Source of the DNA: Mya arenaria
Taxonomy: Eukaryota; Mollusca; Bivalvia; Myida; Myidae
Length of the DNA stretch: 64,000 bases
Reading direction: 5' to 3'
Assembly (NCBI RefSeq): GCF_026914265.1
Contig: NC_069136.1
Span: forward strand, 37,112,862-37,176,861
In this document: positions 1 through 64,000 of the stretch, piece by piece
How the letters are laid out: each line of letters begins with the position of its first letter
Numbering within the stretch: position 1 is the first letter of the stretch
The notes under the pieces: generated by a model
Told to the model about the DNA's origin: nothing
Seen by the model: the letters and a program-made list of their open reading frames with translations, nothing else
Databases searched by the model: none
Made by a program: the position numbers and the translations under genes

Positions 1-280
1 ATCTGCAAACAAGTGATATAAGACTACTGACAAAAAATCAGATCGTAGATTTTCATATTTCCATTCAAAAAATAATGTTTTATGGCTTAACCGTTACTAA
101 CGGTTTAAGAAAAATGCATTCAACAATATTTTTGAACTTAAATATAAAAATCTGCGATCTGATCTTTTGTCAGCAATCTTATATCACTGCTTTCCATGGT
201 TTTTCGCAAGAATTTGCTCGTTCCAAGACAAAAAATAAAAAAGTTGTCAAAACGTCCAATCTGTGAGAGTGCAGCTTTAA
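1..280. repeat. Foldback MITE, copy 1 (cut by window start)
   Basis: This is the right part of a near-palindromic element ending in GAGAGTGCAGCTTTAA. A central inverted repeat (GGCTTAACCGTT / AACGGTTTAAG) separates two arms that carry the same text in opposite orientation. Related copies lie at 16338, 16810, 28419 and 31096. The terminal TTAA may be target or element sequence; palindromy makes this undecidable from one copy. The short ORF inside it is not a gene. Confidence 0.8.
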
Positions 281-1346
281 ACTTAGACTAATATTCCTGC
301 GGTGCGAAAAAGCTTATAAATATAACAATTATTAAAACCTTTTATCTATAAGTAGTGTGTCCTACATTCAATAACTTAATCAACTTGACCTAATAGGTAG
401 TTTTTATTTTATCTTTAAGGCCATTATAATGGTTTCTTTGACATGCCTGAATAAATAGCATATACTTAAGTCGGATTTATTATTATATTTAGGAGAATTG
501 ACCACTGGAATTCATTTAATTATGCGTCTTTATTTAATTTATGCATCCGTTTTTCATTTGACTCTTTTTGCATCTCAACTTCTACTCTTACTTTTAAAAT
601 ATTTGAAATATTCTATGTAACCGGGCTAAAGATTTTTTTCTCCACTTTTTCTCTCAGTAAAATGCTGTTATTGTTTTTCTTTCGTAAAAATAGTATGGTC
701 GGTTCCTTAATTTTAGGGTCGGACGAGTCATCGTTTTTTTAATTTTTGTTTCGTACAATAACAATGACAGCCCAGGCATTGGTCATTCAGTCACCAGCGG
801 AATTGTTAATGCCTCAATATATAATATATCGCTCGGGCGAACACATTTTGGGTTCCCCAGAAAAGGTAAGTGCTTAACTTTCGAAATCAGGAATAAATTA
901 TTCAAAAGATAAGGGGTGGATAGAAGAAGATTTTGTTTTAAAATACATGCAACGTTCACCAGCAGATCCGGGGCGGAGAGAGGTCTCGGAGGGGTGCGAA
1001 TCCGACGCCCCCGCCCACACACACAACCACTCCCTAAAATTGTTCAACTTAACATTTCATGTCAATATCATCGGGTAGAAAAAGTATAAACAAATTACAC
1101 CAAAATTCACATTCATAGACAAACAATAGACAAACCCTCTTACCATGACTGATCCCCAGGGAACGGAGCGCGTGCCTTAAGGTTTTCCTCGAGAGTGGGC
1201 CCCCTCCAACGTCAACTCATCATGCAAAATGAATCAGGTGGAGACTGACTGTGACTGCTTGTCTGCCCGGAAGTACAGGGAATTGAAATGCGAATCCTTT
1301 AACCCGCATAGTTTCTGTTGACTTACGAGCTTAAATGTATTCTAAG
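281..1346. other. AT-rich intergenic/intronic DNA
   Basis: I see no convincing long ORF. The stretch holds one small exon-like segment (791-865, listed separately) and a GC-rich patch near 960-1015 that looks like part of an old repeat. The minus-strand ORF across 783-1022 has no recognisable domain and is probably spurious. Confidence 0.6.
791..865 (+). other. Candidate small internal exon
   Basis: Seen: a 75-nt stretch between an acceptor-like TTGGTCATTCAG and a strong donor AAAAG|GTAAGTGC. It is open as 25 codons in phase 0 (begins SPAELLMPQY), and one other frame is also open. A length divisible by three and a good donor fit a cassette exon. However, no partner exon is identified and the acceptor lacks a long pyrimidine tract. 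This is a weak call based only on splice consensus; the product is unknown. Confidence 0.2.
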
Positions 1347-1630
1347 CATTCGGAACTCCTCGGCCATTTTTTCCGAAAACAACCTCGGATGTATTTGGAC
1401 GGTGTACATACTCAAAAAGCGGAACGTTTAATTAAGTCTGATGCAAGTAGATCGAATAGTAATTTTATTTAGCAGTTAAAATTTAAGACTTAAATTTTGG
1501 AAATCTTAATTAATACAACTCTAAAACAATACAATTAATTAATGATTTAATAAAAAAAATACAAACTACTTTAACTACCGTCATACATCCGAGGTTGTTT
1601 TCGATATAAATGACCGAGGAGTTCCGAATG
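1347..1630 (-). mobile_element. Long-TIR MITE with 9-bp TSD (Mutator-like?), copy A
   Basis: It has terminal inverted repeats of about 45 bp beginning CATTCGGAACTCCTCGGCCA. The flanks carry TATTCTAAG on both sides, with one extra T on the right. The interior is the reverse complement of copies B, C and D, so this copy is inverted. It has no coding capacity. Long TIRs with 9-bp duplications are typical of Mutator-superfamily elements; the assignment is inference. Confidence 0.85.
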
Positions 1631-2490
1631 TTATTCTAAGCTGTGATTTAAATAAAACACGATACAGTTTAGCCAACTTTATGGGCTTGGTTAAACAGAT
1701 ATTAGAGACTGGTTTGTAATAATGATAACAAATATGTAGAATGTATGACAGACGTGCAATATTATTTTAATAATGCTGTAATAATAAAGAACACACTAAC
1801 AACTGGTTGATATTATTATTAAGAAGTTCCTCCTGAAAATTACATGTATCTGCCTTTTTTCACACATTTTATGTGTATATCCTTTGAACGGTGCACCATA
1901 CATTACGCGATAATTGTTTTGCATTTCATTTTTCATATTTCGCATCATGCGCGAATTTTAGTAATCACATAACATATGTAAAAAATCGATTCCATCGCAC
2001 ATGTAGGTAGTCCATAAGAGGCGGGCCTGACTTTTCTTCACAGACAGCTAGTACAAGGTCTAAGACCACAGTTATTTTTACTATATGTTTCATATAGACA
2101 CTAACCTGGCTTTTTATTTCAAAACAGCCCCAATTTGCAAAACAAGCAACTGGCTACTGGAGAACAATCCAGGACACAAATTTTAATCACAAGAATACAT
2201 AAGGTTGACCAATGCGGTGTCTCACAAAACTAAGCAGAAATATATGACCCTGAGGTCAAGGCGGAAGGCTACAAATTTTTTTTTTATATAGTTCAACAGG
2301 CAATGATATTTCTTTTTGCACGTTTACACTGAAAACTATCATTTTTTGCAATACAGTGTGTCAAATTATGTTAAGCTCTAGGCAAAAAAAACACCCGTTT
2401 CTTCTCTTTCATTCAACATTAATAAAATATTGATACTTGAACACAAGCGCTCTTTTTCTATATCAACATCCGATGTTGGTCATCGGGGGA
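1631..2490. other. AT-rich non-coding DNA
   Basis: No ORF, RNA gene or clear repeat could be supported here. Composition is AT-rich with homopolymer runs, as in the surrounding spacer. Confidence 0.5.
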
Positions 2491-2712
2491 GGGGTCAACG
2501 GGGGCCAGATAACTGTGGTCTTGAGCCGGGGTCAACGGCGGCCAGATAACTGTGGTCTTGAGCCGGGGTCAACGGCGGCCAGATAACTGTGGTCTTGAGC
2601 CGGGGTCAACGGCGGCCAGATAACTGTGGTCTTGAGCCGGGGTCAACGGCGGCCAGAAAACTGTGGTCTTGAGCCGGGGTCAACGGCGGCCAGATAACTG
2701 TGGTCTTGAGCC
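2491..2712. repeat. 37-bp minisatellite, 6 copies
   Basis: Six head-to-tail copies of a 37-bp GC-rich unit (GGGGTCAACGGCGGCCAGAT... TTGAGCC) span exactly 222 bp. Only a few substitutions occur, mostly in the first copy (CGGGGGCC) and the fifth (CCAGAAAA). High identity implies recent expansion. The composition contrasts with the AT-rich flanks. Confidence 0.97.
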
Positions 2713-2735
2713 ACAAAACTAATCAAACATGTTAT

Positions 2736-3015
2736 TCACTAGCGGATTAAGAGGGGTGCGCACCTGGCGCGCGCCCCATCTAGAATAGTCCAAGTTTACT
2801 TTTTTATTTCAATATTGGAGAAAAAATGTAATAAAATACCAAAACAATACACCAATTCCGACTACATATTGTTAAAATTGTCTGATGAGAATCACCTCAA
2901 ACCTCCATGCTAATAGTTTATGCCATTTACTTTCGGTTCGGAGGTTAGGTGCGTATGCCAAAGAGTCTGCCTAAGTTACGCCCCTCTAACGTCAACTGCT
3001 GGAGCCGCCCCTGCT
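2736..3015. mobile_element. Degraded GC-ended MITE-like repeat
   Basis: It begins ACTAGCGGATTAAGAGGGG and ends GGAGCCGCCCCTGC, with an AT-rich core. It resembles the GGATCC-ended dispersed repeats at 9690 and 31490. Ends are imprecise, I could not define a target duplication, and there is no coding capacity. Confidence 0.35.
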
Positions 3016-3153
3016 TTTGCTAACGTTTTATTGTCATTAGATTAAATATACTTTCTATTAGAACAATTCAACTATTTCTCTTGAATAAATACCAGTAACA
3101 AAAACACTCACAACAAAGCCATAGAACATTGTTATTTTCGTTGTGTTAACCAT

Positions 3154-3648
3154 CAGTGTGTGTATATCACGTGATAAACGACGTCATATATGCTACGTCG
3201 AAAGGCAACATTTTGCTTAAATTGAAGACTTAAATCAAAGATAACTTTTCTTTTACTACACCATTTTTAATGAAACAAAGGGCAGGCAATCTATGCCGCT
3301 TAAAGAGCCCCGCCTTCGTTTTATTACCGAAGTTTGATAAGGTAAATAGTTTAATCAAACACTTCGACAAACCTGTTTCCAAAACGATGTTTTGACAGTG
3401 CTCCGTCAGACGGTCGTAATGTGAAAAGGTTTGTCGTGGTGTTTTAAGAAACTAACTAAACTTTCAATCAAGCTCTGGTGAAAGACCGAAGGCGCGATGC
3501 TCCGTAAGCGGCCTAGACTGCGCTATGTTTCATTCAAAATGGTGAAAAATAGTGAAGTTATCTTTGTTTAAAGTCTTCATTCGAAGTAAAATATTGCCTT
3601 CCGACGTAGCATTTAAGACGCAATTTATCACGTGGTATACACACACTG
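3154..3648. mobile_element. MITE with 5-bp TSD (CAGTG termini), copy a
   Basis: It is 495 bp with imperfect terminal inverted repeats of about 45 bp. The left end is CAGTGTGTGTATATCACGTG and the right end is its complement ending ACACACACTG. The flanking duplication is ACCAT on both sides. The core (ACACTTCGACAAACCTGTTT... GACAGTGCTCCGTCAGACGG) recurs in copies at 12516 and 24258. CAGTG termini fit hAT-type ends, and the 5-bp TSD would suit a hAT5-like group or another superfamily; the class is inference. Confidence 0.85.
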
Positions 3649-3709
3649 ACCATGTTAGCACTTATTTAGAACAACAACAACACCAAAGAACACGCAAAAA
3701 AAACGTGTA

Positions 3710-3905
3710 TGCATTCAAGATTCAGGCTCTTACAGGTGATCTATGTAAGGTTTGCGAATTCCACTTGGTAAGTAACACATTAACTGGTTAACTAGATAGT
3801 ATTCGTGTTATCAGTTAACTATAAATGCATTCCAGATTCAGGCGCTAACAGGTTATCTAGTTATGGTTTGCGATTTCCACTTAGTAAGTAACATACTAAC
3901 TGGCA
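3710..3905. repeat. Imperfect tandem duplication, about 116 bp
   Basis: GCATTCAAGATTCAGGC near 3711 recurs as GCATTCCAGATTCAGGC near 3826. Both are followed by TTTGCGA-TTCCACTT-GTAAGTAAC. MITE copy B inserted into the second repeat, duplicating ACTAACTGG. The donor-like GTAAGTAAC is part of the repeat and is not taken as a splice site. Confidence 0.7.
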
Positions 3906-4242
3906 TTCGGAACTCCTCGGCCATTTTTATCGAAACAACCTCGGATACATGTATGCCGGTACATCAAATGAGTAGTTCGTAATTTTCTGAATAACATCAT
4001 TTATTAAATGAAGTGGTTTAGCTTGTATTTATTAATCTAAGTTTAAATTGATTGCCAGTGAAGTGTATTATTGCAAACATAATAAAGACTCCCAAGGGTT
4101 AAGTCATTAAGTTTAACTGCTAAATTGAAATTACGACAAAATCTTCTTGCAGTTGACTTAAACATACCAATTTCTGAGTATGTAAACCGTCCAAATACAT
4201 CCGAGGTTGTTTTCGATAAAAATGGCCGAGGTGTTCCGAATG
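3904..4242 (+). mobile_element. Long-TIR MITE with 9-bp TSD, copy B
   Basis: The termini are CATTCGGAAC...GTTCCGAATG with about 45-bp inverted repeats. It is flanked by a perfect 9-bp duplication, ACTAACTGG (3895-3903 and 4243-4251). This is the clearest member of the family and defines its ends. It is non-coding. Confidence 0.92.
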
Positions 4243-4328
4243 ACTAACTGGTTAACTAAATAAGATGCGTGTTACCATTTACTAAGTGAAATTCGCATAT
4301 CATTAGTAGATAGGCATTGTATAAATAT

Positions 4329-4500
4329 AATAGGGTTATTTGTACTGCGTTTAGATCCGGGAGGTTGTATTCGACTCGAATGGATTTTTGCAGATTCGGA
4401 TTTCACGAGACGTGAGCCGAGTGAAATCAAAATATGCAAAAATCCACGAGAGTCGAATAAGACATTCCGGATCAAAACGCAGTATTAATAACCCTTTTAT
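4329..4500. repeat. Foldback element with roughly 75-nt arms
   Basis: The left arm (AATAGGGTTATTTGTACTGCG, then TTAGATCCGG, then TTCGACTC, then ATGGATTTTTGCA) is matched in reverse complement by the right arm (TGCAAAAATCCA, GAGTCGAATAAG, CCGGATCAAAACGCAGTATT, AATAACCCTTTT). A short loop separates them around 4405. Overlapping minus-strand ORFs are incidental. Confidence 0.8.
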
Positions 4501-5085
4501 ATATACATTACTGGTAAGATCACTTAAAAGCCACATGTTTTCATAATAAATGTCATTTTAACGACGCACTGTTTTGTTTTATGACGTCATTTTAACATCG
4601 TGCAACGTTACTTGTTATGACGTGACGTCACAAGAGTGGAATACGGCCGTATTGCACTGGAGTGGAAAAAAGGACAACCGTATTTTTCGATATGTATTGC
4701 GTGTGGATTTATGATGGGTATATAATAATTTTTTTTATAAAACGTTGCCAACCCCGCGAAAATTAACCAAATAACATACATATATATGGATGTATATGCT
4801 TACAAAGGTATCCTTTATATTTAATAATTGAAGTCATATAAAAATGAAAAACAACAACAACACCACTACACTTAATGTGGCTTAGAAAAAGTTTTATAAC
4901 AGTCCATGCTGAAACTAAAAACAAGTTGTTTTTTTATTAGGTCTTATGTCTTCCTAGGTTTGGTTTTGGTAGGTCAAGTTCTGATGGAGATGGTCCGGGG
5001 ACTATTACCTCTTGTGGCAAATTGTCGTCTGGAACTCGGTCAGGTCCCGATTCTGAGTTGTATGGTGAGGCACTTCCACCCTCTG
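4501..5085. other. Non-coding spacer with a perfect palindrome
   Basis: A perfect 14-bp palindrome AATACGGCCGTATT lies near 4640, after a TGACGTGACGTCA stretch. These probably belong to another degraded repeat. The 69-codon ORF at 4906-5115 runs into the satellite and has no recognisable domain. Confidence 0.5.
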
Positions 5086-8000
5086 AAACATATTAAATCA
5101 TATTGTACACATTAAATCCTAGGAGAGGAAGAAATACAGGTGCTTCTGAACATATTAAATCATATTGTACAAATTTAATCCTAGGAGAGGAAGGAGTACA
5201 GGTGCTTCTCAACATATTAAATCATATTGTACACATTTAATCCTAGGAGAGGAAGAAATACAGGTGCTTCTGAACATATTAAATCATATTGCACACATTT
5301 AATCCTAGGAGAGGAAGAAATACAGGTGCTTCTGAACATATTAAATCATATTGTACACATTTAATTCTAGGAGAGGAAGAAATACAGGTGCTTCTGAACA
5401 TATTAAATCATATTGCACACATTAAATCCTAGGAGAGGAAGAAATACAGGTGCTTCTGAACATATTAAATCATATTGCACACATTAAATCCTAGGAGAGG
5501 AAGAAATACAGGTGCTTCTGAACATATTAAATCATATTGTACACATTTAATCCTAGGAGAGGAAGAACTACAGGTGCTTCTGAACATATTAAATCATATT
5601 GCACACATTTAATCCTAGGAGAGGAAGAAATACAGGTGCTTCTGAACATATTAAATCATATTGCACACATTTAATCCTAGGAGAGGAAGAAATACAGGTG
5701 CTTCTGAACATATTAAATCATATTGCACACATTAAATCCTAGGAGAGGAAGAAATACAGGTGCTTCTGAACATATTAAATCATATTGTACACATTTAATC
5801 CTAGGAGAGGAAGAAATACAGGTGCTTCTCAACATATGGAATCATAATTATTGTACACATTTAATCCTAGGAGAGGAAGAAATACAGGTGCTTCTGAACG
5901 TATTAAATCATATTGAACACACTTAATCCTAGGGGAGGAAGGAATACAGGTGCTTCTCAACATATTTAATCATATTGTACACATTTAATCCTAGGAGAGG
6001 AAGAAATACAGGTGCTTCTGAACATATTAAATCATTTTGAACACACTTAATCCTAGGGGAGGAAGGAGTACAGGTGCTTCTGAACATGTTAAATCATATT
6101 GTACACATTTAATCCTAGGAGAGGAAGAAATACAGGTGCTTCTGAACATATTAAATCATAGTGAACACACTTAATCCTAGGGGAGGAAGGAATACAGGTG
6201 CTTCTCAACATATGGAATCATAATTATTGTACACATTTAATCCTAGGAGAGGAAGAAATACAGGTGCTTCTGAACGTATTTAATCATATTGTACACACTT
6301 AATCCTAGGGAAGAAAGGAATACAGGTGCTTCTGAACATATTAAATCATATTGTACACACTTAATCCTAGGGGAGGAAGGAATACAGGTGCTTCTGAACA
6401 TATTAAATCATATTGTACACACTTAATCCTAGGGGAGGAAGGAATACAGGTGCTTCTGAACATATTAAATCATATTGTACACACTTAATCCTAGAGGAGG
6501 AAGAAATACAGGTGCTTCTGAACATATTAAATCATATTGTACACACTTAATCCTAGGGAAGAAAGGAATACAGGTGCTTCTGAACATATTAAATCATATT
6601 GTACACACTTAATCCTAGGGGAGGAAGAAATACAGGTGCTTCTGAACATATTAAATCATATTGTACACACTTAATCCTAGGGAAGGAAGGAATACAGGTG
6701 CTTCTGAACATATTAAATCATATTGTACACACTTAATCCTAGGGGAGGAAGAAATACAGGTGCTTCTGAACATATTAAATCATTTTGAACACACTTAATC
6801 CTAGGGGAGGAAGGAGTACAGGTGCTTCTGAACATATTAAATCATATTGTGCACACTTTATCCTAGGGCAGGAAGGAGTACAGGTGCCTCTGAACATATT
6901 AAACCATATTGTACACACTTAATCCTAGGGGAGGAAGAAATACAGGTGCTTCTCAACATATTAAATCATATTGTACACACTTAATCCTAGAGGAGGAAGG
7001 AGTACAGGTGCTTCTGAACATGTTAAATCATATTGAACACACTTAATCTTAGAGGAGGAAGGAATACAGGTGCTTCTGAACATATTAAATCATATTGAAC
7101 ACACTTAATCCTAAAGGAGGAAGGAATACAGGTGCTTCTGAACATATTAAATCATATTGAACACACTTAATCCTAGAGGAGGAAGGAGTACAGGTGCTTC
7201 TGAACATGTTAAATCATATTGTGCACACTTTATCCTAGGGCAGGAAGGAGTACAGGTGCCTCTGAACATATTAAACCATATTGTACACACTTAATCCTAG
7301 GGGAGGAAGAAATACAGGTGCTTCTCAACATATTAAATCATATTGTACACACTTAATCCTAGAGGAGGAAGGAGTACATGTGCTTCTGAACATGTTAAAT
7401 CATATTGTACACACTTAATCTTAGGGGAGGAAGGAATACAGGTGCTTCTCAACATATTAAATCATATTGAACACACTTAATCCTAGAGGAGGAAGGAATA
7501 CAGGTGCTTCTGAACATGTTAAATCATATTGAACACACTTAATCCTAGAGGAGACGGGAGTACAGGTGCTTCTGAACATGTTAAATCATATTGTACACAC
7601 TTAATCCTAGGGGAGGAAGGAGTACAGGTGCTTCTGAACATATTAAATCATATCGTACATACTTAATCCTAGGGAAGGAAGGAGTACAGGTGCATCTGAA
7701 CATATTAAATCATATTTTACACACTTAATCCTAGGGGAGGAAGGAATACAGGTGCTTCTGAACATATTAAATCATATTGAACACACTTAATCCTGGAGGA
7801 GGAAGGAGTACAGGTGCTTCTGAACATGTTAAATCATATTGTACACACTTAATCCTAGGGGAGGAAGGAGTACAGGTGCTTCTGAACATATTAAATCATA
7901 TTGAACACACTTAATCCTAGGGGAGGAAGGAATACAGGTGCTTCTGAACATATTAAATCATATTGAACACACTTAATCCTAGGGGAGGAAGGAATACAGG

Positions 8001-8548
8001 TGCTTCTGAACATATTAAATCATATTGAACACACTTAATCCTAGAGGAAGAAGGAGTACAGGTGCTTCTGAACATGTTAAATCATATTGTACACACTTAA
8101 TCCTAGGGGAGGAAGGAGTACAGGTGCTTCTGAACAAATTAAATCATATCGTACACACTTAATCTTAGGGAAGGAAGGAATACAGGTGCTTCTGAACATA
8201 TTAAATCATATCGTGCATACTTAATCCTAGGGAATGAAGGAGTACAGGTGCTTCTGAACATATTAAATCATATTTTACACACAAAATCCTAGGAGAGGAA
8301 GGAGTACAGGTGCATCTGAACATATTAAATCATATCGTACACACTAAATCCTAGGAGAGGAAGGAGTACAGGTGCTTCTGAACATATTAAATCATACTGT
8401 ACACACTTAATCCTAGGAGAGGAAGGAGTTCAGGTGCTTCTGTACATATTAAATCATATCGTACACACTAAATCCTAGGAGAGGAAGGAGTACATGTGCA
8501 TATGTAACATATTAAATTATATTGTAAACACTTTATCCTAGGGTAGGA
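5086..8548. repeat. 62-bp minisatellite array, about 56 copies
   Basis: The unit is about 62 bp (CAGGTGCTTCTGAACATATT, AAATCATATTGTACACA, TTTAATCCTAGGAGAGGAAG). The period is not a multiple of three and the short ORFs are artefacts. Variants cluster along the array: copies before about 5880 carry CCTAGGAGAGG, while many later ones carry CCTAGGGGAGG or CCTAGAGGAGG. Some multi-unit blocks repeat (the pair around 6840-6960 recurs around 7210-7330). The edges are more diverged, as expected from unequal exchange. Confidence 0.97.
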
Positions 8549-8587
8549 AGGGATCCATAATATTTTCCAACTTGAAGGAACAAACTA

Positions 8588-8759
8588 CAATCGGAAGCCA
8601 TTGGCTCGAACTCGCTTGGCTCGAATACCTCGATGTTCGAACTAGATGTTAAGGACTGATGTCTTAAAACTAATGGTAAACATTCCCACTTGGCTCGAAA
8701 ATATCGAGGGTTAAGATATTTGCTGGTCCCTGGAAGTTCGAGCCAACGGGGTTCGACTG
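8588..8759. mobile_element. TA-flanked short element, pogo/Tigger-like MITE
   Basis: It is 172 bp and flanked by TA at 8586-8587 and 8760-8761. The right terminus reads, in complement, CAGTCGAACCCCGTTGGCTC; the left is a degraded version (CAATCGGAAGCCATTGGCTC). A second copy lies at 17951. TA flanks and a CAGT terminus fit Tc1/mariner-superfamily pogo-like elements (inference). The minus-strand ORF over it is not a gene. Confidence 0.7.
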
Positions 8760-9095
8760 TATGATGTAATAGTTTGATGACATAAAGTAAAATCTTGATA
8801 CTTAAGAATGGGCAGGAGTGAGCGTTCATAAAAATAAACAATGCAGTCGACGTCGGAACGGGATTTGACAAACCTTTTGACTATTAGAACTCGAAATTTT
8901 GATGTTTTACGAACTAACTATTTAAACTTAAATTAAATTAGATCTTGTTTCACGAATAAGTTTCTAAGAAGAAGAAAGAAATCCACTCTGGTCAGATACA
9001 TGTAGAACGTTTCTGGTAAGACCGGTATCTTTATATATATGGCTTGCAGATTACCAAGGCGCACCTGTCTTGTTCGTTTTCGATAGGCGTGACTC

Positions 9096-9432
9096 CATTC
9101 TGAACTCCTCGGCCATTTTTATCGAAAACAACCTCGGATGTATGCCGGTACATCAGTTAAAGAAGTTCGTAATTTTTTTAATTAAATCATTTTAGAAATG
9201 TAGTGTTTTAGAATTGTATTTATTGATCTAAGTTGAAAGTGATTGCCAGTGAAGTATGTTATTGCAAACATAATTAAGATTTCCAAGAGTAAAGTCATAA
9301 AGTTTAACTGCTACATAAAATCACTACGCGATCTACTTCCAGCGGACTTAAACGTACCTCTTTTTTAGTATGTAAACCGTCAAAATACATCGGAGGTTTT
9401 TTTTGAAAAAAATGGCCGAGGAGCTCCGAATG
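9096..9432 (+). mobile_element. Long-TIR MITE with 9-bp TSD, copy C
   Basis: It has the same about 45-bp inverted termini as copies A, B and D. The flanks are GCGTGACTC on the left and GCGTGACTA on the right, so the 9-bp duplication differs by one base. It is non-coding and more diverged than copy B. Confidence 0.9.
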
Positions 9433-9689
9433 GCGTGACTAAAGTGAATCACATCCATTTTTAAATTAATTTAATGGCTTTTGACAATTATACCTAATCA
9501 TTGATTTCCGTGAATAGAGTATTAAAGAGTTTTGTTTGAAACTTAACTGTACACTATGAAGATAAAAGGAATGTTACAGAAAAAAAACACTTTCTTATTC
9601 CTTCTTGATATAACTCCATTTATAATATTTATATAGCGTTTTCCTCTTAAACACGATAAAGCCATGGATGCTTTGAAGGCGGGTTTACC
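9433..9689. other. AT-rich spacer
   Basis: Nothing beyond AT-rich non-coding sequence can be supported here. Confidence 0.5.
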
Positions 9690-9905
9690 ACAACCGGATT
9701 CAGAAATTGACGTTCGTGGGGCCTAACAAAGGGGTGCAAACTATTTGCATGGGGGTTTGGGGTTACCTCTTCAATAAAATTTTAACAATTTGTAGTCCAA
9801 AATGGTACATTTTGAGCGTATTTTATAACCCCCCCCCCATATAGAATATAAAGTAAAATTGAACGATTATATTGCGTCCCCCCATCTAATCCCGCGTGTG
9901 ACAAC
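9690..9905. mobile_element. Degraded repeat related to 31490-31746
   Basis: It shares the order GGGGCCTAAC, TGGGGGTTTGGGGTTAC, TTGAGCGTATTTTATAACC, AAAGTAAAATTGAACGAT, a C-run and ATC(T)-CCGC-TGTGA with the copy at 31490. Part of the same sequence recurs at 13740-13850. The ends are imprecise and the class is unknown. Confidence 0.45.
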
Positions 9906-9977
9906 CATGAATTCAAATTTACATAAAACACTCATGAACCAAGAGATTACCTTCAAATAAATATATTGGTGCAGGTT

Positions 9978-10280
9978 ATGCACCAGTCAATTGTTACCAC
10001 GCCCCCCAAGTTCGGGGTATACCAGGGATGGCCGGGAAAATGGGCCGTGTTCACCTTCAAGGTGACCCCGCAGTGCCGGTTAAATGCGTCGGTTTTGTCT
10101 TCGCACCAAAAAAAAACGGGAAATGGGCCTAACCTAGAGTCCATGGGGTGCGGGGGCATTTGTTGGGGATTTTACCAGCAGTTCCTCCCCGCAGGGCGGG
10201 ATTTTACTTGGCGCGCGCGAAAGTCAAAGTCCCCGCCATTCCCAGGATCTGGGGGCCGTGGTTTCCATGGACTTTTGCAT
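9978..10280. mobile_element. GC-rich TIR MITE, copy 1
   Basis: It begins ATGCACCAGTCAATTGTTAC followed by CACGCCCCCC. The inner part, GGGGTATACC-GGGATGGCCGGG-AAATGGGCC, is shared with copies at 10612, 12259 and 19397. The right end is degraded. The ORFs on both strands come from its GC-rich, stop-poor sequence and have no known domain. Confidence 0.75.
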
Positions 10281-10611
10281 TAATGTTCACAAACCTTTAT
10301 CCAATAACTATGATTAATTAAGATTTAAATAAAACGGTGTCAACGGAGAGTTACATCCCTTTGAAGAACAATTTGCCAGGGCTGGGATTATCAAACGGAG
10401 TTTAATGGAAAGTTGAATAAATCGTTCTAATATCAAGCAGAAATGTAAAATCATATGTACCTCTACAGTATGAGATTATGCAGTTTCATTTAAGTATAAA
10501 AGCAATCATAAACTTTGATCACATATACAATTTAAAGTGATTGTGACATTCAGTGTAATTTAAAGAGAGATAAAATGTGTGTTAAGAAGTGAATCTGTTA
10601 GTTTTACAACA

Positions 10612-10928
10612 ATGCACCAGTCAATTGTAACCACGTCCCAAGGTCCAGGGCATAGCAGGGACTTTGACTTTCGGTCCAGCCAACCCAGGGTAAAATCCCC
10701 GCCCGGGACGAACTGCTGGTGAAATCCCCGCCAAATGCCTCCGCACCCCAGAGACCCTAGGTAAGGCCCATTTCCCGCTATTTTTGGCACGAGGATAAAA
10801 CCACCGCATTCACCCGGAACTGCGGGGCCATTCTGTAGGTAAAAACACGGCCCATTTCCCCGGCTATCCCCGGTATACCCCCGGACCTTGGGAGGGGGAG
10901 GGGGACGTGGTTACAATTGACTAATGCA
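10612..10928. mobile_element. GC-rich TIR MITE, copy 2
   Basis: It begins ATGCACCAGTCAATTGTAAC and ends GTTACAATTGACTAATGCAC, the inverted terminus. The interior GACTTTGACTTTCGGTCCAG and AAATCCCCGCC match copies 3 and 4. About 317 bp, non-coding; overlapping ORFs are artefacts. Confidence 0.85.
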
Positions 10929-12073
10929 CAAATGGTAAGCACCACCAATACGCAATGAATTCGCAGTGGACATGCTGATTTTACTCGGTTAGTGAATCAT
11001 CGAGATATCTGCCATTATCTGCGGTCGCGATACTAAGATATAAAACGCAAACAAACTGTGTAAATACAGCAAGTAAGTTTAATATCTCCAATAAAACTAT
11101 CATTTTAATGAAATTTAGCAGTTGTAATAAAGAAAAAAGCGCATCCATTTAACAATAAAGCTTTTCTAAGTCTGATGTTGGCTTTAAATGACTTGAAATA
11201 TGTTCAACTCTTTAAAGAAACATTTTGAAATGGGTATGGCGGTGACCGTTGACTCTACAATTAAAGTGGTTCGCCCACTCATGGTTTTGATTTTGTAAAT
11301 TAGGATCTTTGTGAACCTGTCAAGGTCTTTTAAAGTGACACTCTTATTTAAAGTCAAGCTTGATCACTCAATACTTGCTGACCTAATGTCTTTCATATAG
11401 CAAGAAATAACAACAGAAAGTGCAAGACAAATATTGTAAGGGAGGCAACTCAATCCACAGTTACAATATATCAGTGTGCTAGTTCTTTCCCTTTGAAATC
11501 CAAAGACACCAGCGATTATTGTTTCAAGTGACACTTATTCAGAATCAATACATACACATGTACATCAATTTTGACTGATTGACCTTTAACTTCTTACTAA
11601 ACAATGCATTTATGAAACATACTAAATACTGATAACATGATTTTAACCGTGTATTTAATAGCAGAATGTGCAAATTATTAAATGATTAGTGAATGCTAAA
11701 CTATTTACTGTGGTCCACCATAGTCACATAAGGTAGATATACTGTGTTTTATGCTCATTTCTTTCAAAATAAACTCGATATCCTTCATAAGAACCATTGG
11801 TTTCCACATTTATTCATCCTTTTTGGAATATTAAAACAATACTATTAATTGTGGTAAATCCTTTTGGGAATAAGAGTGCATCTTTAAGGATTGCATTTGC
11901 AATGCATCATTGAATCGTAAATTTCCGTCTAATTTCGCTTATCTTCCGAAAAGAGTCGTTTAAAGCCAATATTGTCAATGGTGGATGGCTTGCTTTAATG
12001 TACCTTAACCCTACTTGTCTTTATTTAAAGCTGTAATGGCTTTAAGAAGTTGAAAAAATGAAAGTATACTTAC
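10929..12073. other. Non-coding DNA, probably intronic or intergenic
   Basis: About 1.1 kb of AT-rich sequence without ORFs of note, repeats or RNA genes that I can support. If the minus-strand gene suggested by exons at 12074 and 14517 is real, this lies downstream of the last exon I found and could contain more small exons. Confidence 0.4.
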
Positions 12074-12130
12074 TTGATACTGATGACGTACGATCGGTGC
12101 CATTGCATGATTGTCCATCTTTCTTCTTCT
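12074..12130 (-). CDS. Candidate internal exon, lysine-rich, of a minus-strand gene
   Basis: Seen on the minus strand: acceptor TTGTTTTAG, a 57-nt open segment and donor CAA|GTAAGTATA. In phase 1 it reads KKKDGQSCNGTDRTSSVS; it enters and leaves in phase 1, so it is a symmetric 19-codon cassette. The 14517 exon has the same phase. Inference: both belong to one minus-strand gene that may begin at 17839, as alternatives to the terminal exon at 15042. No domain is recognised. No transcript evidence; the call rests on splice consensus and consistent phase. Confidence 0.35.
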
Positions 12131-12258
12131 CTAAAACAAATGGTTCAAAGACATTGTTTAATGTTAGAAATAGGAAATCATATGCAAAATAGAAATGATT
12201 ATGCCGGAGTAGCATACTAACAGATCAAACATTACTATGATATGCGTCTTACATATTA

Positions 12259-12464
12259 ATGCACCAGTCAATTATAACCACGCCCCCCCCCCCTCCAGGT
12301 GCGTGGGTATACTGGGGATAGCCGGGGAAATGGGCTGTATTTTTACCATCAGTTTGTTCCCGCAGGGTTGAGATTTTACCCGGGGTAGGCTGGACCGAAA
12401 GTCATAGTACCCGCTATTCCCCGGACCTAGGCGGGGAGGGCGTGGTAACAATTGACTGGTGCAT
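12259..12464. mobile_element. GC-rich TIR MITE, copy 3
   Basis: A compact 206-bp copy with good inverted termini: ATGCACCAGTCAATTATAAC on the left and GTAACAATTGACTGGTGCAT on the right. The interior contains GGGGATAGCCGGGGAAATGG and GGACCGAAAGTCATAG. It shows the family ends best. Confidence 0.88.
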
Positions 12465-12515
12465 AATATACACGATATACCCGCCGTATTTGTGTTCATG
12501 TGGGCCTACCAAAAT

Positions 12516-13002
12516 CAATATGTGTATGCCACGTTTATAACGTCATATATGCTACGCCGGAAGCAAATTTTGCATAAAAGGGAAGACTTAAATCAACCAT
12601 AACCTTTGAATTTTATTACTACACCATTTTAAATAAAACAAAGGGCAGTCTATGCCGCTTAAAGAGCCCCGCCTTCGTTTTATTACCGAAGTTTGGTAAG
12701 GTGATTAGTTTTATCAAACACTTCGACAAACCTGTTTCCAAAACAATGTTTTGACAGTGCTCCGTCAGACGGCCGTATTGTTAAAAGGTTTGTCGAAGTG
12801 TTTTAAGAAACTTAACTCTAAATTAAACTCTGGTAAAAGACCGAAAGTGGGGCCCCGTTAGCGGCGTAGACAGCGCTATTTTTCATTTAAAATGGTAAAG
12901 AAGTAGTGAAGTTATCTTTGTTTAAAGTCATCATTTGAAGCAAAATATTGCCTTCCGACGTAGCATTTATGGTGCAATTTATCACGTGGTATACACACAC
13001 TG
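12516..13002. mobile_element. MITE with 5-bp TSD, copy b
   Basis: 487 bp, starting CAATATGTGTATGCCACG and ending GGTATACACACACTG. It is flanked by AAAAT on both sides (12511-12515 and 13003-13007). The core is collinear with copy a at 3154. The second independent 5-bp duplication confirms the TSD length. Confidence 0.88.
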
Positions 13003-13864
13003 AAAATGCTGTAGGGTGGTTAAATGAATAAAATGATACATATGCGAATGAAAACATTTTGCAGAATGAAACATAATAAAAACAGATATGATAACACATG
13101 TCACTTTTAAAATAAATTCTCAAGATGAATGAATATATATGTTTGTCTTTCTCATTTATGACTAGTAGTATCAAATATATCATTACATATAAGTATATGT
13201 TTGAGTTCATTTGGCACTCTACTGAAAATGGAGCGAGCGCAGCGAGGCCACGGGCCGACGTTTAACTTATAACCGTGACTAAACTCAGTCTACAACATTT
13301 TGACGTCATCTTGAAACACACAAAATATGAGGTGTTTGAAGAGTCACTTACATGCCATTCTATCTAAACTTGGATGAATTTAATTTATGTTTTGCAGTAA
13401 CAAATAACGCAAGTTCACTATTTCAAATAGTGAATTAACTTTTTGATAATTTTCAGTGTTAAGAATTTTTAGCACTCTCTTAATTTCAAATCAAACGTAG
13501 AGGGCTGGGGCTCAATTTCAAAGACGTCATTTCTGAAATTATATTACTTTCGCATACAATTTGGTGCGCCTTTATGAAAACAACAGTATTATAATGAAAG
13601 GCAATAATTTGAAATAAAAGTTCGTTTCAGTGAAAGAGTGCAATATATACACATCATGAACACCAAAGTTAATGAAATCACGCATGGCTAAGCTACTCGC
13701 CAAATGAGCGTAGCTAGCCCTCTATTCATGTGGATTCATAATTGTGCTACGGGGGTTTGGGGTCATGTCCCCTCGGAAAATTTTGAAAACCATGGAGCAA
13801 TCTGGGCGTTGTGAGGTGCTTTATTTAATACGGAAAATGGTCAGTTTTAGGATCATGTAGTCAA
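13003..13864. other. Non-coding DNA with an old repeat fragment
   Basis: A fragment at about 13740-13850 (GGGGGTTTGGGGTCATGTCC, then GGGCGTTGTGAGGTGCTTTA) belongs to the 9690/31490 repeat family. A GC-rich stretch at 13230-13260 (GGAGCGAGCGCAGCGAGGCC) looks like part of another dispersed repeat. I find no gene; the 107-codon minus ORF is AT-driven and unsupported. Confidence 0.5.
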
Positions 13865-14250
13865 GTACGCTTACCACAACTCTCGCTGACTTTTTTTGTC
13901 TGAACATGAGGATTTAGCTGCCTACCCGCGTATAGGCAGCTACGCGCCTGTCGCCAAAACATATCTTTGGTACTCACTCATTGATTTATATAACGCTCTT
14001 ACGTACGCTTACCACAACTCTCGCTGACTTTTTTTTTGTCTGAACATGAGGATTTTGCTGCCTACCCGCGTATAGGCAGCTACGCGCCTGTCGCCAAAAC
14101 ATATCTTTGGTACTCACTCATTGATTTATATAACGCTCTTACGTACGCTTACCACAACTCTCGCTGACTTTTTTTTGTCTGAACATGAGGATTAAGCTAC
14201 CTACCCGCGTATAGGCAGCTACGCGCCTGTCGCCGAAACACGCTCTTACA
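13865..14250. repeat. About 139-bp tandem repeat, 2.8 copies
   Basis: Units start at 13865, 14003 and 14143 with GTACGCTTACCACAACTCTC. Each contains a strong inverted repeat (GCTGCCTACCCGCGTATAGGCAGC, written here as arms GCTGCCTA and TAGGCAGC) that could extrude a hairpin. The third unit is truncated. Copies differ mainly in the length of a T-run. Confidence 0.95.
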
Positions 14251-14516
14251 CGACTTATACAAACATTCATATATATTTTTCACAAATCGTTTGAACAAAA
14301 CTCGTTTTAATCCGTTTTAACATATAATTGTCTATATCAAATAATGCAATCAGCTGATGTTTGATATAGGTCTTACTTCGTTATAACCCGTTTTAATATA
14401 TTATGATTGTATAAAAAGTATAATGGAGTTTTGATAATTGATATATCTGTTGAATAAAACATGCTCAAACGAAAAAGGACAAACCATGGCATAATAACAT
14501 ATTGAGAAAAACTCAC

Positions 14517-14570
14517 CTGTTTTAGAATGTGTTTTTCCCATAATGTCGTTTTTAAAACCACCAAGAAATC
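14517..14570 (-). CDS. Candidate 18-codon internal exon of a minus-strand gene
   Basis: Seen on the minus strand: acceptor AATATAAGCAG, 54 open nucleotides and a near-perfect donor AAAACAG|GTGAGTTTTTC. In phase 1 it reads FLGGFKNDIMGKTHSKT and is symmetric (phase 1 in, phase 1 out). This matches the phase at the end of the exon at 17689 and both ends of the exon at 12074. Inference: an alternative to the 15042 terminal exon in the same gene. The acceptor pyrimidine tract is weak. No known domain. Confidence 0.35.
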
Positions 14571-15041
14571 CTGCTTATATTCTAATTATCCAACCATACC
14601 AGGGGAACATACAGCATTTTAAAACACAACAAATATGATTTAAATGATTCACCTTTATTTCCACGTATATTGTTGAGTATAACTACCTGTGTGTTTATTA
14701 ATAGTTAAATCAATTCCTATTGAAAATAGATCAGTGTATCTTATATCAATCGGTATAGCTTAAACTTCATTTGTAGCATTGACTTTAAACCGTCGCCATT
14801 TGGTCTAATTGTCTAACGTTAAGTAGAGCTTTATAGACACAGTTCATTTAAACCTTTTCTGAACCAAAAAATTCTAAAAAGATATAACCAGAGAAAACAT
14901 ATAGTCAGGACATTAATACTAAGCTCCAATTACACAATAAGAGTCGAATGTAAAATATATATTCAATTTAATTTAATAACCTAAAATCAGAAATAAAAGT
15001 GTTGAGTCTGAGTTCATTGTTGTAAAAGAAGTACTAACAAT

Positions 15042-15274
15042 TTATTTTCTTAAATTTGGAGGCGGGAGAGAAGACCCTGCTTGTGTGGTATCTGAGGTCA
15101 CTGTTGACGGGAAGGGGCCAGTAATTGTTGTTGGATATACCACTGTTGCTCCAGAAATTGGCACGGGAACAGCTGGTGTTTTCTTTTCTGATCCTGTGGC
15201 TCGTGTCTTTATTTTGTCTATTGATCTGAGATTCCTTGGTTGTGGAAGCCATTTTGGAACTGAATCTGGATTTA
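15042..15274 (-). CDS. Terminal exon of a minus-strand Pro/Ser/Thr-rich protein gene
   Basis: On the minus strand an excellent acceptor (CTCTTCCCTTTCACAG) precedes a 233-nt phase-1 exon that is open to a TAA stop at 15042. The peptide begins NPDSVPKWLPQPRNL and ends TVTSDTTQAGSSLPPPNLRK. The segment TPAVPVPISGATVVYPTT is matched by the paralogous exon at 27822 (TPAIPEPNPGPTVVSPTT), and PSTVTSDTT by SPTVTSDTT. AATAAA overlaps the stop and could serve as poly(A) signal. Joined to the exon at 17689 it continues MEPQT-V-NPDSVPKW without a phase conflict, giving about 127 aa. The opposite strand is also open but lacks splice signals. Function unknown; low-complexity, probably disordered. Confidence 0.55.
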
Positions 15275-15299
15275 CTGTGAAAGGGAAGAGGCATAGATA

Positions 15300-16275
15300 A
15301 ACAATGCATCATTTTCAGAACTTACTTTATAAAATAGTTGCAACACTAAGTTTGATGCAAAGCATAAAGGACGCCTTTGATTTTATAGCATGGCTTAAAG
15401 GAAGCAGATGCAGTTTACCAGCATACCAAGTTTGGGGTACCTGGATACAAGTAGTCTTCAGTTATTTAACGAAATCGGATTTTCAGCTAAGGTCACCACG
15501 TCATTGACCTTTGACCAGCTGACGTAAAAAAGGTTGTGGTGTTGGTCACATTTGAGTGACCTCTTCCAAGTTCGAGATCTCTAGGGCTAAGCTTTTTACT
15601 CAATTAATGATAATAAAATGTGTATTTTTAGTTTACGGTCACAACGACCTTGACTTTGTACTCACAAACCTCAAACGCAAAAGGGTTCATATGCTGGTCA
15701 TAACCAACCCGCTTACAAAACGTTTACATCCCTGGGTCATAGCGTTCTTGAGATATTGTTCTGCAACCGATTTTCCGTTTACGGTCACCACCAAATTGAC
15801 CTTTGATCCACTGACCTCAAAATAATATTGTACATTTGCTTGTCATACTAAGTACACATAAAACCAAGTTTGAGGTCCCTGAACCAAAGCGTTCTTCAGA
15901 TATTGAATGCAAAACCGATTTTAACTGAATGTCACCACGACCAGGACCTTTGATACACTGACCTCAAAATCAATATAGTTCATATCCTGGTCATGACCAA
16001 CCAACTTAGAAAGTTAAAGGTGCATGGGCTTAAATGATTTTTTATATCGGAAACCGGTTTTTAGCCGAAGGTAATATTAAGGTAGACATTGACCTTTGAC
16101 CAACTGACCACAAAATCAAAAGGTTGTTTCTGCTGGTCATGACCAACATGCCTACAAAGTTTAAGAGCCCTGTGCCTAAGGGTTCTACAAATATTAATCG
16201 GAAACCGTGGGGATGGAAGGAGGACGAACAGACGACCAGATGATTATATGCCACCCTTTGGGGCAAACAACCCAC
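15300..16275. repeat. Invertebrate GACCTTTGACC-type dispersed repeat
   Basis: It contains several about 155-bp subunits, each with a version of TGACCTTTGACCAGCTGACC, then CAAAATCAATA, CTGGTCATGACCAACC, AAGTTT-AGGTCCCTG and GCGTTCTTGAGATATTG. It ends GACGAACAGACGACCAGA then GATTATATGCCACCC. From memory, this text is widespread in molluscan and other invertebrate genomes as a non-autonomous repeat. The plus and minus ORFs inside it are artefacts. Confidence 0.65.
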
Positions 16276-16337
16276 AGTGCTGTAATACTGAAAATTATAA
16301 ACTTCAGGTTTTATGTTTTTATTTATGAGTTAAGAGG

Positions 16338-16525
16338 TTAAAGCTGCACTCTCACAGATTGAACGATTTGACAACTTTTTTATTTTTTGTCTTAGAACGA
16401 GCCAATTTTTGTGAAAATTCATGGACACAAGTTAAGATTGCTGACAAAAAATTAGATCGCAGATTTATATATTTAAGTTAAAAAATTGATGTTTAATGCA
16501 TATTTATTAAACCATTAGTAAACCA
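16338..16525. repeat. Foldback MITE, copy 2 (one arm only)
   Basis: It starts TTAAAGCTGCACTCTCACAG and runs through the first arm to about the family centre. The second arm is absent, so this is a half copy or a deletion product. Confidence 0.75.
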
Positions 16526-16809
16526 TTCTGACGTCGCGTATCCACGAGAAAATAGAGAAACAAACTTTTATAATGTCCGGCTATTTGGTTTCAATAAATG
16601 TACACATGTACACAACACCGTAAGAAAAAAATGTCGTTAACAATTTCAACACCTACTTATCAATGAAACACATGGCATCTGTATATGCATAAGTTGTCGA
16701 GTTACGTGTGTCCTTTATGTATAATTGTAAATATTTAAGGTCAAATAACTCAATTGAAAGTTATATAGGATATATTATTAGGGCTTCTGAATTTCGTCCA
16801 GAAAATAGC

Positions 16810-17156
16810 TTAAAGCTGCACTCTCACAGATAATACAATTTTTACAACTTTTTTTATTTTTTGTCATGGAAGGAGCATATTTTTGCGTAAATATCTGCAA
16901 ACCAATGATATAAGATTGCTGACAAAAGATCAGATCGCAGATTTTCATATTTCTGTTCGAAAATCAATGTTTTATGGCTTAAACCGTTACAACGGTTTAA
17001 GAAAAATGCATAAAAAATCAATATTTGAACTTAAATATAAAAATCTGCGATCTTCTTTTTTGTCATATGACTGGTTTCCATGGATTTTCGCAAAATGGCT
17101 CTTTCCAAGACAAAAAAAGTTGTGAAAACGTTATATCGGTGAGAGTGCAGCTTTAA
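16810..17156. repeat. Foldback MITE, copy 3 (complete)
   Basis: 347 bp, TTAAAGCTGCACTCTCACAG at the left and GTGAGAGTGCAGCTTTAA at the right. The arms of about 160 nt meet at GGCTTAAACCGTTACAACGG. It is nearly a perfect hairpin. The 80-codon ORF inside is incidental. Confidence 0.88.
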
Positions 17157-17342
17157 GACTCGTTAACTAACATAATAATCATGGAGTCGTTGAATAAAAA
17201 TGTATATTATGTGACTCGTTACAAATCCTATATATCTAAAAAGGTTCCTACTAATTCATAAAACAGTCGCATATCCATATTCGTCTAGTATTGTCAAAAA
17301 CAGACATATCCAGAGGGAACTAAATACTAAATGGTAAGTAAC

Positions 17343-17666
17343 TATTCGGAACTTCTCGGTCATTTTTATCGAACACAACCTCGGATGTATGCCGGTACAT
17401 CAGTAGAAGTAGTCCGTATTTCATCATGAACCAAATGTTGTTATTTTAGCTTGTATTTATTAATCTAAGTTTAAATTGATTGTGAAGTGTATTATTGCAA
17501 ACATAATTAAGATTCCCAAGAATAAAGTAATATGGTTTAACTGCAAAAAATAAAATACTACGCGATCTACTTGCGGCGGACTTAAACATACCGATTTCTG
17601 AGTATGTAAACCGTCCATATACATCCGAGGTTGTTTTCGATAAAATTGGCCCAGGAGCTCCAAATG
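17343..17666 (+). mobile_element. Long-TIR MITE with 9-bp TSD, copy D
   Basis: The most diverged copy (TATTCGGAACTTCTCGGTCA on the left, GGAGCTCCAAATG on the right). The flanking duplication is only partly preserved (GTAAGTAAC and GTAAAAAAT). It lies in the inferred intron between the exons at 17689 and 15042, close to the donor. Confidence 0.8.
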
Positions 17667-17688
17667 GTAAAAAATAAAGTAAAAATAC

Positions 17689-17839
17689 CAGTTTGAGGCT
17701 CCATGTTGGAGGGAAGATCTTCTTCGCTCGGACCCATGTTGGCATCCGGCGTTGTGCAGGTCTGGCTTCGATTCGTTCTATCATGGGCCGGAGGTGAAAT
17801 GTCAGATTGCAACGGCGGAGGCGGGCGGGACTGAGACAT
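17689..17839 (-). CDS. First coding exon of a minus-strand Pro-rich protein gene
   Basis: The minus-strand ATG at 17839 (context GACGACGAAGATGT) opens 50 codons beginning MSQSRPPPPLQSDIS and ending PSNMEPQT. One further base lies before a GTATTTTTAC donor at 17688, so it leaves in phase 1. The segment is GC-richer than its surroundings. Spliced to the phase-1 terminal exon at 15042 it yields an open product of about 127 aa. It could also join the phase-1 cassettes at 14517 and 12074. I see no signal peptide, transmembrane segment or known domain. The donor is only moderate, so the exon is likely but unproven. A longer ORF in another frame across the same region crosses MITE D and is not real. 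Confidence 0.5.
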
Positions 17840-17950
17840 CTTCGTCGTCGCTCACGCTATTACGGCTATAACTGTCTATGACACGAGGCGACTGCTGCTA
17901 GCGGCAGTTTTGCTCCCTGGTGCACGTCTTTTCGTCGTATTAGCACGAAA

Positions 17951-18107
17951 CAGTTGAATCCCGTTTGCTCGAACACGCTTGGCTCGAGCTGCATGTAAAG
18001 GACCGGTTTCGTTAAACTTAGTGAAAGCATTCCCGATTGGCTCAAATTGTCCGAGGCTCGATGTATTTTCGCCGGTCCATGGAAATTCGATCCAACGGGG
18101 TTTGACT
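17951..18107. mobile_element. Pogo/Tigger-like MITE, copy 2
   Basis: The left end is CAGTTGAATCCCGTTTGCTC and the right end, in complement, is AAGTCAAACCCCGTTGG. These match copy 1 at 8588. The interior shares CGCTTGGCTCGA, GCATTCCC and GCCGGTCCATGGAA-TTCGA. TA is retained only on the right side. Confidence 0.65.
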
Positions 18108-19396
18108 TAGACCAAATAATTGTACGTTGACGGATTTTTTTAATGATTTTTGATATCGTAAATCCTTCACATACAAGTTGTTTTGTACCAAAAGTGGGTT
18201 GGTAACTATCGTTTTATTGGAAAGGTAAATCATGTGTTTTAATGCATTTAATGCTTGTTTTGTGCAAAATAACTTTGCACTTACATGGTAAAATATGAAA
18301 ACCTTTATCATCCATTTCAAAGATTAAATACTTAACTAAACACTATTTCAATATATTTTTTTCAAATCCCCCGGGTTTTGCACAAACCCGTTTAGACGTT
18401 AGGGATTGAAAGAATCCCGTATAACACGTATATTATTTTAAATTGTACTTAGAAATGATAGTAGACTTGGAACAATACTGTATAACTACGAAACTACGGA
18501 ACCAAAGCCAGCGAATGGGTTTGGTTTTAATCTACGAATCAAGATTGGAAAATTTGGCCTGATTAAACAAAGATAAGGTATTAACATAATCAATAAACCA
18601 ATATTTTGAATCAAATGAATTTATGACGCCTAAAAAATGAACAAGCTACCTTCTTGAAATGTTGAAGAGGAAAGAGGAAGTCCTGAGATCCGCGCAAGTT
18701 TTTTTCTTCCTTTTATTCAGTCTGGCAATGGGCTACGAAATCAGATTGGTAGAAGGTACTGGCACCACGATGAAACTGATTACACGAATCTGTAATCAGA
18801 ATAAATACGAATTAAGTAAAATCTTAAGTTTAATAAGATTATATTCAACCGTATTGCCTGGTTTTAGAAAAAATGTTGTGGTCTTGCCCATAGCATAGTT
18901 ACTGAAAATAAATCATGCGACAAAACCTTTTTCAGACTAAGTTTAATTTAAACGAATATGAATTAAAAAGAAAAATACTAACTGCTTACCCTGTTCATGC
19001 AGAAAATCACTACCCTGTTTGAAGCTAAATGTCTGAAACATCTAGTGTCGATTGCATACTGCTGTATTGAAATCGATTCTCAAAATAAGGAAAATCATTC
19101 AAAATAAGGAAAATCATTCAAAATAAGGAAAACCGCAAACTATAAAGACACACATGTATGTACTGCTATCACAGTGACTTTTAATGGAACATACTTTTGC
19201 TTTATATTTATACATAATACAGAAACCTTGGACACGAATGACCTGCCAGGTATAATCATTAACCAATATCGCTGAAACTTTCAGTGTCCCTCAAAGCGAG
19301 CCTCTTTGAAATAACCTAGGAAAAGTTAAATCTCCGTGTTCATATCGTTTGCATGTATTTCAGCTCATAGGTGCCCCTCACATAGCTTGGACACTT
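18108..19396. other. AT-rich DNA, no supported gene
   Basis: A 79-codon ORF at 18659-18898 has a hydrophobic N-terminal run (VFFFLLFSLAMG) but no domain or splice context. A short triple repeat of AAAATAAGGAAAATCATTC lies near 19080-19130. A minus-strand GAACAGG|GTAAGCAG donor at 18990 could end a small exon reading TFSFKQGSDFLHEQ (acceptor TTTCAG, phase 0 in and phase 1 out); I rate this weak. Confidence 0.4.
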
Positions 19397-19510
19397 ATGC
19401 ACCCCCCCCCCCCCCGGTCCGGGGAATAGCGGGGACTTTGACTTTCGGTCCAGCCAAGCCCGGGTAAAATCCCCGTCCTGTGGGGACGAACCGCTGGTTA
19501 AATCCCCGCA
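19397..19510. mobile_element. GC-rich TIR MITE, copy 4 (partial)
   Basis: A fragment with a 16-base C-run, then GGGGACTTTGACTTTCGGTC and CCCGGGTAAAATCCCCG as in copy 2. Both termini are largely missing. Confidence 0.65.
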
Positions 19511-19983
19511 AAAATATATAATAGACAGGGTGATCATCTTATTTTGTTTACACTGCTAGAAAGGTAAAAGACTATGCTACAAGACAAATATAAATTTTAT
19601 CCTGGTTTCTGCTACAATTCTAACAAAACCAGACGAAATTCGTTGACTCAACACTGAAAACATAAATTACGAAACAATGAAGAGGTATTTCTCCTTATTA
19701 TAAAAAGCTCTTTAAATACAGACCGACATGAACATTTGCGAAAGGATACAGGAAACATACTTCACACGAACAAGTATCCCGGAAAGACATTCGATTCCCC
19801 CGCACACCGGTCTATAGACCACCCGCGTTCTGAAATTGTCTGTTATCCGCGTGTCAGCTCCTGGAAAGTGGTTACCATGTAGCCACCTTACTTAGCAGCA
19901 CATGCAGCGGGGTATGTGATAGGTGAGATATATCATTTAAGTGTTTCATTAAACATATAACATATTTGTGCCGAAATAAACTT
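19511..19983. other. Non-coding DNA before the pentanucleotide array
   Basis: No gene recognised. The last bases before the array (GCCGAAATAAACTTTATG) resemble the 3' ends of the LINE copies in this window (GAATAAACTTTC at 45590; CAATAAACACTTTG at 55860), which hints at the array's origin. Confidence 0.45.
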
Positions 19984-21157
19984 TATGCTATGTACGTTAT
20001 GTTATGTTATGTTATGTTATATTGTGCTATGCTATGCTATGCTATGCTATACTATGCTATGCTATGCTATGCTATGCTTTGCTATGCCAGCTATGCTATG
20101 CTATGCTATGCTATGCTATGCTATGCTATGCTATGCTTTGCTATGCTATGCTATGCTATGCTATGCTATGCTATGCTATGCTATGCTATGCTATGCTATG
20201 CTATGCTATGACATGCCATGCCATGCTTTGCTATGTTATGCTATGTTATGCTTTCCTATGCTATGCTTTCCTATGCTTTGCTATGCTATGCTATGCTATG
20301 CTATGCTATGCCAGCTATGCCAGCTATGCCAGCTATGCCAGCTATGTCAGCTATGCCAGCTATGCTATGATATGCTATGATATGTTATCATATGCTATCC
20401 TATTCTATGCTATGCCAGCTATGCTATGCCAGCTATGCTATGCTATGCTATGCTATGCTATGCTATGCTATGCTATGCTATGCTATGCTATGCTATGTTA
20501 TCCTATGCTATGATATGCTAAGATATGCTATGCTATGCCAGCTATGTCAGCTATGCCAGCTATGCTATGCTATGCTATGCTATGCTATGCTATGCTATGC
20601 TATGCTATGCTATGCTATGCTATGCTATGCTATGCTATGCTATGCTATGTAGTGTTATGTTATGTAATGTTATGTAATGTTATGTTGTGTTATCTTATGT
20701 TAAGTTGTGTTGTGTTGTGTAATGGCATGTTATGTTATGGCATGTTATGTTATGTTATGTTATGTTGTGCTGTTTTATGCTGTGTTATTTATGTTGTGTT
20801 ACGTTATGTTATACTGTGTTATGTTATGTTATGTTATGTTATGTTGTGGTGTGTTATGTTATGTTATGTTATGTTATGTTATGTTATGTTATGTTATGTT
20901 ATGTTGTGTTGTGTTGTGTTGTGTTGTGTTGTGTTATGTTAAGTTGTGTTATGTTATGTTATGTTATGTTATGGTATGGTATGTTATGCTGTGCTATGTT
21001 ATGTTATGTTATGTTATGTTATGTTATGTTATGTTATGTTATGTTATGTTAATATTAATGTTATGTTATGTTATGTTATGTTATGTTATGTTATGTTATG
21101 TTATGTTATGTTATGTTATGTTATGTTATGTTATGTTATGTTATGTTATGTTATGTT
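19984..21157. repeat. 1.2-kb pentanucleotide array, ATGCT block then ATGTT block
   Basis: From about 20030 to 20648 the unit is ATGCT with scattered 9-10-bp GCCAGCTAT inserts. From about 20649 to 21157 it is ATGTT, with ATGGT and GTGTT variants. Flanking remnants at 19985-20025 are of the ATGTT type. The unit has no stop codon in any plus-strand frame, so the ORFs reading MLCYVMLCY... are artefacts. Confidence 0.97.
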
Positions 21158-22021
21158 TATGTACAATAAGTGTAATGTGAGTAAATTTACTCATTTCAGG
21201 ATTACTGAGCAGCAATAGACTAATGTCATATATGGTTAAGAGTGCCCTGTACTCGTGGCCGCCTCCCGAAACCACACACTTCGGTGCGGCTACTGACTAC
21301 AGAACAGACGACCAGATGCACCTGTTGTCCGCCACTATAATCGTAATCATATTGACATGTGTTTTAGCTTAAACAACGATGGCCGAAAAATAATACATGT
21401 TGTATAAATTGTCCTTCTTCAAAAATACCATATATTAATGTAAAAACATTTTTTTTGCATTTGTAAACCAGTTTTTAAACATTTAGCAAGCTAGTTCGAC
21501 ACTGTTACTAATACCCAGTTATAAAAAATGAGTTTTTGTCGACAAAAAAGAACGATAGAAAATCATGTGCAGACCCGGGCATTCTTAGTACCTACATTAA
21601 ACTAAACCAGTAACTTGTCACCGAGAACATTTGTTTCTTAAACAGCAAAGGCATACAAGGAATTATCTTGACGATTTCTTTCTTTAAAGTCAATTTATTG
21701 ATCTATCTATAAAAACAACACACATAAAACCAGACATAATAATCACTCTACACACATCAATCAATTGATATTGCGTAGCGTTAAGTAATTTGTCAGGAAT
21801 TTGAAAATCTTTATACAATAGATCGCACATTTGTTCTCCCGATGATAGCTAACTTTTTTTTATTTCACATAGTTTTATTGTTTTTAAATAATCTACCTTA
21901 TATTCAATTAAATAATGCTGGAAAATGTTTCTGTATGATGCATTAAAATAGCCACAAATACTCTCCGAAATTGTAAAAAAGTGACGACCATTCACAGCAC
22001 CAATGTGTTATTACTATGCAT
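21158..22021. other. AT-rich non-coding DNA
   Basis: No ORF or RNA gene supported. A short GACGACCAGATGCACC stretch near 21308 resembles the tail of the GACCTTTGACC-type repeat but is too short to assign. Confidence 0.5.
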
Positions 22022-22165
22022 CAGTGTTTGTATACAACGTGATAGTTTGCATCATAAATGCTACGTCGGAAGGCAATATTTTGATTAGAAAAAAAGACAA
22101 AGATACCTTCACTATTTCTTCACCATTTTAAATGAAACATAGCGCAGTCTTACGGAGCCCAACTG
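22022..22165. mobile_element. MITE with 5-bp TSD, copy c (left end only)
   Basis: CAGTGTTTGTATACAACGTG and ATGCTACGTCGGAAGGCAAT match the left part of copy a. The homology stops after ATTTTAAATGAAACATAGCG, so most of the element is missing. Confidence 0.7.
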
Positions 22166-23094
22166 TTATGCTGTACGTCATACCATACTTTGGTTAAAAT
22201 TGTTTTGTTAATTGAAACCATTTTCATAATTTCAGCGTTGGGTTATTTACAAATTATTTGTTAGATGTTTTTACACCTGTTATTTGAAATATGCAACTGT
22301 GTTTGTAACAGGTTGGCAAACGCCAACGATTTAGGATGTTGCTAATTGCCAAACAAAGGAGGTGTCAGTCGAAGCCATATTGACCTCAGCTTACTGTTTT
22401 ATTGTTTCTTTGTATCTAATTTAGCACCTTGACATATGTTTTGATTAGGAACTATTTGAAATCAGAAGTAATTAGTTTGAGCTGAGCTGACAGTCTTTAT
22501 GAAGTATTTCCTGTTTTTCTATTGGTTTAATTTATGATAGGCATGACCGGGCTGCACAATATAAGGTAACATATTTTTTAATTGTAAAAAAAAGAGAGGA
22601 GAAAAAATGTAGTTCTTCATAGAAAACGGACTCTTGAAATTTGTCTGAGCTCGAAGGTGGTTTTACCACAGTCCAGCAAACTACATGTATAGCGTTGTCG
22701 CTGTTGTACAATATATTTGGTGTTAATTTTTGGACTACACACACTGTGTTATTACTTCAAGTATTTGTTAATGAAAGAACAACATAATAAAATCGTGAAA
22801 AGAACTTGGTGTCGTGAAAAGGATTTTGTTTTGGACTTTTAAAAGCTAATTCCCCGGTGTGCCAAAAGTAACGGGTTTATAGTTAAGAAAAACTATTCCC
22901 CATTGGTGCTCCAATCTACTCGTTAATAGATAAAAAAAACGCACGGCACAACACTTGTTGGAGAACAGCGGCTAGTATCTCCGTACCTCAAATCAACACA
23001 GCCAAGCGAGCGAATTCCTTCAATATCTATATGGACTAAATATGCACTATTTGGACATAAATACTTTCGAAATTGTGCGTTCTCAACGACGATA
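22166..23094. other. Non-coding DNA, no supported gene
   Basis: A 70-codon minus-strand ORF at 22532-22744 shows no domain. Nothing else stands out. Confidence 0.45.
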
Positions 23095-23355
23095 ATGAGC
23101 AACTGGCGACGTACGGTTCCACTATACAAGCCGACAATGGAATACCATTTCAAACAGATAACCTGTAAAAGTTGTTTAAGTTGTGGACTCAAACATGCAC
23201 GCAAACAATGCACTGCCAAAAACGCAATCTGCAACCAATGCTCACAGAAAGGTCACTTCAGCCGCAAATGCAGATGTGCAAGAATGTCAACACAGCGTAC
23301 CAAATCAAGAGATACAACCAGAATGACGACGTTTATCATTCGAAAAACTGCATAA
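23095..23355 (+). pseudogene. Retroelement gag-type zinc-knuckle fossil
   Basis: An 86-codon fragment carries two adjacent cysteine-rich knuckles, CLSCGLKHARKQC and CNQCSQKGHFSRKC. The second is a CCHC zinc knuckle, as found in the nucleocapsid part of Gypsy-like gag proteins. No terminal repeats, protease or reverse transcriptase were recognised nearby, so only a small old piece remains. A host CCHC protein is a less likely alternative. Confidence 0.5.
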
Positions 23356-23623
23356 TGTGCTTTACCTTTTTACCATGAAGATGATGCATACTTCAAGAAT
23401 AACACAACAAACACCGCAGTGAGTCCCGTACCATTCAAATATATACAGAGAATAGAATTAGAAAACGTATCATTGAAAAAGACTTGTAAAGGACTTGCTG
23501 CTGAAAACTCTTCATTGATTTTAAAAAAATCAGAAACTGAAAGCCTTTAACGAACGTCTCCAAAATGATATTTCGTCCTTAAAGACAAACATCTGTGATA
23601 CAAATACTAGAGAAAATAATTTA

Positions 23624-24070
23624 TTGAGAAAACTTACTGACCTTTCAAAAACATATAATGAATTGTGTGATGAAAACAATCAAATTAGAAAAATGTTTGA
23701 TATTCAAGTTTATAAGATTGCTGAATTTGAGTTTAAATTAAGAAATGTACGAACAGAAAACACAGACTTGAAAACAAAAATAAACGATTTGGAAACTCAA
23801 ATAACCCACCTTAAAACTAAACCTGAGCGCAAAACTGGCTCATTTCGCCAAGCAGAAACAGAAAAGCAAAGTTTACGGTATCCGGCTAACTTCAATGGAT
23901 CTTCAGAACATCAACGTGAAGGTGCAGATCCAAGACATACAGGTTGGCATCAAACATGGCACCAAACACTGAGACGAGGTCAGTTTCGTGGAAATTCGAG
24001 GCGTGGGGGACAGTACCAGTATGATTACCGCATTTCTGATGCGCATAACATTGTGAACAGTAGAAAGTGA
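23624..24070 (+). CDS. Coiled-coil ORF with basic Gly/Arg-rich tail, unknown
   Basis: A 148-codon open frame. Residues 1-66 are charged with heptad-like spacing (LRNVRTENTDLKTKINDLET), consistent with a coiled coil. The C-terminal half is rich in Arg, Gly, Gln and Tyr (RRGQFRGNSRRGGQYQYDY), which suggests nucleic-acid binding. Similar coiled-coil coding potential is visible just upstream, so this may be the end of a longer decayed ORF. It lies 270 bp after the zinc-knuckle fossil and could belong to the same old element. I do not recognise a family and cannot say whether it is expressed. Confidence 0.35.
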   Translation: MRKLTDLSKTYNELCDENNQIRKMFDIQVYKIAEFEFKLRNVRTENTDLKTKINDLETQITHLKTKPERKTGSFRQAETEKQSLRYPANFNGSSEHQREGADPRHTGWHQTWHQTLRRGQFRGNSRRGGQYQYDYRISDAHNIVNSRK

Positions 24071-24257
24071 TTAAAATACAGAAGTGATGTGGTGCTTACG
24101 CTTTATTGGCAACCTTGGTACTTATAATTCACAGTGTATTTACTTTTACTGTTGACTTCGAAGTGTTTCATCTCATAATAAAACGAGGAAATAGACACAT
24201 TTCTTGATCCTTTTTAGATCTCGGGAAGGAGTCATTAAGAGTCGTCCACGCGGCACA

Positions 24258-24589
24258 AAACAACCTTCGGTCTTTTACCAGAGTTCCATTGAGTGTTTTA
24301 TAAAACACTTCGACAAATCTTTTCACAATACGGCCGTCTGACGGAGCACTGTCAAAACAGTATTTTGGAAACAGGTTTGTAGATGTGTTTGATGAAACTA
24401 ATGACCTCATCAAATTTCGGAAATAAATCAAATGCAGGGCTCTTTAAGCGGCATAGACTGCCTTTCGTTTCATTTAAAATGGTGATGTAAATAAAAAGTA
24501 ATCTTTGATTTAAGATTTCATTTTAAGCAAATTTTTGCCTTCCGACGAAGCATATATGGCGTAATTTATCACGTGGTATACATACACTG
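24258..24589. mobile_element. MITE with 5-bp TSD, copy d (partial, inverted core)
   Basis: The core AATACGGCCGTCTGACGGAG and GGAAACAGGTTTGT runs in the orientation opposite to copy a. It ends ACGTGGTATACATACACTG. The other terminus is missing, so no TSD can be read. Confidence 0.75.
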
Positions 24590-24799
24590 TGCATGTACGA
24601 GAAATATTTTTAATGCTGCTTACTTAAGTTTATTTATTACATTAGCAGAAATAAGACCAAATAGATAATGTCTATTGTTCTATAATAGAGTATATGCGAT
24701 ATACGTGATGCAAGACACCATATTCGGGTTAGAGCTTTGCTCGTTCGCCTTTATGGTTTCCTTTGTCTCATATCGGGTCACATAATAGTCCAGTTACTT

Positions 24800-27560
24800 A
24801 TAATATACTGGTGTAACTACTGTCACTGTTGAAAAGAAAGATTCCATATTTCCCCAGTATACATTGCGGACGGGAAACATTTTAATGGTGATGTAACTAC
24901 TGTCACTGTTGAAAAGAAAGATTCCATATTTCCTCCGTATACATGCAGACGGGAAACACTGTAATGGTGATGTTACTTCAGTCACTGTTGAAGAGAAAGA
25001 TCCCATATTCTCCCCGTATACATGCGGTCGGGAAACACTTTAATGGTTTTGTAACTTCAGTCACTGTTCAAGAGAAAGATTCCATATTCTCCCCCGTATA
25101 CGTGCGGACGGGAAACACTGTAATGGTGATGTAACTACTGTCACTGTTGAAGAGAAAGATTCCGTATTCTCCCCCGTATACGTGCGGACGGGAAACACTG
25201 TAATGGTGATGTTACTTCAGTCACTGTTGAAGAGAAAGATTCCATATTCTCCCCCGTATACGTGCGGACGAGAAACACTGTAATGGTGATGTAACTACTG
25301 TCACTGTTGAAGAGAAAGATTCCATATTCTCCCCCGTATACATTGCGGACGGGAAACACTGTAATGGTGATGTTACTTCAGTCACTGTTGAAGAGAAAGA
25401 TTCCATATTCTCCCCCGTATACGTGCGGACGGGAAACACTGTAATGGTGATGTAACTACTGTCACTGTTGAAGAGAAAGATTCCATATTCTCCCCCGTAT
25501 ACATGCGGACGGGAAACACTGTAATGGTGATGTAACTACTGTCACTGTTGAAGAGAAAGATTCCATATTCTCCCCCGTATACGTGCGGACGGGAAACACT
25601 GTAATGGTGATGTAACTACTGTCACTGTTGAAGAGAAAGATTCCATATTCTCCCCCGTATACGTGCGGACGGGAAACACTGTAATGGTGATGTAACTACT
25701 GTCACTGTTCAAGAGAAAGATTCCATATTCTCCCCCGTATACATGCGGACGGGAAATTTTTTAATGGTGATGTAACTACTGTCACTGTTGAAAAGAAAGA
25801 TTCCATATTCTCCCCCGTATACATGCGGACGGGAAACACTGTAATGGTGATGTAACTACTGTCACTGTTGAAGAGAAAGATTCCATATTCTCCCCCGTAT
25901 ACGTGCGGACGGGAAACACTGTAATGGTGATGTAACTACTGTCACTGTTGAAGAGAAAGATTCCATATTCTCCCCCGTATACGTGCGGACGGGAAACACT
26001 GTAATGGTGATGTAACTACTGTCACTGTTCAAGAGAAAGATTCCATATTCTCCCCCGTATACGTGCGGACGGGAAACACTGTAATGGTGATGTAACTACT
26101 GTCACTGTTGAAGAGAAAGATTCCATATTCTCCCCCGTATACGTGCGGACGGGAAACACTGTAATGGTGATGTAACTACTGTCACTGTTGAAGAGAAAGA
26201 TTCCATATTCTCCCCCGTATACGTGCGGACGGGAAACACTGTAATGGTGATGTAACTACTGTCACTGTTCAAGAGAAAGATTCCATATTCTCCCCCGTAT
26301 ACGTGCGGACGGGAAACACTGTAATGGTGATGTAACTACTGTCACTGTTGAAGAGAAAGATTCCATATTCTCCCCCGTATACGTGCGGACGGGAAACACT
26401 GTAATGGTGATGTAACTACTGTCACTGTTGAAGAGAAAGATTCCATATTCTCCCCCGTATACGTGCGGACGGGAAACACTGTAATGGTGATGTAACTACT
26501 GTCACTGTTGAAGAGAAAGATTCCATATTCTCCCCCGTATACGTGCGGACGGGAAACACTGTAATGGTGATGTAACTACTGTCACTGTTCAAGAGAAAGA
26601 TTCCATATTCTCCCCCGTATACGTGCGGACGGGAAACACTGTAATGGTGATGTAACTACTGTCACTGTTGAAGAGAAAGATTCCATATTCTCCCCCGTAT
26701 ACGTGCGGACGGGAAACACTGTAATGGTGATGTTACTTCAGTCACTGTTGAAGAGAAAGATTCCATATTCTCCCCCGTATACGTGCGGACGGGAAACACT
26801 GTAATGGTGATGTAACTACTGTCACTGTTGAAGAGAAAGATTCCATATTCTCCCCCGTATACGTGCGGACGGGAAACACTGTAATGGTGATGTAACTACT
26901 GTCACTGTTCAAGAGAAAGATTCCATATTCTCCCCCGTATACGTGCGGACGGGAAACACTGTAATGGTGATGTAACTACTGTCACTGTTCAAGAGAAAGA
27001 TTCCATATTCTCCCCCGTATACGTGCGGACGGGAAACACTGTAATGGTGATGTTACTTCAGTCACTGTTGAAGAGAAAGATTCCATATTCTCCCCCGTAT
27101 ACGTGCGGACGGGAAACACTGTAATGGTGATGTAACTACTGTCACTGTTGAAGAGAAAGATTCCATATTCTCCCCCGTATACATTGCGGACGGGAAACAC
27201 TGTAATGGTGATGTTACTTCAGTCACTGTTGAAGAGAAAGATCCCATATTCTCCCCGTATACATGCGGACGGGAAACACTGTAATGGTGATGTAACTACT
27301 GTCACTGTTGAAGAGAAAGATTCCATATTCTCCCCCGTATACGTGCGGACGGGAAACACTGTAATGGTGATGTAACTACTGTCACTGTTGAAGAGAAAAA
27401 AATCCATATTCTCCCCGAATACATGCAGACGGTAAACACTGTAATGGTGACTTCTGTCACTGTTGAGGAGAAAGATTCCATATTTCTCTCCGTACATAGT
27501 TACACGGGAAACACTTAAATGGTGATGTAACTTCAGTCACTGTGGAAGAGAAAGGTTCAA
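24800..27560. repeat. 80-bp minisatellite array, about 34 copies
   Basis: The unit is 80 bp (GATGTAACTACTGTCACTGT, TGAAGAGAAAGATTCCATAT, TCTCCCCCGTATACGTGCGG, ACGGGAAACACTGTAATGGT). Copies from about 25400 to 27180 are nearly identical. The edges are diverged, and degenerate half-units trail on to about 27750. Two alternations recur: GTAACTACT versus GTTACTTCA, and TGAAGAG versus TCAAGAG. The part GTCACTGTTGAAGAGAAAG resembles the plus-strand text of the terminal exon at 15042 (GTCACTGTTGACGGGAAGG). The ORFs are artefacts of the periodicity. Confidence 0.97.
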
Positions 27561-27821
27561 TACTTTTTCTTGGTATATATGGAGATTTATGTTGTTTTAA
27601 CTTACTGTTGAAGAGAAAGGTCGCGGACTGTTTTTTTGTAAATATGGAGACGAGAATTAACATAATGGTGTTGTATCTAGAGTCAATGTTGCAGAGAAAA
27701 TTTTCTGAACACCATTTCGAGTCGTTGTTGTAGAGAAGGTCCTATGATTTCATTATCGTAAATGTGGAACCGTGAAGCACATTCAGTCTGCAAATGGATT
27801 CACTGTAGTGGAAATATCCTG

Positions 27822-27979
27822 TTACTTAATTTCCCGTAAACTAGGAGCCGGGAGTGTTGTATCTGAGGTGACAGTTGGCGAAAAGGGAGCGGGATTTGTT
27901 GTTGGGGACACTACTGTAGGCCCGGGGTTTGGCTCGGGTATAGCTGGTGTCCTAGATTCTGATCCAGCGGTAACACCCT
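27822..27979 (-). CDS. Paralogous terminal exon (second copy of the 15042 exon)
   Basis: On the minus strand, acceptor CTATTTTGCTTTATCAG precedes a 158-nt phase-1 exon. It reads GVTAGSESRTPAIPEPNPG onward to TVTSDTTLPAPSLREIK and a TAA stop at 27822. Its phase and stop position parallel the exon at 15042, but it lacks the first roughly 28 codons of that copy. The phase-1 exon at 28792 ends with the base that would complete the first codon (AAG). This implies a second, tandem gene or a long alternatively terminated gene on the minus strand. Pro/Thr/Ser-rich, function unknown. Confidence 0.5.
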
Positions 27980-28184
27980 CTGATAAAGCAAAATAGTTTT
28001 TACAGATAATCTTATAAGACGAAATAAATCGCATCTGTGCAATGGTTAATGTTTATGCCTTATGGACACAGATATCAATGTAAATCACCATGTTTAAAAA
28101 ACATAATGTTTAATTGTTTGGTCATACATGTAAATGTGGTTTCGTTTCTTAGTATAACTTTCAACAGCTTTAAGTAAAGCAAAA

Positions 28185-28243
28185 CTAATAATTTGCCTCG
28201 GTTATAGCAGGTGTTCTAGACCGCGGTACTAAACTAGCTCCCT
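28185..28243 (-). CDS. Third, truncated copy of the terminal exon
   Basis: The minus-strand acceptor TATATTGCATCACTAG leads into 59 nt in phase 1 that read GASLVPRSRTPAITEANY and then stop (TAG at 28185). SRTPAI and the flanking text align with the copy at 27822, 200 bp away, so this is a short tandem duplicate whose frame ends after 19 codons. It could be an alternative terminal exon or a dead duplicate. Confidence 0.35.
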
Positions 28244-28418
28244 CTAGTGATGCAATATAGTATTTGAGGAAAATATTATCAAAATAATACATTGTATCTC
28301 TTCAATGGTTACTGTCTAGACTTTATCTACTCAGACTTCAATGTAAATGATTTAAACATAAGATAGTGTAAAAATGAGTGGTCATGTATGAAAATGTTTT
28401 GTTTTTTGTCTAATTGGT

Positions 28419-28748
28419 TTAAAGCTGCACTCCAACAAATATACCGCTTTGACTACTTGTTTGATTTTTTTGTGCCAATTTTAGTGTAGATCTCTGCAAA
28501 CCGGGCCAGTAATATAAGACTGCTGACCAAAGATCAGATCGTTCAAAATTTTATGTTTTATGGCTAAGAGCGTCACTAACGGATTAAGAGAAATGCATAA
28601 AACATCAATTTTTGAACTTACGTGTGAAAATCTGCGATCGGCAGTTTTATATCACTAGTTTCCCTGTTTTTTTCCATAAATTGGCTCTTCCAGGACAAAA
28701 TATAAAAACAGTTGTCTAAACGTTCAATCTGTGCGAGTTCAGCTTTAA
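28419..28748. repeat. Foldback MITE, copy 4 (complete, diverged)
   Basis: 330 bp from TTAAAGCTGCACTCCAACAA to GTGCGAGTTCAGCTTTAA. Two inverted arms carry the family's GATCAGATCG and ATCTGCGATCGGCAG segments. Confidence 0.83.
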
Positions 28749-28791
28749 GTTAAGAAGAAAATATCTTGAGAGGTCATACTCGCTCACTTAC

Positions 28792-28830
28792 TTCCTTTTG
28801 GCTGATCTGTTAAATCGCGACCCCCTTTTC
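28792..28830 (-). CDS. Candidate 13-codon internal exon of a minus-strand gene
   Basis: On the minus strand: acceptor TAACACTTTTTCAG, 39 open nucleotides and donor GGAA|GTAAGTGAG, both strong. In phase 1 it reads KGGRDLTDQPKG and is symmetric, matching the entry phase of the terminal exons at 27979 and 28243. Short exons with the same acceptor text (AACACTTTTTCAG) and a similar start (KGEVQLLTNIS, KGEAQLLTNIS) appear on the minus strand at 57815 and 60340. No domain is recognised. Confidence 0.38.
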
Positions 28831-29521
28831 CTGAAAAAGTGTTAAGCAACCTTTAATTAGCATGTGCTTGTATATACGGATTGGCGCGTTATAAAAAGAG
28901 TAAGTTTTCTTAGTAATACGCCCACTTTAACTTTAGAAAAATAAATAATTAAAAACATTGCATTTACGAATTCAGACGGACGTAGTTCAACACATATAAT
29001 GAAGATAAAATGAAGAAATAATACATTGCTTACTGTTTTTAGAAAAGAAACTTCCCATTTCAGATTGATTTTCCTATTTATCTCATATATATGATTAGAT
29101 CATGATTATTTATAATCACTTCCTTGTATACCTTCAAATCAAACGAAGATAAAGGCTCACCAAGTAGACTAGAGCGAGCCGAACGTTATGTACTATGGCA
29201 GTACATATTTGCATACTGCTGAATCGTGCCATTCTATTTAAACAGTCTAGTCACACTTATGCTTCAAATTTCAAAACTTCGAATCAGATTTTACTTACAT
29301 GTCAATTTTGATTAAACAAATAGCGCCACTTTAATGAAGTGTTTATTCATTTACATAAAAACATGTTTGTGTTAAGTAGAATCAATGAACATCAAGAATT
29401 TCAGAAATTATCCACTTAATAAAAACATTTGACCAGTCAGTTATTAAATTAAGGAAACGATCTTTTATGAATACTGACTAAGAAACAGGTAAATTCAACA
29501 AACATTTAATTTTGATCTTCA
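28831..29521. other. AT-rich non-coding DNA
   Basis: No gene or repeat can be supported. If the minus-strand exons at 28792 and 27822 are real, this is intron sequence. Confidence 0.4.
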
Positions 29522-31095
29522 TGTAAGGAGTAAAATGATTGAACTATTTAAAGGAGTAAGAGAGTAAACTAATTAAAGGAGTAAGATACTTAACTATGTA
29601 AAGGAGTAAGATGATTGAACTATTAAAAGGAGTAAGATGATGAACTATTTAAAGGTGTAAGATGATTGAACTATTTAGAGGAGTACGATGATTTAACTAT
29701 TTAGAGGAGTAAGATGGTTGAACTATTTATTGAACTATTTAGAGGAGTAAGATGACTGAACTATTTAAAGGAGTAAGATGACTGAACTGTCTAGAGGAGT
29801 AAGATGATTGAACTACTTAAAGGAGTAAGATGATTGAACTATCAAGAGGAGTAAGATATTGAACTATTTAGAGGAGTAAGATGACTGAACTATGTAGAGG
29901 AGTAAGATGACTGAAATATTTAGAGGAGTAAGATGACTGAACTATGTAGAGGAGTAAGATGACTGAAATATTTAGAGGAGTAAGATGACTGAACTATTTA
30001 AAGGAGTAAGATGACTGAACTATTTAAAGGAGTAAGATGACTGAACAACTTAAAGGAGTAAGATGACTGAACAACTTAAAGGAGTAAGATCTATGAACTA
30101 ATTAAAAGTAAGATGTCTGAACTATTTAAAGGAGTAAGATGACTGAACTACTTTAAGCAGTAAGATGACTGAACTACTTAAAGGAGTAAGATGATTGAAC
30201 TATTTATAGGAGTAAGATGATTGAACTATTTAGAGGATTAAGATGATTGAACTATCTAAAGGAGTAAGATGACTGAACTGTTTATAGAAGTAAGATGACT
30301 GAACTGTTTAAAGGAGTAAGATGACTGAACTACTTAAAGGAGTAAGATGATGAACTGTTTAGAGGAGTATGATGACTGAACTATTTAAAGGAGTAAGATG
30401 ACGGAACTACTTAAAGGAGTAAGATGATTGAACTATTTAGAGGAGTAAGATATTGAACTTTTCATTGGAGTAAGATGACTGAACTATTTAAAGGATTAAG
30501 ATGACTGAACTATTTAAAGGAGTAAGATGACTAACCTACTTAAAGGAGTAAGATGACTGAACAACTTAAAGGAGTAAGATGTATGAACTACTTAAAAGTA
30601 AGATGACTGAACTATTTAAAGGAGTAAGATGACTGAACTACTTAAAGCAGTAAGATGACTGAACAACTTAAAGGAGTAAGATGATTGAACTACTTACAGG
30701 AGTAAGATGACTGAATTATTTAAAGGAATAAGATGATTGAACTACTTCAAAAAGTAAGATGACTGAACTATTGATAGGAGTAAGATGATTGAACTATTTG
30801 AAGGGGTAAGATGACTAAACTATTTATAGGAGTAAGATGACTGAACTATTTAAAGGAGTAAGATGACTGAACAATTTAAAAGAGTAAGATGACTGAACTA
30901 TTTATAGGAGTAAGATGACTGAACTATTTAAAGTAGTTAGATGACTTAACTATTTAAAGGAGTAAGATGACTGAACTATTTATAGGAGTAAGATGACTGA
31001 ACTATTTATAGGAGTAAGATGACTGAACTATTTAAAGGAGTATGATAAGAAGTAAGATGACTGAACTATTTATAGGAGTAAGATGACTGAACTCG
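29522..31095. repeat. 26-bp minisatellite array, about 60 copies
   Basis: The unit is AGGAGTAAGATGACTGAACT followed by ATTTAA. Many single-base variants (GATT/GACT, CTTAA/TTTAG/TTTATA) and small length changes make it more heterogeneous than the 80-bp and 43-bp arrays. A block around 30000-30130 recurs around 30480-30620, a sign of segmental duplication within the array. No long ORF. Confidence 0.95.
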
Positions 31096-31276
31096 TAAGA
31101 TTGCTGTTTTTTCATATTTATTGTCGAAAATTATTGTTTAATTGAGAAATGTTATATTGTATAAATCTTATATCTTATATGACTAAATGGATGGCATTGA
31201 TGCAAAAATCAGCTGATTCTGAGACAAATGAAATTAAACATGTTAAAACTGTCAATCTGTGAGAACACACTTTTAA
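31096..31276. repeat. Foldback MITE, copy 5 (degraded)
   Basis: It begins abruptly at the end of the 26-bp array (TAAGATTGCTG, then TTTTCATATTTATTGTCG) and ends AATCTGTGAGAACACACTTTTAA. This corresponds to the right two-thirds of the family. Confidence 0.6.
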
Positions 31277-32087
31277 GAATTCCTTGTCCCAAAACCGCCA
31301 GGCCAACATATTTGATATTTGATATGTGGCATCCATTATAGGTCCTCTACCACATTACATGAGGTTATGCCCCTGTGGTCATATTGTAAAGAATTATGCC
31401 ATTGGCCAAATAGGTAATAATTCTCCATATTTATTCATCTTTTTTATTTTTCCAGATTATAGAAACTTACTTGTCTTGGATACATAAGGGGCAGATCCGA
31501 TATTTGACGCAAGAGGGGGCCTAACTTAGGGGCGTTGCGACCCTCTCTCAGAACCGAAATTTATTCGGAAAAAAGTGTTGGCAGGGGGATTGGGGGTACA
31601 TTTTGCTCTTTTCAGTCCTTTATGATGCAATTTGGGCGTGTTTTATTACCTCTTGTCTCATTTATTGAAATAAAAAGTAAACTGGGATGATTTTTAGGGG
31701 GATGGGCGCCGGGTGCGCCCCCCCCCCACCCTTGATCCGCAAGTGAAAACTCTAAACGATTTTAATTTTTGATAATTATCAAACAAGCTATGTTATAAAC
31801 TACATTACTTAACTTACATTAATAATATATGTATATAAATACATTGCACACACATTTTCGTTATCTGAACTTGATAAACGTTGGATCATGTGATATAGAT
31901 AGGCTTATCAAATGTATGGCCTTTTGAAACGTTGTTCATATTTCTAAATCGGAAGTGGGTGGATATCAGTCTAAAATATTTAACCAAGGGTGAGCATTGC
32001 TAAATTAAAAGTAGATGAATGTTTCACCTGACGAAACGTTTAAGCTTGTTTTATACATTAAAAGGGATATAACTTAACTAGAAAACT
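31277..32087. other. Spacer upstream of the TRIM-like gene, with an old repeat
   Basis: It holds the degraded repeat at 31490-31746 and then 340 bp of AT-rich sequence that should include the promoter and 5' UTR of the gene at 32088. Short matches to the DNA upstream of the paralogue at 62291 (CTAAATCG-AAGT, AAAGTAGAT) suggest part of the upstream region was duplicated with the gene. No TATA box stands out. Confidence 0.5.
31490..31746. mobile_element. Degraded GC-ended repeat, related to 9690-9905
   Basis: It runs from GGCAGATCCGATATTTGACG to CCCTTGATCCGCAAGTG. The ends form a rough inverted repeat around GGATC. The interior matches the 9690 copy (GGGGGCCTAAC, GGGCGTGTTTTATTACC, AAAAAGTAAACTGGGATGAT). 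No clear TSD. Confidence 0.5.
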
Positions 32088-33869
32088 ATGGCTACCGATG
32101 GATTTGAAGATACACTTCTAGAATGTGGAAGTGACGCCGTCGGTGGTAGAATAGGGAGCAAGTGTGAACCTTGTCGTCGTCGCGCCAGGTCAGAGGTGGC
32201 TTCGTTGTTCTGTAATACATGCAAGGTATATCTATGCGATGACTGCTGTGATGGACACAAGGTGCACATGACAAACGTGGATGAACATAACATCGTTGCA
32301 GCCCATGAAGCCGGTGTCAAGCCAGATGTCGATATGAAGAGACTGGATCAGTGTTGTGAACATAAACGAGTTTTCATGTTTCACTGTGAAGACCACGAAG
32401 ATTTGTGTTGTGAAATATGTGCCTTTTCTTGTCATCGTAGATGCGATAATATCCACGAAATAGCAAAAGTCGCTAAGAATGTGAAAGATGATGAAAAGGA
32501 AACGATACGTGCATCCTATATCACTGCCTCAGAAGTTATAAGGAAATGCGAGGAGGATCAATTGAACAACGTTTCGCGAGTAGAAGAAATCGTTAAAGAA
32601 ATTGATATTTACAAGGAAGACATATTGACAAAAATTGAGGAAGCCAAGTCGAGAATTGTCAACGAAATGACTAATCATAACACACAGGAAGACGAACGTC
32701 TAAATACGAGAAGAAACGCGGCTGAAATCCTGAAGAGAGAACTTGACACGCACTTGGCAATGCCAGATAACGTTCGCGAGAATGGAACGGAATCGGAAAT
32801 ATTCATTCTAAATCATATTCTCAAAAGGACGCAAGCCAAGGCATCACAGACACTGAACACTTTGTTGAAGAATGATTACACCGTCAAAGTGGGACTAGAA
32901 ATCAACGAAAACATTTTAAAAATAACAAATACTGATTTCGCACTATTCTCATTAAATAAAACACTAGAACCAAACACACAATTGTTGAATGGAAACGATG
33001 TAATCAAAACAGCAAAAATCTCTACATACGAGAAACAAACATACCAACAAAGGCCAGTGCGTCTGGAGCTTTTAAAGGCCATGGAGCTCGTGAAGACAGG
33101 AGACGACCAGATTGAGCCGTTTGTTATTGGGCTGGACTACCTGCCGGACGGGAGGATCGTCGCGGTGGATAACTTGAACTGTAAATGTTTTATTTTGAGT
33201 GACACATTGAAGAGGTTCGACACATTTTATAGGTTTAAGACATATCCTAGGGGCGTAACTTTTTACTCTGATAACAATATTGCAGTAACCGTCAGTAACG
33301 GATATATCTGCCTGCTGACTGTGGGCAGTGACAACACGATCACGCTGATGAAGACGCTGACCACGTCCTACTACTGCTTCTCCATCTGTCCCCTGAACGA
33401 CCGCACGTTCGTAGTGAGCACTTTTGACGACTCGAGGCCTGCCAGGATGATTGACGTGGACGGCAAGGAGAGCGACTTTGACAACGTGAAGTTTCCTGGA
33501 AAGACGTATAAGCGTGGTGAAAATCAATGTACCTACATACAATCACGGGGTACTCTGGTCCTTACAGACATGGATGCTCACACAGTTCACATGTATAACA
33601 CCGTATCCAGCAAGGTCAAGGAGGTTAAAGATGACCGGATTCGTAAACCAAGAAGAGCATGTGTTGGCCCAGATGACTCCGTGTTTGTGTGCAGTGACAA
33701 GACAAACTCCATCATCCAGATATCACCCGACGGGGACATACTGGTGTCATGTGACTTCGACATGAAGTTTCCGGTAGACGTTGCCGTCTCCAGGGATGGC
33801 TCAAGAATGGCCGTGATCAACAGTTCGGGAGGCGAGAGAAAACTGAAACTGTTTAAAATAATACAATAA
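32088..33869 (+). CDS. TRIM-like protein (two B-boxes, coiled coil, NHL-like propeller), RING-less
   Basis: An intact single-exon 593-aa ORF. Residues about 26-68 form a B-box1-like zinc finger (CEPC, CNTC, CDDC, then His residues). Residues about 88-123 form a B-box2 with C-x2-H-x7-C-x2-H-x4-C-x2-C-x4-H-x2-C spacing. Residues about 130-265 are a charged helical, coiled-coil region. Residues about 320-593 contain NHL-like propeller strands (YLPDGRIVAVDN, VGPDDSVFVCSD, VAVSRDGSRMAV). No RING finger precedes the B-boxes, so intrinsic E3 ligase activity is unlikely. Such proteins act in innate immunity and signalling in animals; the bivalve expansions are largely uncharacterised. The start is the first ATG, shared with the paralogue at 62291, which aligns without gaps. 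Overlapping minus-strand ORFs are shadows. Confidence 0.92.
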   Translation: MATDGFEDTLLECGSDAVGGRIGSKCEPCRRRARSEVASLFCNTCKVYLCDDCCDGHKVHMTNVDEHNIVAAHEAGVKPDVDMKRLDQCCEHKRVFMFHCEDHEDLCCEICAFSCHRRCDNIHEIAKVAKNVKDDEKETIRASYITASEVIRKCEEDQLNNVSRVEEIVKEIDIYKEDILTKIEEAKSRIVNEMTNHNTQEDERLNTRRNAAEILKRELDTHLAMPDNVRENGTESEIFILNHILKRTQAKASQTLNTLLKNDYTVKVGLEINENILKITNTDFALFSLNKTLEPNTQLLNGNDVIKTAKISTYEKQTYQQRPVRLELLKAMELVKTGDDQIEPFVIGLDYLPDGRIVAVDNLNCKCFILSDTLKRFDTFYRFKTYPRGVTFYSDNNIAVTVSNGYICLLTVGSDNTITLMKTLTTSYYCFSICPLNDRTFVVSTFDDSRPARMIDVDGKESDFDNVKFPGKTYKRGENQCTYIQSRGTLVLTDMDAHTVHMYNTVSSKVKEVKDDRIRKPRRACVGPDDSVFVCSDKTNSIIQISPDGDILVSCDFDMKFPVDVAVSRDGSRMAVINSSGGERKLKLFKIIQ

Positions 33870-33890
33870 AAGTGTTTTGTCATGCTCAGA

Positions 33891-33900
33891 AATAAATAAA
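33891..33900 (+). terminator. Poly(A) signal of the TRIM-like gene
   Basis: Overlapping AATAAATAAA about 22 bp after the TAA stop at 33867-33869. Another AATAAA-like ACAATAAAAG overlaps the stop itself. A short 3' UTR is inferred. Confidence 0.6.
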
Positions 33901-34859
33901 AATGTTCTGTATAATTTATTATAAAAGTAAATATAACTTCCTGTTTGAACATTATTTGTGAATATTTTGTAAATAAGATTATTGAAGTTATACAATGTTT
34001 TTTTTTTTAAAACAACGTCCTGTATTTGTCTTGTATGGCTTTGTTTATCAGATAAATATGTTTCTAAATATAATTGATTGAAAAATAATGAAACACCCTT
34101 TGGACAGAAAATCATACTTAGGTACGAACACAATTCCTTAATTTCTTTATGAAACGCCTTTCAGAGTATTTAATTTCCTGAACAAAAAATATGTCCTTAA
34201 TATATATAAATATTATCAAACTGTGATGATTTATTGTATTGAGTATACTATCAGTTAAAGTGCGAGTCGTTCATGATGCTGATGTCGCTACTTAAATGAC
34301 AAATACATGTAACTTGCACTTTGTACTCGTGCATTATTTCAATCACCATGGTAGTGAGTGCATGATTAACAGTTGAATTCCAGTTTATTATGATAATATT
34401 AACTATGTAATGTCGAAGAACATTCAATTAATAAAAATTAAAACACAATTTTGCACAGTGTGATAGCCTAAATTTATATTAATTATAGATGTTTTAATCT
34501 ATTAGCTCCTGCATTCCACTTCTGTAAAGACCCCCGCCAGTAAAGTTTGTCATGTTTCACGATTTTTCATTCCTTGCTCTTATATAAAAAGGATGTTATA
34601 GGAATTATCGTCACTCTTTTTTACATTATTGATTGTGAAATGTATATGGATTTATTTACTTTCCATAAGAATATTGAGAAGTCTGTTTGCTTTGATTTAT
34701 ATTGAAGTTATTGAAATAAAAATATGTTAATGTTATTATAATTGTTTCCTTGTGTTGCTATTAAAGAAAGCTGCTTCCTAATGTGGTGTCGTAAAAGATA
34801 ATCTAATTCGATTGAATCTATGAAGATAACAATAATATAATATTAACGTCGAAACGCAA
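33901..34859. other. AT-rich spacer downstream of the TRIM-like gene
   Basis: No ORF, RNA gene or repeat could be supported. The sequence passes into the diverged edge of the 28-bp array. Confidence 0.5.
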
Positions 34860-37800
34860 AGAAAGTGCCAACGTGTCAATGTCGAAATGATATAACGAAG
34901 GTGTCAATGTTGAAATATACAGCCAACGTGTCAATGTCGAAATGATATAACGAAGGTGTCAATGTTGAAATATACAGCCAACGTGTCAATGTCGAAATGT
35001 AATAGCCAACGTGTCAATGTCAAAATGCCATAGAAGAATGCCAACGTGTCAATGTGATAATGTCAAAGTCACTGTGTCAATCTCGAAATTTCACAGCCAA
35101 CGTGTCATTGTCGAAATTTCATAGCCAACGTGTCATTGTCGAAATTTCATAGCCAACGTGTCATTGTCGAAATGCCTTAGCAAATGTGTGTATGTCGAAA
35201 TGTCATAGCCAACCTGTTATTGTCGAAATGCAATAGCCAACTTGACAATGTGTCGAAATGATATAGTCAACGTGACAATGTCGAAATGTCACAGCCAACG
35301 TGTCAATGTCCAAATGTCACAGCCAATGTGTCAATGTCCAAATGACATAGCCAACGTGTCAATGTCGAAATGCCACAGCCAACGTGTCAATGGTAAAATG
35401 ATAAAGCCAACATGCCAGTGTCGAAACGTCATAGCCAACGTGTCAATAGCGAAATGTCATAGCCAACGTGTCAGTGTCGAAATGTCATAGCAGACGTGTC
35501 AATGTCGAAATGTCACAGCAGACGTGTCAATGTCGAAATGTCACAGCCAACGTGTCATTGTCCAAATGATAAAGCGAAGTGTCAGTGTCGAAATGACATA
35601 GCAAACGTGTCAATGTCGAAATGCCATAGTAAACGTGTCATTCTCGAAATGTCATAGCAAACGTGTCAATGTCAAAATGATATATTCAACGTGTCAATGT
35701 CGAAATGTCATAGCAAACGTGTCAATGTCGAAATGCCATAGCAGACGTGTCAATGTCGAAATGTCACAGCCAACGTGTCATTGTCCAAATGATAAAGCGA
35801 AGTGTCAGTGTCGAAATGACATAGCAAACGTGTCAATGTCGAAATGCCATAGTAAACGTGTCATTCTCGAAATGTCATAGCAAACGTGTCAATGTCAAAA
35901 TGATATATTCAACGTGTCAATGTCGAAATGTCATAGCAGACGTGTCAATGTTGAAATGCCATAGCAAACGTGTCAATGTAAAAATGATATAGCCAACGTG
36001 TCAATGTCGAAATGTCATAGCCAACGTGTCAGTGTCGAAATGTCATAGCAAACTTGTCAATGTCAAAATGTCATAGCAAACGTGTCAGTGTCGAAATGCC
36101 ATAGTAAACGTGTCATTCCCGAAATGTCATAGCAAACGTGTCAATGTCAAAATGATATATTCAACGTGTCAATGTCGAAATGTCATAGCAAACGTGTCAA
36201 TGTTGAAATGCCATAGCAAACGTGTCAGTGTCGAATGTCAGAGCCAACGTGTCAGTGTCGAAAGGTCAGAGCAAACGTGTCAATGTCAAAATGAATTAGC
36301 CAACGTGTCAGTGTCGAAATGTCATAGCAAACTTGTCAATGTCAAAATGTCATAGCAAACGTGTCAGTGTCGAAATGCCATAGTAAACGTGTCATTCTCG
36401 AAATGTCATAGCAAACGTGTCAATGTCAAAATGATATATTCAACGTGTCAATGTCGAAATGTCATAGCAAACGTGTCAATGTTGAAATGCCATAGCAAAC
36501 GTGTCAATGTCAAAATGAAATAGCCAACGTGTCAGTGTCGAAATGTCATAGCAAACTTGTCAATGTCAAAATGTCATAGCAAACGTGTCAGTGTCGAAAT
36601 GTCATAGCAAACGTGTCAATGTCGAAATGTCATAGCAAACGTGTCAGTTTCGAAATGAAATAGCCAACGTGTCAGTGTCGAAATGTCATAGCAAACGTGT
36701 CAATGTCGAAATGTCATAGCAAACGTGTCAATGTCAAAATGAAATAGCCAACGTGTCAGTGTCGAAATTTCATAGCAAAAGTGACAATGTCGAAATGTCA
36801 TAGCAAACGTGTCAGTGTCGAAATGTCATAGCAAACGTGTCAGTGTCGAAATGTCATAGCAAACGTGTCAGTTTCGAAATGAAATAGCCAACGTGTCAGT
36901 GTCGAAATGTCATAGCAAACGTGTCAATGTCAAAATGTCATAGCAAACGTGTCAGTGTCGAAATGTCATAGCAAACGTGTCAGTGTCAAAATGTCATAGC
37001 AAACGTGTCAGTGTCAAAATGTCATAGCAAACGTGTCAGTGTCGAAATGTCATAGCAAACGTGTCAGTGTCGAAATGTCATAGCAAACGTGTCAGTGTCG
37101 AAATGTCATAGCAAACGTGTCAGTGTCGAATGTCATAGCAAACGTGTCAGTGTCGAAATGTCATAGCAAACGTGTCAATGTCAAAATGAAATAGCCAACG
37201 TGTCATTGTCGAATGTCATAGCAAACGTGTCAGTGTCGAAATGCCATAGCAAACGTGTCAATGTCAAAATGAAATAGCCAACGTGTCAGTGTCGAAATGT
37301 CATAGCAAACTTGTCAATGTCAAAATGTCATAGCAAACGTGTCAGTGTCGAAATGTCATAGCAAACGTGTCAGTGTCGAAATGTCATAGCAAACGTGACA
37401 ATGTCGAAATGTCATAGCAAACGTGTCAGTGTCGAAAGGTCAGAGCAAACGTGTCAATGTCGAAATGTCATAGCAAACGTGTCAGTGTCGAAATTTCATA
37501 GCAAAAGTGACAATGTCGAAATGTCATAGCAAACGTGTCAGTGTCGAAATGTCATAGCAAACGTGTCAGTGTCGAAATGTCATAGCAAACGTGTCAGTGT
37601 CGAATGCCATAGCAAACGTGTCAGTGTCGAAATGTCATAGCAAACGTGTCAGTTTCGAAATGAAATAGCCAACGTGTCAGTGTCGAAATGTCATAGCCAA
37701 CGTGTCAATGTCGAAATGCCATAGCAAACGTGTCAATGTCAAAATGAAATAGCCAACGTGTCAGTGTCGAAATGTCATAGCAAACTTGTCAATGTCAAAA

Positions 37801-39500
37801 TGTCATAGCAAACGTGTCAGTGTCGAAATGTCATAGCAAACGTGTCAGTGTCAAAATGTCATAGCAAACGTGTCAGTGTCGAAATGTCATAGCAAACGTG
37901 TCATTGTCGAAATGTCATAGCAAACGTGTCAGTGTCGAATGTCATAGCAAACGATTCAGTGTCTAAATGTCATAGCAAACGTGTCAGTGTCGAATGTCAT
38001 AGCAAACGTGTTATTGTCAAAATGTCATAGCAAACATGTCAGTGTCGAAATGTCATAGCAAACATGTCAGTGTCGAATGTCATAGCAAACGTGTCAGTGT
38101 CGAATGTCATAGCAAACATGTCAATGTCGAAAGGTCAGAGCAAACGTGTCAATGTCGAAATGTCATAGCAAACGTGTTATTGTCAAAATGTCATAGCAAA
38201 CGTGTCATTCTCGAAATGTCATAGCAAACGTGTCATTGTCGAAGTGTCATAGCAAACGTGTCATTGTCGAAATGTCATAGTAAACGTGTTATTGTTGAAA
38301 TGTCATAGCAAACGTGTCAATGTCGAAATGTCATAGCAAACGTGTCAGTGTCGAATGTCATAGCAAACGTGTTATTGTCAAAATGTTATAACAAACATGT
38401 CAGTGTCGAATGTCATAGCAAACATGTCAATGTCGAAATGTCATAGCAAACGTGTCAGTGTCGAATGTCATAGCTAACGTGTTATTGTCAAAATGTCATA
38501 GCAAACGTGTCAGTGTCGAATGTCATAGCAAACATGTCAATGTTGAAATGCCATAGCAAACGTGTTATTGTCAAAATGTCATAGCAAACGTGTCATTCTC
38601 GAAATGTCATAGCAAACGTGTCATTGTCGAAGTGTCATAGCAAACGTGTCATTGTCGAAATGTCATAGTAAACGTGTTATTCTCGAAATGTCATAGCAAA
38701 CTTGTCAATGTCAAAATGAAATAGCCAACGTGTCAATGTCGAAATGCCATAGCCAACGTGTCAATGTCGAAATGTGATAGCCAACGTGTCATTGTCAAAA
38801 TGATATAGCCAAAGTGTCAGTTTCGAAATGACATAGCCAATGTGTCAATGTCGAAATGCCATAGCAAACGTGTCAATGTCAAAATGAAATAGCCAACGTG
38901 TCAATGTCGAAATGCCATAGCCAACGTGTCAATGTCGAAATGTGATAGCCAACGTGCCATTGTCAAAATGATATAGCCAAAGTGTCAGTTTCGAAATGAC
39001 AAAGCCAACGTGTCAATGTCGAAATGCAATAGCAAATGTGTCAATTTCGAATGTCACAGGCAACGTGTCTTTGTCAAAATGATAAAGCCATCGTGTCAGT
39101 GTCGAAATGACATAGCCAACGTGTCAATGTCGAAATGTCACAGCCAACATGTCAATGTCGAATTGCCATAGCCAACGTGCCAATGTCGAAATGATATAGC
39201 GAACGTGTCTATGTCAAAATATCGTTGCCAACGTGTCAAAGCCGAAAGGTCACAGCCAAAGTGCCAATGTCTCGAACGGTCACAGTGGAGGTGTCAATGG
39301 CGAAATGCTGTGGCTATAATTTCATTGTCGGAATGTCATAGCCAAGGTTTCATTGTCGAAATGTCAAAGCCAAGGTTTCAATGTTACACGCAAGTTTTCA
39401 ATGTCGAAATATTAGCTAAAGTGGCAACGTTAAAATGTCAAAGTCAAGGTGTTAATGTCGAAATTTAATAGCCAGCGTCTCAATGTTGAAATGGCATAGC
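34860..39500. repeat. 28-bp minisatellite array, about 165 copies
   Basis: The unit is 28 bp (CATAGCAAACGTGTCAGTGT + CGAAATGT). Both ends are heterogeneous (CAGCCAACGTGTCAATGTCG types, with insertions of other short words). The centre, about 36000-38700, is dominated by AGCAAACGTGTCAGTGTCG. Larger blocks recur: the run around 35600-35760 repeats with few changes around 35830-36000, 36100-36200 and 36380-36500. Three units make 28 codons, so short ORFs (MSMSKCHSQRVNVEMS) appear by periodicity alone. Confidence 0.97.
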
Positions 39501-40019
39501 AAAAGTTTCGAAGGAAGCATATCACGTAAGGCATATATACGCGGATGTATATGTATAACTTAAAGTGACAATGTCAAAGCCTAAATAACAATCAAAAATA
39601 ATGATGACGATGGCAATGCACCGTTTCCAATTTACACCAAATGCACGTGTTTCTTTCTACTCTGTACATTGTGTAAAGGGGAGCAAATCTTGCTAGTTCA
39701 TTAATTAGAACATATCTGTTATATTTAAACATAAGAGTAATGGTTCATTTTAGTATCAAGGTTATTGACTAAAAATAATTTAAATCATCAAAAAATCACT
39801 TCGTAGGTAATTATTGTTCTTTTTATGCACATACCAGTTAAGGTATTATCTTTATTTTCCTAAGTATATAGAAGTACATTGCTTAACTTGATATTGAATT
39901 TATTAATTAAACCTTTTAAAATGTACTTGATCATTGTACTGGACATAGCATATTTGTGTGGTTTGTTTGTTTGCAGATATATACAGTGGACTATTTCAAC
40001 ATTTTGGTTACTATCCTTC
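39501..40019. other. AT-rich spacer before the LINE
   Basis: No gene found. The exact 5' boundary of the LINE is not visible because no target-site duplication could be matched to its 3' flank. Confidence 0.45.
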
Positions 40020-40259
40020 AATAGTAGTCCCTAGATTTGTTTTAAGGTGAACGAGATGAAAAAGAAAAAAATAAGGTGAATGAGACCCATTGGCGTTCCC
40101 CAACCTACCAAGTATAGGAATATGCTAAGGGGATTAAATATGGCGGACAGTACACATCGGAAATTTTACCTGTAGTGAAAAAATGGATTTTCAATGATTG
40201 ATTAATTTAATAAGTGGATCTAAACCAAGTGGATTGAAAGTGAAATAGAATCTAAGGCA

Positions 40260-41519
40260 ATGGAATTCAGTGAATTACTATCAGATTTGACACAAGACCA
40301 GGAGAACCAGGATTTATTTTCAAGCGCGGGAGAAAGAGCAGGAGAACAATGGCGAGTCGTCGGCGGCAAGAGGGATCCGAAGCGTAAACGTGCAGATACA
40401 GGTAGTGTCGAACTGGACTCTTTCCAAACCATGAGCACGGACAGTAAGTTAAATGTTCTATTTACAAAAATCGACACAGTGGAAAAAGCTCAAAGCTCTG
40501 TGATACAGGTAGAGGCCAGCCTTGAGCAGTTGAAACACAAAATTGAGGAGCATGACGATAAAATAACAACTTTAACATATAAGCTCATAGACCTACAAGC
40601 AAGGGAGAAACGTTGTAATGTGATTATTTATGGGCTAGACGATGATCAGAGGAAAGAAATTTACGATCTAGTTAGTGATTTTCTCTATGACATGAACTTA
40701 GACCCTGACGAGTTTTATATAGAACATGCAGAAAGGTTGGGTTCCACACAGCGCCCCGGTCAGCGTAGAGCTCGTCCGCTTATAGTGACGTTCCGTTCAC
40801 AAACGGAAGTCGACGCGGTCATGCGCAATGCAAGATATTTGGCTGGGTCGAGATGCGCCGTGGATAGGGACTATCCAATAGAGATACGAAACGCAAGGAA
40901 AAGATTATGGCCAAAGTTTAAGGAATGCAAATCAAATCGTGCCAACAGAGTGCAACTAAAATATCCCGCCGAACTCGTTGTAAATAACCGAACGATTATA
41001 AATGAATTCCCGAACTGGCATACTTTACTAGCAAAACCCATACCCCGACGTTCTACGCCATATGTAACTAGTGAAACCGCGCCGACACGAGATCCGTCGG
41101 CGTTTCAAGCGGTGAGTGGCGTTTTGGGTTCGACATCCAGTGGTAAAGTTGTGTCAGGTGAGGACGTGCCCCTTAGCACGACGGGATCTGCCGAGCCAGC
41201 GCTTACACAGCAACAGACCAGTAGCAGGCCTTTTCCGGAACATGTGCCACTTACGCAGACGGCTGGTGACATCAGTAATCTGACATATTCGCAGACATTA
41301 TCGCAGTCATTGATTTCAGGTACTCCGATTAACAGTGCTATTGTTGATAAACAAAGTGCACGTGGTCGACCCCGATCACGTGGCCAGTCATCAACTAATC
41401 GGAGCAGACCGAGATCAGCCAGCGCTAAGCCAGCGATTACCACGTCACGAAAGAAGACACAGCTGACCAATCAGAGCGTGGTTTCAAATAGTGAACCGCC
41501 TACTGGGGTTAATACCTAG
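40260..41519 (+). CDS. LINE ORF1: coiled-coil/RRM RNA-binding protein
   Basis: 419 aa. The ATG at 40260 has G at -3 and G at +4. Residues about 60-118 are helical with heptads (VEASLEQLKHKIEEHDDKIT). RCNVIIYGLDDDQ at about 120 is the first strand of a non-canonical RRM. RPLIVTFRSQTEVDAVMRNA, then RDYPIEIRNARKRLW, forms the C-terminal basic domain seen in L1-type ORF1p (Transposase_22). The last 80 residues are a basic Ser/Arg-rich tail (GRPRSRGQSSTNRSRPRSAS). Known role of the family: trimeric RNA chaperone that coats LINE RNA. It ends at a UAG (41517-41519) in the same frame as ORF2. GC content is clearly higher than in ORF2. Confidence 0.9.
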   Translation: MEFSELLSDLTQDQENQDLFSSAGERAGEQWRVVGGKRDPKRKRADTGSVELDSFQTMSTDSKLNVLFTKIDTVEKAQSSVIQVEASLEQLKHKIEEHDDKITTLTYKLIDLQAREKRCNVIIYGLDDDQRKEIYDLVSDFLYDMNLDPDEFYIEHAERLGSTQRPGQRRARPLIVTFRSQTEVDAVMRNARYLAGSRCAVDRDYPIEIRNARKRLWPKFKECKSNRANRVQLKYPAELVVNNRTIINEFPNWHTLLAKPIPRRSTPYVTSETAPTRDPSAFQAVSGVLGSTSSGKVVSGEDVPLSTTGSAEPALTQQQTSSRPFPEHVPLTQTAGDISNLTYSQTLSQSLISGTPINSAIVDKQSARGRPRSRGQSSTNRSRPRSASAKPAITTSRKKTQLTNQSVVSNSEPPTGVNT

Positions 41520-44500
41520 GACGGTTGTAGTACTACCGGTGTATACATAAACAATGTAAATAGTACAGTTAAATTTGCTTTATTGAACATTCAGGGATTA
41601 AAACTTAAGCGTATAAACAAACTTGAAAGTAATGATTTACGATTGATATTTGATAAGAATGATATTATATGTTTAACTGAGACTTGGGGAAGTGATGATT
41701 TAGATTTTACAGTTAGTGGATTTCAACATGTAGTCTTAAATAGAAAAGAGAAACTTAAAGGCAGTACTCGAAATTCAGGTGGAATAATTTTATATATTAG
41801 AGATAAGCTAGCAAGTACAGATATGTGTGTTATGCAACAAAATGATTCTCATTTTTGGGTTAAATTAGATGGAAAACATTTTAATCTTATGACTGACTTG
41901 CTGATTTGTGTATGTTATATCATACCGGCTAACTCCAGCAGAAGTGCACTTGTAGAAAATAGTACTTTTGACAATATTTTAGACAATATCGCCCATTTTC
42001 AGAGCGCAGGGGGAGATAATAAATATACGTTTATGATTCTAGGCGATTTTAATTCACGCATAGGAAATTTACATGATTTTGTCGAGGATGATAATGTTGA
42101 ATTATCAAATCTAAATATTTTACCTGATGATTACATTGCAGATCGATTTTTAGCCAGAAATAATAAAGATTTAAATGTTAATTCGAATGGACGACTGTTG
42201 ATTGATTTTTTAAAACAGTCCGGGATGAGAATAGCTAACGGGCGTGTATGCGGTGATTGTGGTGATTTTACTTATGTTGGCAGTAATGGGTCAAGTGTGG
42301 TAGATTACTGTATTGTGAGCGAACATTTATTAAATGTTTTTCAGTGTTTTGTCAATCATGGACCAAATATTTTATCGGATCACTGTCTAATAGAATTTTC
42401 ATTGTTGAATAATGTTAAGCGAAACGATTATAATATAGATTGCGAACAAAATGAAAGTTATGCGCCTGGGTTAAATATGAATGCATATTATAAGTGGAAC
42501 ACAGAACATAAAGATGTCTATATGAAAAGTATTAATGATATTGATTTTATAAACCATGTACAACAACTAAATAGTGATATAAGTAATATTGCTTCAAATA
42601 GTGACATAGACTTATGTATAGAGACATTGTTATATCATATTGATAGTGTTTGTAAACCATTATTTGAGAAACATTCTAAAACATTTTCTGACTGTCATGA
42701 TTTGCATAGAAATGCAAAAGGTGGTGACGCCTTATTTTCAGATATATGTATTGAAAGTAGAAAATACTTTTATAACAAATTAAATATGTATAGGCGTGAG
42801 AAAACTGCAGAGAATAGAATAAGTATGATACAAGCAAGAAGTGTGTATAAGAAAAATGTAAGATCTTTTAATTACAATAGAAGTAGAATAAAAACCCAAG
42901 ATTTGTTAAAGGCACGTTTTAAAAACGCTAAGTTGTATTGGAATATGTTAAAAGAGACTGTCACACATAAATCACCAAAGAATATCTCATTAGAAACATT
43001 TACTGAATACTTTAAAGCTATAAATAATCCTGGGAGTAGATTTTTTCAGGCTGATGAAGATGTATTATTTTTTAATAATCAGCTATTAGGGAGTGAAATG
43101 AAAACTATGTTTGCAGAATTAGACATGCCATTTACTATTGTTGATATAGATAAAGGCATATCAGAATTGAATCTGGGGAAAAGTGGAGGCCCTGATAGAA
43201 TTATTAATGAATTCTTGTATTATGGTAAAAATATATTTACTTTAGTATTAACAAACCTTTTTAATAAAATATTAGAAGTAGGCTATTTTCCTAAATCATG
43301 GGGAGAAGGCTATTTAGTGCCTATACACAAGAAAGGAAGTGTTAGTGAAGTAAGCAATTTTAGAGGAGTAACTTTATTAAGTGTTATAGGAAAACTGTTC
43401 ACCAAAATTATTAATACTCGCTTAACAAGATGGGCTGAGAATTATTATGTGTACGTCGAAGCTCAAGCGGGTTTTAGAGCAAAGATGGGCACTGTTGACA
43501 ATGTTTTTGTTCTAAACGCATTAATAAATCATTGTTTAAATAATAATGACAAGCTATATTGTTTATTTGTGGATTATTCCAAGGCATTCGATTATATTGT
43601 TAGGCCAAATATTTGGCAAAAGATATATAGACTAGGTATAAGAGGTAAATTATTTAATATTATAAAGTCAATGTATAATACTATTTGCTCACGTGTTAAG
43701 TTACTGGGTAAAACAGGTGATGCCTTTGAATGTTTACTCGGTGTCAGGCAAGGTGAAAGTTTGAGTCCATTTTTATTTGCAATGTATCTAAACGATTTAG
43801 AGGAAGAGCTTATGACAAAAGGTGCAAATGGCATTGATATAAATACACTAAAAATATTCCTGTTGATGTACGCAGACGATATTGTTATTTTTGCAACTAC
43901 ACCAGCAGATATGCAATCAAATTTAGATATTCTGGAGCAATACTGTAAACGCTGGAAATTAATTGTTAATATAGATAAAACAAAGATAGTTGTGTTTAGA
44001 AAAGGCGGTAGACTGCCTAATGATTTGAACTTCCGTTATGAGGGTGGGAATATTGAGATTGTTAACAAATATTGTTATCTGGGTATTGTTTTCACGCGTG
44101 GTGGTTCGTTTCAAAATACATGCAAGACATTAGCTGGCCAAGCGCTAAAAGCTATTTTCAAGTTGAAGAGATACTTATTTCATTTCACTAATATTTCCGT
44201 AGAACATATCTTAGATCTTTTTGATAAGCTGGTTAAGCCTATCTTATTTTATGGATGTGAGGTTTGGGGATTTACAGATGCATTGTGTGTAGAACGCATA
44301 CATACTTTATTTTGCAAATCAATACTGAAAGTTAAGACATCAACGCAAAACGATTTTGTATATAACGAGCTGGGACGCTTAGACTTTGTTCATCTACGTT
44401 ATGTATCTATTCTTAAATACTGGTTTAAAGTGATAGAGTGCTCGGATAGAAAATTTATTAACAATGTGTATAAAATGTTGTTAAGAGACATTGATATTAG

Positions 44501-45071
44501 ACCAAGAAAAAAGAACTGGGCCGCTAGTGTTAGAGACATGCTGTGTAATTTTGGGTTCAATGAGGTATGGTTAACACAAGGTGTTGGTGATATAAATGTA
44601 TTTATCAGCTTGTTTAAGCAAAGAGTCAAAGATAACTTTATTCAAAATCTTAATAGTCGGATAAATGATTCATCTAGAGCAACGTTTTATATATCTCTCG
44701 GTAATTTTGAATACCAAGCATACTTGAATATTGTTAATGTAGAAAAATATAGAATTGCTATGTCACGGTTAAGACTTAGTTCTCATCGTTTACTTATAGA
44801 AACTGGACGATGGTCAAATGTACCAAGAGAAAATAGGATCTGTAATTTATGCCAAGTACTTGAAGATGAATACCATTTTTTGATGGAATGTAATCTTTAT
44901 AATACTATTAGAGATAAATATATAAAACGATATTATAGACTTAGGCCTAGTATGTATAAGACTGTACAACTTTTGCAGTCCGAAAACGTTAATACTGTAA
45001 GAAACTTATCAGCATACATATATCATGCTTTTGAATTAAGAAAATTAAGAATGAGTGTAAACACGACTTAG
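41520..45071 (+). CDS. LINE ORF2: AP endonuclease / reverse transcriptase polyprotein
   Basis: Open from directly after the ORF1 UAG to TAG at 45069. The endonuclease begins at about 41565 (VKFALLNIQGLK). Its motifs are CLTETWG (about 41670), LGDFNSRIG (about 42036), VVDYCIV (about 42300) and the catalytic LSDHC (about 42373). The reverse transcriptase has NFRGVTLLSVIGKLF, VDYSKAFDYI, GVRQGESLSPFLFAMYLND and the catalytic LMYADDIVIF (YADD at 43869). A CX2CX7HX4C zinc-like motif lies at about 44841-44891. No ATG occurs in frame between the UAG and the endonuclease core; the first is after about 41820, which would remove LNIQGL and the catalytic Glu of TETW. Translation therefore needs stop read-through or a non-AUG start (for example TTG at 41583). 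Confidence 0.9.
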   Translation, partial: DGCSTTGVYINNVNSTVKFALLNIQGLKLKRINKLESNDLRLIFDKNDIICLTETWGSDDLDFTVSGFQHVVLNRKEKLKGSTRNSGGIILYIRDKLASTDMCVMQQNDSHFWVKLDGKHFNLMTDLLICVCYIIPANSSRSALVENSTFDNILDNIAHFQSAGGDNKYTFMILGDFNSRIGNLHDFVEDDNVELSNLNILPDDYIADRFLARNNKDLNVNSNGRLLIDFLKQSGMRIANGRVCGDCGDFTYVGSNGSSVVDYCIVSEHLLNVFQCFVNHGPNILSDHCLIEFSLLNNVKRNDYNIDCEQNESYAPGLNMNAYYKWNTEHKDVYMKSINDIDFINHVQQLNSDISNIASNSDIDLCIETLLYHIDSVCKPLFEKHSKTFSDCHDLHRNAKGGDALFSDICIESRKYFYNKLNMYRREKTAENRISMIQARSVYKKNVRSFNYNRSRIKTQDLLKARFKNAKLYWNMLKETVTHKSPKNISLETFTEYFKAINNPGSRFFQADEDVLFFNNQLLGSEMKTMFAELDMPFTIVDIDKGISELNLGKSGGPDRIINEFLYYGKNIFTLVLTNLFNKILEVGYFPKSWGEGYLVPIHKKGSVSEVSNFRGVTLLSVIGKLFTKIINTRLTRWAENYYVYVEAQAGFRAKMGTVDNVFVLNALINHCLNNNDKLYCLFVDYSKAFDYIVRPNIWQKIYRLGIRGKLFNIIKSMYNTICSRVKLLGKTGDAFECLLGVRQGESLSPFLFAMYLNDLEEELMTKGANGIDINTLKIFLLMYADDIVIFATTPADMQSNLDILEQYCKRWKLIVNIDKTKIVVFRKGGRLPNDLNFRYEGGNIEIVNKYCYLGIVFTRGGSFQNTCKTLAGQALKAIFKLKRYLFHFTNISVEHILDLFDKLVKPILFYGCEVWGFTDALCVERIHTLFCKSILKVKTSTQNDFVYNELGRLDFVHLRYVSILKYWFKVIECSDRKFINNVYKMLLRDIDIRPRKKNWAASVRDMLCNFGFNEVWLTQGVGDINVFISLFKQRVKDNFIQNLNSRINDSSRATFYISLGNFEYQAYLNIVNVEKYRIAMSRLRLSSHRLLIETGRWSNVPRENRICNLCQVLEDEYHFLMECNLYNTIRDKYIKRYYRLRPSMYKTVQLLQSENVNTVRNLSAYIYHAFELRKLRMSVNTT

Positions 45072-45610
45072 TGTACGGTTACATTGTATTTGAATAACGG
45101 TACTCTTTATGCTAGACGTAGAATGTATATATGAAATACAACAGATTAATAAATTATTCGAAATTTGTTGACACACATTAACCGGTATCGATGACAACCA
45201 TACATATTTGTACGTACAAGCCTGATTTTTGTATTCCATAGCCTATCTTTCTGTTAAAAACTTAGTCCAAACTAGCAAAACATTATTGAAGTTATTTGTA
45301 GATAATGAGTACAGTAGTAACGAGAATTGCTTATCAAAATTCATGGTATCATTGTAGTGTTGTGCATACGTCATACGGTTGATAGATATGTATTTAAGTT
45401 ATAACTCATAACCGATAAAGACAATTATATTAAATTATATGAATATAGTTGTTAAATCTGTGAATATATGAATAGAGTCAATCAATCTGTTCCGCCATAC
45501 ATGTATATATAAGTCATTGTATTACATTGATTTGATCACGGGTCATGTTGGCCTATTTCAAATATGTATTGTGTGATATATTTCTTTGAATAAACTTTCT
45601 TCTTCTTCTA

Positions 45611-46149
45611 TGCAAATAAAATAAAAAGTAAAAACTTAGATTGTGTTGTTTCGCTAAAGAAAACTAAATACAATTATTAAATCTGTCTTTGACAGATTAA
45701 TCTATTAGGGGCCTCCACGCATCGTCCTTTGGCGAATTTAAGGCAAAATAGGGGGAGCACCCAAAAATCAGCCTTCGCTGGTACGCGGTGGTCCATTTGG
45801 ATTAAAAAAACAACCCATTTCAATCAAGTATTAAATGTATATGAAACTTTGTGAAGAAAACATGCAATCTAAGTTAATATTTCCTTCCTCGAAGTCCCGG
45901 CGTTGACCCTGAGTCGAGCCGATGGTGGTCGTAACCGGCCCGTGAGCCAATCACTCGAACAAAAAAGTTACAATTGTAAAACTTTGATTATTATCTGATT
46001 ATCCAGATAAACAACAACGACAATAAAAGCTGATCTATCTCATACAATCTACGTGTGTAAGGATTCAATCGAAGAATGTAAAACATATGAGATAATACAT
46101 TTGTTGACTTTAATGTTCGTTCAGATTGTTTCTCGAGATAAGTTATCGT
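45611..46149. other. Spacer between the LINE and the 43-bp array
   Basis: No gene recognised. A GC-richer stretch at 45710-45790 (GGGGCCTCCACGCATCGTCC) may be part of an old repeat. Confidence 0.45.
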
Positions 46150-49100
46150 TTTTAACAATTGATAACTGATGCTTGTATTGTTGGGGTGCAGAGTGAAACG
46201 TTTGATGATGCTTGTATTGTTGGGCTGCAAAGTAAAACGTTTGATCACTGATACTTGTACTGTTGGGGTGCAAAGTGAAACGTTTGATGATGCTTGTATT
46301 GTTGGGCTGCAAAGTAAAACGTTTGATAACTGATGCTTGTACTGTTGGGGTGCAAAGTTAAATGTTTTATAACTGATGCTTGCATTGTTGGGGTGCAAAG
46401 TGAAACGTTTGATAACTGGTGCTTGTAATGTTTGGGTGCAAAGTGAAATGTTTGGTAACTGATATTTGTATTGTCGGGGTGCAAAGTGAAACGTTTGATA
46501 ACTGATGCTTGTATTGTTGGGGTGCAAAGTGAAACGTTTGATAACTGATGCTTGTATTGTTGAAGTGCAAAGTGAAACGTTTGATAACTGATGCTTGTAT
46601 TGTTGGGGTGCAAAGTGAAACGTTTGATAACTGATGCTTGTATTGTTGGGGTGCAAAGTGAAACGTTTGATAACTGATGCCTACATTGTTGAAGTGCAAA
46701 GTGAAACGTTTGATAACTGATGCTTGTATTGTTGGGGTGCAAAGTGAAACGTTTGATAACTGATGCTTGTATTGTTGGGGTGCAAAGTGAAACGTTTGAT
46801 AACTGATGCTTGTATTGTCGGGGTGCAAAGTGAAACGTTTGATAACTGATGCTTGTATTGTTGGGGTGCAAAGTGAAACGTTTGATAACTGATGCTTGTA
46901 TTGTTGGGGTGTAAAGTGAAACGTTTGATAACTGATGCCTACATTGTTGGGGTGCAAAGTGAAACGTTTGATAACTGATGCTTGTATTGTTGGGGTGCAA
47001 AGTGAAACGTTTGATAACTGATGCTTGTATTGTTGGGGTGCAAAGTGAAACGTTTGATAACTGATGCTTGTATTGTTGGGGTGCAAAGTGAAACGTTTGA
47101 TAACTGATGCTTGTATTGTTGGGGTGCAAAGTGAAACGTTTGATAACTGATGCTTGTATTGTTGGGGTGCAAAGTGAAACGTTTGATAACTGATGCTTGT
47201 ATTGTCGGGGTGCAAAGTGAAACGTTTGATAACTGATGCTTGTATTGTCGGGGTGCAAAGTGAAACGTTTGATAACTGATGCTTGTATTGTTGGGTGCAA
47301 AGTGAAACGTTTGATAACTGATGCCTACATTGTTGGGGTGCAAAGTGAAATGTTTGGTAACTGATATTTGTATTGTCGGGGTGCAAAGTGAAACGTTTGA
47401 TAACTGATGCTTGTATTGTTGGGGTGCAAAGTGAAACGTTTGATAACTGACGCTTGTATTGCCGGGGTGGAAAGTGAAACGTTTGATAACTGATGCTTGT
47501 ATTGTCGGGGTGCAAAGTGAAACGTTTGATAACTGATGCTTGTATTGTCGGGGTGGAAAGTGAAACGTTTGATAACTGATGCTTGTATTGTTGGGGTGCA
47601 AAGTGAAACGTTTGATAACTGATGCTTGTATTGTTGAAGTGCAAAGTGAAACGTTTGATAACTGATGTTTGTATTGTTAAAGTGCAAAGTGAAACGTTTG
47701 ATAACTGATGCTTGTATTGTTGGGGTGCAAAGTGAAACGTTTGATAACTGATGCTTGTATTGTTGAAGTGCAAAGTGAAACGTTTGATAACTGATGTTTG
47801 TATTGTTGAAGTGCAAAGTGAAACGTTTGATAACTGATGCCTACATTGTTGGGGTGCAAAGTGAAACGTCTGATAACTGATGCTTGTATTGTTGGGCGCA
47901 AAGTGAAACGTTTGATAAATGATGTTTGTATTGCTGGGGTGCAAAGTGAAACGTTTGATAACTGATGCTTGTATTGTTGGGGTGCAAAGTGAAACGTCTG
48001 ATAACTGATGCTTGTATTGTTGAAGTGCAAAGTGAAACGTTTGATAACTGATGCCTACATTGTTGGGGTGCAAAGTGAAACGTTTGATAACTGATGCTTG
48101 TATTGTTGGGGTGCAAAGTGAAACGTTTGATAACTGATGCTTGTATTGTTGAAGTGCAAAGTGAAACGTTTGATAACTGATGCTTGTATTGTTGAAGTGC
48201 AAAGTGAAACGTTTGATAACTGATGCCTACATTGTTGGGGTGCAAAGTGAAACGTTTGATAACTGATACTTGTATTGTTGAAGTGCAAAGTGAAACGTTT
48301 GATAACTGATGCTTGTATTGTTGAAGTGCAAAGTGAAACGTTTGATAACTGATGCTTGTATTGTTGAAGTGCAAAGTGAAACGTTTGATAACTGATGCTT
48401 GTATTGTTGAAGTGCAAAGTGAAACGTTTGATAACTGATGCCTACATTGTTGGGGTGCAAAGTGAAACGTTTGATAACTGATGCTTGTATTGTTGAAGTG
48501 CAAAGTGAAACGTTTGATAACTGATGCCTACATTGTTGGGGTGCAAAGTGAAACGTTTGATAACTGATGCTTGTATTGTTGGGGTGCAAAGTGAAACGTT
48601 TGATAACTGATGCTTGTATTGTTGAAGTGCAAAGTGAAACGTTTGATAACTGATGCTTGTATTGTTGAAGTGCAAAGTGAAACGTTTGATAACTGATGCC
48701 TACATTGTTGGGGTGCAAAGTGAAACGTTTGATAACTGATGCTTGTATTGTTGGGGTGTAAAGTGAAACGTTTGATAACTGATGCCTACATTGTTGGGGT
48801 GCAAAGTGAAACGTCTGATAACTGATGCTTGTATTGTTGGGCGCAAAGTGAAACGTTTGATAACTGATGTTTGTATTGCTGGGGTGCAAAGTGAAACGTT
48901 TGATAACTGATGCTTGTATTGTTGGGGTGCAAAGTGAAACGTTTGATAACTGATACTTGTATTGTTGAAGTGCAAAGTGAAACGTTTGATAACTGATGCT
49001 TGTATTGTTGGGGTGCAAAGTGAAACGTTTGATAACTGATGCTTGTATTGTTGGAGTGCAAAGTGAAACGTTTGATAACTGATGCCTACATTGTTGGGGT

Positions 49101-50560
49101 GCAAAGTGAAACGTTTGATAACTGATGCTTGTATTGTTGAAGTGCAAAGTGAAACGTTTGATAACTGATGCCTACATTGTTGGGGTGCAAAGTGAAACGT
49201 TTGATAACTGATGCTTGCATTGTTGGGGTGCAAAGTGAAACATTTGATAACTGATGCTTGTATTGTTGGGGTGCAAAAACACGTTTGATAACTGATGCTT
49301 GTATTGTTTGGGTTCAAAGTGAAACGTTTGTTAACTGATGCTTGTATTGTCGGGGTGCGAGGTCAAACGTTAGATAACTGATGCTTGTATTGTTGGAGTG
49401 CAAAGTGAAACATTTGATAACTGATGCTTGTATTGTTGGGGTGCAAAAAAACGTTTGATAACTGATTCTTGTATTGTTGGGGTGCAAAGTGAAACGTTTG
49501 ATAACTGATTTTTGTATTGTTTCGGTGGAAAGTGAAACGTTTGATAACTGATTCTTGTATTGATGGGGTGCAAAATGAAACGTTTGATAACTGATGCTTG
49601 TATCGTTAGGGTGTAAAGACAAACGTTTGATAACTGATGTTTGTATTGTTTGGGTGCAAAGTGAAACGTTTGATAACTGATGTTTGCATTGTTTGGGTGC
49701 GAACTCAAACGTTTGATTACTGATGCTTGTACTGTTGGGGTGCAAAGTGAAACGTTTGATAACTGATGTTTGTATTGTTGGGGTGCAAAGTGAAACGTTT
49801 GATAACTGATGCTTGTATTGTTGGGGTGCAAAAAAAACGTTTGATAACTGATTCGTGTATTGTTGGGGTGCAAAGTGAAACGTTAGATAACTGATGCTTG
49901 TATTGTTGGGGTGCAAAGTGAAACGTTTGATATCTGATGCTTGTATTGTTGGTGTTCAAAGTGAAACGTTTGTTAACTGATGCTTGTATTGTCAGGGTGC
50001 GAGGTCAAACGTTTGATAACTGATGCTTGCATTATTGGGGTGCAAAGTGAAATGTTTGATAACTTATGCTTGTTTTGTTAGCGTGCAAAGTGAAACGTCT
50101 GATAACTTATACTTGTTTTGTTGGAGTGCAAAGTGAATCGTTTGATAACTGATGCTTGTATTGTTGGGGTGCTAAGTGAAACGTTTAATAAGTGAAGCCT
50201 GTATTATGGGGGTGCAAAGTGAAGCGTTAAATAATTGAAGCTTGTACTGTTGGGGTGCAAAGTGAAACGTTTGATAACTGATGCTTGTATTGTTGGGGTG
50301 CAAAAAAAACGTTTGATAACTGATTCGTGTATTGTTGGGGTGCAAAGTGAAACGTTTGATAACTGATGTTTGTACTGTTGGGGTGCAAAGTGAAACGTTT
50401 GATAACTGATGCTTGCATTGTTTGGGTGCAAAGTGAAACGTTTGATAACTGATGCTTGCATTGTTTGGGTGCAACGTGAAACATTTGATAACTGATGCAC
50501 GTATTGTTGGGATAACTGATGCCTGTATTTTTGGGGTGCAAAGTGAAACGTTTGATACAA
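46150..50560. repeat. 43-bp minisatellite array, about 102 copies
   Basis: The unit is 43 bp (GTGCAAAGTGAAACGTTTGA, TAACTGATGCTTGTATTGTT, GGG). The core at 46500-49200 is highly homogeneous. The right edge (49250-50560) is diverged. Sequence variants GCCTACATTG, TTGAAGTGC and GTCGGGGTG recur at multiples of 43 bp, with a patchy higher-order pattern. The minus-strand unit has no stop in any of its three frames. Overlapping minus-strand ORFs up to 611 codons (cycling HPNNTSISYQTFHFAPQQYK) are therefore expected by chance and are not called as genes. Confidence 0.97.
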
Positions 50561-51544
50561 CAATAATCTGATTAGTTTACATATTAGCATATCTACCTTT
50601 ATGTAAACCTTAATGTATAGATCAAGAAACATACATCCACAAAGGGCAAATAGCTAAAACAAATCCATAAAAATAATTAATTTATGGGTGTTTACAGTTC
50701 GCTAAATAATTCATAAATATTAATGAGTCGGCTTGGCTTGTCACTAAATATAAATAATATATTTAATGTGATCAATTTAACTCAAATAATAAACTCATAC
50801 ACCAGCTTAAACCCAAAACAAGTGTATTTAGGAATGAAATGCGGGATTGATGTCATTATCGGGGTATAAACGCAATTCGGCTGGTCAAAGTGTGTGGAAT
50901 CCGAAGATTAAAACAAAGTCCCTTCATACAGAACTGCATATAGTGTACTTTCACGTGATTAACAGCAGCAGCAGCAGTAGAAAAATAGTAGAATAATCGA
51001 CAGTTGCAGCAGCAGTACCAGACACGATCGTCAGAGGTCATTATTTTAGAGAGGTAGTCAATATTTCAAAGAAAGAATTAATAATGACCGGGTGTCGTGA
51101 GCATATGTTGGCCAAAACAATTTTAATACCGGTCAATGTATGAATACAATGCAAGATAAAAAGAAAAAAAACTATGCAACTTTCTTGATTGAAACTCCTT
51201 TTAAAAGTAATGCAGTAAATTAAACAAGTATGATGTATTTTCAAGTTTCTTTTGTATTTTACATTCTTGTATACGCATTCGAAAAAAAATGGCCAGAGTT
51301 GATAATGCAGGTACAGACCAGATGTTACCATTTGTAAGTTTCTATGTACAACGATATTTGAATTATTAAAAACGTCCTGATTCGATTGCGGGCCTCCTCA
51401 AGTACCCGGATGGAGTCTTTGTTACCATGGACGTGTTTTAAGAGAGCGTTTACGTTTCAAACATACGTCTCAAGGTTAGCGTCCTGTTGTCAATGCAATT
51501 TATTATTCTACCAGTGAGAATTCAATTATAAGAGAGGTTGAGTA
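50561..51544. other. Non-coding spacer
   Basis: It contains a short (CAG)n/(CAGCAGCAG) patch near 50962-50980 and again near 51005. Two minus-strand ORFs (61 and 96 codons) have no domain and look AT-driven. No gene supported. Confidence 0.45.
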
Positions 51545-52800
51545 AAATGACGTGTACGTGTATTTATAGGTGTAGGTACTAGGTGGCGTGTACATGTATT
51601 TATACGTGTATGTACGAGATGGCGTGTACGCGTATTTATATGTGTAGGTACGAGATGGCGTGTACGCGTATTTATACGTGTAGGTACGAGATGGCGTGTA
51701 CGTATATTTATACGTGTAGGTACGAGATGGCGTGTACGCGTATTTATACGTGTAGGTACGAGATGGCTTGTACGTGTATTTATACGTGTAGGTACAAGAT
51801 GGCGTGTACGTTTATTTATACGTGTAGGTACAGAATGGCGTGTATGTGTATTTATACGTGTAGGTACAAGATGGCGTTTACCAGTATTTATACGTGTAGG
51901 TACAACATGGCGTGTACGCGTTTTTATACGTGTAGGTACAAGATGGCATGTACGCGTATTTATACCTGTAGGTACAAGATGGCGTGTACGTGTATTTATA
52001 CGTGTAGGTACAAGATGGCGTGTACGCGTATTTAGACGTGTAGGTACAGAATAGCGTGTACATGTATTTATACGTGTAGGTACGAGATGGCGTGTACGTT
52101 TATTTATACGTGTAGGTACAGAATGGCGTGTACGTGTATTTATACGTGTAGGTACAAGATGGCGTGTACCAGTATTTATACGTGTAGGTACAAGATGGCG
52201 TGTACGCGTTTTTATACCTGTAGGTACAAGATGGCATGTACGCGTATTTATACCTGTAGGTACAAGATGGCGTGTACCTGTATTTATACGTGTAGGTACG
52301 AGATGGCGTGTACGCGTATTTAGACGTGTAGGTACAAGATGGCGTGTACGTATATTTATACGTGTAGTTACAAGATGGCGTGTACGTGTATTTATACGTG
52401 TAGTTACGAGATGGCGTGTACGTGTATTTATACGTGTAGGTACAAGATGGCGTGTACGTGTATTTATACGTGTAGGTACAAGATGGCGTGTACGGGTTTT
52501 TATACGTGTAGGTACAAGATGGCGTGTACGCGTATTTATACGTGTAGGTACAAGATGGCGTGTACGCGTATTTATACGTGTAGGTACAAGATGGCGTGTA
52601 CGAGTATTTATACGTGTAGGTACAAGATGGCGTGTACGCGTATTTATACGTGTAGGTACAAGATGGCGTGTACGCGTATTTATACGTGTAGGTACAAGAT
52701 GGCGTGTACGCGTATTTATACGTGTAGGTACAAGATGGCGTGTACGCGTATTTATACGTGTAGGTACAAGATGGCGTGTACGCGTATGTTTACATGTAGG
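51545..52800. repeat. 36-bp (12-codon) minisatellite array, about 35 copies
   Basis: The unit is GTGTACGCGTATTTATACGT + GTAGGTACAAGATGGC, 36 bp, so the frame is preserved across units. The minus strand is open from an ATG at 52872 to a stop at 51526 (448 codons) as a 12-residue repeat RINTRTRHLVPT with a unique N-terminus (MCAFKWKFVNEIYTCTIWVV). The plus strand is open over much of the array as MACTRIYTCRYK. The commonest variants (ACGCGT/ACGTGT and ACAAG/ACGAG on the plus strand) are synonymous in the minus frame but change residues in the plus frame. I call it a repeat; a coding role is possible but unproven. Confidence 0.95.
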
Positions 52801-53145
52801 CCTAAAGATGGCGACAACCCATATTGTGCACGTATAAATTTCGTTCACAAATTTCCACTTAAAGGCACACAATATAGGTTGATGCGTTTCTTAATGGTAT
52901 TTTTTACTTCAATGCATTTTTATGTTTACCTCAATTGAATTTAATTGTAAAAAACAAAACCAAAAAATTCTATATGTTTTGTGTACAAATAAAATCATAA
53001 AAGCGAAATTTCGGCGCTTTTTTTAACTTGTGGATATGTGGCCACGTACCTATTTATTAAAAATAAATAAATAATTAAGCCTTAAGTATCTAATTATAAT
53101 GAGGACATTTTTTTATATATTATATATTTATATAATATAATACCA
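52801..53145. other. AT-rich spacer
   Basis: Very AT-rich with TATATA runs at 53110-53140 directly upstream of the tRNA-like gene. No gene supported. Confidence 0.5.
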
Positions 53146-53227
53146 GTTGTCGTGGCCGAGTGGTTAAGGCGATGGACAAGAATTCCATTGGGATCTTCCC
53201 GCGCAGGTTCGAATCCTGCCGACAACG
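53146..53227 (+). tRNA. tRNA-Ser(AGA)-like gene lacking U33
   Basis: 82 nt with a perfect 7-bp acceptor stem (GTTGTCG/CGACAAC) and discriminator G. The D arm is GGCCGAGTGGTTAAGGC, the anticodon stem ATGGA/TCCAT, and the long class II variable arm GGGATCTTCCC. The T arm has a consensus B box, GGTTCGAATCC. The sequence is clearly tRNA-Ser with anticodon AGA. However, the anticodon loop reads CAAGAAT where eukaryotic tRNA-Ser(AGA) has CTAGAAA: the near-universal U33 is A, and A38 is U. There is no T-run until about 30 nt downstream. It may be a pseudogene or a poor decoder. It sits in the inferred intron 40 bp upstream of the exon at 53268. Confidence 0.85.
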
Positions 53228-53267
53228 CGTATTTCCGTTAAATACAATCACCTGTTCCAAATTTTAG

Positions 53268-53433
53268 GCATTCGGCAAAGGCAGTATGAGACTGACAGAG
53301 AACCCCCGCGAGAGTTCTACAGTTATAGACGGGGAAAGCGGTGGTTCCACTCGTCACCTGTTTAACTCCTTCACACAGAGGTTTGAGGCATCATTTGCTG
53401 CGGTGCTGGACCAATTCATTAACTGCATGGATG
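53268..53433 (+). CDS. Penultimate exon of an unrecognised plus-strand gene
   Basis: Acceptor CCTGTTCCAAATTTTAG, 166 open nucleotides in phase 0 and a perfect donor GGATG|GTAAGTG, leaving in phase 1. The peptide begins AFGKGSMRLTENPRESST and ends FAAVLDQFINCMD. The central part (LFNSFTQRFEASFAAVLDQF) looks like an amphipathic helix. GC content exceeds the flanks. Spliced to the acceptor at 54317 it ends after GNSILVLEL and a stop, and a poly(A) signal follows at 54738. The earlier exons must lie upstream and were not found. No family recognised. Confidence 0.45.
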
Positions 53434-54185
53434 GTAAGTGTTTATGCTACAGGGTCAGACCAGATGTTACGTAAGAGGAACGCACTGGGAGCGGACTGCA
53501 TGGATGGTAAGAGTTTATAATGCAGGGTCAGACCAGATGTTACGTTAGAGGAACACGCTGAGGGTGGACTGCATGGGTGGTGAGAGTTTATAATGCAGGG
53601 TCTGACCAGATGCTACGTTAGAGGAACGCGCTGGGGATGTACTTCATGGATGGTAAATGTTTATAAAGCAGGGACAGACCAGATGTTACGTTAGAGGAAC
53701 GATCTGGGGTAGGACTGCATGGATGGTAAGAGTTTATAAAGCAGGGCCAGACCAGATTTTACGTTAGAGGAACGCGCTGGGGATGGACTGTATGGATGGC
53801 AAGAGTTTATATGGCAGGGTCAGACCAGATTTTACGTTAGAGGAACGCGCTGGGGTGGACTGCATGGATTGTAAGAGTTTATAAGGTAGGGTCAGACCAA
53901 ATTTAACGTTAGAGGAACGCGCTTGGGGGGGGGGGGGGGGGGGGGGTCGGGGACTGCATGGATGGTAAGAGTTTATAACACAGGGTCAGATCAGATGTAA
54001 CGTTAAAGGAACGCGCTGGGGTTGACTGAATGGATGGTAAGAATTTATAAGGCAGGGTCAGACCAGATTTTACGTTAGAGGAACGCGCTGGGGTGGACCG
54101 TATGGGTGGTAAGAATTTATAATACAGGGTCAGATCAGCTGTTACGTTAGAGGAACGCGCTGGGGGGGGGTCTGCATGGATGGAT
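53426..54185. repeat. 73-bp intronic minisatellite containing a repeated splice donor
   Basis: About ten units of roughly 73 bp: CTGCATGGATGGTAAGAGTT, TATAATGCAGGGTCAGACCA, GATGTTACGTTAGAGGAACG, CGCTGGGGTGGA. The first unit begins inside the exon at 53268, so every unit copies the exon's last bases and the donor GGATG|GTAAG. One unit contains a G-run of about 22 (53926-53947). The array fills most of the 883-bp intron between 53434 and 54316. Confidence 0.93.
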
Positions 54186-54316
54186 ACATTGTCTTTGGAC
54201 ACTTGACCACTTTTAGCCTCCTCACCTCTGTCAAACAAACACAGCCATCTGACCCCAAAGATTGAATGTCAGTGGACATGTCAAAACTAACAAATCTTGA
54301 AACAATCACTTTTCAG

Positions 54317-54345
54317 GAAATTCCATCTTGGTACTGGAATTATGA
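54317..54345 (+). CDS. Candidate last coding exon of the plus-strand gene
   Basis: Acceptor CAATCACTTTTCAG precedes 29 nt that, entered in phase 1 from the exon at 53268, read GNSILVLEL and then TGA. The following 390 bp would be 3' UTR. A longer ORF at 54349-54564 (SFHFVTREI-type text) lies in another frame and may be a UTR artefact or an alternative reading. The call depends on the phase match only. Confidence 0.3.
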
Positions 54346-54737
54346 AGGATGACGTCATCATGGCATTTCGTCACCCGCGAGATCGTCCAACATTCTAGAG
54401 TTCTCATTTTGACCCGCCAATCCACTAAGACCTGTGGGTTAGGCCTAGGTGACTTTATGGAAAAGTACCTGATTCTCGATCATGGGAATCCGATTATCAA
54501 CTTCTTCAAGACCTTCTTCAGCAGCATGGCTGCTATTCTGCTTCTTCACACAGACGCTCCTTAAATGTCCACTCACGTTTGTTGCCACTTCCGGCCTACA
54601 GTAAATGCTCCCAGACAGAAAGGTGACAGCCGCCCGATCGCCTCCGATTGCCGGTCTTGTAAGAGGTTGTGGGATAAGAGCAATCTTCTGCGTTGTTGAC
54701 TACGCGGACGGCCCCCTGCCGCTGTAGGGGAAGTATT

Positions 54738-54743
54738 AATAAA
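54738..54743 (+). terminator. AATAAA poly(A) signal candidate
   Basis: TATTAATAAAGGTCATTTTG lies just before the LINE remnant. It would close the 3' UTR of the gene with exons at 53268 and 54317. Confidence 0.35.
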
Positions 54744-54764
54744 GGTCATTTTGGTCATTTTCAT

Positions 54765-55907
54765 ATCAAAGATGCGTTCAAACTATTCGAGTCTATAGTT
54801 ACGCCAATTTTATGTTACTCGTCACAAATTTAGGGATACAAATACTGCCATAACATAGAAAAGGTGCATTATAACTTCTGTAAGAAAATGTGTGGGCCAA
54901 ATAGAACAGTTTCAAACGTTTTTGCTTTGAGCTAGTGTGGTAGATTGCCAATGCTGACAATTTATCTTCCAAAATGTTGGATATTGGATCAAAATTATGA
55001 ACATGACCAGTAATAGATATCCACGTCAGTGTTACAGTATGCTTTTGAATATGAATAATGCAGGTCGTAGTAGTTGAGCAACACACATTAAAAATATTAT
55101 ATTTAAACACGACTTTGGATAAGCTTGGATAGCGCAAGATATTGGCCAACCTAACATATTCATGAACATGTTTACGAACAGGTTGAAAGACTCTTCCCTA
55201 CAAAAGTTGTATGCAGATATTGAGTCGTCACCAAAAGCTGAACATTATAAACATTATAAAACTCTTCTTGACACAGAGCGCTATTTGTCAATAAACCTAC
55301 CATATCCATGGAAAAAATGTCATGCAAACTTAAGATGCTCAGGTCATACGCTTATGATAGAAAAAGGGCGACACTTAAATATTGCACGTGAACTTTGATT
55401 CTGGCCATTAAGTTCGAGTACAGGATACAATGTGATAGAAGACGAGTACCACTTTCTTATGGTCTGTCCTTCTTACGATGGTGTACGACGTGAATTGTTC
55501 CGGACTACCTGGCTCACTCATTCAAGCTTTCAATTGTACAATAATATGATGTGCACTGATACCACTAGTGATATATTCTCGCTAACTAAATTCGTATATA
55601 ATGCATTCGATTTAAGAAAGCAACTGATCTAACACTGATAATTTATTGTACAACTACTTATACATGAAATAGAACAATTCATATGTATATGTGTGTATGT
55701 GTGTGTATATAGATACATGTATATGACCATTACTCTAATATGCTTGATTTATGCAACAACATAAAAACATGTTTTGTAAATATCCAATATAGTTCATATT
55801 TGACGTACTAAATATTACGATCTGTAACATGTATTCTGGGCTGGTGGCCTTATATTACAATAAACACTTTGTTATGTTATGTTATGTTATGTTATGTTAT
55901 GTTATGT
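54765..55907 (+). pseudogene. 5'-truncated, decayed LINE ORF2 3' end with (GTTAT)n tail
   Basis: It begins within the post-RT region (FKLFESIVTPILCYSSQIWG and then KVHYNFCKKMCG in other frames) and is related to the intact LINE at 40020 (VKPILFYGCEVWG). Several frame changes and stops break the coding sequence. Two longer open pieces remain: 55162-55398, and 55432-55632, which has EDEYHFLMVCPSYDGVRREL matching the intact EDEYHFLMECNLYNTIRDKY. The 3' UTR ends ACAATAAACACTTT followed by about eight GTTAT units (55870-55907). It is a typical 5'-truncated insertion from a LINE family other than the TTC-tailed copy. Confidence 0.8.
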
Positions 55908-55984
55908 TTCTCTGATCGTTCCAAGGCAGTGACCCAAACATAAGCTTATTAATATTTTCTGATTCATTTGTAAAGTGATTTGTT

Positions 55985-57770
55985 TTGTTTATGGCATTCC
56001 TTTGTTGTTTTGTGTGTGGCATGACTGTGTTGTTTTGTATGTGGTATGACTGTGTTGTTTTGTATGTGGTATGACTGTGTTGTTTTGTGTGTGGTATGAC
56101 TGTGTTGTTTTGTGTGTGGTATGACTGTGTTGTTTTGTATGTGGTATGACTGTGTTGTTTTGTGTGTGGTATGACTGTGTTGTTTTGTGTGTGGCATGAC
56201 TGTGTTGTTTTGTATGTGGCATGACTGTGTTGTTTTGTGTGTGGTATGACTGTGTTGTTGTGTATGTGGCATGACTGTGTTGTTTTGTGTGTGGTATGAC
56301 TGTGTTGTTTTGTATGTGGCATGACTGTGTTGTTTTGTGTGTGGTATGACTGTGTTGTTTTGTATGTGGCATGACTGTGTTGTTTTGTATGTGGCATGAC
56401 TGTGTTGTTTTGTATGTGGCATGACTGTGTTGTTTTGTGTGTGGCATGACTGTGTTGTTTTGTGTGTGGCATGACTGTGTTGTTTTGTATGTGGCATGAC
56501 TGTGTTGTTTTGTAAGAGGCATTCCTTTGTTGTTTTGTATGTGACATGACTGTGTTGTTTTGTATGTGGCATGACTGTGTTGTTTTGTATGTGGCATGAC
56601 TGTGTTGTTTTGTGTGTGGTATGACTGTGTTGTTTTGTGTGTGGCATGACTGTGTTGTTTTGTATGTGGCATGACTGTGTTGTTTTGTGTGTGGTATGAC
56701 TGTGTTGTTTTGTATGTGGCATGACTGTGTTGTTTTGTGTGTGGTATGACTGTGTTGTTTTGTATGTGGTATGACTGTGTTGTTTTGTGTGTGGTATGAC
56801 TGTGTTGTTTTGTATGTGGCATGACTGTGTTGTTTTGTATGTGGTATGACTGTGTTGTTTTGTATGTGGCATGACTGTGTTGTTTTGTGTGTGGCATGAC
56901 TGTGTTGTTTTGTAAGAGGCATTCCTTTGTTGCTTTGTATGTGGCATGACTGTGTTGTTTTGTGTGTGGTATGACTGTGTTGCTTTGTATGTGGTATGAC
57001 TGTGTTGTTTTGTATGTGGTATGACTGTGTTGTTTTGTATGTGGTATGACTGTGTTGTTTTGTGTGTGGTATGACTGTGTTGTTTTGTGTGTGTTATGAC
57101 TGTGTTGTTTTGTAAGAGGCATTCCTTTGTTGCTTTGTATGTGGCATGACTGTGTTGTTTTGTATGTGGCATGACTGTGTTGTTTTGTATGTGGCATGAC
57201 TGTGTTGTTTTGTAAGAGGCATTCCTTTGTTGTTTTGTATGTGGCATGACTGTGTTGTTTTGTATGTGGTATGACTGTGTTGTTTTGTGTGTGGTATGAC
57301 TGTGTTGTTTTGTGTGTGGCATGACTGTGTTGTTTTGTAAGAGGCATTCCTTTGTTGCTTTGTATGTGGCATGACTGTGTTGTTTTGTGTGTGGTATGAC
57401 TGTGTTGTTTTGTGTGTGGTATGACTGTGTTGGTTTGTGTGTGGTATGACTGTGTTGTTTTGTAAGAGGCATTCCTTTGTTGCTTTGTATGTGGCATGAC
57501 TGTGTTGTTTTGTATGTGGCATGACTGTGTTGTTTTGTATGTGGTATGACTGTGTTGTTTTGTGTGTAGTATGACTGTGTTGTTTTGTGTGTAGTATGAC
57601 TGTGTTGTTTTGTGTGTAGTATGACTGTGTTGTTTTGTATGTAGTATGACTGTGTTGTTTTGTATGTAGTATGATTGTATTGTTTTGTGTGTAACATGAC
57701 TGTGTTGTTTTGTATGTGGTATGACTGTTTTGTTTTGAATGTAGTATGACTGTGTTGTTTTGTGTGTACC
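55985..57770. repeat. 25-bp minisatellite array, part 1 (about 71 copies)
   Basis: The unit is TGTGTTGTTTTGTATGTGGC + ATGAC. Variants are TATG/TGTG, GGCATG/GGTATG, and a different AAGAGGCATTCCTTTG unit recurring at intervals (56515, 56914, 57114, 57213, 57341, 57469), which marks a higher-order repeat. The plus strand is rich in G and T. Minus-strand units lack stops in all frames, giving ORFs up to 622 codons (NNTVMPHTKQHSHTTHKTTQ) that I regard as by-products. Confidence 0.97.
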
Positions 57771-58239
57771 CGTGGTGATATATTTGTCAAAAGCTGAACT
57801 TCACCTTTCCCTGAAAAAGTGTTCATATACATTTTCTAATAATTTTAAAGACCTTTATTGTTTTGAAATTGGTAAAATTAAAGCCAGCCTATGTTCGTCA
57901 CGTGTACGTTAAGTTAGCGGCCTAGCAGCCTAGCGGCCTAGCGGCATTAATGTAGCGGCCATAGCGAAACAAACAACTTTAGGCCGCTCGCCAGACCGCC
58001 AACTTTACGCCGCTAGGCCGCTAGGCCACTAGGCCACTAGGCCGCTAATCTTACAAAGCTAGGCCGCTCAGCCGCTAATTTCACGCCGCTAGGCCGCTCA
58101 GTCATGTTCATCTAACCTTCTTAATTGAATAAACTTTCAAGGAAATGCAGGTTGTCTTGTTATGAAATTAACGATTAAAATTTTGAATTACGTTAATCAC
58201 ATTTATAAAGTTTTGACAACGACTTCAAGTATTACAAAG
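57771..58239. repeat. 470-bp unit splitting the 25-bp array, copy 1
   Basis: From GTGATATATTTGTCAAAAGC to CTTCAAGTATTACAAAGTT. It is about 98-99% identical to 60299-60763, with a 4-bp length difference and about six substitutions seen by eye. The centre holds TAGCGGCC words facing GGCCGCTA words, a strong foldback. On the minus strand an acceptor AACACTTTTTCAG is followed by KGEVQLLTNISPRV, resembling the small exon at 28792. No terminal inverted repeats. Confidence 0.9.
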
Positions 58240-59925
58240 TTGTGTTGTTTTGTGTGTAGTATGACTGTGTTGTTTTGTGTGTAGTATGACTGTGTTGTTT
58301 TGTATGTAGTATGATTGTATTGTTTTGTGTGTAACATGACTGTGTTGTTTTGTATGTGGTATGACTGTGTTGTTTTGAATGTAGTATGACTGTGTTGTTT
58401 TATGTGTAGTATGACTGTGTTGTTTTGTGTGTGGTATGACTGTGTTGTTTTGTGTGTAACATGACTGTGTTGTTTTGTATGTGGTATTACTGTGTTGTTT
58501 TGTGTGTAGTATGACTGTGTTGTTTTGTGTGTGGTATGACTGTGTTGTTTTGTGTGTGGTATGACTGTGTTGTTTTGTGTGTAGTATGACTGTGTTGTTT
58601 TGTATGTAGTATGATTGTATTGTTTTGTGTGTAACATGACTGTGTTGTTTTGTATGTGGTATGACTGTGTTGTTTTGAATGTAGTATGACTGTGTTGTTT
58701 TATGTGTAGTATGACTGTGTTGTTTTGAATGTAGTATGACTGTGTTGTTTTGTGTGTAACATGACTGTGTTGTTTTGTATGTGGTATTACTGTGTTGTTT
58801 TGTGTGTAGTATGACTGTGTTGTTTTGTGTGTGGTATGACTGTCTTGTTTTGTGTGTGGTATGACTGTGTTGTTATGTATGTAGTATGACTGTGTTGTTT
58901 TGTGTGTAGTATGACTGTGTTGTTTTGTGTGTTGTATGACTGTGTTGTTTTGTGTGTGGCATGACTGTGTTGTTTTGTGTGTGGCATGACTGTGTTGTTT
59001 TGTGTGTGGCATGACTGTGTTGTTTTGTGTGTGGTATGACTGTGTTGTTTTGTGTGTGGCATGACTGTGTTGTTTTGTGTGTGTCATGACTGTGTTGTTT
59101 TGTGTGTGGCATGACTGTGTTGTTTTGTGTGTGGCATGACTGTGTTGTTTTGTGTGTGGCATGACTGTGTTGTTTTGTGTGTGGCATGACTGTGTTGTTT
59201 TGTGTGTGGTATGACTGTGTTGTTTTGTGTGTAGTATGACTGTGTTGTTTTGTGTGTGGTATGACTGTGTTGTTTTGTGTGTGGCATGACTGTGTTGTTT
59301 TGTGTGTGGCATGACTATGTTGTTTTGTGTGTGCCGTGACTGTGTTGTTTTGTATGTTGTATGACTTTGTTGTTTTGTATGTGGTATGACTGTGTTGTTT
59401 TGTGCGTGGTATGACTGTGTTGTTTTGTGTGTAATATGACTGTGTTGTTTTGTGTGTGGTATGACTGTGTTGTTCTGTATGTGGTATGACTATTTTGTTT
59501 TGTATGTGATATGACAATGTTGTTTTTTATGTGTCATGACTGTGTTGTTTTGAATGGGATATGACTCTGTTGTATTGTATGGTGCATGACTGTGTTATTT
59601 TGTATAAGATATGACTATGTTGTTTTGTATGTGATATGAATATGTTGCTTTGTATATGGTATGACTCTGTTGTTTTGTTTTTGATAAAACTCTGGTGTTT
59701 TGTATGTGGAATGACTGTGTTTTTTTTGTGATATAACTGTGGTGTTTTATATGTGGTATGACTGTGTTGTTTTGTATGTGATAAGCCTGTGGTGTTTTGT
59801 TTGAGACATGAATGTGTTGTTTTATATGTAGTATGACTGTGTTGTTTTGTATGTGACAGACTGTGTTGTTTTGTATGTGATATGTCTGTGTTGTCTTGTA
59901 TGTGGTATGACTGTGTTTGTTAATA
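58240..59925. repeat. 25-bp minisatellite array, part 2 (about 67 copies)
   Basis: The same 25-bp unit as part 1, with GTAGTATGAC and GTAACATGAC variants commoner. A multi-unit block at 58240-58480 recurs at 58580-58800 and also at 57570-57760 in part 1, supporting segmental duplication. The right edge, from about 59330, is increasingly diverged. Minus-strand ORFs are artefacts. Confidence 0.97.
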
Positions 59926-60298
59926 AAGGGATTTTAATGTTGAAATTACACCTGAAGCGCGATTTCCAGACGTGATTTGATAATAATGAGAAAGCTGTAC
60001 ATATTGTGAGTACTTATGGACTGTGATTCCCAACCGTGATTCTAAAGTGATGAGAGATTTTCAGTTATTTAAGTTCTTGAGTGTTATCCCGCGAGTGCAA
60101 TAAGCAATAAAGGAGGCAGCATGTGATGGGGTTGTACTCGACACGCGACACCACTGAAATAGTACATGTGAAAATTTCATGTCTGTATGTAGAGATATTA
60201 TGCATATATTACACCAAAACTTCTATCTCCTAAAGTCACATCCTGGAATCGCCCCCTTTTTAAGAGTCTGATAAAACAATGTCATGTGTTTTACCCAT
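59926..60298. other. Unique spacer between the array and the second 470-bp unit
   Basis: No gene or repeat recognised. Confidence 0.5.
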
Positions 60299-60763
60299 TG
60301 TGATATATTTGTCAAAAGCTGAGCTTCACCTTTCCCTGAAAAAGTGTTCATATACATTTTCTAATAATTTTAAAGACCTTTATTGTTTTGAAATTGGTAA
60401 AATTAAAGCCAGCCTATGTTCGTGTACGTTAAGTTAGCGGCCTAGCAGCCTAGCGGCCTAGTGGCATTAATGTAGCGGCCATAGCGAAACAAACAACTTT
60501 AGGCCGCTCGCCAGGCCGCCAACTTTACGCCGCTAGGCCGCTAGGCCACTAGGCCACTAGGCCGCTAATCTCACAAAGCTAGGCCGCTCAGCCACTAATT
60601 TCACGCCGCTAGGCCGCTCAGTCACGTTCATCTTACCTTCTTAATTGAATAAACTTTCAAGGAAATGCAGGTTGTCTTGTTATGAAATTAACGATTAAAA
60701 TTTTGAATTACGTTAATCACATTTATAAAGTTTTGACAACGACTTCAAGTATTACAAAGTTAT
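60299..60763. repeat. 470-bp unit, copy 2
   Basis: Collinear with 57771-58239 and embedded in unique sequence on both sides. It contains the same TAGCGGCC foldback. On the minus strand the exon-like segment reads KGEAQLLTNISQW, with a possible CAATGG|GTAAAAC donor. The near identity shows a recent duplication. Confidence 0.9.
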
Positions 60764-61029
60764 ACAACACATTATACACCAAATTTAAAAGTTAAATTAG
60801 ACCCAATACTGCGTCAGAATGATCCTTTTATTGATTATATCATATATCAACGTACATGAGAGATAACGCTTTATCACATGCTTACCTTGGTTTTCCGTGT
60901 AATATACCCATTACGAATATTTTTATCTTACACATGTGTAAGATAACCTATCAGACATTTCTATTGGTCAGACTAATCACACGTAACCTAGATATCCCTC
61001 CGCATTGTTTGTAAACAAAATGGTTTAAA

Positions 61030-61538
61030 TGCCAACAAATACTTACCGTACTAATGAAGCTGTAAGACTTCCGGGAGAGAAATGGCTAACGAATCATAGT
61101 GCCAGAAAGCATCTTGTACAAAAACTTTCTGATAACAATGTTCCGCCAACCAGATAATGCAGATTACTAGTCACAGAAATATCCAGTCAGTCAACAAATA
61201 CACCCACAATAGTGACAAACACCACAAGAACATTTCAAACATATCCATCTTGACCAACACAAGCAATATGCAATCAATGCCATTTGCTTGCCAATTTAAT
61301 CAGCTGTCGGTTACCGAAAACACAAATACGAATTCCGCAGCACAGACATCTCATTACACATCCCATGGCGGCTAGAACATCATGTTCTCTGGAAACATTC
61401 CTGGTGGAAATTAACTTTTTCAACAGCAACATCCATGCAGTACAGAGTAAGGCTTCGCCGTTATCACCTGCATGTTGTGAAACGCCATGTACACCAAGAA
61501 AACGCTGCAAAGTCATCGTAGAGAGCGACAGCGAATAA
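61030..61538 (+). pseudogene. Crypton-type tyrosine recombinase, C-terminal remnant
   Basis: Conceptual reading on the plus strand gives RLPGEKWLTNHSARKHLVQKL, then IMQITSHRNIQSVNKYTHNS. HSAR supplies the His/Arg pair, SHRN the second His and NKYT the nucleophilic Tyr of a tyrosine recombinase of the Crypton/DUF3504 type, also domesticated in vertebrate ZMYM and KCTD1-related genes. The frame shifts around 61155 and again near 61370, and the end TPRKRCKVIVESDSE (stop at 61536) fits the acidic/basic tail common in that family. The N-terminal part is absent. A DNA-transposon fossil rather than an active gene. Confidence 0.6.
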
Positions 61539-61900
61539 CTTTTAAATCCGTGCACACAGAAAACTTGACAGACCGATGTAGGTCACATAAACCGCGTAAA
61601 TGCATGTACTCTGAGTGTGACGTCATCAAATTGTGTACTTATTGGGGTTTTTGGTTAAAATCGTTCGTTATTCATGTTGTTGGATATTTTACTACACACT
61701 TTTGTATTTGTGACTTGTTAAGCGCTTTATCAGCTTTTAAAACTTGATAACTGCTAGTTACTTTTGTCATTTTAATTTGGAACTATTTATATGGCGCATC
61801 GTTGACATTCTACTCTGAGTACTTTGGCTGTCAAACAATCGGTTCAGAAAGTGGAACTTAATTGGTAATAAAAACACCGTTTTAAGCATGTGATAAAAAA
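61539..61900. other. Spacer with inverted words shared with 60868
   Basis: TAAGCATGTGATAAA near 61883 is the inverse of TTTATCACATGCTTA near 60870. These two short inverted repeats bracket the Crypton remnant at about 1 kb distance. No gene recognised. Confidence 0.4.
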
Positions 61901-62048
61901 GATCTGACACTCGTTGTCATTTAATTCAAGAATGTTATTAAACTCGTCCATGAAAGTTGTTAGTAAACTCGCCAGAGGCTCGCCTACTAACAAATTTCAT
62001 GAACTCGTTTAATAAAATCTTGTATTAAATGACAACTCGTGTCAGATC
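61901..62048. repeat. 148-bp imperfect palindrome
   Basis: The left arm GATCTGACACTCGTTGTCAT, TTAATTCAAGAATGTTATTA, AACTCG is mirrored by the right arm ending ATGACAACTCGTGTCAGATC. The arms are about 70 nt with a small loop near 61975. It is probably a foldback MITE about 240 bp upstream of the TRIM-like gene start. Confidence 0.8.
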
Positions 62049-62290
62049 CTATATATCTTACAACCGACCTTTATAAACACTGTACATGCACATGAAACGT
62101 CACTGCACAGTGAACATATCTAAATCGAAAGTAGATATCTTTTGATTGATTATATTTTACCTGGAGGTGAATGCATTGTGAACTATACTAAAACGAAAGT
62201 AGATTGGCATTTATTTATTTACAGCGGATAAACAGGTACGGAAGACTTAAACCCGCTTTTAAAAGTAAAAGGAATAAACACAATACAACT

Positions 62291-64000
62291 ATGGCTACCG
62301 GTGGATTTGATGATACACTTCTGGAATGTGGTAGTGACGTCGTTGGTGGAAAGATCGGGAGCAAGTGTGAACCTTGTCGTCGTCAGAACAGGTCAGAGGT
62401 GGCTTCGTTGTTCTGTAATACATGCAATGTATATCTATGCGATGACTGTTGTGGTGTACACAAGGTGCATATGACAAACGTAGATAAACATGATATCGTG
62501 ACTGCCGATGAAGCCAGTGTCAAACCAGATGTCGATATGAAGGGACTGGATCAGTGTTTAGAACATAAACGAGTGTTCATGTTTCACTGTGAAGACCACG
62601 AAGATTTGTGTTGTGAGATCTGTGCCTTTTCTCGTCATCGTAGATGCGATAATATCCACGAAATAGCAAAGGTCGCTAAGAATATGAAAGATGATGAAAT
62701 GGAAAAGATACGTGCATCCATTGTTACTGCCTCAGATGTTATAATGAAATGCAAAGAGGATCAGTTGAACAACGTTTCGCGAGTTGAAGAAATCGTAAAA
62801 GAAATTGATATTTACAAGGAAGACATATTGAAGAAAATTGAGGAAGCCAAGAAGCGAATTGTCAGCGAAATTACTAGCCATAACACACAGGAAGACGAAC
62901 GTATTAATACGAGGAGAAATGCGGCTGAAAACCTAAAGAGAGAACTTGACACGCATTTGGCAATGTCAGATAGCGTTCGCGAGAATGGAACGGAAACGGA
63001 AATATTCATTCTAAACCACCTTCTCAAGAGGACGCAAGATAAGGCATCACAAACACTGAACACTTTATTGAAGAATGATTACACCGTCAAAGTGGGACTT
63101 AAAATAAACGAAAACATTTCAAAACTAAAAACTACTGATATCGCATTATTCTCATTAAATAAAACACAAGAGCCAAAAACACAATCATTAAATGGAGACG
63201 ATTTAATCAAGCCTGCAAAAAGCTCTACATACGAGAAACAAACACACCAACAAAAGCCGGTGCGTCTGGAGCTGTTGAAAACCATGGAGCTCGAGAAGAC
63301 AGGAGACGAGAAGGAGGAGCCGTTTGTTACTGGGCTGGACTTCCTGCCGGACGGGAGGATCGTCGCCGTTGATAACATGAACTGTAAATGTTTTATCTTG
63401 AGTGACCCATTGAAGAGGTTGGACACATTTTATAAATTTAAGACATATCCTAAGGACATTACTTCTTACTCTGATATCAATATTGCAGTAACATTAGATA
63501 TTCGAACCATCTGCCTGCTGACGGTGGGCAGTGACAACACGATCACGCTGATGAAGACGCTGACCACGCCCACCTACTACTTCTCCATCTGTCCACTGAA
63601 CGACCGCACGTTCGTAGTGAGCACCTGGGACGACCCGCGGCCTGCCAGGATGATTGACGTGGACGGCAAGGAGAGCGACTTTGACAACGTGAAGTTTCCT
63701 GGAAAGACGTATAAGCTTGGTGAAAGTAGATGTACCTACATACAAACACGGGGTACTCTGGTCCTTACAGACAAACATGCTCACACAGTTTACATGTATA
63801 ATACCGTATCCGGCACGAGTAGCGAGGTGAAATGTGACCGGATACGGGCACCGAGAGGCGCCTGTGTGGGCCCAGATGACTCCGTGTTTGTGTGCAGTGA
63901 CAACACAAACTCCGTCATCCAGATATCACCAGACGGGGATATATTGGCGTTATGTGACGTCGACATGAAGTTTCCGTACGCCGTTGCCGTCTCCAGGGAT
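62291..64000 (+). CDS. TRIM-like paralogue (B-boxes, coiled coil, NHL-like), cut by window end
   Basis: Open from ATG at 62291 to the last base of the window: 570 codons with no stop. It aligns without gaps to the gene at 32088, so about 23 codons are missing beyond the window. By hand I count about 100 amino-acid differences, roughly 83% identity. The B-box ligands are kept; Cys89-Leu and Cys115-Arg fall on non-ligand positions. Replacements cluster in propeller loops (VTVSNGYICLL versus VTLDIRTICLL; VSSKVKEVKDD versus VSGTSSEVKCD). It has no RING finger. It is a direct-oriented duplicate 30 kb downstream, likely with the same membrane-free cytoplasmic signalling or immune role as the first. 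Minus-strand ORFs across it are shadows. Confidence 0.92.
   Translation, partial: MATGGFDDTLLECGSDVVGGKIGSKCEPCRRQNRSEVASLFCNTCNVYLCDDCCGVHKVHMTNVDKHDIVTADEASVKPDVDMKGLDQCLEHKRVFMFHCEDHEDLCCEICAFSRHRRCDNIHEIAKVAKNMKDDEMEKIRASIVTASDVIMKCKEDQLNNVSRVEEIVKEIDIYKEDILKKIEEAKKRIVSEITSHNTQEDERINTRRNAAENLKRELDTHLAMSDSVRENGTETEIFILNHLLKRTQDKASQTLNTLLKNDYTVKVGLKINENISKLKTTDIALFSLNKTQEPKTQSLNGDDLIKPAKSSTYEKQTHQQKPVRLELLKTMELEKTGDEKEEPFVTGLDFLPDGRIVAVDNMNCKCFILSDPLKRLDTFYKFKTYPKDITSYSDINIAVTLDIRTICLLTVGSDNTITLMKTLTTPTYYFSICPLNDRTFVVSTWDDPRPARMIDVDGKESDFDNVKFPGKTYKLGESRCTYIQTRGTLVLTDKHAHTVYMYNTVSGTSSEVKCDRIRAPRGACVGPDDSVFVCSDNTNSVIQISPDGDILALCDVDMKFPYAVAVSRD

What the first reader, a model, noticed from the sequence alone, without database searches (positions are those of the whole stretch)
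41500..41840. Intact LINE whose ORF1 and ORF2 share one frame, separated only by a UAG, with no AUG for ORF2
ORF1 ends at TAG 41517-41519 and the same frame stays open for more than 1,180 codons. The endonuclease core starts about 15 codons later. No in-frame ATG precedes LNIQGL or TETWG, so ordinary re-initiation at AUG cannot make a complete endonuclease. Programmed UAG read-through, or a non-AUG start, would give a fixed low ORF2:ORF1 ratio, as in viral gag-pol systems. The stop context is CCUAG-GACGG.
Basis: partly seen in the sequence, partly recalled or inferred. Interest (0 to 1): 0.72.

Follow-up and report, generated by a model that had tools for sequence, protein, structure and literature searches.

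The report
Jumping gene with conserved UAG stop
A young family of LINE jumping genes in an animal genome that is probably a clam's, and many of its distant relatives there, keep exactly the stop codon UAG in the middle of one long reading frame, which suggests that they make their copying enzyme by letting some ribosomes read through that stop, as some retroviruses do.

Summary
A full-length LINE (window 40129-45609) has ORF1 (419 codons), UAG at 41517-41519, then the same frame open for 1,183 codons (endonuclease plus reverse transcriptase). The first in-frame AUG (41823) lies inside the endonuclease, past two conserved motifs.

The UAG is not private to this copy. In the same 1.2-Gb genome it is kept in 14 of 16 aligned window-family copies and in 37 of 38 junctions read from about 20 related families (36-58% endonuclease identity to the window family or to one distant relative). 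Synonymous sites between nearly all families compared are close to random, and the bases around the UAG are scrambled. The ORF2 end stop varies in six families read (TAA 4, TAG 2). A conserved first stop with a variable second stop is the published comparative mark of programmed read-through.

Best explanation: UAG read-through makes an ORF1p-ORF2p fusion (confidence 0.72). It was not measured. No conserved RNA structure was found, the 3' context is loose (G in 13 of 17), and one family has a usable AUG. Ten full-text searches listed no LINE described this way. I call it a new variant of a known kind.

The parts
40129..45609 (+). full-length LINE copy; ends in a (TTC)n tail just after AATAAA (45589-45594)
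   Evidence: L011, L012, L013, L016 and L017 share about the same two ends, 98.6-99.5% identical (L016 with an internal deletion)
40129..40259 (+). 5' untranslated leader
40260..41519 (+). ORF1, 419 codons plus UAG; long helix 60-116 (coiled-coil-like), NVIIYGL...LIVTF core (RRM-like by recall), basic C-terminal tail; no Pfam hit
   Evidence: model of low confidence, mean pLDDT 38.9
41517..41519 (+). in-frame UAG between ORF1 and ORF2, the proposed read-through site
41520..41552 (+). post-UAG linker, codons 1-11, predicted disordered, no AUG in frame
41553..42399 (+). endonuclease domain (DNase I/APE fold); best structural matches are human LINE-1 endonuclease
41554..41556 (+). out-of-frame AUG followed at once by UAA, the first AUG a scanning post-termination ribosome would meet
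41823..41825 (+). first in-frame AUG of ORF2, downstream of LNIQGL and TETWG
43323..44045 (+). reverse transcriptase domain (RVT_1)
45069..45071 (+). terminal stop of ORF2 (TAG here; TAA in 4 of the 6 families read)

Best explanation
This is an active-looking two-ORF LINE that makes ORF1p by ordinary termination at UAG and makes ORF2p (endonuclease plus reverse transcriptase) only as the C-terminal part of an ORF1p-ORF2p fusion, by decoding the UAG as an amino acid in a fraction of passages. Shown here: one frame, one UAG, no AUG for a whole endonuclease, and conservation of UAG itself across families whose synonymous sites are close to random. Inferred: that ribosomes read through it, that the rate is low and sets the ORF1p:ORF2p ratio, and that the fusion is the working enzyme. 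No local stimulatory structure was found, so either the stop context alone (UAG with a following G in most families), an undetected or family-specific element, or a host factor would have to set the rate.
For: (1) Same frame, single UAG, no usable AUG. (2) UAG in 14 of 16 aligned window-family copies, including the window and L013, the two found intact over both ORFs among 9 checked. (3) UAG in 37 of 38 junctions from about 20 further families; the one exception is a TAA copy (L082) whose two siblings have UAG (33 of the 38 recounted, where the pattern missed L046, L049 and L069, read as TAG). For five of the 38 the place and frame were fixed before their letters were read; all five were UAG (one, L099, proved to be a copy of F17). 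(4) In 17 families the UAG has zero entropy while all 24 flanking columns have 0.83-1.95 bits, and fourfold sites are near random identity for all pairs of 10 sequences but those among F2, F2b and F3 (23-53 sites a pair, so the scatter is large). (5) The ORF2 end stop is TAA in 4 and TAG in 2 of 6 families whose junction is UAG in 6 of 6 (Fisher p = 0.06). A perfectly conserved first stop with a variable second stop is described as typical of read-through candidates (PMC5100048, passages). (6) No row among the scored matches (134 of 2,989 candidates, 136 of 3,367, 150 of 12,974) has an open frame above 1,183 codons, so none of them is an intact ORF1-ORF2 fusion. (7) UAG followed by G or a purine is the type III viral read-through context (PMC3542737, passages); +4 is G in 13 of 17 and A in 1. 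(8) Linker length differences between close relatives are multiples of three (F13 L070 versus L071; L019).
Against: No translation data. Local folding after the UAG is no better than shuffles in 8 of 9 families (F8 z = -3.1; window), and no shared long-range pairing was found (F3 z = -3.1 alone), whereas type III cases usually have a structure. Family F10 has an in-frame AUG at codon 6 after the UAG. Two decayed window-family copies have TGG and AAG (L022, L023), one F16 copy has TAA (L082), and in L055 a deletion joins ORF1 to part of the endonuclease. All families come from one genome and are related, so they are not independent draws. The test for coding constraint in the linker was inconclusive. 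A precedent warns: in Candida Tca2 an in-frame gag-pol stop was taken for read-through, but a reporter test found no evidence of it (PMC7175516, passages).
Confidence: 0.72

Rival explanations
1. Termination at UAG, then re-initiation or internal initiation at a non-AUG codon close to the endonuclease (at AUG in F10). ORF2p is a separate protein, as proposed for human L1 and described for SART1.
For: The LINE mechanisms described in the reviews seen are coupled re-initiation or unconventional initiation (PMC5972666 and PMC2881922, passages). Viral re-initiation can use non-AUG codons (PMC3542737, passage). F10 has an in-frame AUG at codon 6.
Against: Nothing in this model requires UAG rather than UAA or UGA, yet UAG is kept in 37 of 38 other-family junctions. 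No shared near-cognate start codon was seen by eye in the junctions listed. In the window the first AUG a scanning ribosome would meet, 41554, is out of frame and stops at once. A crude scan for a TURBS-like upstream motif hit 3 of 17 families, at different places. The linker stays in the ORF1 frame in the 15 of 17 families where ORF1 is visible, which re-initiation does not need.
Confidence: 0.14
2. A-to-I editing of the UAG (UIG, read as Trp) in a fraction of transcripts opens the frame, as at the hepatitis delta virus amber/W site.
For: A UAG can be edited to UIG and read as tryptophan (PMC3542737, passage). One decayed copy has TGG at this position (L022).
Against: Editing needs a duplex, and no conserved duplex around the stop was found. 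Edited RNAs copied back would be expected to leave TGG copies; 1 of 54 junctions read (16 plus 38) is TGG. UGA would serve as well, which does not explain strict UAG.
Confidence: 0.06
3. The UAG doubles as a 3' splice site (UAG|G): a spliced RNA joins an upstream exon with an AUG to ORF2. UAG is the only stop codon that ends in AG, so ORF1 termination and splicing together would fix it.
For: Explains UAG rather than UAA or UGA, the G at +4 in 13 of 17 families and the missing AUG.
Against: No polypyrimidine tract: mean pyrimidine 0.39 at -18 to -3 versus 0.42 further upstream, and another AG lies within 20 nt upstream in 14 of 17 families. An ORF2-only RNA would not carry the whole element.
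Confidence: 0.05
4. The UAG is a chance nonsense mutation or simply the ordinary end of ORF1, and these copies are dead.
For: Of 9 window-family copies checked, 7 are broken or truncated.
Against: Two full-length copies are intact apart from the UAG. UAG is conserved where synonymous sites are close to random. The stop sits 12-21 codons before LN.Q in all 17 families with the linker read.
Confidence: 0.03

Closest known systems
Gammaretrovirus gag-pol UAG read-through (type III, UAG-G plus pseudoknot)
   Same: Two ORFs in one frame with one UAG, usually followed by G; the second encodes the polymerase (PMC3542737, passages)
   Different: Here the element is a LINE without LTRs; no pseudoknot or other conserved structure was found 3' of the UAG (pseudoknots not modelled)
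SART1 of Bombyx (LINE, UAAUG stop-start coupling)
   Same: Two-ORF LINE; ORF2 made by ribosomes that have just translated ORF1 (PMC5972666, PMC2881922, passages)
   Different: SART1 has a stop-start overlap with an AUG; here there is no AUG and the frame is shared
Human LINE-1 (unconventional ORF2 initiation)
   Different: L1 has a 63-nt inter-ORF spacer and an ORF2 AUG (PMC5972666, passage); here no separate spacer and no AUG
Candida albicans Tca2 (LTR element, stop between gag and pol)
   Different: LTR element; read-through was tested with a reporter and not found (PMC7175516, passages)
Programmed read-through genes of Drosophila and Anopheles
   Same: First stop identity conserved, second stop variable (PMC5100048, passages)
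   Different: Those mostly use TGA and make C-terminal extensions of host proteins, not a retrotransposon polymerase

Membership tests
Two-ORF LINE with APE-type endonuclease | APE/DNase I-like endonuclease N-terminal to RT in ORF2 | tested here: met
   Pfam PF03372, PF14529 and RVT_1; structure match to L1 endonuclease
Two-ORF LINE with APE-type endonuclease | separate ORF1 upstream | tested here: met
   ORF1 tail open in frame upstream in 15 of 17 families, judged by eye (not seen in F5, F14)
Two-ORF LINE with APE-type endonuclease | shared repeat-type 3' end with 5' truncated copies | tested here: met
   copies L009, L010, L014 are 5' truncated and end in the same TTC-rich 3' end
A named LINE clade (L1, CR1, RTE-X and so on) | position in an RT tree with reference clades | not tested
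   no reference LINE set at hand; the clade is left unnamed
Programmed stop read-through | ORF after the stop is in frame, open and kept as protein | tested here: met
   1,183-codon ORF2; relatives 36-58% identical over the endonuclease with open frames of 1,145-1,183 codons; constraint in the short linker itself not resolved
Programmed stop read-through | identity of the first stop codon conserved | tested here: met
   37 of 38 and 14 of 16 UAG
Programmed stop read-through | extended protein made in measurable amount | not testable with these tools
   needs ribosome profiling, a reporter or mass spectrometry
Type III viral UAG read-through signal | G or purine after UAG | tested here: met
   purine in 14 of 17 families, G in 13; F4 and the F16 representative L081 have C (its siblings L082, L087 have G), F17 has T
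Type III viral UAG read-through signal | 3' RNA structure or long-range pairing | tested here: inconclusive
   local folds z > -2 in 8 of 9 families; no shared distal partner; pseudoknots not modelled
SART1-type stop-start re-initiation | AUG overlapping or next to the ORF1 stop | tested here: not met
   no in-frame AUG before LN.Q in 16 of 17 families; F10 has one six codons on

The most novel reading that the evidence does not exclude
A whole, old lineage of animal LINEs expresses its polymerase only as a UAG-decoded ORF1p-ORF2p fusion, without the stimulatory RNA structure known from viruses. Its host cells may therefore decode UAG unusually well in the germ line, through context alone, a natural suppressor tRNA or RNA editing.
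Probability: 0.35. Interest if true: 0.85.

Novelty: new variant of a known kind. Interest (0 to 1): 0.72.

Why it matters
How LINEs make ORF2p is a standing question, and the answers in the reviews seen are re-initiation (SART1) and an ill-defined unconventional initiation (L1). A LINE lineage built like gag-pol would give a third answer with a set protein ratio and a covalent link between ORF1p and ORF2p. It also supplies about 20 natural variants of one UAG junction for finding what makes UAG leaky in this host. Pipelines that call ORF2 from its first AUG, or treat the UAG as a lesion, would mis-annotate these elements.

Tried and rejected
Conserved structure after the stop: single-sequence folds and a proximal-distal duplex scan gave nothing shared; single outliers were F8 z -3.1 locally and F3 z -3.1 long range.

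Mini-ORF idea: F11 and F12 copies looked as if only a very short ORF preceded the UAG. Sibling loci L083, L084 and L086 carry an ORF1 tail, so the short copies are 5' truncated.

Splice-site reading of UAG|G: no pyrimidine tract, upstream AGs. TURBS-like upstream motif: 3 of 17, at different places.

Relatives elsewhere: IMG/VR three scans, GTDB contigs one scan and phages gave none. Plasmids gave one distant match to the RT part, Alicyclobacillus, not followed. So no second animal species was tested.

Sequence searches of ORF1 in Pfam and PDB: nothing above thresholds. Profile search of the endonuclease in PDB: nothing at E <= 0.01, though the fold search matched L1 endonuclease. The ORF1 model is of low confidence (mean pLDDT 38.9), so its fold was not searched. 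Coding constraint in the linker from close pairs: too few changes.

Literature: ten full-text searches, nine of them about LINE ORFs and one about read-through in general. No title or abstract start listed describes UAG read-through between LINE ORFs, but four of the LINE lists were capped at 20-25 of 38-65 papers. Repbase Reports (by recall) and most subscription journals are not held, so absence from print is not shown.
Full report
What is there. The window lies in a 1.216-Gb, 18-contig animal genome. Its size, number of large contigs and gene content suggest a bivalve such as Mya arenaria; that name is recall and was not tested. Window 40129-45609 is a full-length LINE: a 131-nt leader, ORF1 (40260-41519, 419 codons), ORF2 (41520-45068, 1,183 codons), a 3' UTR and a (TTC)n tail. 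ORF2 has endonuclease and reverse transcriptase domains, and human L1 ORF2p chains are among its best sequence matches in the PDB.

Not private to this copy. The DNA search scored 40 junction matches of 64 candidates: 15 single sites and 25 rows in one C9 array. Sixteen window-family copies (window plus L009-L023, L015 being from the array) were aligned; 14 have TAG, L022 has TGG and L023 AAG, both in copies about 91-93% identical with other stops. Eight array junctions that match a pattern with fixed flanks are all TAG (that pattern favours unchanged copies, and one of the eight is L015, already counted). Of 9 copies checked for their ORFs, window and L013 are intact over both apart from the UAG; L010 and L014 have an intact ORF2 but a truncated 5' part; L009, L011, L012, L016 and L017 are broken.

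Conserved across families. A protein search with the endonuclease scored 134 matches of 2,989 candidates, and one with a distant relative (F10) 136 of 3,367. I read 41 loci outside the window family; 38 contain the junction (8, 18, 7, 5). L055 has lost it by a deletion that also removes LN.Q, and L057 and L075 are truncated. Of the 38, 37 are TAG and one is TAA (L082, whose siblings L081 and L087 are TAG). The best matches, then long or intact copies and new families, were chosen first; the last five loci were picked by place as groups not yet sampled, and all five were TAG in the predicted frame (L099 proved to be a copy of F17). I sort the loci, by sequence similarity and by eye, into about 21 families including the window's; not all pairs were measured, and F2/F3 are 76% identical over the endonuclease. 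For F18-F21 only 12-36 bases each were read, so their linkers and ORF1 are unseen.

Selection on the stop itself. Among 10 endonuclease sequences from 9 families, fourfold-degenerate sites are near random identity for every pair except those among F2, F2b and F3 (23-53 sites a pair). Over 17 families the UAG columns have zero entropy while the 24 flanking columns have 0.83-1.95 bits. The end stop of ORF2, read in six families, is TAA in four and TAG in two, while their junctions are all UAG (Fisher p = 0.06). If stops exchanged freely with TAG at one third, 8 saturated lineages all keeping UAG would have probability about 5e-4; the lineages share ancestry, so this is a guide and not a test. 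No row or 113 (134, 136 and 150 scored rows) has a frame longer than 1,183 codons, so none of these is an intact fusion of the two ORFs; decayed copies such as L022 (TGG) and L055 (deletion) do run across the junction.

Mechanism. A perfectly conserved first stop with a variable second stop is described as typical of read-through candidates in flies and mosquitoes, perhaps because each stop inserts a different residue or sets a different rate (PMC5100048, passages). In a Drosophila read-through gene, UAA terminates best, then UAG, then UGA (PMC13170385, passages), so keeping UAG and avoiding UAA fits leakiness, but avoiding UGA would need a ceiling on the rate or a preferred residue. UAG followed by a purine is the viral type III context (PMC3542737, passages); here +4 is G in 13, A in 1, C in 2 and T in 1 of 17 families. 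Type III signals usually include a 3' structure; none was found, though pseudoknots were not modelled. Re-initiation, editing, splicing and chance each explain less. Re-initiation in particular does not need UAG. I put read-through at 0.72.

Limits and results against. No expression data. One genome only; viral, phage, plasmid and prokaryote collections hold no usable relative. Family F10 has an in-frame AUG at codon 6 (GVMTEVKV), so it could re-initiate. In F15 the first codon of the LN.Q motif is AUG, and F8's first in-frame AUG lies between the two motifs. ORF1 was not visible upstream in F5 and F14. Linker substitutions are too few to test coding constraint. In Candida Tca2 a stop between gag and pol turned out not to be read through in a reporter test (PMC7175516, passages). 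Other LINE clades of this genome were not examined as a control.

Known or new. LINE reviews seen here give re-initiation or unconventional initiation as the route to ORF2 (PMC2881922 and PMC5972666, passages), and a recoding review describes an unknown, novel type of initiation for mammalian L1 (PMC5009743, passages). None of the papers listed in ten full-text searches is described as reporting a LINE with UAG read-through; several lists were capped, and Repbase Reports are not in that library, so single elements of this build may have been noted there.

Noticed in passing
G000:C9:31130000-31224000 (L015, L024-L026): The ORF1-ORF2 junction part of this LINE family is amplified in a tandem array (25 of the 40 rows), with repeated pieces of about 0.9 kb inside longer repeats.
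   Followed up: partly
L055 (G000:C6:46017617-46021435): A relative in which a deletion joins ORF1 to the endonuclease in frame, removing the UAG and the LN.Q motif.
   Followed up: partly
F10 junction, L063, L067, L078: An out-of-frame AUG GGG UCA UGA follows the UAG, and its UGA overlaps the only in-frame AUG, a possible stop-restart site in this family.
   Followed up: no
window 41554-41559, and the same spot in L045 (F3) and L074 (F14): A start-stop AUGUAA lies out of frame shortly after the UAG; not present in the F2 sequences L044 and L048.
   Followed up: no
window 40260-45068: GC drops from 0.47 in ORF1 to 0.31 in ORF2, about at the UAG, as if the two ORFs had different histories or constraints.
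   Followed up: no
window 5082-8551, 24812-27562, 34870-39503, 46159-50511, 55980-59917: Long minisatellites with units of 62, 80, 28, 43 and 25 bp; the region of the 25-bp one has strong GC and AT skew.
   Followed up: no
window 32082-33869 (+): Single-frame 595-codon ORF with a weak B-box match (E 9e-5, just below the Pfam cut-off) and a weak NHL hit, TRIM-like by recall.
   Followed up: no
plasmid record NZ_CP104070.1, 20406-21611: tblastn match (24% identity, E 2e-25) to the reverse transcriptase part of ORF2 in an Alicyclobacillus plasmid, with no annotated feature under it; not examined further.
   Followed up: no
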